From Ochotona curzoniae (Eukaryota > Chordata > Mammalia > Lagomorpha > Ochotonidae): a DNA stretch of 64,000 nucleotides. Position 1 is the first letter of the stretch; each line of letters begins with the position of its first letter. Location of the stretch: NCBI RefSeq assembly GCF_017591425.1, contig NW_024467120.1, forward strand, positions 12,428,746 to 12,492,745, written 5' to 3'. The position numbers and the translations under genes are program-made. The notes beneath the pieces are model-generated. The model saw only the letters and a list, made by a program, of their open reading frames with translations. It had not been told where the DNA came from and made no database searches. Positions 1 through 64,000 of this stretch are shown piece by piece.

Positions 1-670
1 AGCCATGGCACTCACACTTACCAGTGGGAACTACAACTTGGCAGGGGAGTCCCCAGAATTCTCCTACCAGGTCCATTACCAGCTCTGTATCTTGCATGTG
101 TTGGCAGGTGCTTCAGCCCAGCTTGGTATGACCCACCTGTGGTCTCGGCTCTCATTGGTGGGTGGTGTTGCCTAACCCAGCCAGGAGCAGCCCCACCCTG
201 TCCTGGGTCTTGTGTCCCAGTGGGTGCTGAGGCCTGACTCACCTTAGCCTGTCCCCAGACTTGGCCCACACAAATGCTGCTGCGTGCTGCAGCCTTACCT
301 GGCCTGGCATGCCCTCAGCCCCAGCAATTGTGCTCCTTGTCCTGACCGAAACATGTCCTCTGTTTTCCCCCACCTTTAAACCACTTTATCTCAGCTCCCT
401 TACCCTGCCTTGTGAGAGCAGCGGCCTGGCCCATGGAATAACCCAGAAGTCTTTCCTGCCCTATCAAACATGTCCTCGGCAGCTCACAGTGCAACATGTC
501 TCCAGACCCCTTCCCTGGACAATCTGCCACTCCTCATCTTGGGGCTGGGGAGAACAGGTAACTATGCTGGCACATGGATATAGTTAACACAAATCTGCCA
601 TTAACCAGGCCCAGAATGCCCACCAGCCATTGGCTGACTTGTCAGAGTATACCTATTCTGTATTACAGTG
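1..670. repeat. GC-rich dispersed repeat with degenerate tandem units (copy 1)
   Basis: The first 300 bases are C-rich and repeat phrases such as 'GGTGCTGCAGCC' and 'CAGCCCAGC' at loose spacing. They run into a non-tandem tail (about 335-660) that matches 13160-13480 in the same orientation, including 'CCAGAATGCCC'. Related tandem sequence lies at 40905-43009 and 48620-48800 (opposite orientation) and at 60900-61430. No gene is seen, and the reading frames across it are low-complexity. The family is not recognised; an L1-associated or LTR origin is possible. Confidence 0.55.
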
Positions 671-1679
671 TCCTGCTATTACCAATTTTTTTTGAGACAC
701 ACTCTAGATAATAAGCTCCCAGCACAAAGGTAGTAATTACAATAACAAGTTAGTGAAGGGAGATGCAACTTGTCACCAAAGTAGTAAGTCTGGGAAGAAA
801 AGGTCAGTGTTCAATGTTATTCTACATTAGCTGTCCATGTGACAAAGGTTGATTCATTTTATAAAATTCCAGCAACACAGATACAGTCCTCAAAATTGAC
901 ATAAATTACACAATCCCTGGGATTTATGCCAAAAAACGAACTAATCTGAACCTAGTCATATTATGTAGAAACAGAATCATGGGATTAAGTATTTCATAAA
1001 CAAATGAGAAATGAATCAGGCTGTCATTTACGCTTGAAACACTTTATTTCATCTCTTTTTATACTTCTGTATCACGATAAAGTAGTACTAGATTTGAATG
1101 AGAGACCTTTTCTTCCAGATACTAGTATCATATTTCACTGAACAGAGAGAATTGTGTTAGGTGAGGCTTATAATAATTACTGTCATGCAAATCACATCAT
1201 TTGCTTCAAATATACGTAAATGTTTGGATGCCGTCACGGAAGACTTAATGCACAAAGTATTGATTTGTATAGAAGTATTACTTAGGATGCAAACCATAAT
1301 TATGTGAAAGCATTTTTCATACCTATGTTTCAGAATGTCTACGTATTAGCATTGGGAACACAAAACAAGATAAACAAACAGCTTCTTTTGTGCTTTAGAA
1401 TAAGATGAAGTGCATTCAAGTTTATGCATATATGCCCTTTGTTTTACATTAAAAAATGTACAATAGCATTTTTGTGTAAAGACACATCAATGATTAGAGA
1501 CTTAAAAGAGCCGAACAGGTGGGTTTGCTTTACTGTTTCTGTCAACAAATTATCTGAATGAAAGAACAGTGAAGTTAATTAATTCATTTTTAAAATCTAA
1601 GAATTGTTTCTGTAAAAATTAAGATCAGAAAGCACATTTTCTTGCCTTATTCAATCTACTATTTTTCTTTTGTTTTTTT

Positions 1680-2005
1680 AAAAAGATTTATTAATTTTTA
1701 TTGGAAAGTCAGATATACAGAGGGGAGAGGAGACAGAGAGGAAGATCTTCCATCTATTGATTCACTCTCCAAGTCACCTCAATGGCTGGAGCTGAGCCAG
1801 TCTGAAACCAGGAGTCAGGAGACTCTTTTGGGAGTCCCGTACAGGTACAGGATCCCAAGGTCCTAAGTTGTCCTCGACTGCTTTCCCAGGCCACAATCAG
1901 GGAGCTGGATGGGAAATGGTGCTGGAATTATATCTGGCGCCCATATGGGATCCCAGTGCACTCAAGGCAAGGACTTTAGCCATTAGGCTCCTGCACCAGA
2001 CCGAC
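1680..2005 (-). repeat. CSINE, minus orientation, at the OR stop codon
   Basis: This is a full-length SINE with the poly(A)-side tail at 1680 and the tRNA-like head near 2005. It is flanked by about 14 bp of near-perfect target-site duplication ('CTACTATTTTTCT' at about 1658 and 'CTATTATTTTTCT' ending 2019). The second copy overlaps the stop codon of the OR at 2018. The SINE is absent next to the paralogue at 53882. Confidence 0.9.
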
Positions 2006-2017
2006 TCTATTATTTTT

Positions 2018-2977
2018 CTATGCCTTCATGTCTCTCTTTTTTGCAGAGTCATGGTGGATTCTCATCAGCTTCTTCAGGGCATCCTTCATGTCTTTATTCC
2101 TTAATGTGTAAATGAATGGGTTGAAACTTGGAGTCATAATGGTGTAAAAGAGGTTGAGGAATTTGCCCTGATCTTTGGAGGCACTGTTCCCTGGTTGCAA
2201 GTACATGTAAATAACAGTTCCATAGAAGATGGACACTACAGTGAGATGAGAGCCACAGGTGTTCACTGCTTTTCGCTGCCCAGCTTTTGACTTCATCCTC
2301 AGCACAGTTTTGGCAATATAACCATAGGATATGAGAATAAGGATCAAGGGTGTAAGGACAAAGACAATACCTAAAGCAAAAACAGACATTTCAACTGCTG
2401 TTGTGTCGACACAGGCTAACTTGACCATAGCTGGTAACTCACACAGGAAATGATCCAGAAGGTTGTTTCCACATCGAGGCAAATTCAGGGTGAGTGTACA
2501 TAATAATATGGAGTTGGCCAGACTAATGCTCCAAATCATGATGATCATCTTGACACAGAGATGTGGGTTTATGATGACAAGGTAGTGCAAGGGTTTGCAA
2601 ATAGCTGTGAAACGATCATAGGACATGACAGCCAGGAGCAGGCATTCGGTGGAGCCCAACCACATGTAGACATAGAGTTGAATGACACAGCCCACAAAGC
2701 TGATGGTCTTCTCAGGGCCCCACAAGTTAACCAGCATCTGAGGAACGACGCTGGTTGTGAAACACAAATCCAGAAAAGATAAATTCCTGAGGAAAAAATA
2801 CATTGGTGTATGGAGCTGGGACTCCAGGAGAGATGCAAGAATGATGGCTGTGTTACCCAGTAATGTAATTATGTAGAAGATGGCGACAACTCCTGACAGA
2901 ATCTTTTCCAAATTGGGATGATCAGAGAAGCCAAGTAGAATGAAATTATGGAGAGAACTGTGATTTCCTTGGTGCAT
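2018..2977 (-). CDS. OR2W1-like: Olfactory receptor, OR2W1-like (copy 1)
   Basis: An intact 319-residue odorant receptor: a class A GPCR of the olfactory cilia membrane that signals through Golf and adenylate cyclase type 3. Family marks in order are an N-terminal glycosylation site (NHSS, residue 5), GN in TM1, LHTPMYFFL in TM2, MSYDRFTAIC at the end of TM3, KAVNTCGSHLTVV in TM6 and IYTLRNKDMKDAL at the TM7/C-tail. The TM7 motif reads PSFNPFIY where the paralogue has PSLNPLIY. An upstream in-frame ATG at 3082 would add 35 residues, but these translate a pyrimidine-rich splice-acceptor tract, so I start at MHQGN, matching the usual OR2W1 N-terminus. The opening, WGPEKTISFVGC and YIAKTVLRMKSKA stretches resemble OR2W1. 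The stop lies inside a SINE target-site duplication. Ligand unknown. Confidence 0.93.
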   Translation of the reverse strand: MHQGNHSSLHNFILLGFSDHPNLEKILSGVVAIFYIITLLGNTAIILASLLESQLHTPMYFFLRNLSFLDLCFTTSVVPQMLVNLWGPEKTISFVGCVIQLYVYMWLGSTECLLLAVMSYDRFTAICKPLHYLVIINPHLCVKMIIMIWSISLANSILLCTLTLNLPRCGNNLLDHFLCELPAMVKLACVDTTAVEMSVFALGIVFVLTPLILILISYGYIAKTVLRMKSKAGQRKAVNTCGSHLTVVSIFYGTVIYMYLQPGNSASKDQGKFLNLFYTIMTPSFNPFIYTLRNKDMKDALKKLMRIHHDSAKKRDMKA

Positions 2978-2980
2978 AAT

Positions 2981-3110
2981 CCTGTGATGGCTAAATATTA
3001 GAGAGGGCAAGACAGTGAGGAGGAGCAGGCAGAGAAAGAGGAGAATGAAGAAAGAGAAAAGGGGGAAAAAGGAAGAAGTCAAAAAAGAGGAGGAAGAGAA
3101 GAAGAAATAA
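2981..3110 (-). promoter_or_regulatory. Predicted 3' splice site and polypyrimidine tract of OR copy 1
   Basis: On the coding strand a pyrimidine run of more than 100 bases (purine-rich on the plus strand, about 3000-3110) ends in CACAG, with AG at 2982-2983, five bases before the ATG. OR genes usually splice a non-coding exon onto one coding exon just upstream of the start codon, so this is the likely acceptor. A second TTTAG at about 2992 is an alternative. Confidence 0.65.
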
Positions 3111-6018
3111 TTTGTCAGTATGAACTATGTAAATAATATGATGGCATGCACAATAATCAAAAGGACAGAAATTACATTAATAATGGAAAAAAGGTAATGG
3201 ATAAATAGTACACTTTAAATGGAAAAAAGGCATAATTAAATATATTACATGCTAGTAGCCCCTTACTTACTATAGTTTTTTTAAATGGGAATGAGCTTAA
3301 TATTGCATTTAAAAAAATCAGGGGAGTTTGAGAATGTTTCTTTTAAACTCAGGTTCTCAATGATCCCACAAGCACATTTGCAAGGTTGGCATGGTCTGAT
3401 TCTAAAAGGATGCGACCACATAATGTCTTACAACAGCAGTTAGACGGCATGTTCTTTTAGGTGGTCAATGACTCAACTCCTACAATCTGAACACTTGACT
3501 AATGTCTTTCATACTTGGTTACTAGTGTCTTTGATTTTGCAGTTTGTCATCTAGAGATCTGGCACTTATCCTTGATTCTTTTTTGCTCCATCATCCTCAA
3601 TACCTTCTTAATCATCCAACTCGCAGTTTTGTGTGCAAAAAAGCATATGTTAACTATTGTCTCATTTTTAAGAGTTTCCAATGACAGTATCCTAACTTAA
3701 GCCAAGTCTCAGTAGTCTTCACCTCTTGTACTCAGTTCGCCTTCACACCATTACATTGTTCATTAAAACATAGTAACTACGTGCTTAAACCTTGCTAGAC
3801 ACATTTGAATCCATTCAAGGCATATCATGATTTTTTTGAGGTGTCCTAAAGGACCTTTATACTTTGGCTTCTGCATAGGATGCATTCTCTTCTCACAGAT
3901 CACTCAAGCGTTCTCACTACCAGCCGTCCAGTTGTTTATCGTGCCAAAGTACATCCTACTCTAAGTCCTCAGAATACTGCTTTTAGTTTATTGTTATTAT
4001 TTATTTATATCTCCTATCATTCTTTTGACCACTTTTAAATGACTCTTGCTAGCAGAAGGTTTCTATGAATGTTTCTATGAACCCTTCCTATGAACAATGG
4101 CCTATGCATTTTAAGAAGGCATACACGGTTTGTGCTGCTGTTTGCTCTATCTGTATAATCAAAAACATTTCCCCCAATATAACACTTGTGAACTAAAGTT
4201 AAGTCGTGCTAATCACAATGATTAAAATAATCACTTAATGATATTGGTTGTCTTTTTTTTTGGTGAAATTACCTGAATTGGACAGTAGGTTGGAGATGAG
4301 AGGGAAAGATAGTGATTTTATTTATGCAGAATCAAATAATATTTGTTCAGACTGGTGAAAATAATGAAACGATTGATTTCTTTTGAAAGGATGACTAGGC
4401 TAAGCATTACTCAGCAGTGTTATACAGATCCAGTTTGCCTAGAGTTTCATTTGCATCTCAGAGCTGTGGAAGAGATCATCAAAGGTACACCACCATATTT
4501 TTTCCTATTTTAGTATATGTGCTGCCAAAGCAAGCACTACTACCACATTTTCTATCATTTAATATAAAAAGATGACTTCTTAATGTCTGATGCTAAAATG
4601 GCACCCGGAAAGCTTCCATTCAATACTGTATTGCATATTGAAATTTTTTGTATTTGAGTACATATTTTTAGACTTAACTTTTATTTTAGAGATAATATTT
4701 GCCTATTTTGCGTTATAGTGAAAGACATAATGCCTCACTAAATAAATAGTTTAACAAAATAGCTGTTATAATAAATGTTTCTATTGTAGACACATATACA
4801 CTCAAAAATAATAGATAAAAATAGGAATAGTTTTTGGAGGTGATAGACTCATGGAATAGATTGCAGCTGTGTTTTCATATTTGCTTGTCTACATCCACAT
4901 TAAGTTATATACCTGTTCATTAAGCATATGGATTTTTGTCCAGAATTATGTTTTGTGTGTTCAAGAAATGCACCGAAAATACTTGACTGAAAAGTAAGAG
5001 TACATTTGAAGTTGGTGAGTTTCTATCTCAACTTCCTTTTGTGTAGATGTGACACAAAATTGGGCTTTTGATTATTATGCCATTTTAAATATGCTTAATA
5101 TTATGATGCAATTATTTAAAACATTAGCAATAATTCAAAAGTGGAAACATTTAGCAGTCAGCTGCCTAAAGTGGTTGAAATAGTTGCTTTGAGAGAGTCA
5201 CAGAGTAAATTCCTCAGATTTCACTGTTCAAAAATCATAATTTAGGCCTGAGTATTGACAATGATTAACAAAGAGAAATAACTCTGAAATGTGTGGCAAG
5301 CTGTCTCACGGCACTAGAGCTTTGTAAGATCTGACACGGAAAGAGTAATAGTATAATAATAATATAATAGTAAATGTATACTTGTGCTTAACTTCTGAAT
5401 AAAACAGTTAAAGCATAAAAGCAAAACTAAAAACTATTTTAAAATAAAAGACCATGCTATGCTATTTCCTTAATTCTTGTCATTATCACGACAAACACGT
5501 CAGATTAATTCAGCAAACAGTAACTTTTTTTCTGCTATTTTAAGGCTGGCACAAAAAATCTTCAGTAATTTGTTGCGCACAATAAAAGTTTTAGAAATGA
5601 CTCCTAATGAAACTGTTAGAAATGGGATGCTGGACTGTCTGACATTGTCTGTACCAGAAATTTCAGGTAATTATGACTCCTCATGAAGGAGGAGTAGCAA
5701 CATGGGGAAAATCGTTTATGGGGTAATTGTTTGTGGGGTAATCCCAATCTATATGAAACTGTATGGCAAAATTCAAAAATTCAAAATAAAAGTATAACAA
5801 AAAGAGTTTTAGAAATAGATCAAAAGTCTTGAAGTCCTTATTAGTTATCTAAACTTCTAGAATAAATTTTTGAATTCTTTATTTTCATCTTAATCTAGAT
5901 AGTCATTCTTGATTTCCGTTGGACTGAAATACTTGAAATGACAAAACAAGGAAGAGCTTAGAGTTTTCCTCTCATAAAAAGAGAAATTTAATCTTTTCTT
6001 CACAATGCAGGCAAAAAA
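3111..6018. other. Intergenic, diverged duplicate of 54990-57450
   Basis: AT-rich DNA with no convincing gene. It aligns with gaps to the same interval upstream of the second OR2W1-like gene, for example 'GGACCTTTATACTTTGGCTTCTGCATAGGAT' near 3852 against 55682. The non-coding first exon of the OR gene may lie here but I cannot place it. Confidence 0.6.
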
Positions 6019-6741
6019 ATGAATGACTTCTTTGCAGGCATCTATATTTATTTACTCTGAACCACTGTAAAGAAACCCAGAAGAACCTGCCCATACGTGT
6101 GGCAGTTCTTGTCCTCTTGCTTCCCTAAGCTTGCTTTCTCAACCCAGGCACATCACTTGGAGGAGATATTAAAGCTGACGTTACTGTGACTCGGCGAGTG
6201 CTCCCTGGACGTCTCTCTTCTCTATCCCTTGCTGTCCGGTGGAGGCCCTTGCTGTCCGGGTGGAAGCCCTTGCTGTCCGGTGGAGGCCCTTGCTGTCCGG
6301 TGGAAGCCCTTGCTGTCCGGTGGAAGCCCTTGCAGTCTGGCTGTGGCTCTAACCTTTCCCCTCCGTGCTGCGGTGAATTCTGCTTCTCCTGAGGTGCGGG
6401 AAGGGAGTCTTCACAGGACTCCTTGAACACGTGACCGTCGGTGAGGGGAGGGTCACAGACAGGTTCATATTGATTGTTTTGGCTTCAGATCACCATGCAA
6501 GCAGGTCTTGTTTGGAGAGCAATAGAAAAGCCTCCTGCTCACCCTGAGTAAGACTGAACAACAGTTCCCAATACTGCCTGAAAACCAGGTCATCAAGTGA
6601 AACGCTCAGAACTGTATCTAAGCAACTTCACTAAAGTGTCAGAGAAAATGCATGCAGATCACACCCTGGTATTGAATAGAACTGATTTAGCACATACAAA
6701 GGAAACTGAACAAGGAGATTTTAGCACTTTTTTCTCTAGGA
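6019..6741. repeat. Highly conserved duplicate block alpha (partner 57450-58198)
   Basis: About 98% identical by eye to 57450-58198 outside the minisatellite, while both flanks fall to about 80%. It includes a CpG-containing stretch (6180-6460) and a 20-bp tandem repeat. A minus-strand frame (6125-6430, 101 codons) is open, and a similar one is open in the partner, but the repeat unit is not a multiple of three, so it is not convincing as protein. Function unknown. Confidence 0.75.
6230..6340. repeat. 20-bp minisatellite, about five units
   Basis: Units of 'GCTGTCCGGTGGAAGCCCTT' with A/G variants and one 21-base unit carrying an extra G, ending in a degenerate 'GCAGTCTGG'. The partner array at about 57675-57790 has a different arrangement of the same variants. 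Confidence 0.9.
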
Positions 6742-6809
6742 AGTGAAAGTATAAGAAAATGAAATTTCCTATATATCTTCATGGTTGACATCTGTGTTTG
6801 CCACAAATA

Positions 6810-7020
6810 TGTGGTCTGGGTTAGGATAAAGTTTAAAGACCAGGATTCGATCTCTGTCCCTCACGTAAGAGGCAGGAACCCATACAGCTCCTTGAACCAC
6901 CCTGTGCTGCCTACCAGCTGTACATCAGTAGGAAGTTGAAATAAGGTTCTTGAACTCCGCTTGAACACTGAATGTGCCTCAGGTGACCTCCAGTGCTGTG
7001 CCAACCACCTGCCCAAAGAG
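6810..7020 (-). repeat. Old SINE-like relic, minus
   Basis: It carries degenerate features of an older lagomorph SINE in reverse ('AGGCAGGAACCCATACAGCTCCTTGAACCACC'). The assignment is tentative. Confidence 0.3.
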
Positions 7021-7066
7021 GAATAATCTTTAAACATAAAATCGGAAATACGTAAATGTCAGGACT

Positions 7067-7380
7067 GGTATGATGGCACAATAGGCGAATCCTCCTCCTT
7101 TAAAACATTGGCTTCCCATATGGGCATGGGCTCATGTTCTAGCTGCTCCATTTTCCATCCAGCACCCTGCCTATGGCTTGGGAAAGCAGAGATTGGCCGA
7201 AAGCCCTGGGACCCTGCACCCAAATGACAGATCTGGAAGAAGCTCTTGGCTACTGGCATCTGATGGACTCAGCTTCAGCCTTTTGGGCCATTTGGGATGT
7301 GAACCAGTGAATGGAAAAATCTTTGTTTCTCGTACTCTCTGTATAATACACTTTCAAATAAAAATAAATAAAATCTTAGA
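7067..7380 (+). repeat. CSINE, plus orientation
   Basis: Head at 7067, core 'CCCATATGGGCATGGGCTC', then 'GGGAAAGCAG', and tail 'AATAAAAATAAATAAAATCTTA' ending near 7380. It is not present at the matching place in the second duplication unit. Confidence 0.9.
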
Positions 7381-7399
7381 AAAATATATAAATATGTAA

Positions 7400-7560
7400 A
7401 TGTTAAAAAAATTCTTGACTCTGCGTATCTGACTCCAGACTCTGCTTTCCTGCTTTCCCACACTCTGAGTTTCTGAGGTGCTGACTCAGGTTTTGGGTTC
7501 CTGTCACATGGAATGCCTGGACTGAGTCCCTGGCTCAGAGATCTGGCCTACTTAAAAAGT
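7400..7560 (+). repeat. Older SINE relic, plus (partner 58225-58410)
   Basis: 'CTGCTTTCCCACACTCTGAG' and 'CCTGGACTGAGTCCCTGGCTCAG' match 58275-58395. It is an older member of the lagomorph SINE lineage, shared by both duplication units and so older than the duplication. Poly(T) at 7579-7600 follows. Confidence 0.5.
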
Positions 7561-7649
7561 TTAATTAGTGTTTTCTTTCTTTTTTTTTTTTTTTTTTGGT
7601 TGGTGGAGTCCTGACAGGCACCTGACTCTTCTTTTTCTTTTCTTTTTAT

Positions 7650-7946
7650 TTATTTTTAAGAGTTATTTATTTGTTTTTATTAGGTAGGAAGTCAGATTTA
7701 CAGAGAGAAGAGTCAGAGAGAAAGATCTTCCATCTGTTGGTTCAATCCCCAAGTGGCTGTTCAAGCCAATAGCCAGGAACAACTTCCAGGTCTCCCACAC
7801 GGGTACAGGGGCTCAAGGCTTTGGGCTGCCCTCGACTGCTTTCCCAGGACACAAATAGGGAGTTGGAAGGGAAGTGGAGCAGCCAGGACATAAACTGGCA
7901 CTCATATGGGATCGCAGCACATGCAAGGGCCAATTGTGCCAGACAC
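7650..7946 (-). repeat. CSINE, minus orientation
   Basis: Tail 'TTATTTATTTGTTTTTATTAGG' at 7660, core 'TTTCCCAGGACACAAATAGGGAGTTGG', and a head ending 'TGTGCCAGACAC' near 7946. Confidence 0.88.
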
Positions 7947-8479
7947 TAGAGTTTGCTCTTCAAGATATGAATTTAAGACACTGAATTACAACAAGCATTT
8001 ACTCCATAAAAGTAATCTTTTCATTTATAGCCTATAGATTAAATTTTAAAGATAAACTTGCTGTGGGAACAAGTAAGATTATTACTCGCTTCTGTGTCTC
8101 ATGTTGAACTTAAAATAGATTTCTGAGAAACACATATTTAATCTGCAAAGACTCCCATGGTGAATTCAGAATTATAACATTTATGTACTCATTCAGTTGT
8201 CTTGGTGACCATGAGAAGTGATTCAAATGCCTCAGTGTGTATGACAGTTAGGTACTTGTATATGAGTGAGGTTCAAGCACTAGGTCCTAGGATGTGTTCT
8301 AATGTGTGGAATGAGCGTGTACTCCATTCTGATGAGTTGGTTTATAATCATTGCACCTTCTGGAATTAAAAATCATAATCCCAGCAATAAGCATATGTTC
8401 TATACTTGAATGTGGATGAGTTCTCACCACTGAGCAAGAAAACAATTTTAAATATTTACTTCCATTTGGTAGTAATCAT

Positions 8480-8650
8480 GTGTATTTAGACACAGTAAAG
8501 CATGATCATTACAAGGATAGATTTTGGATACAGACTTCCTGGATTAAAACCTATTGGATCCACTTCTCACACGTGTGAACTTGTGGGAAATTATTTAATC
8601 TTTCAGCATTCCATTTTTCTTAAACCCTTTCAGTTTAGGGGATAGTAAAA
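8480..8650 (+). repeat. MIR relic
   Basis: 'GAACTTGTGGGAAATTATTTAATC' near 8577-8600 fits the conserved MIR core ('...TGGGCAAGTTACTTAACC...'). Very old and diverged. Confidence 0.5.
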
Positions 8651-8654
8651 CAAG

Positions 8655-9066
8655 CATAAGGTGTTGTCATCGTGTCAGTGTGAGTTCATGTCCCCAGCCA
8701 CTCTGCTTCTGATCCAGCTCCCTGCTAACATGATTGGGAAAGTAACGGACGATGTCCCAAGTACTTGGAACACTGCTACCCATATGGGAGACCTGGATGA
8801 AGTTCTGACTCCTGGCTTTGGCTTTATCCAGCCATGGCGGTTCTGGCCATTTAGGGAGTGAACCAGGGTATCGCATCTCGTCTCATCCCATCTCCTTTCC
8901 TCTCCTCTCCTCTCCTCTCCTCTCCTCTCCTCTCCTCTCCTCTCCTCTCCTCTCCTCTCCTCTCCTTTCCTCTCCTTTCCTCTCCTCTCCTCTCCTCTCC
9001 TCTCCTCTCCTCTCTCTCTACCCCTCCCAACATTTCTGTCATTCTGCTTTTCAAGTAAGTAAATAA
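8655..9066 (+). repeat. CSINE, plus orientation, with a microsatellite inside its tail
   Basis: SINE body at 8655-8875 ('CCCATATGGGAGACCTGGATG'), then a (TCTCC)n array, then 'CTCTCTCTACCCCTCCCAACATTTCTGTC...AAGTAAGTAAATAA', which corresponds to the SINE tail. The array seems to have grown from the pyrimidine-rich TCTCTGTCTCTCC part of the SINE. Confidence 0.8.
8876..9018. repeat. (TCTCC)n microsatellite, about 140 bp
   Basis: Nearly perfect TCTCC pentamers with a few TTTCC interruptions. Long reading frames on both strands here are repeat artefacts. Confidence 0.97.
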
Positions 9067-10024
9067 TTTTGTGCAAATATTTTACTATTTGGTTTTAGAG
9101 TAATTGTAAAATGCACATCTATACTATCTATGGGAAAATAATTGATATAATCTGGTTCTTTGTTCCCAGCAAAATGATAAGCAAAATGGAATATATTTAT
9201 TGTGCAGAACAAGATTTTTTTAATATGTTTTCACATTATGAAATGATTGTCACATCCAAATAATTAACCTGTTACCTCCAGCAGTTACCTTCTGTGTGTG
9301 GTGAGAGTATTTTTAGGTCTGTGCTCTTAACATATGTTAAAACACAACACTGTGCTTTTAACTGTGGTCACCATGCTGTCTGTTAGATACTTGAACTTAA
9401 CCACTTCTAATTAAAAATGTGTGCCCATTTAACAACATCCCCAGACTTCCCTCACTCCAGCTCCTGCAAGTTCCTGTTCTCATCCTGTTCTCTGGCACAG
9501 TGCCCTCCAGTTTCATCTGTGTTACAAATGGCAGCAGCATTTCTCTCTTTTATGGATGAACTGCATATTTGTATATTTGAAATACACTGAAGTCCACGCC
9601 TAGTTTTGTTCATAGCACACATTTCCCATGAGCCTCTGAAGGCCAGTGCTGCACACTTCATTCATTCATTCATGGATATATGTGTTGTTTTTACATCTTG
9701 GTGATTATGAATACTATTAGGGCTAACAAGGAAGTACAGGTATCTCTATGACATATTGATTTCAGTTTTAGATTGATGAAGGTATTTCAAGCATTTTTGA
9801 GAATTGAAAGTTCCTGAAAAATGAGTGCTTTGAAAAAAAGCTGTGCATGGATTTCCAGTTTTACATTCAAAATATTGCTTTTAGTTTTATTTTTGCCTGA
9901 ACTTTTGAAGTGCAGTTATGTAGTGGACATGAGATGGCTCGATCGTACAGGTGTTAGACTCTTGATTTTCTCAGGAGCTTTCATTCTCTTCTCCATATAG
10001 TTGTTCTTTATTGTTTTTTATTTT

Positions 10025-10082
10025 CAAAAATGATGTATTTATTCAATTTGAAAGGTTGACTTATAGAGAGTAGAGACATAGG

Positions 10083-10113
<31 letters not shown>

Positions 10114-10385
10114 GCAGATAGAGATTAACCAGCAGCTGTTCAATCTTAAATAGTTGCAGTGGCTGAAGCTTGGGCTGATTGGAAGCTGGGAACGAGGAGC
10201 CTCTTCTGGGTCTCCTGTGTGGATGCAGGGGCCCAAGAACTTGAGCCATTCTCTGCTTCTGCTCCAGGACACAAGCAGGGAGCTGGATGGAAGGCTGAGA
10301 ACCTGGGCCACAAAGCAGCGCCTGTATTGGATGCCAGCACCTTAAAGTGGCAGATTAGTTTGCTATGCCACCACGCTAATACCTA
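10025..10385 (-). repeat. CSINE, minus orientation, with (GATA)n
   Basis: Tail near 10025 interrupted by (GATA)7-8 at 10082-10113; body 'GGACACAAGCAGGGAGCTGGATGG' at 10266; head near 10380. Confidence 0.85.
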
Positions 10386-10524
10386 TGAGAGAACAAGTGT
10401 TTGTCTCTCTGTCTGGCTTATTTTTAAGATCTTTAGTTCTGCTTATTCTCCTGAAGCTGTCAGGATTTTATTCTTTTAGAGGCACAATAATATTTTTTTC
10501 ACACATGCCTTATTTTCTTTCCTT

Positions 10525-10855
10525 CTTAAATATTTAGTATTTTTTATTGGAAAGTCAGATATACAGACAGGAGAGGAGACAGAGAGAAGATCTTCTGCCC
10601 ATTGATTCACTCTTCAAGTGGCTGCAACAGTTTGAGCTGAGCCAATCCGAAGCCAGTAGCCAGGAGCTTCTTTGGGGTCTCCCATGTGGGTTTAAGGTCC
10701 CAAGTTTTTGGGCCATCCTTGACTGCTTTCCCAGGCCACAGGCAGGGAGCTGGATGGGAAGCAACACCACTGGGACATGAACTGGTGCCCATATGGGATC
10801 CTGGTGTGTTCAAGTTGAGGACTTTAGCTGCTAGGCTACGGAACCATGCCCCTTT
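10525..10855 (-). repeat. CSINE, minus orientation
   Basis: 'TTTTTATTGGAAAGTCAGATATACAG' near 10539, 'CCAGGCCACAGGCAGGGAGCTGGATGGG' near 10733, head ending 'GAACCATGCCCC' near 10853. Confidence 0.92.
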
Positions 10856-10864
10856 CCTTCTATT

Positions 10865-11185
10865 TTAAAGATTTATTTTATTTACCAACAGACAGAATTA
10901 CAGAGAGAAGCAGAAAGCAAGAAGAGAGAAAGATATATTTTGCATCTGCTGGTTTGCTCCCCAAATGGCTGCAAGTGATTGGAAATACAGTTGTCTGAAG
11001 TCAGGATCTCAGAACTTCTTCTGGGTCTCTGATGTGACTGCAAGGGGCAATGCGCTTGGGCCATTCTCTGCTGCCCTCCTGGGCACATCAGCAAGGAGCT
11101 GGATCAGAAGTGCATCAGCTGAGACCCAACTGGGCCAGAGAAAGGATGCTGGTACTGCAGGGGGTGGCTTCACTTACTGTGCCAT
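10865..11185 (-). repeat. Older CSINE, minus orientation
   Basis: It abuts the preceding SINE. More diverged: 'GACAGAATTACAGAGAGAAG', 'GGGCACATCAGCAAGGAGCTGGATC', head ending 'CTGTGCCA'. Confidence 0.8.
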
Positions 11186-11379
11186 TTTCTTTATTTTTCA
11201 TCCAGCAATAGGCATCTAGGTTTCATACATATCTTAGCTATTATGAATTGAGTTGAAAGTACATGGACATGGATTAATAGGTGATTAATTAGCACATTTC
11301 AGCCATTATTTCTGGACTTTAATATAATGAACATCCCCCTCTTTATTCTTCCTGGTTTTCTACTTTCTAAATGGACACA

Positions 11380-11690
11380 CTCAACCTTCCTTATGTGAGG
11401 CTTCTACATCCATGGATTCAAGTGACAGTCGATTTTTGGAAACCTTGCATCTACAATGAATATTGGCAAGACAGGACAGCACAAGCATTCCTGGTACATT
11501 TATGTTGTATTAGGTTTTTCAAATAGTCTAGAGAGATAACAGAATTTTCAGGAAGACCTGCACTGGTTATACACATATTCTGCACAGGTTATAACTGGAA
11601 GACCTGCACATTGCAGGGACTGACTCAAGCATCTTCAGATTGGATCTCTCCAGGGTCCTCCATGGATACTGAGACATTGCTGTACTTCTG
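11380..11690. mobile_element. MER2-like (Tigger group) DNA-transposon relic
   Basis: 'CATCCATGGATTCAAG', 'GTATTAGGTTTTTCAAATAGTCTAGAGAGATAA' and 'GGGACTGACTCAAGCATCTTCAGATT' resemble diverged segments of the non-autonomous MER2/Tigger family, whose ends carry the 'CCGTGGATTCAACCAACC' theme. No transposase is seen. Confidence 0.55.
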
Positions 11691-11786
11691 TGTACCTCAG
11701 AGGTGTGTGCTGAAGAATCTAAGTCATAATGACTGTGAAAGTAAAACTCTATTATCTTGTTTGTTACCTAAGCCTTGTGTGTGTTC

Positions 11787-12100
11787 TTAAAGATTTCATT
11801 TATTATTATTATTATCATTATTGAAAAGGCATTTACAGAGAGGAGGAGAGACAGAAAGATCTTCCATCTGCTGGTTCACTCCCCAAGTGGCTGCCATTAT
11901 TGGAGTTGAGCCAATCCTAAGCCAGGAGTCAGGAGCCTGCTCCAGGTCTCCCATTTGGGTGCAGGTCCCAAGGTTCTGGAACATCCCCTATGCTTTTTTA
12001 GGCCCCAATCAGGGAGCTGGATGGGAAGGAGGCAGCCAGGACATGAGCCAGTGCCCATATGGGATCCTGGTGCATGCAAGGAGCCACCGTGCTGGACCCC
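11787..12100 (-). repeat. CSINE, minus orientation
   Basis: Tail with an ATT microsatellite (11800-11823), 'GGCCCCAATCAGGGAGCTGGATGGG' near 12001, head ending 'GTGCTGGACCCC' near 12100. Confidence 0.92.
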
Positions 12101-12227
12101 TATGTGTTTTATCATTTGTAAATACTAGGTGATTCAATATTTGTGATGTTAACCAAAATGAAGGTGCTGCTCCCATTTATTATCTGATGAGCACCTACCA
12201 CAATCTTCAGAACATTGTTTTTTTTCT

Positions 12228-12572
12228 TGATTTATTAATTTTTTAAAAATTTATTTTCTTTTTATTGGAAAGTCAGAAATACAGAGAGGAAGATCTTTCA
12301 TGTACTGATTCATTTCCCAAGTGGCCGCAATGGTTGGAGCTGAGCCAATTGGAAGCCAGGAGCCAGGAACTTCTTCTAGGTCTCCCACATAGGTGCATGG
12401 TCTCAAGGCTTTGGGCTGTCCTTGACTGCTTTCCCAGGCCACAGGCAGGGAGCTGGATGGGATGTGGGGCTTAAAACTAGAGGCCATATATGATCCCAGC
12501 GTGTGCTGGACTTTAGCTACTAGGCTACTGTACTAGACCTGATTTATTTATTTTTATTGGAAAGGCAGATTT
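12228..12572 (-). repeat. CSINE, minus orientation, plus a second SINE tail
   Basis: Full copy at 12228-12541 ('CCAGGCCACAGGCAGGGAGCTGGATGGG' near 12435). It is followed by a second tail stub, 'ATTTATTTATTTTTATTGGAAAGGCAG' (12542-12570), which breaks off into the GC-rich repeat. Confidence 0.88.
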
Positions 12573-13520
12573 TAGCTTTCACTGATGGGTGCTACACTCT
12601 AGCCCTGTCTGACCCTCTCCTAGGCCTGGCCCTTCATGTGAATTGTCAGGTGTTTCAGCCAAGCCCAGCCTAGCCCACATCCATTCTATCATTTGTGATG
12701 GCCAGCAAGTGATGGAGCCTAGCATTTTCTGTCCTGCTCACAGACCTAAACCACATGCATGCTGACAGGTGCTGCAGCCTTGCCCAACCTATTCTGTGCC
12801 CAGCCATGCCTCTCATATTCTCCACTGGTAGCTTCATTCCTGGCAGGGGAGTTCCTAAAGTTAAGGCTGACTCACTTGTCACCACCAATAGTTCTCCACG
12901 TAATCTGGTGGGTACTGTAGATGCATAGAGCAAAACCTACAAGTCTCTTACCAAATCTTCCTCTAGATCTCGTTCTCTCATTTTCTGGAAAATGTTTGGC
13001 CCAACTTGATGTAGCCACCCTTTGCTCCGAAGCTTGTGGGAGAGTATTGCACTCTACCCCAAACAGGCATGCACCATAATGCCAGCTTTTGTGTGTGCCA
13101 GAATATGTCAGATGACACTATTTAGCCCAGCCCAGGTCTCTCATAAGGGCAGTGCCCTGTTCTGACTAAGACATGCCCTCTGGTTTCCCCTCTGAAAACC
13201 ACTGAGTCTCAGCTCTCCTGCCTACCTGTGAGTACAGTGGCCTGGTTATTGGAACACCAAGGCCATTTCTCTCCTGTCAAACCTATCTTCAGCAGCTTCC
13301 ACTCAACACATCCTTAGACCCCCTTCCCAGGGCAATCTGCAATTCCCCCATTTGGGGGCCAGAGTGGTGTGTCCTGGTATTTCTTGACTTCCCAACATGT
13401 CTTTGAAAACAAGAAACAGAATAAAAAAGGCAACTATGCTGACACACTGTCATTAACCATGCCCAGAATGCCCTCCAGCTAATGACTGCTTTTCTCCCAG
13501 CCATGAAACTGTCTAGGTAC
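12573..13520. repeat. GC-rich dispersed repeat with degenerate tandem units (copy 2)
   Basis: It matches positions 1-660 in the same order: a C-rich, loosely tandem part (12573-13130), then the tail at 13160-13480 ('ACATGCCCTCTGGTTTCCCC', 'GGCAACTATGCTGACACA', 'CCCAGAATGCCCTCCAGC'). The shared tail shows that this is a dispersed element and not simply a local satellite. Confidence 0.6.
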
Positions 13521-14570
13521 AAGACGACCTAGGCAGTTGCCTAGAGCTGGGAAAAAGAGCATTTTAAAATCAAAGTGTAGTAAAAACATGGCATTAAGTT
13601 AACCATAACTCGTTACTCTGACTTCACTTAATTTTATTGAAAAAAATTCTTATTTTCCTCATTGTTCTAGATTGGTGAAAAATATAGGCTTGTTGTGGAC
13701 TGACATTGGACACTTAGGGCATTTACCTAAAAGGTCTGAGAATTCAGTATCTAACTTTTTTTAGATATCAATTGGGAAGACAGTGAAATGACTTACAACA
13801 TTTGAAAGTATATTAATTTTCTACTTAGAGACATACAGTATTTCCCTACTTCAATGAAGTTCTCAAACTTCAGCCCAATTTGAACTGAAATGCTGAGTAA
13901 ATCCTCATGTTGATGGCTCAATGGTTCAGGAGAGTCTCCAATAATCAAGGCTTTGAATAAATTGCCAGGTGATGGTAATTCTGGCTCAGGACTGCACTGT
14001 CTTTCATGAGAATGTTCTGTCTTATTATAAGCCACATAAGATAAGAATTAAGAACGGAGAGATGGTAGAATACAGCAACTTCTCTTGGAATAGCTTTGCA
14101 GGTACTGTTCTGTTATGGGAGTGCTCTTCTGAGACATTGCTGTATACCTTTTGTTTCACTGTTACATATTTCTTAGGGCTTTGATCTTGTTTGCATGCTC
14201 ATTATTCCTCAATCTCCACATTTGCATTCCAGTAAACAGGAAGAGGAGCCAGGAAGGTGAGAGCAGGTGGCTTCACAGTTGAGAAGAGGACCCAGGAGGT
14301 TACACACCATTCCTCTGCCATTGTGTCGGTGGAGGCCATGTTAGCAAATGTTTACAGCAGGGTGGCCATAAGTCCAGTCAACATTTGAGACAGACTGCAC
14401 TATGCATGGATAGATATTAGTCTCCACCAGAGAGGTTGTGATAGCAACACCATGCAACTGAATGACATTTATCTTCAAAGAGAAAAGTCTGGCAACAAGG
14501 CAGTGTTCTGTATAATTCCACATGAAAATACCTGACTGTTTTGTTTAAGAGTTTTTCCAGGTCACTTTTT
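13521..14570. other. Intergenic, nothing recognised
   Basis: No gene, SINE or clear repeat. The reading frames at 13793-14035 (minus) and 13969-14184 (plus) lack any recognisable domain and are not supported by context. Confidence 0.4.
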
Positions 14571-14572
14571 TT

Positions 14573-14920
14573 TCAAGTTTATTTATTTATTTATTTATTG
14601 GAAAGGCAGATATACAGAGAGGAGGAGAGACAGAGAGGAAGATCTTCCATCCAATGGATCTTCCGTTCAATGGTTCACTACCCAAGCAGCCGCAATGGCT
14701 GGAGCTGAGTCAATCCAAAGCCAGGAGCCAGGAACCTCTTCTGGGTCTGCCATTTGTGTACAGGGTCCCAAAACTTTGTGCAATGCTCAATTGCTTTCCC
14801 AGGCCTCAGGCAGGGAGTTGGATTGGAATTGAGGCCTACTGGTTTGGAACCGGTGCCCATACGGGATCCTGGTGTGTTCAAGGCGAGGACCTATCCTTCA
14901 CACTATCTACCCGGGGCCCT
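14573..14920 (-). repeat. CSINE, minus orientation
   Basis: Tail '(ATTT)n ATTGGAAAGGCAGATATACAGAG' at 14580. The 'GGATCTTCCATCC' zone is locally duplicated ('CATCCAATGGATCTTCCGTTCAATGG'). The head ends 'CCCGGGGCCC' near 14920. Confidence 0.93.
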
Positions 14921-15297
14921 CCAGGTCCTTTTACTGTATTTACTAGATTTTACACTTATGTAAATATACCTGAAAAAGTTAATTGAAGATAACCATTATC
15001 TTCTGACTTCTATGGATTTTTGAGGTTTCTACATGTATGAATTTGTGGTCTCTGATTAGTGTTAAAGTTTTCAAATCTATGAGTGTGTTTTATTCATACA
15101 TATGTATTGGTATCATGTTTTCATTTCCTATTACTTAAATACAAAATTAGAAACAATGCCTGGTCAAATTTTGAAAGTTAAAGAAACAGCAAATGATCTG
15201 TCAGTAAGAACTCTGACAAAAGCTTCTGGTGATAAAGGGTAGTAGTTTTTTTAGCTCTCCTTAGTCTAATTCATTTCAGCATGTAACAGGACTTTGC

Positions 15298-16230
15298 TTA
15301 ACATTTTTTAATCCACAATAATCTCCTTACTGCACTTTTTACATCTTTGTTCCTTAGAGTGTAAATCAGAGGGTTTAAGCTGGGAGTGACAATTGTGTAA
15401 AAGAGAGTAAGAAATTTTCCTTCGTTTTGAGATGTTGTGTGCTGTGGTTTCATGTACATGTAGATGGCTGTTCCATAGAAGATAGTCACTACTGTGAGGT
15501 GGGAGCCACATGTGTTGAGGATCTTCTGCCACTTTGCTGTTGACTTGATCTTCATTACAGCTTGGGTGATGACTCCATATGAGAGGAGAATTAGCGATAG
15601 AGGGACCAGAAGAAATATCACTCCAAGAGCAAAGACAACAATCTCAATCACCTTTGAATAAACACAAGCCATCTTGATCAAGGCTGGCATCTCACAGAAA
15701 AAATTGTCCACTGCTCGGTGCCCACATCTTGGCAACTTTAAAGTCAAGGAACAAAGAATCAGTGCACTGCCCAGACCACCCAGCCAGGTAGTCAGCACCA
15801 TCCTGTGGCAGAGCTGAGGGTGCATGATGACTGTGTAGTGAAGGGGTTGGCAGACAGCGGCGTAGCGGTCATAGGCCATCACAGCCAAGAGAAGGCATTC
15901 TGTGGCTCCCAGGTCAAGGGCAAAGAAGAACTGGAGCACACAGCCTCCGTAGGTGATGGATTTCCTTGGTCCCCACAGATTGACTAGCATCTGGGGGATG
16001 ATGCTGGTTGTATAACAGAGGTCCAGAAAAGAGAGGTTGGATAAGAAGAAATACATGGGCGTGTGGAGCTGGGGGTCCAGGTATGAGACAAGGATGATGG
16101 TTGTGTTTCCTACCAGAGCCACAATGTAGAAGATGAAGACAATGGCAGAGATGATGGGTTCTAGTTGTGGTCGATCAGAAAAACCCAGCAGGATGAAGTC
16201 TGTGTCGGCACTCCCATTGTTTGTTTCCAT
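15298..16230 (-). CDS. Olfactory receptor, family 2 (copy A)
   Basis: An intact 310-residue odorant receptor with seven predicted membrane helices. Motifs in order: N-terminal glycosylation site (NNGS, residues 3-6), FILLGFSDRP, GN in TM1, LHTPMYFFLSNLSFLD in TM2, MAYDRYAAVCQPLHY at the end of TM3, cysteines in the second extracellular loop, ILNTCGSHLTVV in TM6, and PSLNPLIYTLRNKDVKSAV in TM7/C-tail. The start METNN fits the family length and lies eight bases after a strong splice acceptor; the upstream in-frame ATG at 16296 reads through the intron end. WGPRKSITYGGC and related phrases place it in OR family 2, near the OR2W/OR2J/OR2B group; I cannot fix the subfamily. Nearly identical to 31573-32520 over the middle 630 bases. 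Odorant unknown. Confidence 0.92.
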   Translation of the reverse strand: METNNGSADTDFILLGFSDRPQLEPIISAIVFIFYIVALVGNTTIILVSYLDPQLHTPMYFFLSNLSFLDLCYTTSIIPQMLVNLWGPRKSITYGGCVLQFFFALDLGATECLLLAVMAYDRYAAVCQPLHYTVIMHPQLCHRMVLTTWLGGLGSALILCSLTLKLPRCGHRAVDNFFCEMPALIKMACVYSKVIEIVVFALGVIFLLVPLSLILLSYGVITQAVMKIKSTAKWQKILNTCGSHLTVVTIFYGTAIYMYMKPQHTTSQNEGKFLTLFYTIVTPSLNPLIYTLRNKDVKSAVRRLLWIKKC

Positions 16231-16237
16231 TGATCTT

Positions 16238-16262
16238 TCTGAAATCAAAATAAATGTCAGCC
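16238..16262 (-). promoter_or_regulatory. Predicted 3' splice site of OR copy A
   Basis: The coding strand reads 'TTTATTTTGATTTCAG' and then eight bases to the ATG, with AG at 16239-16240. The tract is short but good. It supports METNN as the start codon and an upstream non-coding exon. Confidence 0.7.
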
Positions 16263-16299
16263 CTGGGTAGGAATCGAAATGTCTGAACTGTGTCATGAG

Positions 16300-17260
16300 A
16301 ATACATTAGCTATTTTGACTCTCTGCTTTCCACATTTGGGACATCTGATAGTATTACCCTCTGTTAATACAATGTTTTCATATTTGATTGTATCTAAATG
16401 ACTCTATCAGTAGCAGACTAAACCCAGTAACACTGAGTTACAATCATGGAAAAGGGTAAAATGTTATGTCACCACAAATGGTTCTACATGGTTTAATTAA
16501 GCAATAAAGGCATAAAGTTAATTATTACATTTTAAAATGGGCAGATACTTCAAGGGGTTAGTTTTTCTTAAAATTATGACCTACACGTCACTGATTATGA
16601 GAAATTCTTGTTTAGCCACCAAAGTGTTGAAGTTGACAAAGTTAAAAGAAATATTTTTTGACTAAGCTCAACAATTTTTTACAGAATTGCTTTCTGTATT
16701 TATATTCAAATGTCCACATTCTAACGTTTAGAATCATAATCATGACTGACACCAACTTCTGCTTTTCAGTCACTTCACATTGAGTGCATCTGTTTTATCA
16801 GCTTTGGTGATCCTTATGTCCCTCCCTGTCTTACTATGGGTGTGTTTTCCTCTCCTTATCTGCATTTGTGTTTGCTTACATCTACAGAAGCTATATGTTC
16901 TAAAAATGTCCTTAACGACTGACAATTACATCATTTAAGTGGCCCCACTGATTTGATGGAAAGTTGGAAATTGAACAGCCATTTCACAACCATTTGGTAA
17001 AACACATATGCAGTGACATTCGGTGTCAGCTTCTGTTCAGCTGGTCATTCAGTGGAATTAGCCAGGCAGTTATTCCAACAACAAACCATCATTAGACAAC
17101 TGGCAAGTTGAATTTCCCCAGGGAAATTTACCAATTATGTGAATAGTGCTTCTGAGTGCTTTGGAATCCTTTAATGTGAAAACATCACTTCACTACAAAC
17201 CTGAAGGAATAAAGACAAAGAATAAATCTTTAACAACTTCACTATTTATGATACTGTATC
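16300..17260. repeat. OR 5' flank, diverged duplicate of 32540-36070
   Basis: Segments such as 17030-17240 ('GGTCATTCAGTGGAATTA', 'GTGCTTTGGAATCC') match 35870-36060 in order, so the flank was duplicated with the gene. No gene is seen here beyond the possible first exon of the OR. Confidence 0.55.
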
Positions 17261-17539
17261 ATATTAATGGATGGAGTATTTTTTGACTGACTCATGTTTT
17301 TGCCAGAAAATTCTTGAACACAACATTATACTTATTTTGTCTTTGGGTCATGGAATAAAATTTTATTTGTTGCATTTATAATGTAAATAAAATGAAGACA
17401 TATTATCTTGAGTATGTAATTGTTACAAGCACTTCTCATTATGGAAATATAATTTTAGTTACTGGATGCCTCATTTTTACATAGTAGTAAGTTGGGCAAG
17501 TCAAGAACAGTGCTTGAGTCATTGTTCCAAAATGCCTAG

Positions 17540-17720
17540 CATCTAGGCATCACTCCACTGCTAAAAGGCTATGTGTTCTTGGGCAATTATTTGACCTGTT
17601 TGAGTTCTATATTCTTTATATGCAGAGTATGTGTAATTGTATTGCCTTCTTCAAAGTGAGGTTGTGAGCATTAGCTCTTATGAGAGCACTTGGAACAGAG
17701 CTTGGTCAGATTCAATTAAA
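17540..17720 (+). repeat. MIR relic
   Basis: 'TGTGTTCTTGGGCAATTATTTGACCTGTTTGAG' and '...GTGAGGTTGTGAGCATTA...GAGCACTTGGAACAGAGC' follow the MIR core in order. Confidence 0.7.
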
Positions 17721-18880
17721 AAAGCAACAAATTTATATCCTCTTAACCTCAACTCATCATTATTATGTCTGTATATTATTTTCTTCTTTATTACACAGGA
17801 GATTTTGCCAGATCATTTAGCAGTAAACCAGTATGAAAGTTTTTGCGTTATTATAGAATATTGTGTCATACTTCTGCACATCTTGTGGTGACACATCTCA
17901 GGGGCAGGAGAGAGCTTCAGAGCATGGAACACTTGGCATGCAAGTGCACTCGCCTCCTTTGGCTGCTTCATGTTTGGACAGTTAAAAATTGAAAGACATG
18001 ATTTTGAAAGTTAAACATACACCAGATGATAAAAATTAGTATTTGTGCCATGCAGAGGAGATTCTTCTAGAGAAGAAAGTCTTTCTACTTCAGTATGAAA
18101 GTCAGTTACACAGGAAGTGGTTTCCTTTCTGTAATCAGTGACTCTTACCTGCTTGTATCAAGTGCTGTGATGCCTCCTTGTGAGATCCTGGAATGTGCCT
18201 GTTTTCTTTATTCTGAACTTAGAATAGACAAAATCAGTTCATAGTGGCTTAACTAAAAAGCCCGTTGTTTTAGTGTAAAATAAAAAATAGATCCAAAAAA
18301 GTCAAAAGTTTATGAAGTTTATCTGAGTATTCTTATAACTATCAGTCAAAAACAAACAAACAAACAAACAAACAAACAAAACCAACCATAAGAACATTGT
18401 CAACTGCTTTAGGACTTTTCTTTTGTCTCATTCCAATCACAACTCTTCCCGTCCTCTGTCCTGATGTGTCCCCTGTCCTGATGTGTATGGTAACTACCTT
18501 GCATTCTAGCACAGTGATGTCTCAAATGTGTGTTTAACTGATTAAAAACACCTTTATTATTGTCATCCTTATTGACTTTACTGTACGTACTTGTTAGCTA
18601 CAATACGATGACTTAGTACATCTATACAAAGTGTGGTGATCAATCAAGGGTTATATGAGTTATAGTCACCAATTGTGATAGAACACAGTAGAGCTTATTC
18701 CCTCTATTGAAATGTGTCTTGGTACTTGTTCTCCAATATTCCTTACCTCTCCGTCCTCTATTCTTTCCAGATTCTACTAATCATACTTCTATAATCAGAT
18801 TGAATGTTTTTGAAGTTTCCACATAGGAAAGAGAACAAATTGTGATAAACACTTTTATAAATTAGTTATAGGAAGAACAT
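17720..18880. other. Intergenic, low content
   Basis: No gene found. It holds an (AAAC)n run at 18352-18380 and otherwise unclassified AT-rich sequence. Confidence 0.4.
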
Positions 18881-19761
18881 AACTTAAAAAGTCTATGTAT
18901 AACAAACTTACAGTTGACAACATTCCAAAAGGGGAAAAGCTAAGCCCTTCTCATCAATCTGGAACTCTTACTAGAGCAGTTAGGCAAAAGGAGGAAAAAA
19001 TATCATGTGCCACTGAAGCTCCAAAAGGAAGAAATAAAAGGCAGCTTGATAGGAAGGCTGGAAGTCAAATGGACTCTGCGATTGGTAGGATTATGTAAAC
19101 AGAAAATCCTCAAGACTCTAAAAGACAGTTAAAACTTGACAAATGAATGAGTGCAGGATACAAAATTAATACAAAGAGCAGCAATATTTTTATACACTAA
19201 TAATGAAGTGACTGAGAAAGAAATCCTGAAAGTGATTTCACTGTTCAAGCTGTCAAAGGAAGACCTAGAAATAAATTTAGCCAAGAAGTGAAAGATTTCT
19301 ATAATAAAAATTACAAAACACTGATGAAGGAAATGAAAGAAGGCATATAAAGGTATAAGGCCCTCACATTCATGACTTGGAAGAATTAGAATTAATATCT
19401 TTATAATTTTTATATTGCAAATATATATGTATATAAATATAATTCCCATCCAAATACCAATGACACTCTTTACAGAACTGGAAAAAAAAATCCTAAAACC
19501 ATGAAAACACAGAAGGCCTCAGAGATATCTAGGGCAAAATATGAAAGTTGGAGGCATCACGACATCAGATCTCAACATGTGCTACACTGCTATCGTGACT
19601 GAAGCAGTATCGTACGACACAGAGATCAATGCAACAGATGAGAGATGCCGGGAATAATCAGTGCACCCCGTCAACGATTCTCAACAAAGATGTCGAAAAC
19701 CTGTATTGCAGAAAGGCAAGCTCCCTTCTCATATATAGAAAAGTGAGTTCAAAATGGATCA

Positions 19762-20055
19762 GAGCAGGTATAGTAACGTGGTATAGGTGTTAAGCTACCA
19801 CCTGGGATGCCTAGTTCCAGTGAAAGCTACTCCTGGTCTGTTCCAGTTCTGTGCTAATGAATTTTGAAGCAGCTGAAGTACTCGAGTTCCTGCCACCCAC
19901 ATGGGAGTTTTGGCTGGCGTTCCTGGTTCCTAGCTTCCGCCTGGTTTAGACCCAGATGTTGCAACCATATGGGGAATGAGTCAGCTGTGAAGATTCTCTC
20001 TGTCTGTCACTGCCTCTCAAATAAATAAATATTTATAAAACAGATCATGTTACTC
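19762..20055 (+). repeat. Older CSINE, plus orientation
   Basis: 'GGTGTTAAGCTACCACCTGGGATGCCTAG', 'CCCACATGGGAGTTTTGGCTGGCGTTCCTGG' and tail 'CTCTCAAATAAATAAATATTTATAAA'. It is an older subfamily than most copies here and lies in the L1 relic. Confidence 0.8.
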
Positions 20056-20611
20056 TTTCAAGTAAATAAATAAATCTTGAAAAAAGGGCTAAAGACCTAA
20101 ACTTAAGACTTGAAACTAGGGAAAAAAACATGTAGGCAACATTGCAAAACATGAATATGAGTTATTTCTTTTGATGACTCTGAAAACACAGGTAGCAAAG
20201 CAAGAGTAGTAAGTGGGATTATGTGAAACCTGGAGATTTTTGCACAGAAAAGAATCACTGAACAGAGTTCAGAATTCAAAATAATGCCATAAAAATTCTA
20301 GTAAAATGGGTTAATGACAGAAACTTCTCAGCAAAAAAACATTCAACATATTCATAAAAATTTCTCAGTATCATGATTTGTCAGACAAATGTAAATCAGA
20401 CCCAGAGTGAGACATCATTTCAGTTGGCAAGACTGCTAGGAAAAAGACAAAAGCCAAACAAACTGGAAAACCAAAACCTCCAAAAAACTGTTGCTGGTAA
20501 AGACCTGGGGAAACAGAACTGCTATATGGTACTAGTGTAAATGGAAATTAGTACCACCATTATGGAAAGCAGGATGGAGGTCCTTACGAAACTTAAAATA
20601 AGGACAAGTAC

Positions 20612-20884
20612 CATGGCATGATTGGGGCTAACATCCAATAGGAGCAATAGTTCACCTACTTGACTGTTCGCTTCAGAGCCAGCTCCCAGCTGAAGTGCCT
20701 GCAAGTGCAGCGGATGATAGCTAGACCAAGTGTCCCTGCACCTATGCAGGATACCCTGAAAAAGCTCATGATTCCTGGCTTTGGTTTAGCTCTGGCCATT
20801 GTGGTAATCTGGGTAGGGAACCAGTGGATGGATGATCTGTTTCTTCCTCTCTTTGTTACTCTTGCAAATCAATAAATCTTTTAA
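20612..20884 (+). repeat. Older CSINE, plus orientation
   Basis: Ends in 'CTCTCTTTGTTACTCTTGCAAATCAATAAATCTTTTAAAAA', with body 'CCCTGAAAAAGCTCATGATTCCTGGCTTTGG'. Its tail meets the tail of the next SINE head-on. Confidence 0.75.
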
Positions 20885-21212
20885 AAATTATTTATTTATT
20901 TTAAATTGCAAAGTCAGATATACAGAGAGGGGGACAGACAGAGAGGAGGATCTTTCATCTGATGATTCACTCCCCAAGTGACCACAATGGCTGGGGCTGC
21001 GCTAATCCGAAGCCAGGAGCCAGGAACTTCCTCCAGGTCTCCCACACAGGTGCAGGGTCCCAAGGTTTTGGGCTGTCCTCGACTGCTTTCCCAGGACACA
21101 GGCAGGGAGCTGGATGGGAAGCGGGGTTGCCGGGATTAGAACCAGTGCCCATATGGGATCCCGGTGCATTCAAGGTGAGGACTTTAGCCTCTAGGCCAAG
21201 GCGCCTGGCATA
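20879..21212 (-). repeat. CSINE, minus orientation
   Basis: Full length: tail at 20880, 'GGACACAGGCAGGGAGCTGGATGGG' near 21094, 'CCCATATGGGATCCCGG' at 21148, head ending 'CAAGGCGCCTGGC' near 21210. Close to consensus, so fairly young. Confidence 0.95.
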
Positions 21213-21479
21213 AATCAATAAATCTTAAACAAACAAAAAACAAACAACATCAAAAAACTAGCTTAAGATTGATCTATCCAAAGGTAGATAGATCATCATG
21301 TCAAAAAGATACTTGCATTGCTAAGATAAAAATTTAACCTAGATGCACACTGCTGAGTGATTGAATAAGCAAAATTTTATATAAATACATGATGGAATAT
21401 TGTTTGGCCATAGAAAAGAATGTATGCTATCATTTTCAACAAAATGGTGGAACTCAGGACATTTTCTCATATACCATTT

Positions 21480-21998
21480 TCATTTATATTACTATTAGAA
21501 TTTATCAAAAAAAAAAAAACCAACACAGTTTAAGAGTTCTCTTCTAAGTCCAAGCAAATTGTCATTTATTTATAACATCTTACGGTTGCTTATCACCATG
21601 TTTTTCTACAATGGATGCATAATGGCTTATCAGATGTTTCAGACTAGCGATTCTAAAAGTGAACACAACAAATGTGTGACCAGAAGGAAAATCTTTGCTT
21701 TTTCCTTTTCATAAAAGTTAACTGCCAAGCTTGTGACTCAGTGTCTGATGCATTCAATATGTGAAAAAGACTTGCTCAAGAATTCTAGAAGCTGGCTCTG
21801 AGAAAGTTATCTTGAAGTTGCAAGTGAATCCTACCTCACATGCAAATTTCATTTCTTGGCAAGTAAAGGGGATGTTCCAGGAGGGATGGTCGAGACTATT
21901 TATTGAACGGTGCTGGGGAATACTACAGTACTTTTTATGCTCTTACAGCTTTTATTTCCAATTGCGTAATTGCTGCTAAGAAATCAGAAAGCAATAAT
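21480..21998. other. Intergenic, unclassified
   Basis: AT-rich sequence with a poly(A) at 21508-21520, near the end of the L1 relic. No gene seen. Confidence 0.35.
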
Positions 21999-22097
21999 GA
22001 CAACATTATTGTCTACGGCCATACCACCCTGAACGCACCTGATCTCGGAAGCTAAGCAGGGTTGGGCCTGGTTAGTACTTGGATGGGAGACAACATT
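21999..22097 (+). pseudogene. RN5S pseudogene: Retroposed 5S rRNA fragment with target-site duplication
   Basis: 22011-22090 matches the 5S rRNA gene from its 5' end ('GTCTACGGCCATACCACCCTG') through the internal promoter region ('GGAAGCTAAGCAGGGTTGGGCCTGG') to 'TTAGTACTTGGATGGGAGA'. About 11 bases are missing in the middle, where 'GATCTCG' occurs twice in normal 5S, so the loss looks like slippage between the two copies. The last third is absent. 'GACAACATT' flanks it at 21999-22007 and 22089-22097, consistent with LINE-mediated insertion. Not functional 5S RNA. Confidence 0.9.
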
Positions 22098-23220
22098 GTT
22101 AGGCTGTGACATGGGTTTCGATGTGTATGTGTGTGTTTAACTATGATTTAGTAGCAGGTGAGGTCTCAAATTTAACCCCTTAGCTGTAAGATCCAAGTTT
22201 CTTTCTTGGCACATCAGCACCTAAATGCCAAGTGGTTAAACAACCTGTACATGAAGTATACTTCTGGTTGTGCTGGCTCGTAGCATTTTGCAGAAAGGAA
22301 AGGAAAGGAAGCTGTGTTACATGCTGTGGAGATACAGGCATCAGAAAAAGACAGCAGAAGGAAAAATGGCACACGACATCTCTAGAGTCTTGTATCTATC
22401 TTCCAGCCTGTTTCCACGGACCTGAGCAAGGAAACTCTTGTTTTAAGAGCTGCTATGGAACAACTGCAATGAGGCTTTGGCATTTTCTCCCTCCTGTACA
22501 ACATGGTCAGTAAACTGCGCTGGAAAACCAGTTTGATAAATTGTTAACAATCATGACACCAGCATCTGATCAAGTAAAGTGACCATTGTGACTAGATATG
22601 GCTAAGTCAGGACTTATAGTTCATATCATCTAATGAATATGTGAATCTTAATATATGACTTTTTAGGGTTGAACCTTAGCTATTAACACTAAACATCATT
22701 TTAATTTTAAGTGTGATTATGACACGAAAGAGCTGATTGCATCAATGGACAAGGAGGCTTATCATGAGCCAGGAATACCTGGTGTGATGATTTATTTTGG
22801 AACAACTGAATCCCAATGCTATCTGTCCTTCATGCCACCCTCCAGTCATAAATAACAGAAGAAGGCGTCCCTAACCTCAGTGCTATTTCATCTTCTCACC
22901 TTTCTTCAGTTGTAAATAGCTATGGTAATCCCTTCTTTCTGGCTTGCTTCAATCTGAATTAACAAAACAACTTAATTAGAAAAACAACTCTAAAGACTGT
23001 TAGTTTCACCCAAGATAAGGAATAACAAGAGCTTTGTATACCCTGGCTTTTTAGGGTATAAGAAGCTGAGTATCCTTAAACAAAGCACATCATCATGAAA
23101 GAGTGAATGATGGCTACGGTGTAGATTAATAAAATCATTTCTCTGTAAATCATCTTCTTGTTCTCTGTTCATTAGTTGTGACAATGACACTTAAAAAAAA
23201 TGAGTGTAGAACACTGGAGC
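22098..23220. other. Intergenic, unclassified
   Basis: No supported gene. It has a TG-rich stretch at 22120-22136 and a poly(A) at 23221-23234. The reading frames around 22180-22513 lie opposite each other and have no known domain. Confidence 0.35.
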
Positions 23221-23479
23221 AAAAAAAAAAAAAAGGGATAAAGAAGATGCATGTTACTTTAACTAAAACTCAATTTTCCTTTTTTATGATGTGTAGTTCT
23301 CAATAATATAGAATGATGTCACATTTTACTTTGTTCAATGAAGTTTAAGGCAAATGAATCAGACATATTTAAGCATAATTTAGACCAATACAATAACAAT
23401 GGAAGAAAATTAGACACAGGTAATTAAAGTATGTTTTTATAAAAATGTTAGGTGGTTATTTTTGTAAATAAAGAGATTC

Positions 23480-23502
23480 ATTCTTCCTTTCTTCCTTCCT
23501 TC

Positions 23503-23568
<66 letters not shown>

Positions 23569-23592
23569 CTTTCTCTTCTTTCCTTTCTTCTT
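23480..23592. repeat. (CTTT)n/(CCTT)n microsatellite
   Basis: A tetranucleotide pyrimidine array of about 100 bases, TTCC-rich at the left and pure CTTT in the middle. Confidence 0.97.
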
Positions 23593-23654
23593 TTTACTAA
23601 TCACAAAAGTCCAAGCAGAAAGGGACAATATTAAAATTTTAACACCTCATATTC

Positions 23655-23885
23655 TAGATTCAAACCAGTTGTATTTTTATTACAACTCAACTCAGCCACT
23701 TCCTTACTGTGCAAACTTTAATAAGCTACTTTATTTCTATGAGTTTCAAGGTCCTCTTCTGTATAAGTTACCCTAATAGCACCTACTTGTGGTTGAGTGT
23801 AAGTAGGGTTAAATAATACAGCAAATATAAAATATTCAGCATGATACTTGGTGCATAGAGAACATTTAATAGTGACTCTCAAATC
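23655..23885 (+). repeat. MIR element
   Basis: 'ACTGTGCAAACTTTAATAAGCTACTTTATTTCTATGAGTTTCAAGGTCCTCTTCTG' and '...TTGAGTGTAAGTAGGGTTAAATAA...ACTTGGTGCATAGAGAACATTTAATAG' follow the MIR consensus along its length. Confidence 0.8.
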
Positions 23886-23899
23886 CACTGTAGTTTTTG

Positions 23900-24880
23900 A
23901 AATTCAATTTCTATTTAAATACATTTTGTGAATCCATATATATTGGTGCTGTTGTGACATGCCACACAGCTCCCACATTTGTGTTGCCATGTTAGGATAT
24001 CGGCTATGCCATCTAATATTTGTTTTCTACCGCATATCTTAGCTTGTTGGAGACAGTAACGAATACTTACTTACCAGAGGACAGAAAGATCAGCATGTAT
24101 TCATCCTTCTGTGAGGAACGAATTCATAGCTGTTACACTCTTACGTCATTCAGAGGTGCTCATGTTTCCATTAGATGATCTCTTCTCGACATGATTCAGG
24201 ATACATTCTTGTTGAGCAAAGTATTGAAGCTTTGGAAAATTGGATTAGCCAAAAGGCGTCTCACACCGACACCATAATCCCATCAAATGTAGCAGAGGAA
24301 CTAAAACTTAGCAGAAGTTTCCACTGAATGTGGATGTTGTGAAAAAAGCAGACTGGTTAGCTTTGTTTTATTAAATGTATTTTAAGAGTTAAGAAACTAG
24401 GTTTTGTTAAATGTATGTTTGGCTGGACATTTCAAGCGTTCCACTTAAAACTCTTGTTATTCATAGCTATAAGTAGATTTTTGCCCAATTTAAAAAAGGA
24501 GAGACTATTGTGGTCAAGATGTGTTCCAAGAATCATGAACATGTAGCAAGGAATATTTATGTCTGAGTCTACAGGCTATATATGTGGACATGGTTCATGC
24601 TTTGGGGATAATAACTCACAGAGGTGATTAAGATTATCTATGAATATGGTCAAATGCATATCCAAAAAATTTAATGAAAAATTTTCTTATGTCATTAGGT
24701 TTTATCTTTCTGTGGATCTTTTTCATTGAAAATTAATTTGAGGTGCATTATTTATGTATTGTAGTAAGCTCACATTGAATAATGAAAAATTATGACATAA
24801 TTTTATAAAAATTTACATATTTAATTGGAATCTGGCTTATTTGATGGGTATGATATCAATTAAATTGCAGAAATCAAGAT
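23900..24880. repeat. Diverged duplicate of about 36550-37500
   Basis: Blocks such as 'TCTATGAATATGGTCAAATG' (24636) against 'TCTATGAATAAACCCATGG' (37268), and the AT-rich run to 24880 against 37380-37500, align in order at low identity. It continues the OR copy A / copy B duplication upstream. No gene seen. Confidence 0.45.
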
Positions 24881-24884
24881 TTCC

Positions 24885-25230
24885 CGGTGCTGTGTCCATA
24901 GGGTGTAAAATATTTTTAAAAAATGTACAAAATGGCTAAAGTGCTCGTGCTGGGTGCCAGTTTGTGTCTTGGCTCACCAACTCTCCCAACCCTGTTCCCA
25001 TCCAGCTCCCTGCCTGTGGCCCAGGAAAACAGTCAAGGACAGGCCAAAGTTTTGGGACCCTACACCCGCGTGGGAGACCCAGAAGAAACTCTTGGCACCT
25101 TGTTTGAGATTGGCTGAGCTCTGGCCACTGTGGTCACTTGGGGACTGAATCAGTGGATGGAATATCTTTCTGTCTTCTCCTCTTGTCTGTATATCTGACT
25201 TTCCAATAAAAAGAAATCAATCTTTAAAAA
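24885..25230 (+). repeat. CSINE, plus orientation
   Basis: Head near 24885, 'CATCCAGCTCCCTGCCTGTGGCCCAGG', 'CCCGCGTGGGAGACCCAGAAG', tail 'CTTTCCAATAAAAAGAAATCAATCTTTAAAAA'. Confidence 0.92.
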
Positions 25231-25479
25231 AATTTACAAAGATTTGTCTCCTATTCTGTTGTTGCTTCTTTACTTTTTTGATAGTTTCTTTAGCTTCTTA
25301 GTCTGATGCTTTTGCATAATTGTGTTATGCTCCTCTACCTGAATAGAATTTCCATTACTTGATAGTTGAAAAAAGTATATTTTGTGCTTTAGAAATGTTA
25401 ATCTTTTAAACATAAAACAAAAAACAAACATAAATAAAAAGGGGGAGCATTTGAAGTTAATAAGCATTCAAAAGATTTT

Positions 25480-26800
25480 AACTCAGCTGCCACAGGTTCT
25501 GTCAAGCTCCAGATCACAGTTTGATAGCAGACCTGAGGGTGGGTAAGACCATCATGAAACTAACAGCACAAAGACTGTGGTGGGACATGACAGACTAGGA
25601 GCTAGATGCTCTGAGCCTGAGTTTCTGCCTTGCCCCTTACTCTTGCTTTACGCATACAACTGTGTGGGGCTGTAACGGTGACTGGGAGGATTGTGATTGG
25701 CTACGTGCCCCTTTGCCGTCATAGTGACTGATGGCCTCACAGACTGTCCAATCTGCAGCTGCATGGTCACAATACCCTGGAATTCTGCAGCCGCTGAAGA
25801 ATCCATGGTTACAAACAGGCTCCTCTGACTGGTGAGGAAAGTTGGTGAGTGGCTCAGGCTCTGCTTTCTGTAGTCTTTTCCCCTACAGGCCCTAGTAGGG
25901 AAGATATTCAGACTCCATAGAAGTTAGGAGATCGTGAATGGATGGGGCTGGGTATCACATGCGTGGGGTGAATAGCAGGTTAACATTTGTTGACGATGCA
26001 GTGAAGCATAGGACTTTTTCATCGCTGTAATGAATAAGGCTTTCATGTTTTTTGTCAATGAAAATATTTGTGAGCTGAATGGAATACAGTTCTCCATTAG
26101 GGATGGTGTTTGAGAATATATATAAAATGTAAAATAGCCAATTGAAGTTAATTTCCATATTTATTACCTCACGCACACTTAATCTCCAACCTCTCAGTAA
26201 GTTTTCCATAATAGAATACAGTGTCATGAAATAGGGACACCATATTGTTTTTTAAAATATATTTTCATTTACATAGTTGACTAGGGCACAAAAGGTCAAG
26301 GGCTACAGCAAATGGGTAAGACCATTGTTTCCACATTTTTTTTTTTTCTGTATCTGGGTATGGAGGGAGATAAAGGAGAAGCCCCACCCAACCTCCCACC
26401 CATTCCAGGGTCCCCAACGTAAGACATGCTCTGAGGCACTGCTCAAGTGGTTTTGATAGTTCAACAGTTCTGAATTATTGCCAATCTTGCTATTCCAAGC
26501 ATGATGAAATCTCTCCAGAATCCACTGGCTGACATAGTCCACTTTCGAGTCTCCATTTGCCCAGATTTTCACATGGTTGGGGTATATGATCAATTTGTTC
26601 TGTCCTCCATCCTCTCTTGTGGCACCAGGGGACACCGTATTGTAAAGGAGGTCTATTTAATTTATTGTTCCTCAGCAAATAAAAGTTGTAATCTTCTGAA
26701 AAGATGGATTAACAATATAACAAGGACAATATGGAAGAAAATGGTAATTCCATAATAAACAGTTGAGTATTTACAAAAAAAAAACAATATAACAAATAAT
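25480..26800 (-). mobile_element. L1 3'-end fragment (probable), minus orientation
   Basis: 26330-26700 shares 'TTTTGATAGTTCAACAGTTCTGAATT' with 63963-63989 at the window's right edge, with similar flanking prose, so this is a dispersed repeat. The GC-rich part (25480-25960) and the poly(T) near 26336 fit a lagomorph L1 3' UTR in reverse. The L1 assignment is inferred. Confidence 0.45.
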
Positions 26801-26814
26801 TTCTAGCATTGTTT

Positions 26815-27173
26815 TTAAAGATTTATTTTTATTATTTTTTCATTGGAAAGGCAGATATACAGAGAGGAGAGACAGAGAGGAAGATCTTCCGTCCGATGAT
26901 TCACTCCCCAAGTGAGCGCAACGGGCCGATACTATGCCGATCCGAAGCCAGGAGCGGGTCGATACTATGCCGATCCGAAGCCAGGAGCCTCTTCCGGGTC
27001 TCCCACGCGGGTGCAGGTTCCCAAAGCTTTGGGCCGTCCTCGACTGCTTTCCCAGGCCACAGGCAGGGAGCTGGAAGGGAAGCGGGGCTGCCGGGATTAG
27101 AACCGGTGCCCATATGGGATCCCGGGTGTGCAAGGCGAGGACCTTTAGCCACTTGCGCCACCATGCCGGGCCC
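26815..27173 (-). repeat. Young CSINE, minus, with internal 33-bp duplication
   Basis: Close to consensus ('CCCATATGGGATCCCGGG', 'CCGGGATTAGAACCGG'). The stretch 'CGATACTATGCCGATCCGAAGCCAGGAGC' occurs twice in tandem at about 26925-26988. The same 'GATGCTATGCCGATCCGAAGCC' variant is single in the SINE at 50143-50461. Confidence 0.95.
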
Positions 27174-27175
27174 AA

Positions 27176-27600
27176 TTTCTAGCATTTTTACCCAATAAAT
27201 GATGGTGGTCATTGCTTGTAGGTTTAATTTGCCATATGTTGGAGACTGAGTTTTGTATATCCTTTGGCCTTGTGGAGAATTTATTTAATCATCTTCTTTA
27301 GCAGGAAACAATCGAACATTGTTAAATGTTTTTTTTTATTTTGCTTTTGCTTTTTTATTATTTTCATCTCTTTCCTAACAAAAATTTATTATCAGTTATA
27401 TCTGCTTATGCCTACTGTGTTTTGTAAAATCAGCTACCATTGCTATATCTGATTCTTGCCATTCCTCTTTCTGATACAACATTTATCAGCTTGGCAGTAA
27501 ATTATTCCTGCTGTGAATGTATGCACTGAAAAAAATTAAAATAGAGATCAAAGTATCATGGTTTAAACTTAAATCTGGATGGGAATAAATTGACAGAGGA
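27176..27600. other. Intergenic, unclassified
   Basis: AT-rich DNA with no gene seen. Confidence 0.35.
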
Positions 27601-27616
27601 AACTATCAGGTTTTTT

Positions 27617-27928
27617 TTTAAGATTTAGTTAGTTTTATTGGAAAGGTGGATATATAGAGGAGGAGGAGAGACAGAGATGAAGATCTTCCATCCGATGGTT
27701 CACTTCACAAGTGACCGCAACGGCTGGAGCCGAGCCAATCCGAAGCCAGGAGCCTCTTCCAGGTCTCCCACGTGGGTGCAGGGTCCCAAAGCTTTGGGCC
27801 GTCCTTGACTGCTTCCCAAGGCCATAAGCAGGGAGCGGCCCTGCCCCCGGGATTAGAACTGGTGCCCATATGAGATCTCAGTGCATTCAAGGCAAGGACT
27901 TTAAACACTATGCTATCGCACCAGCCCC
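27617..27928 (-). repeat. CSINE, minus orientation
   Basis: 'TTTTATTGGAAAGGTGGATATATAGAGG' at 27633, 'GGTCTCCCACGTGGGTGCAGGGTCCCAAAGC' near 27762. The usual GGGAGCTGGATGGGAAG section is shortened to 'GGGAGCGGCCCTGCC'. Head at about 27928. Confidence 0.93.
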
Positions 27929-28145
27929 GAAACCAAGAGTTTTTAATGATTGCTTTGAGCTATAAAGAGAGTGAGCAGTTTAAGTTTCTTTGTGCATGTG
28001 TACCCACATGAACCTCCAAGGGATGTTGAGAAGCTTCTACAACATGCAGGAGAAAGAAAAACTGTTCCATCTTTTCTTTCACCTAAACCTGAGATGTTTC
28101 ATGAATCTGAAATATTAGCACAACTGAAGATGTCTCTTCATTATT

Positions 28146-28475
28146 TATTTAAAGATTAATTTATTTTTATTGGAAAATCAGATTTACAGAGAGAAGGAGA
28201 GAAAGAAAGCTCTTCCATCTGCTGGCTCACTTTCAAGTGGCTGTTATAGGTGGATCTGAGCCAATCCAAAGTCAGGAGCCAGGAGCATCTAATGATTCTC
28301 TCATGCAGGTGCAGGGTCCCAATGCTTTGGGCCATCCTCGATTGTTTTCCCAGGTGACAAGCAGGGAGCTGGAAGGGAAGTGGAGCATCTGGGATGTGAA
28401 CTGGTGTCCATGTAGGATCCCAGATGTTGCAAGGCGAGGACTTTAGCCACCTGTGTACTGCACCATGTCCTGTGT
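28146..28475 (-). repeat. CSINE, minus orientation
   Basis: Tail at 28150, 'CCCAGGTGACAAGCAGGGAGCTGGAAGGG' near 28349, head ending 'CTGCACCATGTCCTG'. Confidence 0.92.
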
Positions 28476-28625
28476 TTCTTCATTATTAATCATCTGATGA
28501 GCACTTACTATATACAATTCACAGCATTGTCACAGATTTAATAAAAACCAATCATGAGTTTCAAAATTTGGCCTAAAGATTAAGAATACTTACTTTAGTT
28601 AATATGTAGGTCTTTTTTTTCCTTT

Positions 28626-28945
28626 TTAAAAGGATTATTTATTATTATTGGAAAGGCAGATTATAGGGAAGAAGAAATAGAAAGATTTTCTGTTTGCTGA
28701 TTCATTCCTCAAATGGCTGCAATGGCCAACACTGAGCTGATGTGAAGCCAGGAGCCAGGAACTTCTTCCTGGTCTCAAATGTGGGTGCAGGGTCTCCTGG
28801 CTTTGGACCATCCCCTGCTGTTTTCCCAGGCCATAAGCAGGGAGTGGATGGGAAGTAGAGTAGACAGGGCACAAACCAGTGCCCATGTAGGATCCCACCA
28901 CTTGCCTGGTGAGGATTAGCTAGTTGAGCCATCGTGCCAAGCCCA
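28626..28945 (-). repeat. CSINE, minus orientation
   Basis: 'TTATTATTATTGGAAAGGCAG' at 28638, 'CCCAGGCCATAAGCAGGGAG' near 28825, head ending 'GTGCCAAGCCC'. Confidence 0.92.
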
Positions 28946-28949
28946 AGAT

Positions 28950-29220
28950 GTTAAGATGTCTGAATCCTGTATTGGAGTGCATGGGTTGGATACCCAGTGC
29001 TGTTTCTGATTCCATCTTCCTGTTTAAGTAGTCCTAGGAAGCAACTTGATGGCTCAAAAAGCCGAGTTCCTGCCACATACATGAAAAACCTGGATTGAGC
29101 ACCCAGCTCTCAGCTCAGGTCTGTACTCATCCAAAACTCACCTTTTGCTGGCACCTGCAAACAATGAGCAATAAGATGAGAGCTCTGTCTTCCTCAAATT
29201 TTAGAAAATTAAAAATTTGT
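28950..29220 (+). repeat. Older SINE relic, plus orientation
   Basis: 'GGTTGGATACCCAGTGCTG', 'CCGAGTTCCTGCCACATACATGAAAAACCTGGATTGAG' and a tail-like end near 29215 fit an old lagomorph SINE. Confidence 0.5.
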
Positions 29221-29644
29221 TGAATAATTTTTAAAATGCTGCTCAACATGTAGGTCAAAGATAAAATTGAGTCATACAGCAAAATCATTTATGAACAATC
29301 CTGTGTTGCTGAAAAGCACATTGATGGCTGTTCCTCAAACACACAAATCCTATTAATATGGGATAATGCCATAATATTGACATTGTCAGAATCTTGAGGA
29401 AATTCAGAGGATGGACTAGTGAGATTGTTGCGGACACATCACATAAGGTAAATGTTAAGTAGGAATTAAGAACAGTAGGAGGTTTATAAGTGATGAATCC
29501 AGTGTTTTATCTATACCCATCAACCCTCCTCACAAAGAAAGGTTGATACTTATTTTTAGGGGTCACAATTTACCACTCCATTGGTCCTTCTCATCCGTGG
29601 TCCTTGCTAGGCCACAAGCTTTCCTTGTACTCTGAAAACAACAT

Positions 29645-29812
29645 CTTCTCTCAGGGATCCAGGGCTGTGGGCCGTGATCTAGTGCTTTCCCAGGCCACAA
29701 GTTGGGAGCTGAATGGGAAGTGGAGCAGCCAGGATTAGAACTGGTACCTATATAGGATCCTGGTACACACAGATGAGTAATTTAGCCATTGGGCTATTGC
29801 ACCGGGCCCTGA
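29645..29812 (-). repeat. CSINE fragment, minus
   Basis: Only the head half remains: 'CCCAGGCCACAAGTTGGGAGCTGAATGGGAAGTGGAGCAG' to 'CACCGGGCCC'. The tail half is missing. 29220-29645 holds nothing recognised. Confidence 0.85.
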
Positions 29813-30125
29813 CAATTTTAAATTTACTAGCAAAGAGTAATGAACATATGATTAAGACATTCTTACTGTTAAAATTTGGGAGCAATTGGTTTTAAAGATT
29901 GGAGAGAATAATATATTACCCACCTTCTCCAATCATTTCATGTTGGTGGTACTTTTCTCTGAATTTTAAATGCCACAATAGGGAGACGATAGACAGGAGA
30001 CATTCACTCAGAGAGGGTTTTCAATCTCTCAATGGCTGACTTATTAAGAAGTGGACTATTTTTTTGGTATGGGGATTACTCAGATTTTAAATGTGTTTAC
30101 CAGTAACACAATGTGAAGGTGGTAG

Positions 30126-30460
30126 ACTATCTATCTATCTATCTAAAAAGATTTGTTAAAGGCAGAGTCACAGAGAAAGGAGAGACAGAGAGCTCTTCTA
30201 TCAACTGCTTCACTCCACAAATGACAACAATAGCAGGGCTGGGTCACTTGAAAGCTAAGAGCCAGGTGTTTCTTCTGAGTCTCCTGTGTGGATTCAGGAG
30301 CCCGAGAAATTAGGCTGTGTTCTGCTGCTTTCTTAGGCACAGTATCAGGGAACTAAGTGCTGGATTGGAAGTGGAACAGCTGAAACATATACTGATACGT
30401 GGGATGTTGATGCCACAGGTGGGGATTAGCTTGATACACCACAGTGCCACCCCAAATTTA
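30126..30460 (-). repeat. Older CSINE, minus, with (CTAT)n at the tail
   Basis: (CTAT)5 at 30128-30145 leads into 'AAAAAGATTTGTTAAAGGCAGAGTCACAGAG', with the body to 'CCACAGTGCCACCCC' near 30455. Confidence 0.82.
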
Positions 30461-30671
30461 GGGCACTTTAACACCCTTTCCAACAATTGTCTTCTAGTAC
30501 CACAGTCCAAGAAGAGAATAAACATTATAAAACCAAAATAGAAGAAGAATAGAATGTTAAAGAATAACCTTGTATACTGTTTCTATGTAATGTCAAATGA
30601 ACTTGTTTTTTCCCTCATTTTATTTCTAGTTGAGGGAATAAAATTTGTCATGAGGTCTGATGTCATTGGGT

Positions 30672-30925
30672 AGTTGGCAAAGCTGCTAGATGTGACTCTG
30701 ACATCCCATGTTAGCTACCTGATGAAGGTCTGGGAAAGCAATGGAAGATGGCTCAAGTGCTTGGGCCACTGTCACTCACGTGAGAGACCTCCATGGAGCT
30801 CTGGACTCCGAGTTGGCCTGGCCAGCTCTGGCCATCTAGATTATTTGGGAGAGTGAAGAGATAGACAGAAGATCTCTGTGTCTCTAACTTTCAAACAGGC
30901 AAATAAATCATTAAAAAATTAGAAA
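30672..30925 (+). repeat. Older CSINE, plus orientation
   Basis: 'GGAAAGCAATGGAAGATGGCTCAAGTGCTTGGGCCACTGTCAC', 'GAGAGACCTCCATGGAGC' and tail 'CTTTCAAACAGGCAAATAAATCATT'. An older lagomorph SINE subfamily. Confidence 0.8.
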
Positions 30926-31572
30926 AGGGTGTCATGGATAGAGCCTAATCTGGAATCTGACATTTACAACATTTTCGAAAATATAATTACCTGGAAGTAA
31001 ATTATTAAAATCTATGAAACTATATCATGGTAATTTTCAGTTTACAGACATTGGATCTCTCTGCAATCCTTACAACAGGGACTCTCAATTTTTAGCCAGA
31101 TCTCCTGGATTGCTTCTTTAATAATGCCACAGTAGGGATTTAACAAAAATGTAGATTGCTGAGTTCACTCTGAAATTGCTGGCTCAGCAGTTCCAGTGCA
31201 TAGTCCAGGAATTTTTTCTTTTTTTAAATAGTTGCTACCTGAAGCCAATGCTTCTGGATCTGGGACCACAATTTTTCTAAGAATTCAGTCAAAATTCTTT
31301 ATCAGACGGTATAAGGGCAGGAATTAAGCTATCGTAACAGAGAGATCTCAAACAGGTAGATTAGTTAGCATTACACCACATACAAGCTTCTCTCTTATGC
31401 TAATCTGAAGTCGTTGCCCTGCCAATGGGGTTGCTTATTGCTCCCCATTTTTTGCTTATTCTGTATAAAAAGAATACCTAATAAATAGCCCTTGAATAAG
31501 TGAGTTGATTCAGCTTCTGTCAAAGAGGCCACAATTTCTTTACCTTTTTACAATCAAATTTATTTTTTCTGT
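30926..31572. other. OR copy B 3' flank, no gene
   Basis: Nothing recognised. The 3' untranslated region of the downstream OR would run into this stretch on the minus strand. Confidence 0.4.
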
Positions 31573-32520
31573 TTAACATGATTTTGATGAGCATACTTTA
31601 CTCAGGAGTATTCTCTTCACTGCACTTTTTACATCTTTGTTTCTTAAAGTGTAAATCAGAGGGTTCAGACTGGGTGTGACAATTGTATAAAAAAGGGTGA
31701 AGAATTTTCCTTCATCTTGAGATGTCTGATTCTGTGGCTTCATGTACATATAAATTAATGTTCCATAAAACAGGGTAACTACTGTGAGGTGGGAGCCACA
31801 TGTATTTAGAAGCTTACGCCACCTGGCGGCTGACTTGATCTTCATTACAGCTTGGGTGATGACTCCATATGAGATGAGAATTAGAGATAGAGGGACCAGA
31901 AGAAATATCACTCCAAGAGCAAAGACAACAATCTCAATCACCTTTGAATAAACACAAGCCATCTTGATCAAGGCTGGCATCTCACAGAAAAAATTGTCCA
32001 CTGCTCGGTGCCCACATCTTGGCAACTTTAAAGTCAAGGAACAAAGAATCAGTGCACTGCCCAGACCACCCAACCAGGAAGATAGCACCATCCTGTGGCA
32101 GAGCTGAGGGTGCATGATGACTGTGTAGTGAAGGGGTTGGCAGACAGCGGCATAGCGGTCATAGGCCATCACAGCCAAGAGAAGGCATTCTGTGGCTCCC
32201 AGGTCAAGGGCAAAGAAGAACTGGAGCACACAGCCTCCGTAGGTGATGGATTTCCTTGGTCCCCACAGATTGACTAGCATCTGGGGGATGATGCTGGTTG
32301 TATAACAGAGGTCCAGAAAAGAGAGGTTGGATAAGAAGAAATACATGGGCGTGTGGAGCTGGGGGTCCAGGTATGAGACAAGGATGATGGTTGTGTTTCC
32401 TACCAGAGCCACAATGTAGAAGATGAAGACAATGGCAGAGATGATGGGTTCTAGTTGTGGTTGATCAGAAAATCCGAGTAGGGTGAAATCTGTTCCAGAA
32501 CTTCCATTGTTAGTTTCCAT
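31573..32520 (-). CDS. Olfactory receptor, family 2 (copy B)
   Basis: An intact 315-residue odorant receptor, tandem paralogue of the gene at 15298-16230. Motifs: NNGS glycosylation site, LHTPMYFFLSNLSFLD (TM2), MAYDRYAAVCQPLHY (end of TM3), LLNTCGSHLTVV (TM6), PSLNPLIYTLRNKDVKSAV (TM7/C-tail). Residues from about 17 to 225 are almost unchanged from copy A, while the first 16 residues, the TM6-TM7 region and the C-tail (five residues longer, ending SSKSC) differ clearly. The start METNN is eight bases past a strong splice acceptor; the upstream ATG at 32550 is inside the intron end. Like other ORs it would signal through Golf in olfactory cilia. The subfamily is not settled and the odorant is unknown. 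Confidence 0.92.
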   Translation of the reverse strand: METNNGSSGTDFTLLGFSDQPQLEPIISAIVFIFYIVALVGNTTIILVSYLDPQLHTPMYFFLSNLSFLDLCYTTSIIPQMLVNLWGPRKSITYGGCVLQFFFALDLGATECLLLAVMAYDRYAAVCQPLHYTVIMHPQLCHRMVLSSWLGGLGSALILCSLTLKLPRCGHRAVDNFFCEMPALIKMACVYSKVIEIVVFALGVIFLLVPLSLILISYGVITQAVMKIKSAARWRKLLNTCGSHLTVVTLFYGTLIYMYMKPQNQTSQDEGKFFTLFYTIVTPSLNPLIYTLRNKDVKSAVKRILLSKVCSSKSC

Positions 32521-32527
32521 TGATCTT

Positions 32528-32550
32528 TCTGAAAAGCTGTGAAACAACAT
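32528..32550 (-). promoter_or_regulatory. Predicted 3' splice site of OR copy B
   Basis: The coding strand reads 'TTGTTTCACAGCTTTTCAG' and then eight bases to ATG, with AG at 32529-32530. The eight bases after the acceptor are the same as in copy A, although the upstream intron has diverged. Confidence 0.7.
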
Positions 32551-32799
32551 AGTAGCAATATGTCATTATTTAGTGAAACTAAAAGTGTTTGAAGTTCGTC
32601 ATAAGTTTCTAAAACTCACTTTCTTGCATGTTTCTCCCCCATTTGGAATTTCTCTTTCAGCATTTCCTCAGGGTTGAGTCTTCTGCATACTTGCATATTT
32701 AACATCAAAGAAACTCTAAAATAATATCCTAAATCCAATCACACTTAAATGTAAATCATAGAAGTTTAGTATTTCATTTCATTAATGGTTTTATATAGT

Positions 32800-33115
32800 T
32801 AAAATATATTTTTAAATTTTAAAAGTGGAATTACAGAAAAAAGGAAAGAGAGAAAAAGAGATCTTTCATCTGCTGGTTCACTCCCCAAATGACTGTGGCC
32901 GGAGCTGTGTCAACCTGTAACCAGGTGCTTACCGTTGGTCTGCAACGTGGGTGCAGAAGCTCAAGGACTTGAACCATACCCCTCTGCTTTCCCAGTCCGT
33001 GAGCACTGATCTATCTAGGAAGTGCAGCAGTAATTACATGAACCAGCATCCATATATGGATGTTGGCACCATAGGATTAAATTTAGTCTACTGCACTGCT
33101 GTGCTAGCCCCAGAT
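32800..33115 (-). repeat. Older CSINE, minus orientation
   Basis: 'AAGTGGAATTACAGAAAAAAGG' at 32822, 'CACTCCCCAAATGACTGTGGCC', head ending 'GCACTGCTGTGCTAGCCCC' near 33113. Confidence 0.82.
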
Positions 33116-33264
33116 TTATGCATCTTTACGTAATTGATCTGCAAAGTTAACAGTGATTTTTTAGGAATAAGATTGCTTGAGTAGTTTCTCTTTGAAACTG
33201 TTTTGTATCCATCTTGTTTCAAATAAATTGAGTTTGAGTTAAAAAGTGACATATTTTCTTGGCA

Positions 33265-33660
33265 CAGATTCCATTTTTTTTTCAGTTACATTTACTTTAT
33301 TAAGGTAGTAATTCAAACTCAAAAACCTGTTTCTTCATCAGATGCTTGATCCAGTTTGACAACTTTTTGTCTTTGAGCTTGAGCTTAGAGTCTTATTCCA
33401 TCTATGATGAGGTTTTTCCTGTTGTAATGCATTCTCAAGTTCTTCTTGTGAAGAAAACGAAATCCAACTCATATCCCTGTGAAAGCCAGTCTCTTTGTCA
33501 AAAGGTACAGTGCCAAACTGCACAAAGTGTTCCCTCAGCACACTCAAGGCTGTGGTCCAAGGAGTTTTCCTGACAAAAGCAACTGGTCGACTAATACTTA
33601 TCTCCAAGCCCATGGCACCCTTCACAACAGACGCTGCCATCTTTAGTGAGAAAGGTTCAA
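33265..33660 (-). pseudogene. SLIRP pseudogene: SLIRP processed pseudogene
   Basis: SLIRP is a small mitochondrial RRM protein that binds SRA RNA and stabilises mitochondrial mRNAs with LRPPRC. The minus strand from 33640 encodes its start ([11 protein letters not shown]), the RRM opening ([12 protein letters not shown]), [18 protein letters not shown] and [14 protein letters not shown] in one exon, so the introns are gone. Compared with the known protein, about five residues before PFDKETGF are missing (an in-frame loss), and the frame breaks after ALQQE, giving an unrelated tail. An AATAAA-type signal (33294-33300) and a short A run on the minus strand (33272-33281) mark the 3' end. Not expected to be functional. 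Confidence 0.92.
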
Positions 33661-33699
33661 TAATTCGATAGCAGAAACACATCTGCCTCTCATACTCAT

Positions 33700-33960
33700 G
33701 TCCAAATGTCTGCAACTGTCAGCAGAGTTACAGTCAAGATTGATATCAACCTCCTCTTTATATTTTTCATTCTCAGCATTGCATTTACAATTGTTTTATA
33801 ATTTTGAATTTTCTTTTGATACTGCCTTTATGTGGGTTAACAAGAAACAATATTTCTTATCACTAAACTTTATTTACCTTAAGCAAACATAAATATATCT
33901 TTAGTATTTAGAATATATGAGAAATACCTTTAATAACTTACATAAGGGATTTTCAAATTG
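33700..33960. other. Intergenic, unclassified
   Basis: Nothing recognised between the SLIRP retrocopy and the next repeat. Confidence 0.35.
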
Positions 33961-34640
33961 GTCATGGAAAATGTGTATTTTGGAAAAAGGTGCACATGTA
34001 TTTCAAAACCTTTTTTTGCAACAAGAGGAGTTCATTCTAGGCTGTTTTAAAACCAACAGGGCCTAGTTGGAGCTGCTCTAAAGAATGAACTATCAGAGCA
34101 AGATATCATAGTAAGAGATCATCTTTGTGACATGATTAAATGAAACAACTCCTTGTCAGAATAATTTATAGTCTACTGAAACTGGAGTACAGATATCAAA
34201 TCTATGATGAAGTCTGGTAGAAAAATATTGAGATCATTGATGCTTTATTAACAGTTTAGAAAAGCAATGACCCATAGATATCAGTATTTTACAGATGGGT
34301 GAGAAGGGATGAGAGGATGCTGAAGATGAAATACGTAGTGTCAGATCATCTGCATAAATCTTTTAGGAAAAAAAAAACCTTTTTGTTCCTTAATTGGTGA
34401 GGACAAGGATTAGCTTCAGACACAGTAAGCAGCAGCAGGGACATCCCAATTATTTTGAATAAACTATCTGCTTGATGGGTGCCAAAAGTTGCCACATGCA
34501 GGGCAGAAATTTCAATGGAAATTTTAAACTAGTGGGGCTAAGATCACGAAACATTTCTTCAAAGAAATGTAAAAGGAGAAAAATGTCTTTGTCAGTATGA
34601 TCCAGATGACAAAACACCATCAAAATAATGTTGCTGAGTG
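33960..34640. mobile_element. Mariner-like relic (copy 1)
   Basis: The opening 'CAAATTGGTCATGGAAAATGTGTATTTTGG...ATTTCAAAACCTTTTTTTGCAAC' resembles a Tc1/mariner terminal region. The interior matches 39815-40905 and 58926-60170 at low identity ('CATTTCTTCAAAGAAATGTAAAAGG' against 'CGTTTCTTCAAGGAAATGTAGAAGG'). No usable transposase frame. Confidence 0.4.
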
Positions 34641-34654
34641 GTAAAAATAGCCTA

Positions 34655-34855
34655 GTCACAGGGGAGGCTCCTTCTGGGTCTCCCAGGTGGGCAGCAGGGG
34701 CCCAGGTACTTGGACCATCTTCCACTGCTGTCCCAGTCCCATTATTCAGGAGCTGGATGGGAGCCACGTCAGCTGGGACTGGCACGGGCTCTGATACCGG
34801 ATGCTGCTATTGTAAACAGTGACTCAGCCTGCTGTACCACAGTGGCCATTTTTGC
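34655..34855 (-). repeat. Older CSINE fragment, minus
   Basis: 'GAGGCTCCTTCTGGGTCTCCCAGGTGGGCAGCAGGGGCCCAGGTACTTGGACCATC' to 'GCCTGCTGTACCACAGTGGCCA'. The tail third is missing. Confidence 0.8.
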
Positions 34856-34965
34856 TCATAACGCTCATCAAATAAGGGCACTTTTCTAAGAGTTCCAACG
34901 GGAAATTACTTGGCATTCATTTTACATTCCTGATGTGCCTCTTCATAACTTGATTTGCTTTCCTA

Positions 34966-35213
34966 ATTAAAAAAAAATATTTCTTGAAAGGCAGAGTTAT
35001 AAAGAGAGGCAGAGACAGAGCTTTGATCCACTGATTCACTTCTGAAATGGCCACACAGTCCTGGGACTGGGTCAGGCCGAAGCTAGGGTCCTGGAAATCC
35101 ATCTGGGTCTCGCTCACGGAGAGCAGGAGCCCCACTAATTAATGTGCCTCTATGGAATGCTGATGCTGCAGGCAAGAGCTTAATCCACCATGCCACACAC
35201 TGACCCCAATTTC
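34966..35213 (-). repeat. Older CSINE, minus, internally shortened
   Basis: 'AAAGGCAGAGTTATAAAGAGAGGCAGAGACAGAGC' at 34988; the middle is deleted; head 'CACCATGCCACACACTGACCCC'. Confidence 0.78.
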
Positions 35214-35322
35214 CTAATATTAAAAAAAAAAAAAGACTGCTTTGATGTGATTAAATCCCCAGGATTATCAGTTCTTTAGGGATTAACTAAATGGGTGTTA
35301 CTATTACTTATAAAACTGCTTA

Positions 35323-35672
35323 GGGCCTGGTGCAGCAGCCTAGTGGATAAAGTCCTTACCTTGAATATGCCAGGATCCCATATGGGAGTTTGTTCTAATC
35401 CAGACAGTCCTGTTTCCTATCCAGATCTTGGCTTGTGGCCTGGGAAAGCAGCAGAGCACTGCTGAAAGTCTTAGGACCCTTGTCCACAAGGGAGACCCGG
35501 AAGAAGCTCCTAACTCCTGGCTCCTGGCTCCTGGCTCCTGATGGGCTCAGCTCAGCTTCAGCTGTTGTGGCCATGTGGGGGGTGAAATCAGTGGGTGGAA
35601 AATCTTCCTCTCTGCCTCTCCTCCTCTCGTATATCTGGCTTTCCAATAAAAAAATAAATCTTACAAAAAAAT
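35323..35672 (+). repeat. CSINE, plus orientation
   Basis: 'GGGCCTGGTGCAGCAGCCTAGTGGATAAAGTCC' at 35324, 'CCCATATGGGAG', tail 'CTTTCCAATAAAAAAATAAATCTTACAAAAAA'. It contains a local CTCCTGG triplication at 35512-35540. Confidence 0.94.
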
Positions 35673-35679
35673 AACACCC

Positions 35680-36257
35680 CAAACTATCTTGAACTTCATG
35701 GATTTCAGATTGAGAAACAGCATTTATATTGAGAATTTTTGTCTTAATTCATTTGCCACAAACTTTTGTGAGGTGCTTTGACATTACAGGTAGTTTATTT
35801 AGTCTTACTGTTTTGCTTCATTGTTATAATTTTACCACAAATTTTAGAACCAAATATGCAGTGCTAGCCTGTGTCGGGCTCTACCCACCTGGCCATTCAG
35901 CAGAATTACACAAGCAGGTAATTCATTCATCAGAGAACTGGTGAGCTTTCTTCATGGAAGTTGCCAATTAATTACATGAATTGATCTGGCTGCTTTGGAA
36001 CTCTTTATGTAAAAACTCAACTCCTATCGACTCTGAAAGGATAATCAAGGAATCAAAACGTTAACAATCTCACACAAATTCCTGACTGTTTAACTTTGCC
36101 GACGCGGGAGTCAGCGGCACGTGCAGTGACCTCTGTAATCCGCACCTGGTCCCTAGCTTGCAGTGACCTGAAACACACTGCCTTGTCTCATGCAGGCACT
36201 GGGCTTCTCTTGGTTCTCAAATCAGTGCAGAGTAAGCCTTCTAAACATGATTGCATC
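35680..36257. repeat. OR 5' flank, diverged duplicate of about 16900-17260
   Basis: 35870-36060 follows 17030-17240 in order. No gene seen. Confidence 0.55.
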
Positions 36258-36545
36258 TTAAAAAAACCCACCCAACCCAGTTTCATTACAAAATAAAACA
36301 TGAGCATAACATCTGCATATACGTGATCAATATTAAGTGGTGTTCTCAGATAATATTTCTGGTTATTGTAGCATACCATTAAATAGATAAAATGTTGACT
36401 GACTGAACTAATATATTATGTATAATACAATACATATTTATACATATTTCATCTTAAAAAATCCACCCAACCCAGTTTCATTACAAAATAAAAATGAGCA
36501 TAACACAGTACACTTGATCAATACAAGTGATATTCTCAAACATTT
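36258..36545. repeat. Local tandem duplication of about 195 bp
   Basis: 'CCACCCAACCCAGTTTCATTACAAAATAAAA' begins near 36270 and again near 36463, each followed by 'ATGAGCATAACA' and 'TGATCAATA'. The second copy is slightly diverged. Confidence 0.85.
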
Positions 36546-36549
36546 AAGC

Positions 36550-37500
36550 AAATCATGAAAGAGAAAATTACCAACTACCTCCGGAACTTCTCTCTGTGGC
36601 TCGCCACGCTTGTATTGTTTCCCACATTTCTCTTGTTTTCATTTAAGTCATAGGTCTATGGTATCCACAGTCTGTTTTATAGCCCTTCCCTGCTATTGGA
36701 GAAGCAGAGAATACTCACCAGAAGGAACAAAAATACAGTGTATCTACACTTTCACGAGTGGAAAGTTCACACGTGTCTTGCTCTCATGTGGCTCATACAC
36801 ATTCACATTATGAACACTCTTCGCTTAATGACTCAGAAAACATTCTCAACTACCGAGGCTTTGAAACATCTCATTAAGCATCAATTTCTGATACACAAGA
36901 CACCATCTCATTCTCCTACAATTGAAATGGCTAAACCAATATTTAACAGAAGTCTATTCAATGTGGAAGTCAGAAACTAGGAGTTAGATTCATGGAAGAA
37001 TTAACACTGAAGTTCTGTTAAGTGCACTCTTGTGGGAGGCATTTGAAATCTTGCCCTGTATATTATTGTGATTCATGTTTATATATGAAAATTAAAAAAA
37101 TTTTTTTTTTGCCTACTTAAACGAGGAGCTCACTGCTGTGGCTAATGTGCAGCCCAAGAATCATTAGCGTGTAGTTGCTAAGTACCTATACAGAAACCAA
37201 AGGCTACCGGTGTTGATGTGGCTTGTACCGTGGGGACAGGTACCCTGCTGAAATGATTAAGAAAAATCTATGAATAAACCCATGGGCTTTCTTCAAACAA
37301 CAGATTCTTGCGAAGTTTCTGAGAGACATCAAAATTCATCTTCACTTTTCATTTTGGATATCTTCCATGGAGATTAATTTCTGAGATACTTTGATTAAGT
37401 ATAATACCACACTAATATAAGAATTGAGTCATAATTTATACCATGTCTATAAAGTTAACATGCTTAATTTCAATTGGTATAGCCAGTGCGAAAGATATGA
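36550..37500. repeat. Diverged duplicate of 23900-24880
   Basis: Ordered low-identity matches to the region upstream of OR copy A. No gene is supported; the frame at 36696-36980 has no domain. Confidence 0.45.
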
Positions 37501-37940
37501 GTGAAATTGGAAAAAATCACATTTTCTATGTGTTGTGTCCACCAAATGAAATATGTTAGATAGAAAAAACCAGTATGGAATCATTTCTACTCTAGATTCA
37601 TGATTACATCATTATTGTTCCACTTCTAGTGATTTAAAAATAAAAGCATAATCACCCTCGAATTAAGTATCAATCAATGATTGTATACTAATGAATAGTC
37701 AGAGTAACCTATACACTTATATATTGTCCTTTTCTTTCTAATTGATCCCTGGGGAATTAAAGATCTTGAATCTTGTGTTAATCATATATTTGCCTTAAAA
37801 AATAATGGATATGCAAATTCCCTGATATACATGTGTAAACATGTGAGACTCACATAGATTGTTTTGAATATGCAGAATAATTGTTTACTTTCATATGTCA
37901 TATTTTTTCTCTTAATTTGGCTACTAATAGACATCAACTT

Positions 37941-38258
37941 TTTAAAAAAATATTTATTTAATTTTATTGGAAAGAGAACAGACAGAGAGGAAGGACAGAG
38001 AAGAAGACCTGTCTGATGGTTCACTCCCCAAGTGGCCGCAATAGCTGGAGCTGAGCCAATCCAAAGCCAGGAAGCTCTTTTGGGTCTCCCACGCGGTGCA
38101 GGGTCCCGAGGCTTTGGGCCGTCCTTGACTGCTTCCCCAGGCCACAAGCAGGGAGCTGGATGGGAAGTGGAGCAGCCAGGATTAGAACCAGTGCCCATAT
38201 GGGGTCCTGGCATGTTCAACGCGAGGACTTAAACCACTATGCTATCGTGCCAGGCCCA
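37941..38258 (-). repeat. CSINE, minus orientation
   Basis: 'TATTTATTTAATTTTATTGGAAAGAG' at 37950, 'CCCAGGCCACAAGCAGGGAGCTGGATGGG', head ending 'ATCGTGCCAGGCCC'. Confidence 0.94.
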
Positions 38259-38589
38259 GACATCAACTTTATTGTGTGTAACTCAATTTATTTTCTTTTC
38301 TGAAAAATATCCTACTATATGAATATGTTGTAATTATTTTACCTATTTGCTTATTGATGGTCATTTTGCTGATTATAGTTTTGTGCACCTTTGAAAAGCA
38401 TTGCTCCCATGAAAGACATAATGATGAATAATTGTGAATATGTTTCTGGAGGTACATAGGCAAATACATCCAGGAGAAAAGTAAATCTTTGAAGCTATTC
38501 TCTCCCCCACAAAGCTGAATGATTTTGTCTTGTCTTAGTTATGATTGAATTGTTCCATCGATACATTTCTGCAAAATTGTATGACTTTT

Positions 38590-38893
38590 GGGCCTGGCGC
38601 GATAGCGTAGTGGTTAAAGTCCTCAACTTGCACACCCATGACCTCATATGGGTGCCAGATCTAATCCCAGCAGCTTCATTTCCCATCCAACTTCCTGCTT
38701 GTGGCCTGGGGAAGCAGTTGAGGACGGCCCAAAGCCTTGGAACGCTGCACCTGTGTGGGAGACCTGGAAGAAGTTCCTGGCTGGCTTCAGATTGGCTCGG
38801 ATGCAGCCATTGTGCTCACTTGGGGAGTGAATCATCAGGTGGAAGATCTTCCTCTCTGTCTGACTTTCCAATAAAAACAAAAATAAATCCTAA
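38590..38893 (+). repeat. Young CSINE, plus orientation
   Basis: 'GGGCCTGGCGCGATAGCGTAGTGGTTAAAGTCCTC' at 38590 is a clear tRNA-like head with box A/B-like sequence. The tail is 'CTTTCCAATAAAAACAAAAATAAATCC'. Flanking 'TGTATGACTTTT' copies at 38578 and about 38904 look like the target-site duplication. Confidence 0.95.
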
Positions 38894-39112
38894 AAAAAAA
38901 CCTGTATGACTTTTAAATTATTGCCAGTTGGAAGGGTAAAAATGCAACGAAATGGTGATCTTTTGTTTTTCCAGTAGTTAACGTGGTTAGATGTTTTGTC
39001 ATAGAATAATTGCTATGTATAATTTCTCTTTGAAAAATTTCCGTATAGATCATAGCAGTTTTTCTATTGTATCACCTGTCATCCTTTTTAAATACTGATT
39101 TGTTAGTATTAA

Positions 39113-39376
39113 TTTAAAAAGATGTATTTATTTATTTTAATTGGAAGGCAGACTTACAGAGAGTAGGAAAGCCAGGGAGAAAGATCGTTCATCCATTGGT
39201 TCACTCCCCAAGTGGCTGCAATGGACTGAACTTCTTCCCGATCTCCCGTACAGAGGTGCAGGGCCCCAAGGCTTTGAGCCATCTTCCACTTCTTTGGATG
39301 GAATGTGGAGCAGCCTGAACACAAACCGGCACCTACAGGCTGGGATTGAATCACTGAGGCATCGTGCTGGGCCCAG
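39113..39376 (-). repeat. CSINE, minus, internally deleted
   Basis: 'TTTATTTATTTTAATTGGAAGGCAGACTTACAG' at 39126; the segment around the CCAGGAGCCAGGAGC region is missing; head ends 'ATCGTGCTGGGCCC'. Confidence 0.9.
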
Positions 39377-39482
39377 GCTTGGTATAATTCTTTACTGGTT
39401 AGATGCCTTGCTAATATTGTTTTTCGGTTTATTGCTTGACTGATCAGAATTTTTTTTAACATGTAAGACTATTAATTTTTCT

Positions 39483-39772
39483 TTAAAAATATTTTTTAAT
39501 AAATTATTTTTCTTGGAAAGGCATATTTCTAAAGAGAAGCGAATATAAAAAGATCTTTCTGCTGGCTCAAACCCCCAAGGGGCTGCAATGGCTAGAGCTG
39601 AGCCAATCTGAATGTAGAAGCCTGGAGGAGTCTCCCCAGTGCAGGGTCACAAGGCTTTGTGCCATCCTGTACTACTTTCCCAGGCCACAGGAGGGAGGAG
39701 GATGGAAAGTGGAGCAGCCAGAACATGAACTGGCACCCATATTGGATCCTGACACTTTCTATGCTGGGCCTG
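39483..39772 (-). repeat. CSINE, minus orientation
   Basis: 'TTTTTCTTGGAAAGGCATATTTCTAAAGAG' at 39507, 'CCCAGGCCACAGGAGGGAGGAGGATGG', head 'TATGCTGGGCC'. Confidence 0.9.
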
Positions 39773-39814
39773 TGATTGATTTTTTTCTTTAGAGATTTAT
39801 TTAAAATATCCATA

Positions 39815-40905
39815 TTCAAAAATTAGCAAGACATTAAGTTTTTTTTTTAATATAAAAACTTAAAGCTGTTTGTATAGTCTCCCTGGAATTAATTTATATA
39901 TTGTTGGAGGGGAAGAAATCTAATTTAATTTTTAAGAGAATAACCAAATTCTGCTAAAATTTATTAAAATATTTTTCCTTACTTACCTTCTGATATTCTG
40001 TTTCATACAGGGGATATTCAAACAGCTCATGGAAAACAGGTATTATATAAAATTGCGTGAGCTCAACACAATTGCCATGTGGTTAAAGTCCTCTTCTTGC
40101 AATTGCTGGGATCCCATATGGGCACTGATTTGTGTCCTAGTTGCTCCACTTCCTACCCAGCTCCCCGCTTGTGGCCTGGCAAAGCAGTTGAGGACAGCCC
40201 AAAGCCTTGGATCCTGCATCCATGTGGGAGACCTGAAGAAGCTCCTGGCTTTTGGCTTTTGATTAGCTCAGCTCTGGCCGCTGTGGCCACTTGGGGAGTG
40301 AACCAGTGGATGAAACATTTTTCTATCTCTCCTTCATTCTGTAAATCTGACTTTGTAATAAAAATGCGAGAATGAGATGATGTTGACCATGAAGACTGTA
40401 GTGGCAGGTCCTCCACATCAGTTTGTGAGGGAAAAAAAAAGTTTATCTTGCTTGTTCAGCAATGAGCAACAGGAACAACAGCCAACACCAGGGACATCTC
40501 GGTTGCTTTGGTTCACACAACTCTGATAGGAAATCTAAAGCATGAACAAAACTTCTTGCTTTGTGGGTAGTGAATGCACTCAGATGAGCTGCAAACACAA
40601 GCAGCACTTCCAGTGGAGACTTTAACAAGTGGGATCCAGAGCCTGGAGCGTTTCTTCAAGGAAATGTAGAAGGTGATGGAACCAGTTGAAGGGTTTCACT
40701 AGAACAATCCTGAAGAAGAAGTGAAGCAAAGAGGTGAGGATGGTCCTGTCAAAGCCACAGAAGGAAAGCCAGAGTAAGAGCAATGATTATGACAGCACTA
40801 GTTGTTGATGGTGCTGAGGAAGGTATTTTATTGGTCATCATTCTGCAGTGTGGAGGAATGATGACATCTACTTATTAGGAGAGTGTTTTTAGAAAGTTAG
40901 AATGG
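39815..40905. mobile_element. Mariner-like relic (copy 2), split by a SINE; partner 58926-59990
   Basis: 39815-40055 matches 58926-59160 at about 78%; a SINE follows; then 40378-40905 matches 59462-59990 at about 98% by eye (block beta). The sharp change in identity inside one element is notable. No intact transposase frame is visible. Confidence 0.5.
40060..40372 (+). repeat. CSINE, plus orientation, inside the mariner-like relic
   Basis: 'CACAATTGCCATGTGGTTAAAGTCC' head, 'CCCATATGGGCACTGATTTGTG', tail 'CTTTGTAATAAAAATGCGAGAATGAG'. It is absent from the partner near 59160-59462, so it is younger than the duplication. Confidence 0.92.
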
Positions 40906-43009
40906 TAAATTCTGGGACCCTAGCCACAGCCACTGCTACTATGTGGTGATCGAGTTCTGGGCTTTTGGGCAGCCAGTCTGCCCAATGGCACAGGGCTCAA
41001 CCCGGTCTGTGGCTTGGGGGTGTGGAATTGCTGCCTAAGGACATCCATGGCTAAGGCCACTGTATGTGTGAAGAATAAATCCTGAGGGTCTCCCAACAAC
41101 AGGATCACTGTGGTGGTTTAGAGGGAAGAGTCTGGACCAGACTGATATACTAGCTTACATGTGAGTTCTGAGTAGGGCTTGTTATGGAACATTGCTGACC
41201 ACCACATGCTAGTCGATGCAAAAGTTAGGGCTGGGAACCTGTCTAGCAAGGATAAATCCCAGTATCTGCCTGAATGTTGGAACAGGGGATGGGTCACATT
41301 AGGTAGGGCCATGACACTAGCCAGAGCGCGAAAGAGCCAGGTGTGGAGGTAGATTCTGTGGGAGATGTGTGTGACCAATCCTGTGGAAATACAAGTCCAG
41401 CTGGTTAGCTCTAGTTGGATTGAGGATGGGCTGAGCTAGGCATGACCATGGAACCTGGGACAGGGATCAAGAACAGTCTTGGCAGATCCAGGTTGCAGCA
41501 CCCACATGTGCATGCTAAAGCAGGGTGTGGGGTGGGTTGGGCTGCAACGTTCACCAGCTCATACAAGGCCAAGATGGAGGGGCATGCTATGCCAGGCAAG
41601 GGTCTAACACCTGATAGCATGCATGAGATTTGGGTCTGGGAGTGGGTCAAGTTGGGGGAATGTGGGAAACTCCCCTAGTGGGTCATAACTCCCACTGGTG
41701 ATCACATGGTCTTGGCATGGGGGTCATGCAAGCTGGGCAAAGTAGCTCCAACTGTTGGCTATGTGTGAGTTGATTTTACAAGGGGACAGACTTTGCTTAG
41801 CTGAGGCAGGGCCGAGCAAACCTTAGCTCACTGGTAAGAGTAGAAACGAGGCTGGAGCACAGGTCATACCAAGGTAGGCTGTTACACCTAATGGTTAACA
41901 TGAGCCAGGGATGGGAGCACACTGAGCAGGTCTAGGTTCCAGTATCTGCCAGCAAGAAATGGGACTGAGGGGTGGGCAGGCTGGGTCAGGCCAGGCTGCA
42001 GCATCTAAGGTAAAGGCCAAGAGAGGGGAGGGGCTATGCCAAGCGGGGTCAAAGCCATCACTGGCACATGTGAGACCTGTGGCTGGGAACAGGCATGGTT
42101 GAGGAGCTAAGGAGACAACCTGGGTGGGTTGTGCTTCTCACTGGTGAGTGTGGATGCCAGAGTGGGAGCTGCTGTCTTTTCTGGATATGGCTGCAGTGTC
42201 CCTTAGCACAAAGTGTGAACTGGGGCTGTGTGCACCAAACTGGACTAGACTCTAGCACCCTCTGGGTAGGTGTAGGATGGGCCTGGCTAAGTCTTTGCCC
42301 CTACTGTGCCATGTGTGAGCTGTGTCTGGGTGTGGACCAAGCCTGGTTGGCTAAAACATCCAATAGTAAGAACTGGAATGGGTTGAAGGCCAGTAAGGAA
42401 AGGCCACTGTTCCTGCTAGGACAGGAGGTGGGCTAAGTAGGGCTGGGCCATGGACCCACCGCTGGGCAAAAGATCTGACATTAGGAGAGGTTCTGATGGA
42501 GGAGCTTGGGAAACTCCTCTGCAAGGACAGTTACTGCAGGTGAACTCAAGAACCAGGATAGGGAACAGCCCAGACCCTGTTAGGAAATGGTACCCAGCAG
42601 CATACATTTGGCACATGTTGGGGACAACACAGTTGGGCCAGTCCATATCACCCGCTGTCGAATCGGACCAACAGAAGAAAGTGTGGGTTGGGTGGGGTTC
42701 AGTTGCAATACATACTAGGACAGATTAGGGCTGGATATGGGTGCCAGCTGGGCTAGGCTTGGCTGTAACCCTCATCAGCATCAGCTGGAATTCAGAGTGG
42801 ACAGCCAAGACAGGCTACAGCACCCACTGGCAAATGCTGAGGTGAGGTAGGCCATGCCAGACTGGGCAGCAGCATCCAACCAGCACATGTGAGAACCATG
42901 GAGGAAGAGGGGGGCAAAGATGGTAGGGGGAATGTGGAGGGCTCCCATGCTTGACCGTCATTCCCACTGGAGAGAATAAGTTGGGATAGGGACAGACCAG
43001 ACCAGGCAG
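40906..43009. repeat. GC-rich degenerate tandem repeat, about 2.1 kb
   Basis: Loose repeats of a G-rich unit of roughly 60-70 bases ('GGGCTGGG..CAGGCTGGGTCAGGCTGCAGCACC..TGGCAAATG..') fill the whole interval. Orientation is opposite to copies at 1-300 and 12573-13130. The reading frames here are repeat artefacts. The provirus inserted at its right edge. Confidence 0.6.
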
Positions 43010-43015
43010 GGCTAC
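43010..43015. other. Target-site duplication of provirus A (3' LTR side)
   Basis: GGCTAC, perfectly repeated at 47304-47309. A 6-bp duplication is typical of betaretrovirus-like (class II) integrases. Confidence 0.95.
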
Positions 43016-43272
43016 TGCTGCGACCAGCAGAGCCAGTAACATGGACATGGAGAGGGTCTGGGGATGAAGCATCGGCTGGGGACCAGTGATGGTGGAAGTC
43101 TCTGAGAAGTCTCTCTTTATTGCCCTTTTACTTCTCCTCATATACCCCCATCCTCATTTAGCAGGATATTGGATACAGATGAGTCCAATTAGTCTAGGTG
43201 TTTTTAGCCACAAGCCCAGTTCCTGTTCCTGCCCAGGCTAACGAGCACTAATCAACTCCTTAGCCCACAACA
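43016..43272 (-). repeat. 3' LTR of provirus A
   Basis: 257 bp, TGTTGTGG...CA on the minus strand. It has an 11-bp and a roughly 27-bp segment that the 5' LTR lacks. An AATAAA signal (minus strand, near 43112) lies 30-40 bases downstream of a weak TATA-like 'GTATATGAGGAG'. Confidence 0.92.
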
Positions 43273-43274
43273 GG

Positions 43275-43286
43275 TTCCCCTTTTTT
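43275..43286 (-). other. Polypurine tract of provirus A
   Basis: AAAAAAGGGGAA on the minus strand, two bases before the 3' LTR start; the plus-strand DNA primer site of reverse transcription. Confidence 0.88.
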
Positions 43287-43669
43287 GTTTTAAAGCAGAC
43301 TTGAATGTGCCTGTCTTAGGTTGTGGACTCTCAGGTTATCAGCCTTATCTGTCATTGGGAATCTCTGTAGCATGACTGAGCCCCTGTCTTAGGTGAATAA
43401 GATGGACTAGGCACTGACCAATCACTGGCTGCCTGCTGCAGTTGCACAAACCGTACTTGTGGAGGCTAATAACCCTGTTCCATGGCTAGGAGTATTTTTA
43501 GCTCAGTAGCAATGAGCAGACAACAGCTCCCGGGCTTGGGAAAAATTTTGCACTTGCATAGGTATTACATACATAAAGACATGATGATGGGGAACAAAAG
43601 GCTCTGACCATATCCCTCAGCATCTACTGCTCCTCTGCCAACAAATCAACCTGCTGTTAACATGTAAAC

Positions 43670-43905
43670 ATGCCCACCCACATGTGTTCATTAATACAGT
43701 TCTGCTGTTCCATAGCTCAGGCAGTCAGTTCTGCAAGCTTGTTCATGGTTTCAGCGGTAGCTGTAGGGTGTCCTAGGGTCCTTGCTGCTGTGGTGGTGGC
43801 TGCTGACGTCAGGGCAATACTGGCTACGATGGCCACTGTTATGTCAAAGTCTCTTTTACACCTTATCAGGCCAAAAGAGGCCTCTCTGTCAGTCCCAACA
43901 GGCAC
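43670..43905 (-). pseudogene. env transmembrane-subunit remnant of provirus A
   Basis: A minus-strand frame with a hydrophobic, alanine/threonine-rich segment followed by a polar heptad-like stretch. This is the expected order of fusion peptide and first coiled coil in a retroviral TM subunit, and it sits between the integrase end and the polypurine tract. The surface subunit is missing. The assignment rests on position and pattern. Confidence 0.55.
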
Positions 43906-44067
43906 AAGCAGGATTCCGGGCAGCCATATGACACCAGCTGTATCACCATTGCCATTTCAACATGCTGTTAGGGTACAGCTGACCTCAGTGCAATTCACTT
44001 CAGAGACATTTTTTGTCCCGTCAATCTTCCAACTCAAATGCCATCACCATGGCCAGTACCCGAGCTT

Positions 44068-44691
44068 TCACAAGACTGCAGCAGGAGCTTGCCAGACAAG
44101 CCTCTCAGGAATCCACCGTGGACCGTTTTTGCTTTCTGGAAAAACACAAACTGATCCTCGCCCCCAAATGAGGATGGGATCTGGGCCTTGCCACTGACCA
44201 GTCAAGGGATCCTTCCAATCACATAACTCCTCTGCTTCTGAGACAGATTCCAATGACGATCTGCAGCAGACCGTCCTTCAGCATCCAATGTTAGAAAATT
44301 TAAGATAAGTAATACGAGGTTCAAATGATCTTGGGGAGTGCTATACTCCCCCTTTTTTGCTTTAATAAGACAATCCTTAATAGTATGGTTGGCACGTTCC
44401 ACAATACCTTGTCCTAGAGGATTATAAGTGCCTGTAATTGTATATGGTGGGAAGCAGCAAAACCACAAAACTTAACTGCTAATATAGCAGGTGCCATTAT
44501 CAGTTTTAATAACTTTTGGAGTTCCCAATATGGAAAAACATGCATTGCAATGGGCCAGAGCATGCCTGACTTGTTCCCCTGTCTGAGGAGTAGCTAGAAC
44601 AAATCCAGAGCAAGTGTTGACAGTAACATGCACATACTTTTTTGTCCCAAACTCTGGGATGTGTCTCACGTCCACCTGGAAACAATCTCAA
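44068..44691 (-). pseudogene. pol integrase remnant of provirus A
   Basis: The integrase core and C-terminal domain are readable on the minus strand. The first catalytic aspartate lies in a DVRHIPEFG motif near 44670, the second in KTDNG near 44490, and the glutamate in GQGIVERANH near 44400, giving the D,D-35-E pattern. An in-frame stop (44472-44474) separates the second and third catalytic residues. A frameshift near 44230 leads into the C-terminal WGRG...WIPERLV region, a class II retrovirus hallmark. It cannot make a working enzyme. Confidence 0.88.
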
Positions 44692-44783
44692 TATAATTCA
44701 ATTAACCTGATTAACTGTCTCTACAAAATGGGAAATTAATCTCCTTGCATTCTTGAGGCCTTGTAAGAATACCAAGGGAAGCC

Positions 44784-45476
44784 TTAGAATTTGAAACTTG
44801 AATTCTTGGATGCCTTTTGAAAGATGGATAAAAACATCTGGGCTGTGGAAATTTTGGGGGGTTTAATACAATTCTGAAAAAGTTGAAATTCTAAATTATT
44901 AAATGGAGAAATAAGTTGTATTTTGTCTGGGGCTGTAGCTAATCTTGCCTCAACTGAAGGGAGAGATGCTGAAGTTGCCCCTATAAATCTATCACGGCTG
45001 AGCCCAGATTTAATGGTGCTGATGGCACAGGAGGTGCAGAGGGCTCTGTGCCTGGCCAAAAGAGACTTTTGCTCAGCACACGCTTTGTGGGCATATCCTC
45101 TATGGCTGAAGGGTCCTTGGAAGACTCACTTTCATTCTCTCGCCCTCCCTTCTCCTCAGAAGAGGACCCCAAATCTACTTTGTGCAATTTCTCCAGACTT
45201 TGTCTGGTCTGGGGTTCCTTTTCCTTTTTTTACCCTGGTTTGGGGTCCCTTTCCCCTTCTTATGAATAATTTTTCAAGGAATGGTTGCACCTCAGCTTGA
45301 GGGGATGACAAAGTATCTTTTACTAAGTGCCAGAGGAAAAAGGTGGCTACAAGGAGAACTTACCACAGGGATATGTCGCAGACAGTTTCAACGAACTTCT
45401 GCGAGGCCTTAAGCTTAGTGTCGGTGCCTTGTGACTGCAACAGATCTCGGATTCCCTCAATCATCTGCATTTTCAT
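44784..45476 (-). pseudogene. gag remnant of provirus A (matrix and proline-rich region)
   Basis: From 45476 a short 38-codon frame resembles the N-terminal helical part of a betaretrovirus matrix protein and ends at a stop at 45360. Further down, 44981-45187 carries two PSAP late-domain motifs (PSAP binds TSG101 of the ESCRT-I budding complex) after an acidic, serine-rich stretch. Reading then continues in another frame to about 44784. Capsid and nucleocapsid are deleted, and sequence passes directly to integrase. Confidence 0.65.
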
Positions 45477-45740
45477 GAGTTCTTGCCCTATGAGAAATTT
45501 TACTTATGCCCCTGCAAAATTTTTAAACTTGCCTCTGGATTTCTGGGGTCCCTCAGATTGTCCCTCGTGCCCCAGGATGGGGAGAAGGTCTGGGGATGAA
45601 ATTAATTATGCCTTCCAGAGTTCCGGGGTCCCTCAGATTGTCCCTTATGCCCTGGGACAGGGAGAGGGTCTGGGGATGAAACCAATTAAGCCCATGCAAA
45701 ATTTTTAAGTTCTAAACCTTCGTAGGTCCAGAGATCCCTC
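45360..45740 (-). repeat. Leader of provirus A with two 80-bp repeats
   Basis: Units start near 45545 and 45625 (plus strand 'GGGGTCCCTCAGATTGTCCC...GGTCTGGGGATGAA'). Each unit resembles the U5-to-leader junction of the provirus itself but without the LTR end and primer-binding site. A partial further unit is split by the nested LTR. Confidence 0.75.
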
Positions 45741-45742
45741 AG
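45737..45742. other. Target-site duplication of nested LTR B
   Basis: CCTCAG, repeated exactly at 47031-47036. Joining the outer flanks gives back a leader phrase seen intact in the 80-bp repeats ('CCCTCAGATTGTCCC'). Confidence 0.92.
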
Positions 45743-47030
45743 TGCCGGGGACCAGCTCCAGCTGACTGAGAGCTTGCAAAGATGCGTGGATCGGCGAGAT
45801 GGTAGGAAGAGATAAGACATGGACCACTATGGCTTGATGCTCATAATGGACAACTCAGCAAAGTTGCCTTCTTTATTTATACAGAAATCTTCACAAGCTT
45901 TTGCACAACATTCAATTGTTTCATTTTTCATTACATCGTGGTTATGAAAATGCAAGAAGCAATCCTAAAAAATATTTTTCTATTTCAAAGAAAACATTCT
46001 TAACCAACCATTACTCATTGAAATCTGCAATCACCTGGCTGAAGCCAGGAACTCCACGGTTGGCAGCGCATGCAGTTACATAGTGACAAGTAGTTTACTT
46101 ATACTCAAAATCTATTTTTACTAAACACAAACTAATATTGATTAAAATATTAAGAATACAGAATTAAAAGATCATAAATGAAAGGATTTTATAAACGCAT
46201 ATAACATAGATTCTTTGCTAAATCTTATAATCAAATCATGCATTAATTACGGTCACCTTCACCTAGTGCTGATTCAATTGTTTTTTATTCTTTTGTTAAA
46301 GTGCAGTGAAAGGGATCAAGGCAGCTCAGCCAATCTACAAACAGAGGGCCTTTACAAGAAACTTTCTTTCATCTATATAAACTGTTTTCTTTCCCTAAAT
46401 ATAAGTGCCAATATAAGATAAAGATTTTAAACCATTTTGAGGGGGTTCACATTTATTTCCTTATAAAAGATGCCCCATATACTTTTGCTTCCCGTGGTAA
46501 GAAACTAAAATGCGTCATGTCATGTGTTGTAACAGTTCGAGGTGCATGGCAAACAAACTCTTTGTACCTCCATGATTGCCATCTGTTGCAAGATATTATT
46601 AAGCCATTTCTTAAGGAAAACATTACTTATACTAGGGTAAACTTCAGGACAAAAGTGGGCACATAACAGGATATTTGAAAATATAGTGGGCGGCTCAATT
46701 GTACTATTGTATACTTTTAGCTGTGTATCATAGCCTTACGTTACTATAGGTGTTTTTATCATAACATGATTGATCAATTTGAGGTGTCATACCAGTTACA
46801 GGAATCACTTCACATTAGCAGAAAAACAACAATAACACCCTCAGAAGAATTCTATGAAACATCAGAGAGGTGATTGAGTTCCATACAATGGGGTGAGGCA
46901 GCAATGAGGTGACCAGAGACATTCTGCCGGGCCTTGCCTCGCAGCTAGAAACTCCTCGAAGCCTTGCTAACTGAGGAGCGGTGCTCATTACACACCCATG
47001 CCATCTGACCCAACTGCATGGCTCCCCACA
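45743..47030 (-). mobile_element. Solo LTR B (1288 bp) nested in provirus A
   Basis: On the minus strand it runs TGTGGGGAGCC...GGTCCCCGGCA, with inverted ends and TG/CA termini. The 3' third has 'CTGTATAAATAAAG' (near 45870-45884), a combined TATA-like and AATAAA signal followed by about 130 bases of R/U5. The 6-bp CCTCAG duplication indicates a class II integrase. Its length is like the long LTRs of mouse mammary tumour virus-type viruses, but I find no recognisable accessory reading frame. The sequence is unlike the LTR of provirus A, so it is a different family. An internal TG start at 46080 ('TGTAACTGCATGCGC') could mark a shorter LTR, but no duplication supports that. Confidence 0.82.
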
Positions 47031-47036
47031 CCTCAG
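47031..47036. other. Target-site duplication of nested LTR B (other side)
   Basis: CCTCAG, partner of 45737-45742. Confidence 0.92.
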
Positions 47037-47053
47037 ATTGTCCCTCGTACCAT

Positions 47054-47071
47054 ACCCCACGTAGGGCGCCA
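47054..47071 (-). other. Primer-binding site of provirus A (tRNA-Lys1,2 type)
   Basis: The minus strand reads TGGCGCCCTACGTGGGGT, two bases after the LTR. The complement of the 3' end of tRNA-Lys1,2 is TGGCGCCCAACGTGGGGC, so 16 of 18 bases match. This primer is typical of several betaretroviruses. Confidence 0.9.
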
Positions 47072-47073
47072 TA

Positions 47074-47303
47074 TGCTCTGACCAGCAGAGACAGTAACGT
47101 GGACACGAACAGGATCTGGGGATGAAGCACTGACTGCAGACCAGTGATGGTGGAAGTCTCTCTTTATTGCCCTTTTACTTCTCCTTATATACTCTCACCC
47201 CCCCATCCTCATTTAGCAGGATATTGGATACAGATGAGTCCAATTAGTCATTTCTGTTCCTGCCCAGGCTAACGAGCACTAATCAATTCCTTAGTCCACA
47301 ACA
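47074..47303 (-). repeat. 5' LTR of provirus A
   Basis: 230 bp, TGTTGTGG...GAGCA on the minus strand. It has 'GTATATAAGG' (TATA, near 47196) and AATAAAG (near 47163), closely spaced as in compact betaretrovirus LTRs. No promoter activity can be judged. Confidence 0.93.
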
Positions 47304-47309
47304 GGCTAC
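47304..47309. other. Target-site duplication of provirus A (5' LTR side)
   Basis: GGCTAC, partner of 43010-43015. Confidence 0.95.
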
Positions 47310-47908
47310 AAGGACGCACTGTTCTCGGATGGTGAGGCCAGAGACAGCAGAAAAGGAGAATTTCAGGGCATTTCGGAGAGGACAGTGGTGGTGAGTGGAC
47401 CCATGTGCCTACACGGGGGCCCTCCCTGGGGGCTGAGACCAGGACCCTCCCCATTTATTTCCCGGCTCACACTTTGCTTAGGAGTCTCTGCTGGACTCTC
47501 CTCATATCATCACTTCTCGTTAAATCCAGGGAAAGATACATTAGAAAGTGACTCGGTCACTATTGCACGCACAGGTCAACTCTGAAGGGTTGGCTTCATT
47601 ATTCCCACGGAGCCAGCGGGCACGGTGCTGTCTTCAGAGAGACCAGAGCAAATCAACACCACCTTTCTGTTTTGTTTGTGTTGATCCACAAGGGACTGTG
47701 GATGGACCCTGCCCAAAGGGCGTACCCGGGAGAAAGGGGACAGCGATCAGTACCTCCAGCCCTGACAGTCTGGATGGAGATGGAGCGTCTCAGGCAGGAA
47801 GACCCGAGCACCGTCGGCCACGAAGGGAGCGCGGAGGCGGCGGAGGAGCGGCTCGGCCCCTTGGAAGGACCCCGGCCCCGCGGGGTTCTGGACAGCGAGG
47901 TCTCACTG

Positions 47909-47916
47909 TGACGTCA
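47909..47916. promoter_or_regulatory. CRE palindrome (TGACGTCA), copy 1
   Basis: A perfect CREB/ATF consensus octamer in the CpG-rich core, preserved at 62365-62372. Confidence 0.6.
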
Positions 47917-47948
47917 CCGCTGCGGCCGCGCCTGGAGCGCCCTGGCCA

Positions 47949-47965
47949 CAGCGCCCTCTGGCGGC
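47949..47965 (-). promoter_or_regulatory. CTCF-like site, copy 1
   Basis: The minus strand reads GCCGCCAGAGGGCGCTG, close to the CTCF core CCACCAGGGGGCGCTA. Preserved at 62405-62421. Confidence 0.6.
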
Positions 47966-48282
47966 GCTGCGAGAAGCGGCGGTGGGCACTAGGGTGCTGC
48001 TGCTGGATGGGTGTACAAAGGGATGGGAGCCCCATTTCAGAATCTGGGGATCATTCAGGGAGAAGGAAACCCACAAGAAAACGCTGGGGTTCTGCAAGTG
48101 GGGGCTGATTGATTAATAAAAAGGATGTGTAAGTTACATGGATCATCTGTTGATAGCAAGAAATGCACGATGGCAAAAAGTTCATCTGTTGGTATTTCAA
48201 TTGACTGACAAGGACAGAAGACATGACCCATGTGGCTAATGTGAAACTGCACTTAAATCTTACATCGTTTAACTATCTTTGA

Positions 48283-48610
48283 TAATTTATCTTTAGTAGC
48301 TACTCTTAATGACTGCTGTATTTTAAGACAGTAACATTCTGATTTCTCTGGAATCTGCCACTCCAGAGCACATAATTTTATCAACTTTGACAATAAGGAG
48401 TGGATTAAAAAAACTGCTGCTTTTTGTCAATGACAACTGATTCTCATTTTCCTTCAGAAGGATTTATTTATTTATGGCGCTATATTTGTTGAACCAACTG
48501 GAAAGACTAGCAATAATTACATCATTCGGATCAGGTTTTGTTATAGCAGTTTATGAAGACTTTAGTTTTCTCAACTTTTAGGAAAGTATTTTAAAAGTTC
48601 ATGGTTTGGG
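48283..48610. other. Intergenic, unclassified
   Basis: No gene; AT-rich. Homology to the second module copy has ended. Confidence 0.35.
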
Positions 48611-49225
48611 ATGTTCGTGAGTGGGCCACTATATCTGCTAGTGCATGTGAGAACTGGCTCTGGCACCATGGAACTGGGGCTGGGGACTAACCTGGTACGG
48701 GTTCTGGAATAATGCCCTGATCATGCCACCACACTCACAGGGTATAGGACAGGTGGCTGTCCTGACCAGTCTGTAGCACCTCCCGAGGAGCGTGAGGAGC
48801 TGGGGGCAGGCTGGGGACAGTGACCTGGTCAGCAGTGGGCCCCATGAATTGCATGACTGCCTAGACCAACAGGATCTCTACCTCAGAGAACAGCCCATGG
48901 ATGTGTGGTCTGACCACAGAGCACATGGTGTAAGATGAGGCCACCCCCACTGCTGACTCCAGAGGGAGGATGAAGAGCATAGCCAGATGCACATGAAAGA
49001 CAAGTTCATGAAATCCTCCAATCCAACAGAAGACCTCAAGTACCTCTTCAAAGAGTGGAAAGAAAAGGGACACAACATTTGAAGTCAAGTTCTGCAGAAA
49101 GCACCTAGGCCTTTGGACATTGTAAAGCCGACATGGACAGCCAGTCAATAGGTCCTAGAACTTACACAGAAAGAGCGAGGAAAAGCACGTGGGAGGACAG
49201 TTGGATTATGTCACTTCCTTTTTTT
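48611..49225. repeat. GC-rich dispersed repeat fragment and unclassified tail
   Basis: 48620-48800 has the same G-rich phrases as 40906-43009 ('GGAACTGGGGCTGGGGACTAACCTGG'). 48860-49200 is unclassified; overlapping frames there have no known domain. Confidence 0.45.
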
Positions 49226-49231
49226 TTTCTT

Positions 49232-49496
49232 TTAAAGTTTATTCATTTTATTTAAAGGAAGAGATATATACACACACGCACACAGAGAAACTCTTCCATT
49301 TGTTGGTTCATTCCCCAAAGGTCTGAAGCCAGGAGCCAGGAGCTTCTTCGAGGTCTCCCTCTATTCCAGGCCATAAGCAGAAAGCTGGATGGGAAGTGGA
49401 GCAGCTGGGACACAATCTGTTGCCCATTCTGGATGCTGGTGCTTGCAGCAGCTTGCAAGTGGAAGATTAGCCTTTAGAGCTACCATGCCAGCCCCG
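49232..49496 (-). repeat. CSINE, minus, internally shortened
   Basis: Tail near 49232, (AC)n at 49269-49283, 'CCAGGCCATAAGCAGAAAGCTGGATGGG', head 'CTACCATGCCAGCCCC'. The CCCAAGTGGC...GAGC segment is missing. Confidence 0.88.
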
Positions 49497-49499
49497 ATT

Positions 49500-50140
49500 A
49501 TGTCACCTTTTATAGAACATCAAGCAACACTCCAAGGACATGTTCCTTCCCTTCCCCCTCCAAACCTCAGGTCCCTGAGGTGGCATCAAGAAACCACCTC
49601 TGTTCCCTGTCACTAACAGTCTGACAATAAGGAGTGGTACATGCCTTCCCCAACCCCCACTTGGAGCCCTTCTCCCTCACCCCTCCACTCTTTCCTGACT
49701 CCATCCCTGCCAGAGGCCCACATGGTGTGCAATCCCCATCTCCTTACCTCTGTAATGAACAGTAGGCCATTAATGATTAAGACAATCCAGTTTATTCATG
49801 AAGTCACTGCATACAGTGTTCTCGTTGACCTTGTTATTCATATCAGAAACTAGTTTAGACACTGCAAAAATCACACCTGAGCAAGACCTATGTTGAAAAA
49901 CTCGCCAATAATTTTTCTTGAAGTGTCATTGCAAAAAAGAATCAAATTGAATGGGATGCTGATATAGCACTGTTGTCAGTATCTTGTGGGAATTCAGAGC
50001 AAGGGTTGAGGATTTGTTTAAGGACTCTTCAGCTGAAAGAAGATTTTAATCGAGTATAGAAGATTTAGCAGGAGGTTTTAACGGGGTAAATGTGGGTCGA
50101 GACTTGGGATGAGTCCTCACAAAGAAAAGTTCATTATCAG
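49500..50140. other. Intergenic, unclassified
   Basis: No gene seen; the pyrimidine-rich stretch 49540-49740 is not a recognised repeat. Confidence 0.35.
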
Positions 50141-50142
50141 TT

Positions 50143-50461
50143 TTTTTAATTATTATTATTTTTTATTGGAAAGGCGGATATACAGAGAGGAGAGACAGAG
50201 AGGAAGATCTTCCATCTGATGATTCACTCCCCAAGTGAGCTCAACGGCCGATGCTATGCCGATCCGAAGCCAGGAGCCTCTTCCGGGTCTCCCACGCGGG
50301 TGCAGGGTCCCAAAGCTTTGGGCTGTCCTCGACTGCCTTCCCCGGCCACAGGCAGGGAGCTGGAAGGGAAGCGGGGCTGCCGGGATAGAATCAGCGCCCA
50401 TATGGGATCCTGGGCGTGCAAGGCGAGGATCTTAACCACTGTGCCACCGCGCCGGGCCCAG
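50143..50461 (-). repeat. Young CSINE, minus orientation
   Basis: Very close to consensus: '(ATT)n TTTATTGGAAAGGCGGATATACAGAG', 'CCCATATGGGATCCTGGGCGTGCAAGGCGAGG', 'CACCGCGCCGGGCCC'. It shares the CTATGCCGATCCGAAGCC variant with 26815-27173. Confidence 0.96.
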
Positions 50462-51030
50462 ATTTTTTTTTTTTTTTAATTAGAGACTTTCGTTCATCAA
50501 AAACGAACAGTAAATCATCCTCCAAAGAAGACAAATCTACAAAGCAGTGACGACAGATTGGGCACGTGGAAGTGTGGCCCGCACTGCAGCCTCAGTTTTG
50601 TATTAAGCACTCAGGAGAATGTGGGAAAGATTTCTTTGCTACAGTTTTATGCAGCATCTAGTACGTTTGATAGCTGTATTGGATACAGCACTGGTTTACA
50701 GAGGCTTTTGTACATTTTGAAATAATTCATGTATCCATCGTTTTTTTCACCTAAGATTTGTTTTGTCCTTGTTGATTTTTAGAATTCATGGTGTGAAGGG
50801 AAATTAGTCTAAACAGATAAATCTGTGGCATCATGTAGAAAAAAGGTGTTGGATGGACACATTGTTTCAACCCCACACATGGATGGATCTAATGTTTTAT
50901 CTTTGAAGTGTTGTACCAGTACTGGCTGGAAGTGTTAAATCTGCCTCCTCTGACCCTGACAGTTCTTTCAGTTTTTACAGAGTTGACTAAGTCGCTTTGT
51001 ACAACTTTTAAGGTTACAAACAAAATGATA
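50462..51030. other. Intergenic, unclassified
   Basis: A poly(T) follows the SINE head; no gene seen. Confidence 0.35.
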
Positions 51031-51034
51031 CTTT

Positions 51035-51364
51035 AAAAATTAGATTTATATATTTATTTTTATTTGCAAGACAGAGTTACAAAAAGAGAAGTAAGACAGA
51101 AAGAGAGATCTTCCATCTGCTGGTTCACTGCCCAAGTAGCCTCAGTGGCTGGAACTGGGCCAGGACATAGCCAGGAGGGCAGAAACTTTTTCCAGATCTC
51201 TCATGTGGTGCAAGGGTCCCAGGACTTGGGCTGTCTTCTGTTTTCCCAAGCACGTTCACTGGGAGCTGGATTAGAAGTGGAATAGCCAGGTTTCAAAATG
51301 ACGCCAATAAGGAATGTTGTCACCACAGATGGCATCTAATAAATCAGCTATGTCACACCAGCCC
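51035..51364 (-). repeat. Older CSINE, minus orientation
   Basis: 'TTTATTTGCAAGACAGAGTTACAAAAAGAG' at 51060, 'CTGGAACTGGGCCAGGACATAGCCAGGAG', head 'CTATGTCACACCAGCCCCCC'. Confidence 0.82.
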
Positions 51365-51794
51365 CCCAAATTATTTTCAGTGGCCACAACCCCACCATTC
51401 TAGAGACTTTTTTTTAACCTCATGTTATAACACAATAAAGTTATGTTCTCAGACTCTATTCTCTGATAGCACCATCTTCTCTCCTACTCTTCATTTACCA
51501 AGGCTTACACAACTGATCATTTTAATGCTACTCACCGAAGAAGAATCAAGACCTTAAAGTTTGGTCATATTTCCTGTTCAAAATTGTTACATAAACTGAA
51601 GACTAATTTTACTTTCTATTTTCATTTCTTCACTTGTATAGATTTTTGCATAAGCATACTCTTTCATGACTACCTAGCAGATCAGGATATAGATTCGTGC
51701 TACCACAATGATTTATAGTCTTATCTGGGTGAGTGTTGGAAGTGTGGAAATGTGAACCAAAATGTAGGTAAATATAAAATATACACAGGATTGT

Positions 51795-52117
51795 TTTAAA
51801 AGATTTATTTTTATTGGAAAGGAAGACATTGGGAGAGGAGGAGAGACAGGAAGATCTTTCGTCCAATGATTCACTCCCCAGGTGACCTCAACAACTGGAG
51901 CTGAGATGATCCAAAGCCAGGAGCCCAGAGCTTATTCTGGGTCTCCCATGCCAGTGCAGGATTCCAATGCTTTGGGTCATCCTCGACTGCTTTCCCAGGC
52001 CACAAGCAGGGAGCTGGATGGGAAGCGGGGCAGCCAGGATTGAACCTGTGCGTATACGGGATCCCGGCGCATGCAATTCAAGGACGTTATCTGCTAGGCT
52101 ATGATTATGCCAGGCTC
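51795..52117 (-). repeat. CSINE, minus orientation
   Basis: 'AAAAGATTTATTTTTATTGGAAAGG' at 51798, 'CCCAGGCCACAAGCAGGGAGCTGGATGGG', 'ACGGGATCCCGGCGCATGCAATTCAAGG', head 'ATTATGCCAGGC'. Confidence 0.93.
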
Positions 52118-52271
52118 AATATACATAGGATTTTTAAACACTTAGTTACTTGTTGCTAACTAAAAATTATTGACTATATGTTGGAATAATATTTGCATAT
52201 TGGGTTATTAAGAGTATATTACTATTTCTATTTTTTACCAATGTCTCTTAGTTTTTTTGAATAATCAAACA

Positions 52272-52424
52272 CAGTGGTCCAAAGCTTGGGGCCATTTGTT
52301 GCTTTCTCAGACCACCAGGAGAGAACTTATTACAGGTGGAGCAGCCAGGACTCAAAGTGAGAACCATATGAGATGCCAGTGCCATAGCTAAGGATCAACT
52401 TGCTATGCCACTGCACCAGCCCCT
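52272..52424 (-). repeat. CSINE fragment, minus
   Basis: Head half only: 'TCCAAAGCTTGGGGCCATTTGTTGCTTTCTCAGACC' to 'GCCACTGCACCAGCCCC'. Confidence 0.78.
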
Positions 52425-53881
52425 GGTTAAACCTTTGTCCCTCAAATGTGGTAAAGCATTTTTTAAAGACAGTTTCAAAATACTTTTTGTCTGCCATAGC
52501 GCCAGAGCAGTGGAAGCGGTCCATGCTAAGTAACATCAAGGAACCATCTAAATCACAGATGGTGGATCAGTGGAAGGGGGTTTCAGTGAAAATGGAGATG
52601 TGAGAGTTGTTACAATCAGAATGACGAAATGGAGCCATGAAACCCTACAGGGTAAGGTCTTCATGCAGGATTGGCTGATGATGCAATTATAACAGAAGGC
52701 TCTGTCAAAAGCATAATCTTTCACATATGAAAAATAATACTTCTAGCAGGACCCCTGCCTGTTCAATCTTGTACTGATGTCACTTTGCTATCTGTCCTTG
52801 TAGTCAAAGATTGTGGTTTTAAAAGGAAAAACGTGATCTTTCTCATTTTATCTTTATAAAATTTTTCCCTTTTACCTTGCCTTTGTCATAGAATGCTTTG
52901 TTATTATTGAACACATTTGTTTTGAGAACTACATTAGATAGCAAGTCCGCATAACAAATGTAGTAATTAAAATAACACGTTAGTGAAAGGAGATACCATT
53001 TATCATCAAAGTAATAAATCTGGGAAGAAAAAAAGTCAATATTTAATGCCATTCTACATGTCCAAATGACAAAGATTCACTCATTTTAGGAAATTCCAGC
53101 ACAAACAGATATCACATGATTCTCAAAATTCACATAAATTGCACAATCCCTTTGTACTTATGAAAAAACCTAATGTGAGCCTAGTCAGATTTTGTTTCTG
53201 TAAAGGTTGAGGTAATCATGGGATTAAATATTTCATAAACGAGTGAGAAATCAGATAGCCAGTTACCTTAAAAACACTTTAATTCATCCTGATTTATACG
53301 TTTGTGTCATTATAAATATTTAAATATCACATACCCATTGCCCTAGATGTTAGCATAGTGCTTTACTGAACAGAAAAAATTGCTTTAGGTGAGGCTTAGA
53401 ATAATTATTGTCACATAAATCACATCATTTGCTTCAAATACGCATAAATACTTGGATCTCATCATAAAGATTTAGTGCACAAAATAATCGTTTGTATATC
53501 ATTATTATTTAGAATATAAACCATGGAAGCATTTCTATATGTATATTTCAGAATTTTTATGTATTAGAATTGAGAATACAGAGGCAGATAACTGAAAGTT
53601 TGTTTCATGTTTTAGATTTAAAAATGCATTAAAGTTCATGTCTATTGGCCCTTTGTTTTATACACATACTAGAAATTAAAAATTAACAATAACCATTTGG
53701 CTGTAAAGACATATGAATTAAAAAATTCTAAGATTAAAAAAAACTAAGCAGGATTGTTTCGTTGTTTCTAGCAACACAATGTCTATATGGAAGAATGCTG
53801 ACATTAATTGATATTTTAAATCTCAGAATTAACTGTAAAAATTAAGGTTAGAACACATATTTACTTGCCTCATTCACTCTA

Positions 53882-54838
53882 CTATTTTTCTGTGTCTTCC
53901 TGTCTGTCTTTTTGGTGAACTCTCATCAGCTTCTTCAGGGCATCCTTCATGTCTTTATTCCTTAATGTGTAAATGAGGGGGTTCAGACTTGGAGTGATGA
54001 TGGTGTAAAAGAGGGTGAGGAATTTGCCCTGGTCTTTGGAGGCACTGTTCCCTGGTTGCAAGTACATGTAAATAATAGTTCCATAAAAGATGGACACTAC
54101 AGTGAGATGAGAGCCACAGGTGTTCACTGCTTTTCGCTGCCCAGCTTTTGACTTCATCCTCAGCACAGTTTTGGCAATGTAACCATAGGAGATGAGAATA
54201 AGCGTCAAGGGTGTAAGGACAATGACAATACCTAAAGCAAAAACAGACATTTCAACTGCTGTTGTGTCGACACAGGCTAACTTGACCATAGCTGGTAACT
54301 CACACAGGAAATTATCGAGAAGGTTGTTTCCACATCGAGGCAAATTCAGGGTGAGTGTACATAATAATATGGAGTTGGCCAGACTAATGCTCCAAACCAT
54401 GAGGATCATCTTGACACAGAGATGTGGGTTCATGATGACAAGGTAGTGCAAGGGTTTGCAAATAGCTGTGAAACGATCATAGGACATGACAGCCAGGAGC
54501 AGGCATTCAATGCAGCCCAACCACATGCAGACATAGAGTTGAATGACACAGCCCACAAAGCTGATGGTCTTCTCAGGGCCCCACAAGTTAACCAGCATCT
54601 GAGGAACAATGCTAGTTGTGAAACACAAATCCAGAAAAGATAAATTCCTGAGGAAAAAATACATTGGTGTTTGGAGCTGGGACTCCAGGAGAGATGCAAG
54701 AATGATGGCTGTGTTACCCAGTAATGTAATTAAGTAGAAGATGGCGACAACTCCTGACAGAATCTTTTCCAAATTGGGATGATCAGAGAAGCCAAGTAGA
54801 ATGAAATTATGGAGAGAACTGTGATTTCCTTGGTGCAT
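53882..54838 (-). CDS. OR2W1-like: Olfactory receptor, OR2W1-like (copy 2)
   Basis: An intact 318-residue odorant receptor, paralogue of 2018-2977 with about 95% identity. Marks: NHSS glycosylation site, GN in TM1, LQTPMYFFL in TM2 (histidine of the usual LHTPMYFF replaced by glutamine), MSYDRFTAIC, KAVNTCGSHLTVV and PSLNPLIYTLRNKDMKDAL. The C-tail (ending QEDTEK) differs from copy 1 because no SINE inserted at its end. I start at MHQGN, where the codons match OR2W1 orthologues; an in-frame ATG 11 codons upstream (54871) lies in the splice-acceptor tract. It is expected in olfactory neuron cilia with Golf coupling. Intact motifs suggest function; ligand unknown. Confidence 0.93.
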   Translation of the reverse strand: MHQGNHSSLHNFILLGFSDHPNLEKILSGVVAIFYLITLLGNTAIILASLLESQLQTPMYFFLRNLSFLDLCFTTSIVPQMLVNLWGPEKTISFVGCVIQLYVCMWLGCIECLLLAVMSYDRFTAICKPLHYLVIMNPHLCVKMILMVWSISLANSILLCTLTLNLPRCGNNLLDNFLCELPAMVKLACVDTTAVEMSVFALGIVIVLTPLTLILISYGYIAKTVLRMKSKAGQRKAVNTCGSHLTVVSIFYGTIIYMYLQPGNSASKDQGKFLTLFYTIITPSLNPLIYTLRNKDMKDALKKLMRVHQKDRQEDTEK

Positions 54839-54841
54839 AAT

Positions 54842-54985
54842 CCTGTGATGGCTAAATATTAGAGAAGGCAAGACAGTGAGGAGGAGCAGGCAGAGAAAGT
54901 GAATGATGAAGTTAGGGAAAAAAGGGAAAAGGAAGAAAAAGAGAAAGAAGAAGTCAAAAAGAGGAGGGAGAGAAGAAGAAATAAC
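54842..54985 (-). promoter_or_regulatory. Predicted 3' splice site and polypyrimidine tract of OR copy 2
   Basis: The same arrangement as copy 1: a long pyrimidine run on the coding strand (plus-strand purines 54870-54985) and CACAG with AG at 54843-54844, five bases before ATG. The tract differs in length from copy 1. Confidence 0.65.
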
Positions 54986-54989
54986 TTGT

Positions 54990-57449
54990 CATTATGGACT
55001 ATGTAAATACTTTGATGAGTTACAAAAATAATCAAATGAAAAATTATGTTAGTAATGGAGAAAATTAACAAATAAACATTAAATATATTACATTTAAGTA
55101 ACCTGGTACTTAAGATATACCCTTTAGGGTAATGAGATTAATATTGTATTTTAAAAATATCTAGGTGAGGTTCAGGTGGTTTTAAAAAGGATCTCAATGA
55201 TAGCAGAAGTAAATTTGAACAGTTGGCATGGCCTGATTCTAAAAGGATGCAACCACATTGTCTTACCACAGCAGTTAGGACACAATTTCTTTTAAGTAGT
55301 CAATGAGTTAATTCATCAAATCTCAACACTTGAGATGTCTTTTTTCTTTGGTTACTAGTGTCTTTGGTTTTGCAGTTTGTCATCTAAGAGATCTGGCATT
55401 TATCCTTGATTCCTATTTCTCCCCATCCCCCCCCTTTTTTTCAAATCCTTCTTTATCATCCAAACTCTTAGTTTTGAGTGCAAAAGTACAGGTTGATTAT
55501 TGTTCATGTTTAAGAATTTCCAATGACAGTATCCTAACTCAAGCCAAGTCCCAGCAGTCTTCACCCCTTGTACTCACACCATTACACTATTCATTAAAAC
55601 ATAGCAACTATGTGCTTAAACCTTGCTAGACACATTTGAATCCATTCAAGGCATATCATGATTTTTTGAGGTGTCCTCAAAGGACCTGTATGCTTTGGCT
55701 TCTGCATAGGATTCATTCCTACAGGAAACCCTCAGAATACTTCTTCTGGTTTACTATTAATATTTATTTACAACTCCTGTTATTCTCTTGACCACCTTTA
55801 ATGACTCTTGCTAACAGAAGGTCTCCTTCACACCCTCCCTACCAACACTGGCCTATGCACTTCAGGAAGACACACATGGTTTGTGTTGCTCTTTGCTCTA
55901 CCTGTATAATCAAAAAACATTTATTTCCCTAATATACCATTTGTGAATAAAAGTTGAAGTCACGCTGTTCACAATGATGAGGTAAAAATCACTTAATCTT
56001 GGTTGTCACTTTTTGTGAAGTTACCTGAATTGGGCAGTAGGTGGGAGATGAATGGGAATGATAGTGATTTAATTTATGTGGAAACAAACGATGTTTTTCA
56101 GTCTGGTGAAAATAATGAAAACCATTAGTTTCTTTTGAAAGGACGAACAAGCTGAGTAGCTCAGTAATGCTATACAGATCCAGTTTGTCCAGAGTTTCAT
56201 GAGCATCTCAGAGCTGTGGAAGAGATCGACAGTCCACCACCATATTTTCCCATTGTTGAATGCAAAAAGATGACTGCGTAACATCTGAAACAAGCATAAA
56301 ACCCAGAATGCTTCCATCTTGTAATGACAATTTGACAGTGGAGTTGGTATTTTATAACTCACTATTTTAGAGATGACGTATTTCTAATTTGCATTGTGGT
56401 CAAGACATAGTGCTTCACTAAATGAAATGTTTAATACAAATGCACTCACACATTCAAAAGTAATAAATAAATGTAGGAGGAAGGTTTCGGAGGTGACAGA
56501 TTTATGACACAGACTATAGTGACTGTTCCATAAATATATACTTATCTGAGAACATAAAGTTATATACCACTACATGGGCATATTGTGTTTTGTCTAGAAT
56601 TATATTTTGTGCGTTCAAAAAATGTACTGAAAGCGTCTGACTGAAAAGTAAGAGTACATTTCAAGTTGGTGAGTCTGTTTGTCATCTTCCTTTTTTGCGT
56701 AAATGTGATACAAAAAATTGGGCTTTTGATATTATGCCATTTAAATACACTGCTTAACATTATGAGAAATTATCTAAAATAGTAGCTATGATTCAAATGT
56801 GGAAACATTTAGCAGACCAGCTGCCTAAAGTGGTTCAAATAGTTGCTTTGAAGGAGACATATTGTAATTTTTTGTTTCAGATTCACTGTTCAAAAATCAT
56901 AATTCAGGCCTGAGTACTGCCAACGATTAACAAAGAGGAATAACTGAAATGTGTGCGAGCAGTCTCATGGCACTAGAGTTTTGAAAGTTCTGACAGGTAA
57001 AGAATCATAGCTTCTTGACAGGCATAAGAAAGTAAAATTGTGATTAACTTGTGAATAAAACAGTTAAAAACGTAAAAGTAAAAATTCTTTTGAAACTAAA
57101 GACAATGCTGTGCTGTTGTTTCCTTATTTCTTTTCATGATCACTACAGCCCTACGAATTAAATCAGAAAACAACATTTTTCTCTGCTATTATTAAGCTGG
57201 CACAAACAAATCTGCATTTAATTTCTTGCACACATTATAAGACTTAGAAATAGATCAAAAGTATCAAAATGATTCCTTGCTATATAAATTTTCAGAATAA
57301 ATCTTTTAATCTTTCATTTTAATCCAGATATTTATTCTCAACTTGTGCTGTATTCAAATGTACGAAATTAAAAAGAAAAAAAAGAACTTAGAGCTTTCTT
57401 CCTATAGAAAAGAAAAAAATTAATCTTTTTTTCATAATACAGGTACAAA
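54990..57449. other. Intergenic, diverged duplicate of 3111-6018
   Basis: No gene recognised; AT-rich, collinear with unit 1 with several deletions. Confidence 0.6.
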
Positions 57450-58198
57450 ATGAATGACTTCTTTGCAGGCATCTATATTTATTTACTCTGAGCCACTGTA
57501 AAGAAACCCAGAAGAACCTACCCATACGAGTGCCAGTTCTTGTCCTCTTGCTTCCCTAAGCTTGCTTTCTCAACCCAGGCACATCACTTGGAGGAGATAT
57601 TAAAGCTGACGTTACTGTGACTCGGCGAGTGCTCCCTGGACGTCCCTCTTCTCTGTCCCTGCGGAAAGCGTGGGGTGGAAGCCCTTGCTGTCCGGCGGAA
57701 GCCCTTGCTGTCCGGTGGAAGCCCTTGCTGTCCGGGTGGAAGCCCTTGCTGTCCGGTGGAAGCCCTTGCTGTCCGGTGGAAGCCCTTGCAGTCTGGCTGT
57801 GGCTCTAACCTTTCCCCTCCGTGCTGCGGTGAATTCTGCTTCTCCTGAGGTGCGGGAAGGGAGTCTTTACAGGACTTCTTGAACACGTGACCGTCGGTGA
57901 GGGGAGGGTCACAGACAAGTTCATATTGATTGTTTTGGCTTCAGATCACCGTGCAAGCAGGTCTTGTTCAGAGAGCAATAGAAAAGCCTCCTGCTCACCC
58001 TGAGTAAGACTGAACAACAGTTCCCAATACTGCCTGAAAACCAGGTCATCAAGTGAAACGCTCAGAACTGTATCTAAGCAACTTCACTAAAGTGTCAGAG
58101 AAAATGCATGCAGATCACACCCTGGTATTGAATAGAACTGATTTAGCACATGCAAAGGAAATTGAACAAGGAGATTTTAGCACTTTTTTCTCTAGGAG
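57450..58198. repeat. Highly conserved duplicate block alpha', with 20-bp minisatellite
   Basis: Partner of 6019-6741. The minisatellite at about 57675-57790 has five to six units of the same 20-bp repeat. A minus-strand frame 57584-57886 is open as in unit 1, but the unit length shifts the frame at each repeat. Confidence 0.75.
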
Positions 58199-58224
58199 GT
58201 GAAAGTGTCAGGGATAGAATTTGC

Positions 58225-58410
58225 TTTCAGGGGTGATGGAATGGCTTCGTGGTTAAGATTCAGTGTTTGGTGCAGGTCTCTGACTCCTGACTCCACTTTC
58301 CTGCTTTCCCAGACTCTGAGGTTCTGAGGTGCTGACTCAGTTGTTTGGGTTCCTGTCACATGGAACACCTGGACTGAGTCCCTGGCTCAGAGGTCAGGCC
58401 TACCCAAATA
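58225..58410 (+). repeat. Older SINE relic, plus (partner 7400-7560)
   Basis: 'GGAATGGCTTCGTGGTTAAGATTCAGTGTTTGGTGCAGG' is a tRNA-like head, followed by 'GTTCCTGTCACATGGAACACCTGGACTGAGTCCCTGGCTCAG'. More complete than the unit 1 copy. Confidence 0.55.
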
Positions 58411-58925
58411 AAGTTTAATTAGAGTTTGCTCTTCAATGATATGGATTATGACACTGAATTACAACCAGTATTTACTCCATAAAATCAACCTTACCACTTG
58501 CAGCATATGTATTGATTTTGGAGACAAACTTGTGAGAACAAGTGAGATATCACTTGCCGCTGTTTCTTATATCGAAGTTTAAAATCGTTGTCTGACAAAC
58601 ACATATTTAATCTCAAAGACTCCCAGGGTAAATTCAGAATTATAATATTTACATTCTCATTCAGTTGTCTTGGTGACCATGAGAAGTGATTTATTGCCTC
58701 AGTGTCTATGACACTTGCGTTGCTTGTATATGAGCAAGGTTCAAGCACTAGGTCCTAGGATGTGTTCTAACGTGTGGAACGAGTGTGTACTCCAAAGATT
58801 CTGATGACTTGGCTGTAATCATTGCACCTTCTGGAATTAAGCATCAAATGGCAGTAGCATTTCTCTCTTTTATGGATGAACTGCATATTTGTATATTTGA
58901 AAAACACTGAAGTCCACGCCAAGTT

Positions 58926-60170
58926 TTGCAAAAATAGCAAGACATCGAATTTGTTTTTTCTAAAAGTCTAAAGTTTATGTATAGTCTACCTGGAGTTAAT
59001 TTGTGTAATGTTGGAGGGTACGAAATCCAATTAAATTTTTAAAAGGGTAACAAAATGCTGCTATAATTTATTAAAAATTTTTTTCCTTACTGACCTTCTA
59101 GTATTCTGCTTCATACAGGGGATCTTCCAACAATTCACGGAAAATATGTTTATAAAAAACTGTGCATGTAGTTATGTATTTCAAAATGTTTTTGTACCAA
59201 AGTAAATTCACACAAAGCTTAATAAATGTATCTGAATAGGATTTAGTTTAAGGCATTAGGAAGAATATGATATTAGTTTGAAAAGGAGCCCAAATAGAAA
59301 CGGATCCTGAAAAAATAGAAGCAAGGACAAATATCAAATCTGTGGTGAAGCTTATGTGGGAAACTGGTGAACTCACCAAAATTTTACATCAGATTTTAGG
59401 GAAACAAAAAGTTCTAAAGAAACCAATGTTTTGCAAATGAAAACTCACTTTAAGAGGGACGTGATGAGCAATGTTGACCATGAAGACTGTAGTGGCAGGT
59501 CCTCCACATCAGTTTGTGAGGGAAAAAAAATGTTTATCTTGCTTGTTCAGCAATGAGCAACAGGAACAACAGCCAACACGAGGGACATCTCGGTTGCTTT
59601 GGTTCACACAACTCTGATAGGAAATCTAAAGCATGGACAAAACCTTCTGCTTTGTGGGTATTGAATGCACTCAGATGAGCTGCAAACACAAGCAGCACTT
59701 CCAGTGGAGACTTTAACAAGTGGGATCCAGAGCCTGGAGCGTTTCTTCAAGGAAATGTAGAAGGTGATGGAACCAGTTGAAGGGTTTCACTAGAACAATC
59801 CTGAAGAAGAAGTGAAGCAAAGAGGTGAGGATGGTCCTGTCAAAGCCACAGAAGGAAAGCCAAAGTAAGAGCAATGGTTATGACAGCACTAGTTGTTGAT
59901 GGTGCTGAGGAAGGTATTTTATTGGTCATCATTCTGCAGTGTGGAGGAATGATGACATCTACTTACTAGGAGAGTTTTTAGAAAGTTAGCCAGAGTGGCA
60001 GTAAATAAAGAGCTCTAGCTTGGAAAACTTCACTGAGAGTCCTTATCCACCATGACAATGTTCCTGTTGTATTTTCCTTATCCAACAAGGCCAGTTTGTG
60101 AACAGTTTCAATGAGAAAATCATTAAACATTCAGCTTCCAATGTTACTTGGTCACCTTATGGATTCTTTC
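58926..60170. mobile_element. Mariner-like relic (copy 3)
   Basis: Matches 39815-40905 without the SINE. Beyond the shared part, the plus strand near 60030-60060 can be read as a broken 'LIHHDN'-type peptide, the second catalytic aspartate region of mariner transposases, followed by more degenerate sequence. Heavily mutated. The transposon class is a tentative call. Confidence 0.45.
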
Positions 60171-61430
60171 TTTTTTTTTTTTGTATAAATGCAAAAATTT
60201 AAACTTATTGTTAAATTACATTTTCTTTTTTGTTATTTTTATTTTTAAACATTGTTCGCATATTTGAGACAGATGAATGCCTGTATGTGTCTCCAATTTG
60301 AGTGGGTAGGATCTAGGTATGGGGGAACGTGGGTGGGAAAAATGTTTCAATTCTTTTTTCCTGTGTTCACAGGGAGTGAAAGGAAGGGGCCACTCTTCAC
60401 TGTCAAACTGCTTCGGCACCTGGGCAGGGGGACAATATTTGATGACATAATAGAGACCCTTACATGTGCTCCAAGTGTGCTAATTGAGTGGTTTCGATAT
60501 TTCTGAGATGTGGTCAGCTTCACTGTACTCTGAGAAAATGTTTCCAAAGTCTATTAACTGACTAAGTCTACCTTAATTCGTGTGTGTTGCAAAGGTTGGC
60601 CAGGAGAATTGTCTAACCTGTCCATCCTCTGACAAGGCATTTAATATCCTCTGCTGACCTGTGTGTGCTGGCTGTCAGGTTCAGTGAGTGTATCCGGACA
60701 TGCTGTTCACTGCACAGACAACAGCAATTGAGGAGGTCCAGTATCAACACATGCACTCCAAGGTCAAACCTCATATATGGTGATTTTCCTTGTGGCCAGG
60801 GTTTGAGTCCAGAGATCTAGTTGGGGAGTCCTCCAAGAATCCTTGCCTGGGTTGAGCTCAGATTTGGTTTTGTGTGTGAATCCAGTGCAGGGTCATGTTT
60901 GATCTGTCACCTGAACCAGCCAAGGCATATATTGGTGGATGCGGCTGCCTGGCCAATCCCATCCCGAGCCCCATTTCTCAGGTGATCTGATGGATGCTGC
61001 AGCCCAGCCCAGCCCAGCCCAGCCCCGCACTGGCCTGCTCTTCACACATACCAGCAGGTAGCATAGCTCACTGGGGCGATCCCCCAAAGCCTGTTCCATG
61101 TCCACTCTCTGCCCGAGTGTTTGCATGTGCCAGTATAGTCTGAAGCACAGCCTGGGCCAATCAGCATCAAGCCTGGCACTTGTGCATATCCATGGTGCCT
61201 CCACTTAGCTTGGCCAATCCACAACCAGACCACACCCACATGCACGCTGATGGGCACTGCGGCTTGACCAGCCTGCTTCCCTCTCCCAGCCCTGGCTGCA
61301 GGCCAGCAGGGCAGTGCCCACAGTTCCCCTACAAGGTCTGCGCTCAACCCCTGATCTTGTGCCTGCGAGGGGGAACTATGGTCCAGCCTCACATGATCTG
61401 CACCCAGTCCTGGCACTTGCCTGCTCTATT
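60170..61430. repeat. Unclassified dispersed repeat with GC-rich tandem part
   Basis: A poly(T) at 60168-60181, then mixed sequence, then at 60900-61430 the C-rich tandem phrases of the family seen at 1-300, including an 'AGCCC' pentamer run at 61002-61025. It may be part of an L1 or LTR element; no open gene. Confidence 0.4.
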
Positions 61431-61790
61431 TACTATTTTTTTTTTTTTTTTTTGGTTAAGACTGTTTTGTCTCTTCTAGAACTTTTATTATTACATGAGT
61501 GTTTCAGGATTTTTTTTTCTTGTTTCTCTGAAAGATGTCCCTGATATTTTTGGCAGAGGTTGCACAAAAACTGTATTTTTCTTCTTGCTTATTAAATCTA
61601 TCTTTGTACCCCATGGACATGAATTTTTTTTTCCATTTATTGTCTTCAATTTCTTCCATCAACTTTTTGCAATTTCAGCCTACAAATCGCTCCTATATCC
61701 ACTAATTCCCATATTTATACTATATTTTGTAGATGTTGTAAAAGAAATTTAGAGATCTGAATTTCTCGGAGGGGGTCACGGCCACACTCA
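61431..61790 (-). repeat. AT-rich LINE-like fragment
   Basis: A poly(T) at 61437-61455 followed by A-rich minus-strand sequence ('GATGGAAGAAATTGAAGACAATAAATGG') reminiscent of L1 coding regions. Weak evidence. Confidence 0.3.
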
Positions 61791-62364
61791 CGGGCGAACT
61801 GTTCTCAGAGCTGGTGAGGCCAAAGACAGCAGAAAGGGAGGGTTTCATGGCATTTCGGAGAGGGCAGTGGAGGGCAGTGCTGACATGGGGGCCCTCCCTG
61901 GGGGCTGAGACCTGGACCCTCGCATTCCGGCCACAGTCCCCATTTGCTGGTCCAGTGCTTTGCTCATGGTTCTCAGCTGGAAGCTTCTTGTAGTTCCCGG
62001 AAAAGGTGCACTGGAAAGAGACTCGGTCACTATTGCAAGCATAGGCCAGCTCTGAAGGGTTGGTGGTCCGGCTTCGGCTTCGCTTGTTTCCGCGGGTCCA
62101 AGGGGCACGGTGCTGCCTTCAGAGAGACCAGAGCAAATCAACACCACATTTCTGTTTTGTTTGTGTTGATCCACAAGGGACTGTGGATGGCGATCAGCGT
62201 CGTCATGGCCTCTCGCCCTGACAGTCTGGATGGAGATGGAGCGTCTCAGGCAGGAAGACCCGAGCACCGTCGGCCACGAAGGGAGCGCGGAGGCGGCGGA
62301 GGAGCGGCTCGGCCCCTTGGAAGGACCCCGGCCCCGCGGGGTTCTGGACAGCGAGTTCTCACTG

Positions 62365-62372
62365 TGACGTCA
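62365..62372. promoter_or_regulatory. CRE palindrome (TGACGTCA), copy 2
   Basis: Same octamer and surroundings as 47909-47916. Confidence 0.6.
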
Positions 62373-62404
62373 CCGCTGCGGCCGCGCCTGGAGCGGCCTG
62401 GCCA

Positions 62405-62421
62405 CAGCGCCCTCTGGCGGC
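62405..62421 (-). promoter_or_regulatory. CTCF-like site, copy 2
   Basis: Same 17 bases as 47949-47965. Confidence 0.6.
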
Positions 62422-62648
62422 GCTGCGAGAAGCGGCGGTGGGCACTAGGGTGCTGCTGCTGGATGGGTGTACAAAGGGATGGGAGCCCCATTTCAGAATC
62501 TGGGGATCATTCAGGGAGAAGGAAACCCACAAGAAAACGCTGGGGTTCTGTTGGGGCACTGACCATTTCCTGCCCTGTGATTGGCCCTTTGCCCTGATTG
62601 GTGTGCCTTGGTTATCTTTAAGCTGATTGGACAAGTTTGACAGATAAG

Positions 62649-62649
<1 letters not shown>

Positions 62650-62681
<32 letters not shown>

Positions 62682-62691
62682 CTTGGCGGGG
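62650..62691. repeat. G homopolymer, 42 bases
   Basis: An uninterrupted G run inside LTR C. The length may be affected by assembly. Confidence 0.9.
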
Positions 62692-62703
62692 GAGGGGCTG
62701 GAG

Positions 62704-62768
62704 CATAACGGTCATAACGGTCACAATGGATATAACGGACACAACGGATATAACGGACACAACGGAAG
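62704..62768 (+). repeat. Short tandem array in LTR C
   Basis: 'CATAACGGTCATAACGGTCACAATGG' followed by 'ATATAACGGACACAACGG' twice. The units share AACGG every nine bases, resembling a cluster of Myb-type AACGG sites. Confidence 0.8.
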
Positions 62769-63392
62769 ATCGGAATAAAGCACCTTGGAGACTCAAGTGT
62801 CAGGTGATTTCTTCCGCGGGACGGGAGGACCCCCGATAGGTTCTGTAAGTAGGCGCTGATTGATTAATAAAAAGGATGTGTAAGTTACATGGATCATCTC
62901 TTGATAGCAAGAAATGCACGGTGGCGAAAAGTTCATCTGTTGGTATTTCAATTGACTGACCAGGACAGATGACATGACCCACGTGGCTACTGTGAAACTG
63001 CACTTAAATCTTACATCATTTAACTATCTTTGACTTTTTTTCTTTTTTAAAAGTTTGTAAATATTACTATTTATAAGCAAATAGTAAAAATAGAATACAT
63101 ATCCGTAAACGGATGGAAAATTCTAATAAGGTATGTGAATAAACAAAAAGTACACTGTAGAAAATCAGAGGAGAAAGTAATCAAAGTTGAAAGATTGACC
63201 CTGCTATAAATGACAAAAATCTAAATCGGAAACATTAAAGTTTTGTTTTTTGGCTTGATTGTTTTTCTGCTACATTCCAACTGCAGATGCCGGGAGCAAA
63301 ACTTCCATATTTTTTGAAACCTCTACAGCAGAGTCCACTGCAGGAAGGAGATGATAGTGTATACAGACACTGAATTATTTAATTTTTTTCCA

Positions 63393-63540
63393 GCTGTGAT
63401 AAGAGCCATCCTTTACTGCTTCCCCAGGCCATACGCAGGGAGCTAATTGGCAGTGCTAGGCTATGAACTGGGGCCGCAGGGGATCTGGGCACTTGTAAGG
63501 TGGAGAATTAGCATATTGAGCCATTGTGCCAGGCTGGGTC
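63393..63540 (-). repeat. CSINE fragment, minus
   Basis: Head half: 'CCCAGGCCATACGCAGGGAGCTAATTGGCAG' to 'CCATTGTGCCAGGC'. 63038-63392 is AT-rich and unclassified. Confidence 0.8.
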
Positions 63541-63559
63541 TAATGATAATTTTTTAAAA

Positions 63560-64000
63560 TTTTATTTTAACTTCTTTTTAAATTATTATTATCATTCTGT
63601 GATACAGTTCCATAGGCCCTGGGATTTTCCCTGCCTCCTCCCTAATTCCCCTCCCCCCTCCACCAAATTTCTCTATATTATTAATATAACATAGCTCTTC
63701 ATAAACAGTCATATGGTCATCATTGAGGGCATGGACAATGGCAGAGTCCAGCATCCTATTGTCAAGATACAGCTTATAGTTTCATTAGTAGTCCATCTTT
63801 GATCTGGAAGTAGAGATGCACACTGCACTGCATCCTCACATCTGGACATGATAATCTCTATTACACAGGCACCATGCATTCCTCTTAAATGAAAAACCAC
63901 AATACAAAATCAACAACAGGAAGAAAAACAGAAATTTACAATGCCATAAATTTCTCAGGAGGCTTTGATAGTTCAACAGTTCTGAATTGTTGGCGAACCC
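63560..64000 (-). mobile_element. L1 3'-end fragment (probable), continues past the window
   Basis: Its last 40 bases match 26451-26480. Poly(T)-rich start near 63550 and a 'CCTCCTCCCTAATTCCCCTCCCCCC' tract (minus strand G-rich) fit a mammalian L1 3' UTR polypurine region. The L1 label is inferred. Confidence 0.5.

What the first reader, a model, noticed from the sequence alone, without database searches (positions are those of the whole stretch)
47770..48095. CpG-rich module copied almost without change: candidate promoter/insulator in the OR cluster
47770-48090 and 62224-62550 differ at about two sites, although CpG-rich DNA normally decays fast and the adjoining 150 bases differ by about 5%. 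The unchanged core holds a perfect CRE palindrome and a CTCF-like site about 40 bases apart. Strong CTCF sites and methylation-free islands are unusual within OR arrays. Function may be to bound or drive a domain. It may also be a recently spread element.
Basis: partly seen in the sequence, partly recalled or inferred. Interest (0 to 1): 0.75.

Follow-up and report, generated by a model that had tools for sequence, protein, structure and literature searches.

The report
CpG island homogenised by gene conversion
A 330-base CpG-rich, promoter-like stretch beside odour-receptor genes of a pika occurs in three neighbouring copies, two of them nearly identical, most likely because the copies keep overwriting each other (gene conversion), as other parts of this gene array also seem to do.

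Summary
In detail: 47759-48087 and 62215-62543 differ at 2 of 329 sites, while the right flank differs at 15 of 200 and the left is broken by an indel of about 29 bases. The genome is almost certainly plateau pika; the neighbouring receptors are OR2W1 copies. A search of the 2.08-Gb assembly finds the core at three loci within 75 kb of one contig, plus the same three on a contig that looks like the other haplotype: not a dispersed mobile element. The core meets CpG-island criteria and has a perfect CRE and, in each copy, the best CTCF-matrix score of 114 kb. But near-identity is not special to it: among 509 overlapping 300-base paralogue windows (median divergence 16%) it ties for 7th, behind windows of neighbouring OR genes and just ahead of a CpG-poor 521-base tract. 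Tract ends differ between copy pairs and coincide with structural differences, one a solo LTR. Best reading: an old CpG island of the OR2W1 tandem unit, homogenised by patchy interlocus gene conversion. A promoter or insulator role is possible but untested; identity between copies is no evidence for it.

The parts
47759..48087 (.). CpG-island core, copy 1 (c1)
   Evidence: 2 of 329 differences to copy 2; 28 CpG, o/e 0.77
62215..62543 (.). CpG-island core, copy 2 (c2)
47909..47916 (.). perfect CRE palindrome TGACGTCA, copy 1
   Evidence: intact in 6 of 6 aligned copies/alleles
62365..62372 (.). perfect CRE palindrome, copy 2
47949..47967 (-). CTCF-like site, 17.1 bits with a matrix recalled from memory; the three cores hold the three best sites of 114 kb
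   Evidence: intact in 6 of 6
62405..62423 (-). CTCF-like site, copy 2
62549..62838 (+). solo LTR in copy 2 with 5-base target duplication GGTTC (62544-62548 and 62839-62843); the near-identical tract ends here
   Evidence: dispersed family: 742 candidates, 40 scored, 40 matches of which two are this site and its allele
43016..47303 (-). endogenous retroviral insertion left of copy 1: LTRs 43016-43272 and 47074-47303 (77% alike), 6-base target duplication GGCTAC; not seen at copy 2
40380..40900 (.). second near-identical tract, 97.7% identical to 59471-59989, CpG-poor (o/e 0.09)
59471..59989 (.). partner of the tract 40380-40900
2018..3124 (-). OR2W1-type receptor A1 (open frame, stop to stop)
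53882..54988 (-). OR2W1-type receptor A2 (open frame, stop to stop)
15298..16305 (-). second-type OR B1 (open frame, stop to stop)
31573..32562 (-). second-type OR B2 (open frame, stop to stop), with a 309-base run identical to B1 between diverged ends

Best explanation
The module is a small, old CpG island (promoter-like: CRE plus CTCF-like site) that belongs to the tandem unit 'island + OR2W1 gene' in a pika OR array; in the 114 kb looked at, one island lies 3' of each of three OR2W1 copies (about 4.3, 5.8 and 13.9 kb away). The units diverged long ago, but the islands, like parts of the OR genes and another non-coding tract, are kept alike by repeated short interlocus gene conversion. Shown: copy number, mosaic identity, tract ends at structural differences. 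Strongly inferred: conversion. Weaker inference: the island stayed CpG-rich because it is unmethylated in the germ line. Unshown: any promoter, enhancer or CTCF activity.
For: Mosaic identity: c1/c2 differ at 2 of 329 (haplotype P) or 5 of 329 (haplotype H) in the core against 15 or 12 of 200 right and 8 or 7 of 64 left; c0/c1 differ at 12 of 321 (P) or 14 of 321 (H) in 47715-48050 against 77-78 of 185 and 25-26 of 61 in the flanks. Ends differ by pair: c0/c1 is alike from about 47715 to 48050, c1/c2 from 47759 to about 48092; the c1/c2 ends fall at an indel of about 29 bases and at the solo LTR. Paralogues in the core are about as alike as alleles (c1P/c1H 3 of 329; c2P/c2H 2 of 292 in 47759-48050). 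Shared polymorphism: at 47742 c0 and c1 both carry A on P and G on H; at 47808 c1 has G on P and A on H, and c0 has the same in the first unit of its 37-base tandem duplication. Array-wide patchiness: 0 of 300 between B0 and B1, 1 of 300 B1/B2, 3 of 300 A2/A3, median 16% over 509 overlapping windows; B1/B2 identical for 309 bases with crowded differences beyond it. Local, not dispersed. Of the 28 CpGs of c1P, 28 are kept in c1H, 28 in c2P, 27 in c2H, and 24 of the 25 alignable in each c0 allele.
Against: Only two haplotypes of one assembly were seen. Of the allelic sites in 47715-48050 (3 in c0, 4 in c1, 2 in c2) only two are shared between loci; 47742 is a CpG transition, which can recur, and the 47808 sharing depends on which tandem unit of c0 is compared. 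On haplotype H the c1/c2 difference is 5, not 2. Purifying selection acting together with conversion cannot be excluded, and it would explain why a CpG-rich state survived at all. The A2/A3 and B1/B2 patches lie in coding sequence, where selection also raises identity (B0, a pseudogene, and the 40380-40900 tract are the cleaner controls). c0 differs from c1 by a 37-base duplication and a 15-base gap between CRE and CTCF site.
Confidence: 0.8

Rival explanations
1. Functional constraint: the island is a promoter or CTCF-bound boundary whose sequence is held by purifying selection in each copy.
For: CRE and the CTCF-like site are intact in 6 of 6 copies/alleles; best CTCF scores in 114 kb; CpGs kept; one island per OR2W1 copy in the stretch looked at.
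Against: Non-motif spacers are as unchanged as the motifs. That the 12 c0/c1 differences miss 27 motif bases of 321 is not unexpected by chance (own estimate, about one in three). A CpG-poor non-coding tract and a pseudogene in the same array show similar near-identity.
Confidence: 0.15
2. Recently spread mobile element carrying a CRE/CTCF promoter.
For: The array is full of repeats; an ERV and a solo LTR lie at the edges of the two copies.
Against: Genome search found 3 loci and their second-haplotype counterparts only (8 matches, 6 of 6 candidates scored; the tool warns that very common words are skipped); homology continues on both sides with graded identity and no shared element ends.
Confidence: 0.02
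3. Very recent extra duplication of only the island, not conversion.
For: Sharp jump of identity at the tract ends.
Against: c1 and c2 lie at the same place within colinear, more diverged units, so a copy-in would have had to replace the resident homologue, which amounts to gene conversion.
Confidence: 0.03

Closest known systems
Interlocus (non-allelic) gene conversion in tandem gene families, including OR clusters (the OR case is recalled; no paper was read on it)
   Same: Short near-identical patches between diverged tandem copies, ends varying by pair, some shared polymorphism between paralogues.
   Different: One tract sits in a non-coding CpG island rather than in a coding exon.
Orphan (intergenic) CpG islands
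   Same: CpG o/e 0.77-0.87, GC 67%, no protein family match in the 6 frames tried around the copies, away from OR coding starts.
   Different: Multiplied with an OR tandem array, a kind of array said to lack CpG islands in its promoters (PMC10463633, passages seen).
Clustered protocadherin promoters (CTCF site in CpG-island promoters; recalled)
   Same: CTCF-like site within a CpG island repeated along a gene array.
   Different: Here the island lies kilobases 3' of the OR genes, not at their starts; no expression or binding data.

Membership tests
Interlocus gene conversion tract | Local identity between paralogues far above the flanks | tested here: met
   2 of 329 against 15 of 200 and 8 of 64
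Interlocus gene conversion tract | Tract ends that vary between copy pairs | tested here: met
   c0/c1 about 47715-48050, c1/c2 47759 to about 48092
Interlocus gene conversion tract | Polymorphism shared between paralogues | tested here: inconclusive
   two sites, one a CpG, one dependent on the alignment; two haplotypes only
Interlocus gene conversion tract | Paralogues group within species rather than by position across species | not testable with these tools
   no other lagomorph genome at hand
CpG island | at least 200 bases, GC over 50%, CpG o/e over 0.6 | tested here: met
   329 bases, 67%, 0.77
CpG island | unmethylated, open chromatin | not testable with these tools
   no epigenomic data
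CTCF insulator | good match to the CTCF matrix | tested here: met
   17.1 of at most 26.1 bits with a recalled matrix; best score in 300 letter shuffles of the core was 16.8
CTCF insulator | CTCF binding and loop or boundary | not testable with these tools
   no ChIP or contact data
Mobile element | dispersed copies | tested here: not met
   three loci plus second-haplotype counterparts, one array

The most novel reading that the evidence does not exclude
A germ-line-open CpG island with CRE and CTCF site, multiplied one per OR2W1 gene, acts both as a domain boundary or non-coding promoter inside an OR array and as a seed of recombination that drives conversion of the array, in contrast to the picture of OR arrays as CpG-island-free and recombination-poor.
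Probability: 0.1. Interest if true: 0.6.

Novelty: new member of a known kind. Interest (0 to 1): 0.3.

Why it matters
It warns against reading paralogue identity as constraint: in a tandem array near-identity can be set by gene conversion. If the islands prove open in the germ line, the array would be a small test case for whether CpG islands seed recombination inside otherwise CpG-poor OR arrays.

Tried and rejected
Mobile element: rejected by the genome search. Coding sequence: long open frames cross the core, but 6 of 6 frames tried from the three loci had no Pfam match at E 0.1, and the 37-base duplication in c0 shifts the frame. A protein search with the copy-1 frame found 1 protein among 477 candidates, a 206-aa translation from a 1096-base contig marked 'lgn'. 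Its letters join a c2-like left flank to a c1-like right end without the LTR: either a copy-2 allele or orthologue with an empty LTR site, or a chimeric short-read contig; not used as evidence. No tRNA was found in the window, and the one Rfam match at the gathering score lies elsewhere. Literature: searches listed no paper that I recognised as about this element; I saw listings and abstract starts only, except passages of PMC10463633, passages of PMC5519329 (0 occurrences of pika, Ochotona, rabbit, lagomorph) and the outline with abstract of PMC4804638 (not used in the argument). Linkage to the MHC was to be tested with Pfam PF00129, but the search did not complete, so MHC linkage of OR2W1 remains recalled knowledge. 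Whether PRDM9 is intact in this genome was not tested. Limits: of the alignments found I kept 33 (400 bases or longer, plus four named shorter ones); 9 of the 33 compare A-type with B-type genes and so raise the median; windows overlap (step 50).

Full report
What was checked. The two stretches were aligned. Between 47759-48087 and 62215-62543 there are 2 differences in 329 bases. To the right the copies differ at 15 of 200 bases (48095-48294). To the left comes an indel of about 29 bases, then 8 differences in 64 bases.

Where it lies. The window is C1378:12428746-12492745 of a 2.08-Gb assembly. A receptor of the window (53885-54838, minus) is 93% identical to a protein named olfactory receptor 2W1 of Ochotona curzoniae, reported on a contig of 12,673,868 bases, the length of C1378; so the animal is almost certainly plateau pika. 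That OR2W1 belongs to the MHC-linked OR cluster is recalled; my test of it did not complete.

Copies in the genome. A search with 47770-48095 scored 6 of 6 candidates and gave 8 matches, which fall at three loci on C1378 (two in the window, one 12 kb to its left, split in two pieces) and at three colinear loci on contig C1197. C1197 looks like the other haplotype: in the blocks over 500 bases that one search kept, it aligns colinearly to the 114 kb around the window at 98.6-99.7%. The tool warns that very common words are skipped, but no dispersed family was seen. I call the three loci c0, c1, c2 and the haplotypes P (C1378) and H (C1197).

Structure of the array. Self-comparison of 114 kb shows three OR2W1-type genes A1, A2, A3 (A3 at about 66805-67764, outside the window, open frame) and three of a second type, B0, B1, B2; B0 (-7616 to -6571) has no ATG-started frame of 200 codons and stops in all three frames of its strand. 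Each of the three A genes has one core on its 3' side, at about 13.9 (A1), 5.8 (A2) and 4.3 kb (A3). I did not look for further OR2W1 copies beyond the 114 kb. Copy 1 is separated from its left flank by an endogenous retrovirus on the minus strand, LTRs 43016-43272 and 47074-47303, with a 6-base target duplication; copy 2 carries a 290-base solo LTR at 62549-62838 with a 5-base target duplication. The solo LTR belongs to a dispersed family: 742 candidates, of which 40 were scored and listed, two of them this site and its allele, the others 78-84% alike. These insertions explain where the matching stretches break off.

Why gene conversion. (1) c1 and c2 differ in the core at 2 of 329 on P and 5 of 329 on H, about as much as the alleles of c1 (3 of 329) or c2 (2 of 292), although the median of 509 paralogue windows is 16% and the neighbouring unit stretches are 82-84% identical. 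(2) c0 and c1 differ at 12 of 321 (P; 14 on H) in 47715-48050 but at 77 of 185 and 25 of 61 beside it. (3) The tracts of the two pairs have different ends, and the c1/c2 tract runs from one structural difference (the indel) to another (the solo LTR). (4) At 47742 both c0 and c1 have A on P and G on H, and at 47808 c1H has an A that among the others only c0H has, in the first unit of a 37-base duplication. The first is a CpG change, the second depends on the alignment, and the remaining allelic sites of the tract (one or two per locus) are not shared; so this is support, not proof. (5) The same patchiness is seen elsewhere in the array: 0 of 300 between the B0 pseudogene and B1, 1 of 300 between B1 and B2, 3 of 300 between A2 and A3, a 309-base identical run in B1/B2 with dense differences beyond, and a 521-base CpG-poor tract, 40380-40900 against 59471-59989, 97.7% identical; a genome search with it gave 15 matches, four of them these two loci on both haplotypes and eleven short ones at 68-90%, as an old repeat fragment would. 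In the ranking of 300-base windows the core pair (2 of 300) stands 8th in the list, level with the 7th; the seven listed ahead are overlapping windows of the B genes. The 33 alignments behind that ranking were chosen by length plus four by name, and 9 of them compare A-type with B-type genes, which raises the median.

What the island may do. The core meets the usual CpG-island criteria and has a CRE and a CTCF-like site with 32 bases between them; c0 has 15 bases less. A perfect CRE occurs once more in the 114 kb, at 43804, and CpG-rich windows occur elsewhere too, mostly 12-29 kb left of the window. CpGs are nearly all kept in the six sequences. As at least one copy must have stayed CpG-rich while the flanks diverged, low germ-line methylation, selection or GC-biased conversion is needed (inference). 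PMC10463633 (passages) describes OR-type arrays as AT-biased, without CpG islands in promoters and poor in recombination, and says that CpG islands serve as recombination hotspots where PRDM9 is absent; an island in such an array that also shows conversion is thus a mild exception worth testing. But the near-identical patches in CpG-poor sequence suggest that the island is not needed for conversion here.

Verdict. Real, local, old CpG island; its near-perfect copying is best explained by array-wide gene conversion; regulatory role open. Not a mobile element.

Noticed in passing
43016-47303 (-): Endogenous retroviral insertion with 77%-alike LTRs and 6-base target duplication, next to copy 1; described only.
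   Followed up: partly
62549-62838: Solo LTR of a dispersed LTR family with a long G run; some family members lie in pairs 2.6-3.4 kb apart in the genome, as LTRs of short elements would.
   Followed up: partly
40380-40900 and 59471-59989: CpG-poor non-coding tract 97.7% identical between two units; a probable second conversion tract.
   Followed up: yes
15298-16305 and 31573-32562: OR genes B1 and B2 share a 309-base identical run between diverged ends; the B0 pseudogene left of the window is identical to B1 over at least 300 bases.
   Followed up: partly
L010:7400-7660: Tandem repeat of about 37 bases (read by eye) just left of the third core copy, in CpG-rich DNA; more CpG-rich stretches lie 12-29 kb left of the window.
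   Followed up: no
22011-22117 (+): 5S rRNA-like match (Rfam RF00001, 48.1 bits), probably a pseudogene.
   Followed up: no
P0121 (protein from a 1096-base contig): Translation joins a copy-2-like left flank to an LTR-free right end: empty-site allele or orthologue, or assembly chimera.
   Followed up: partly
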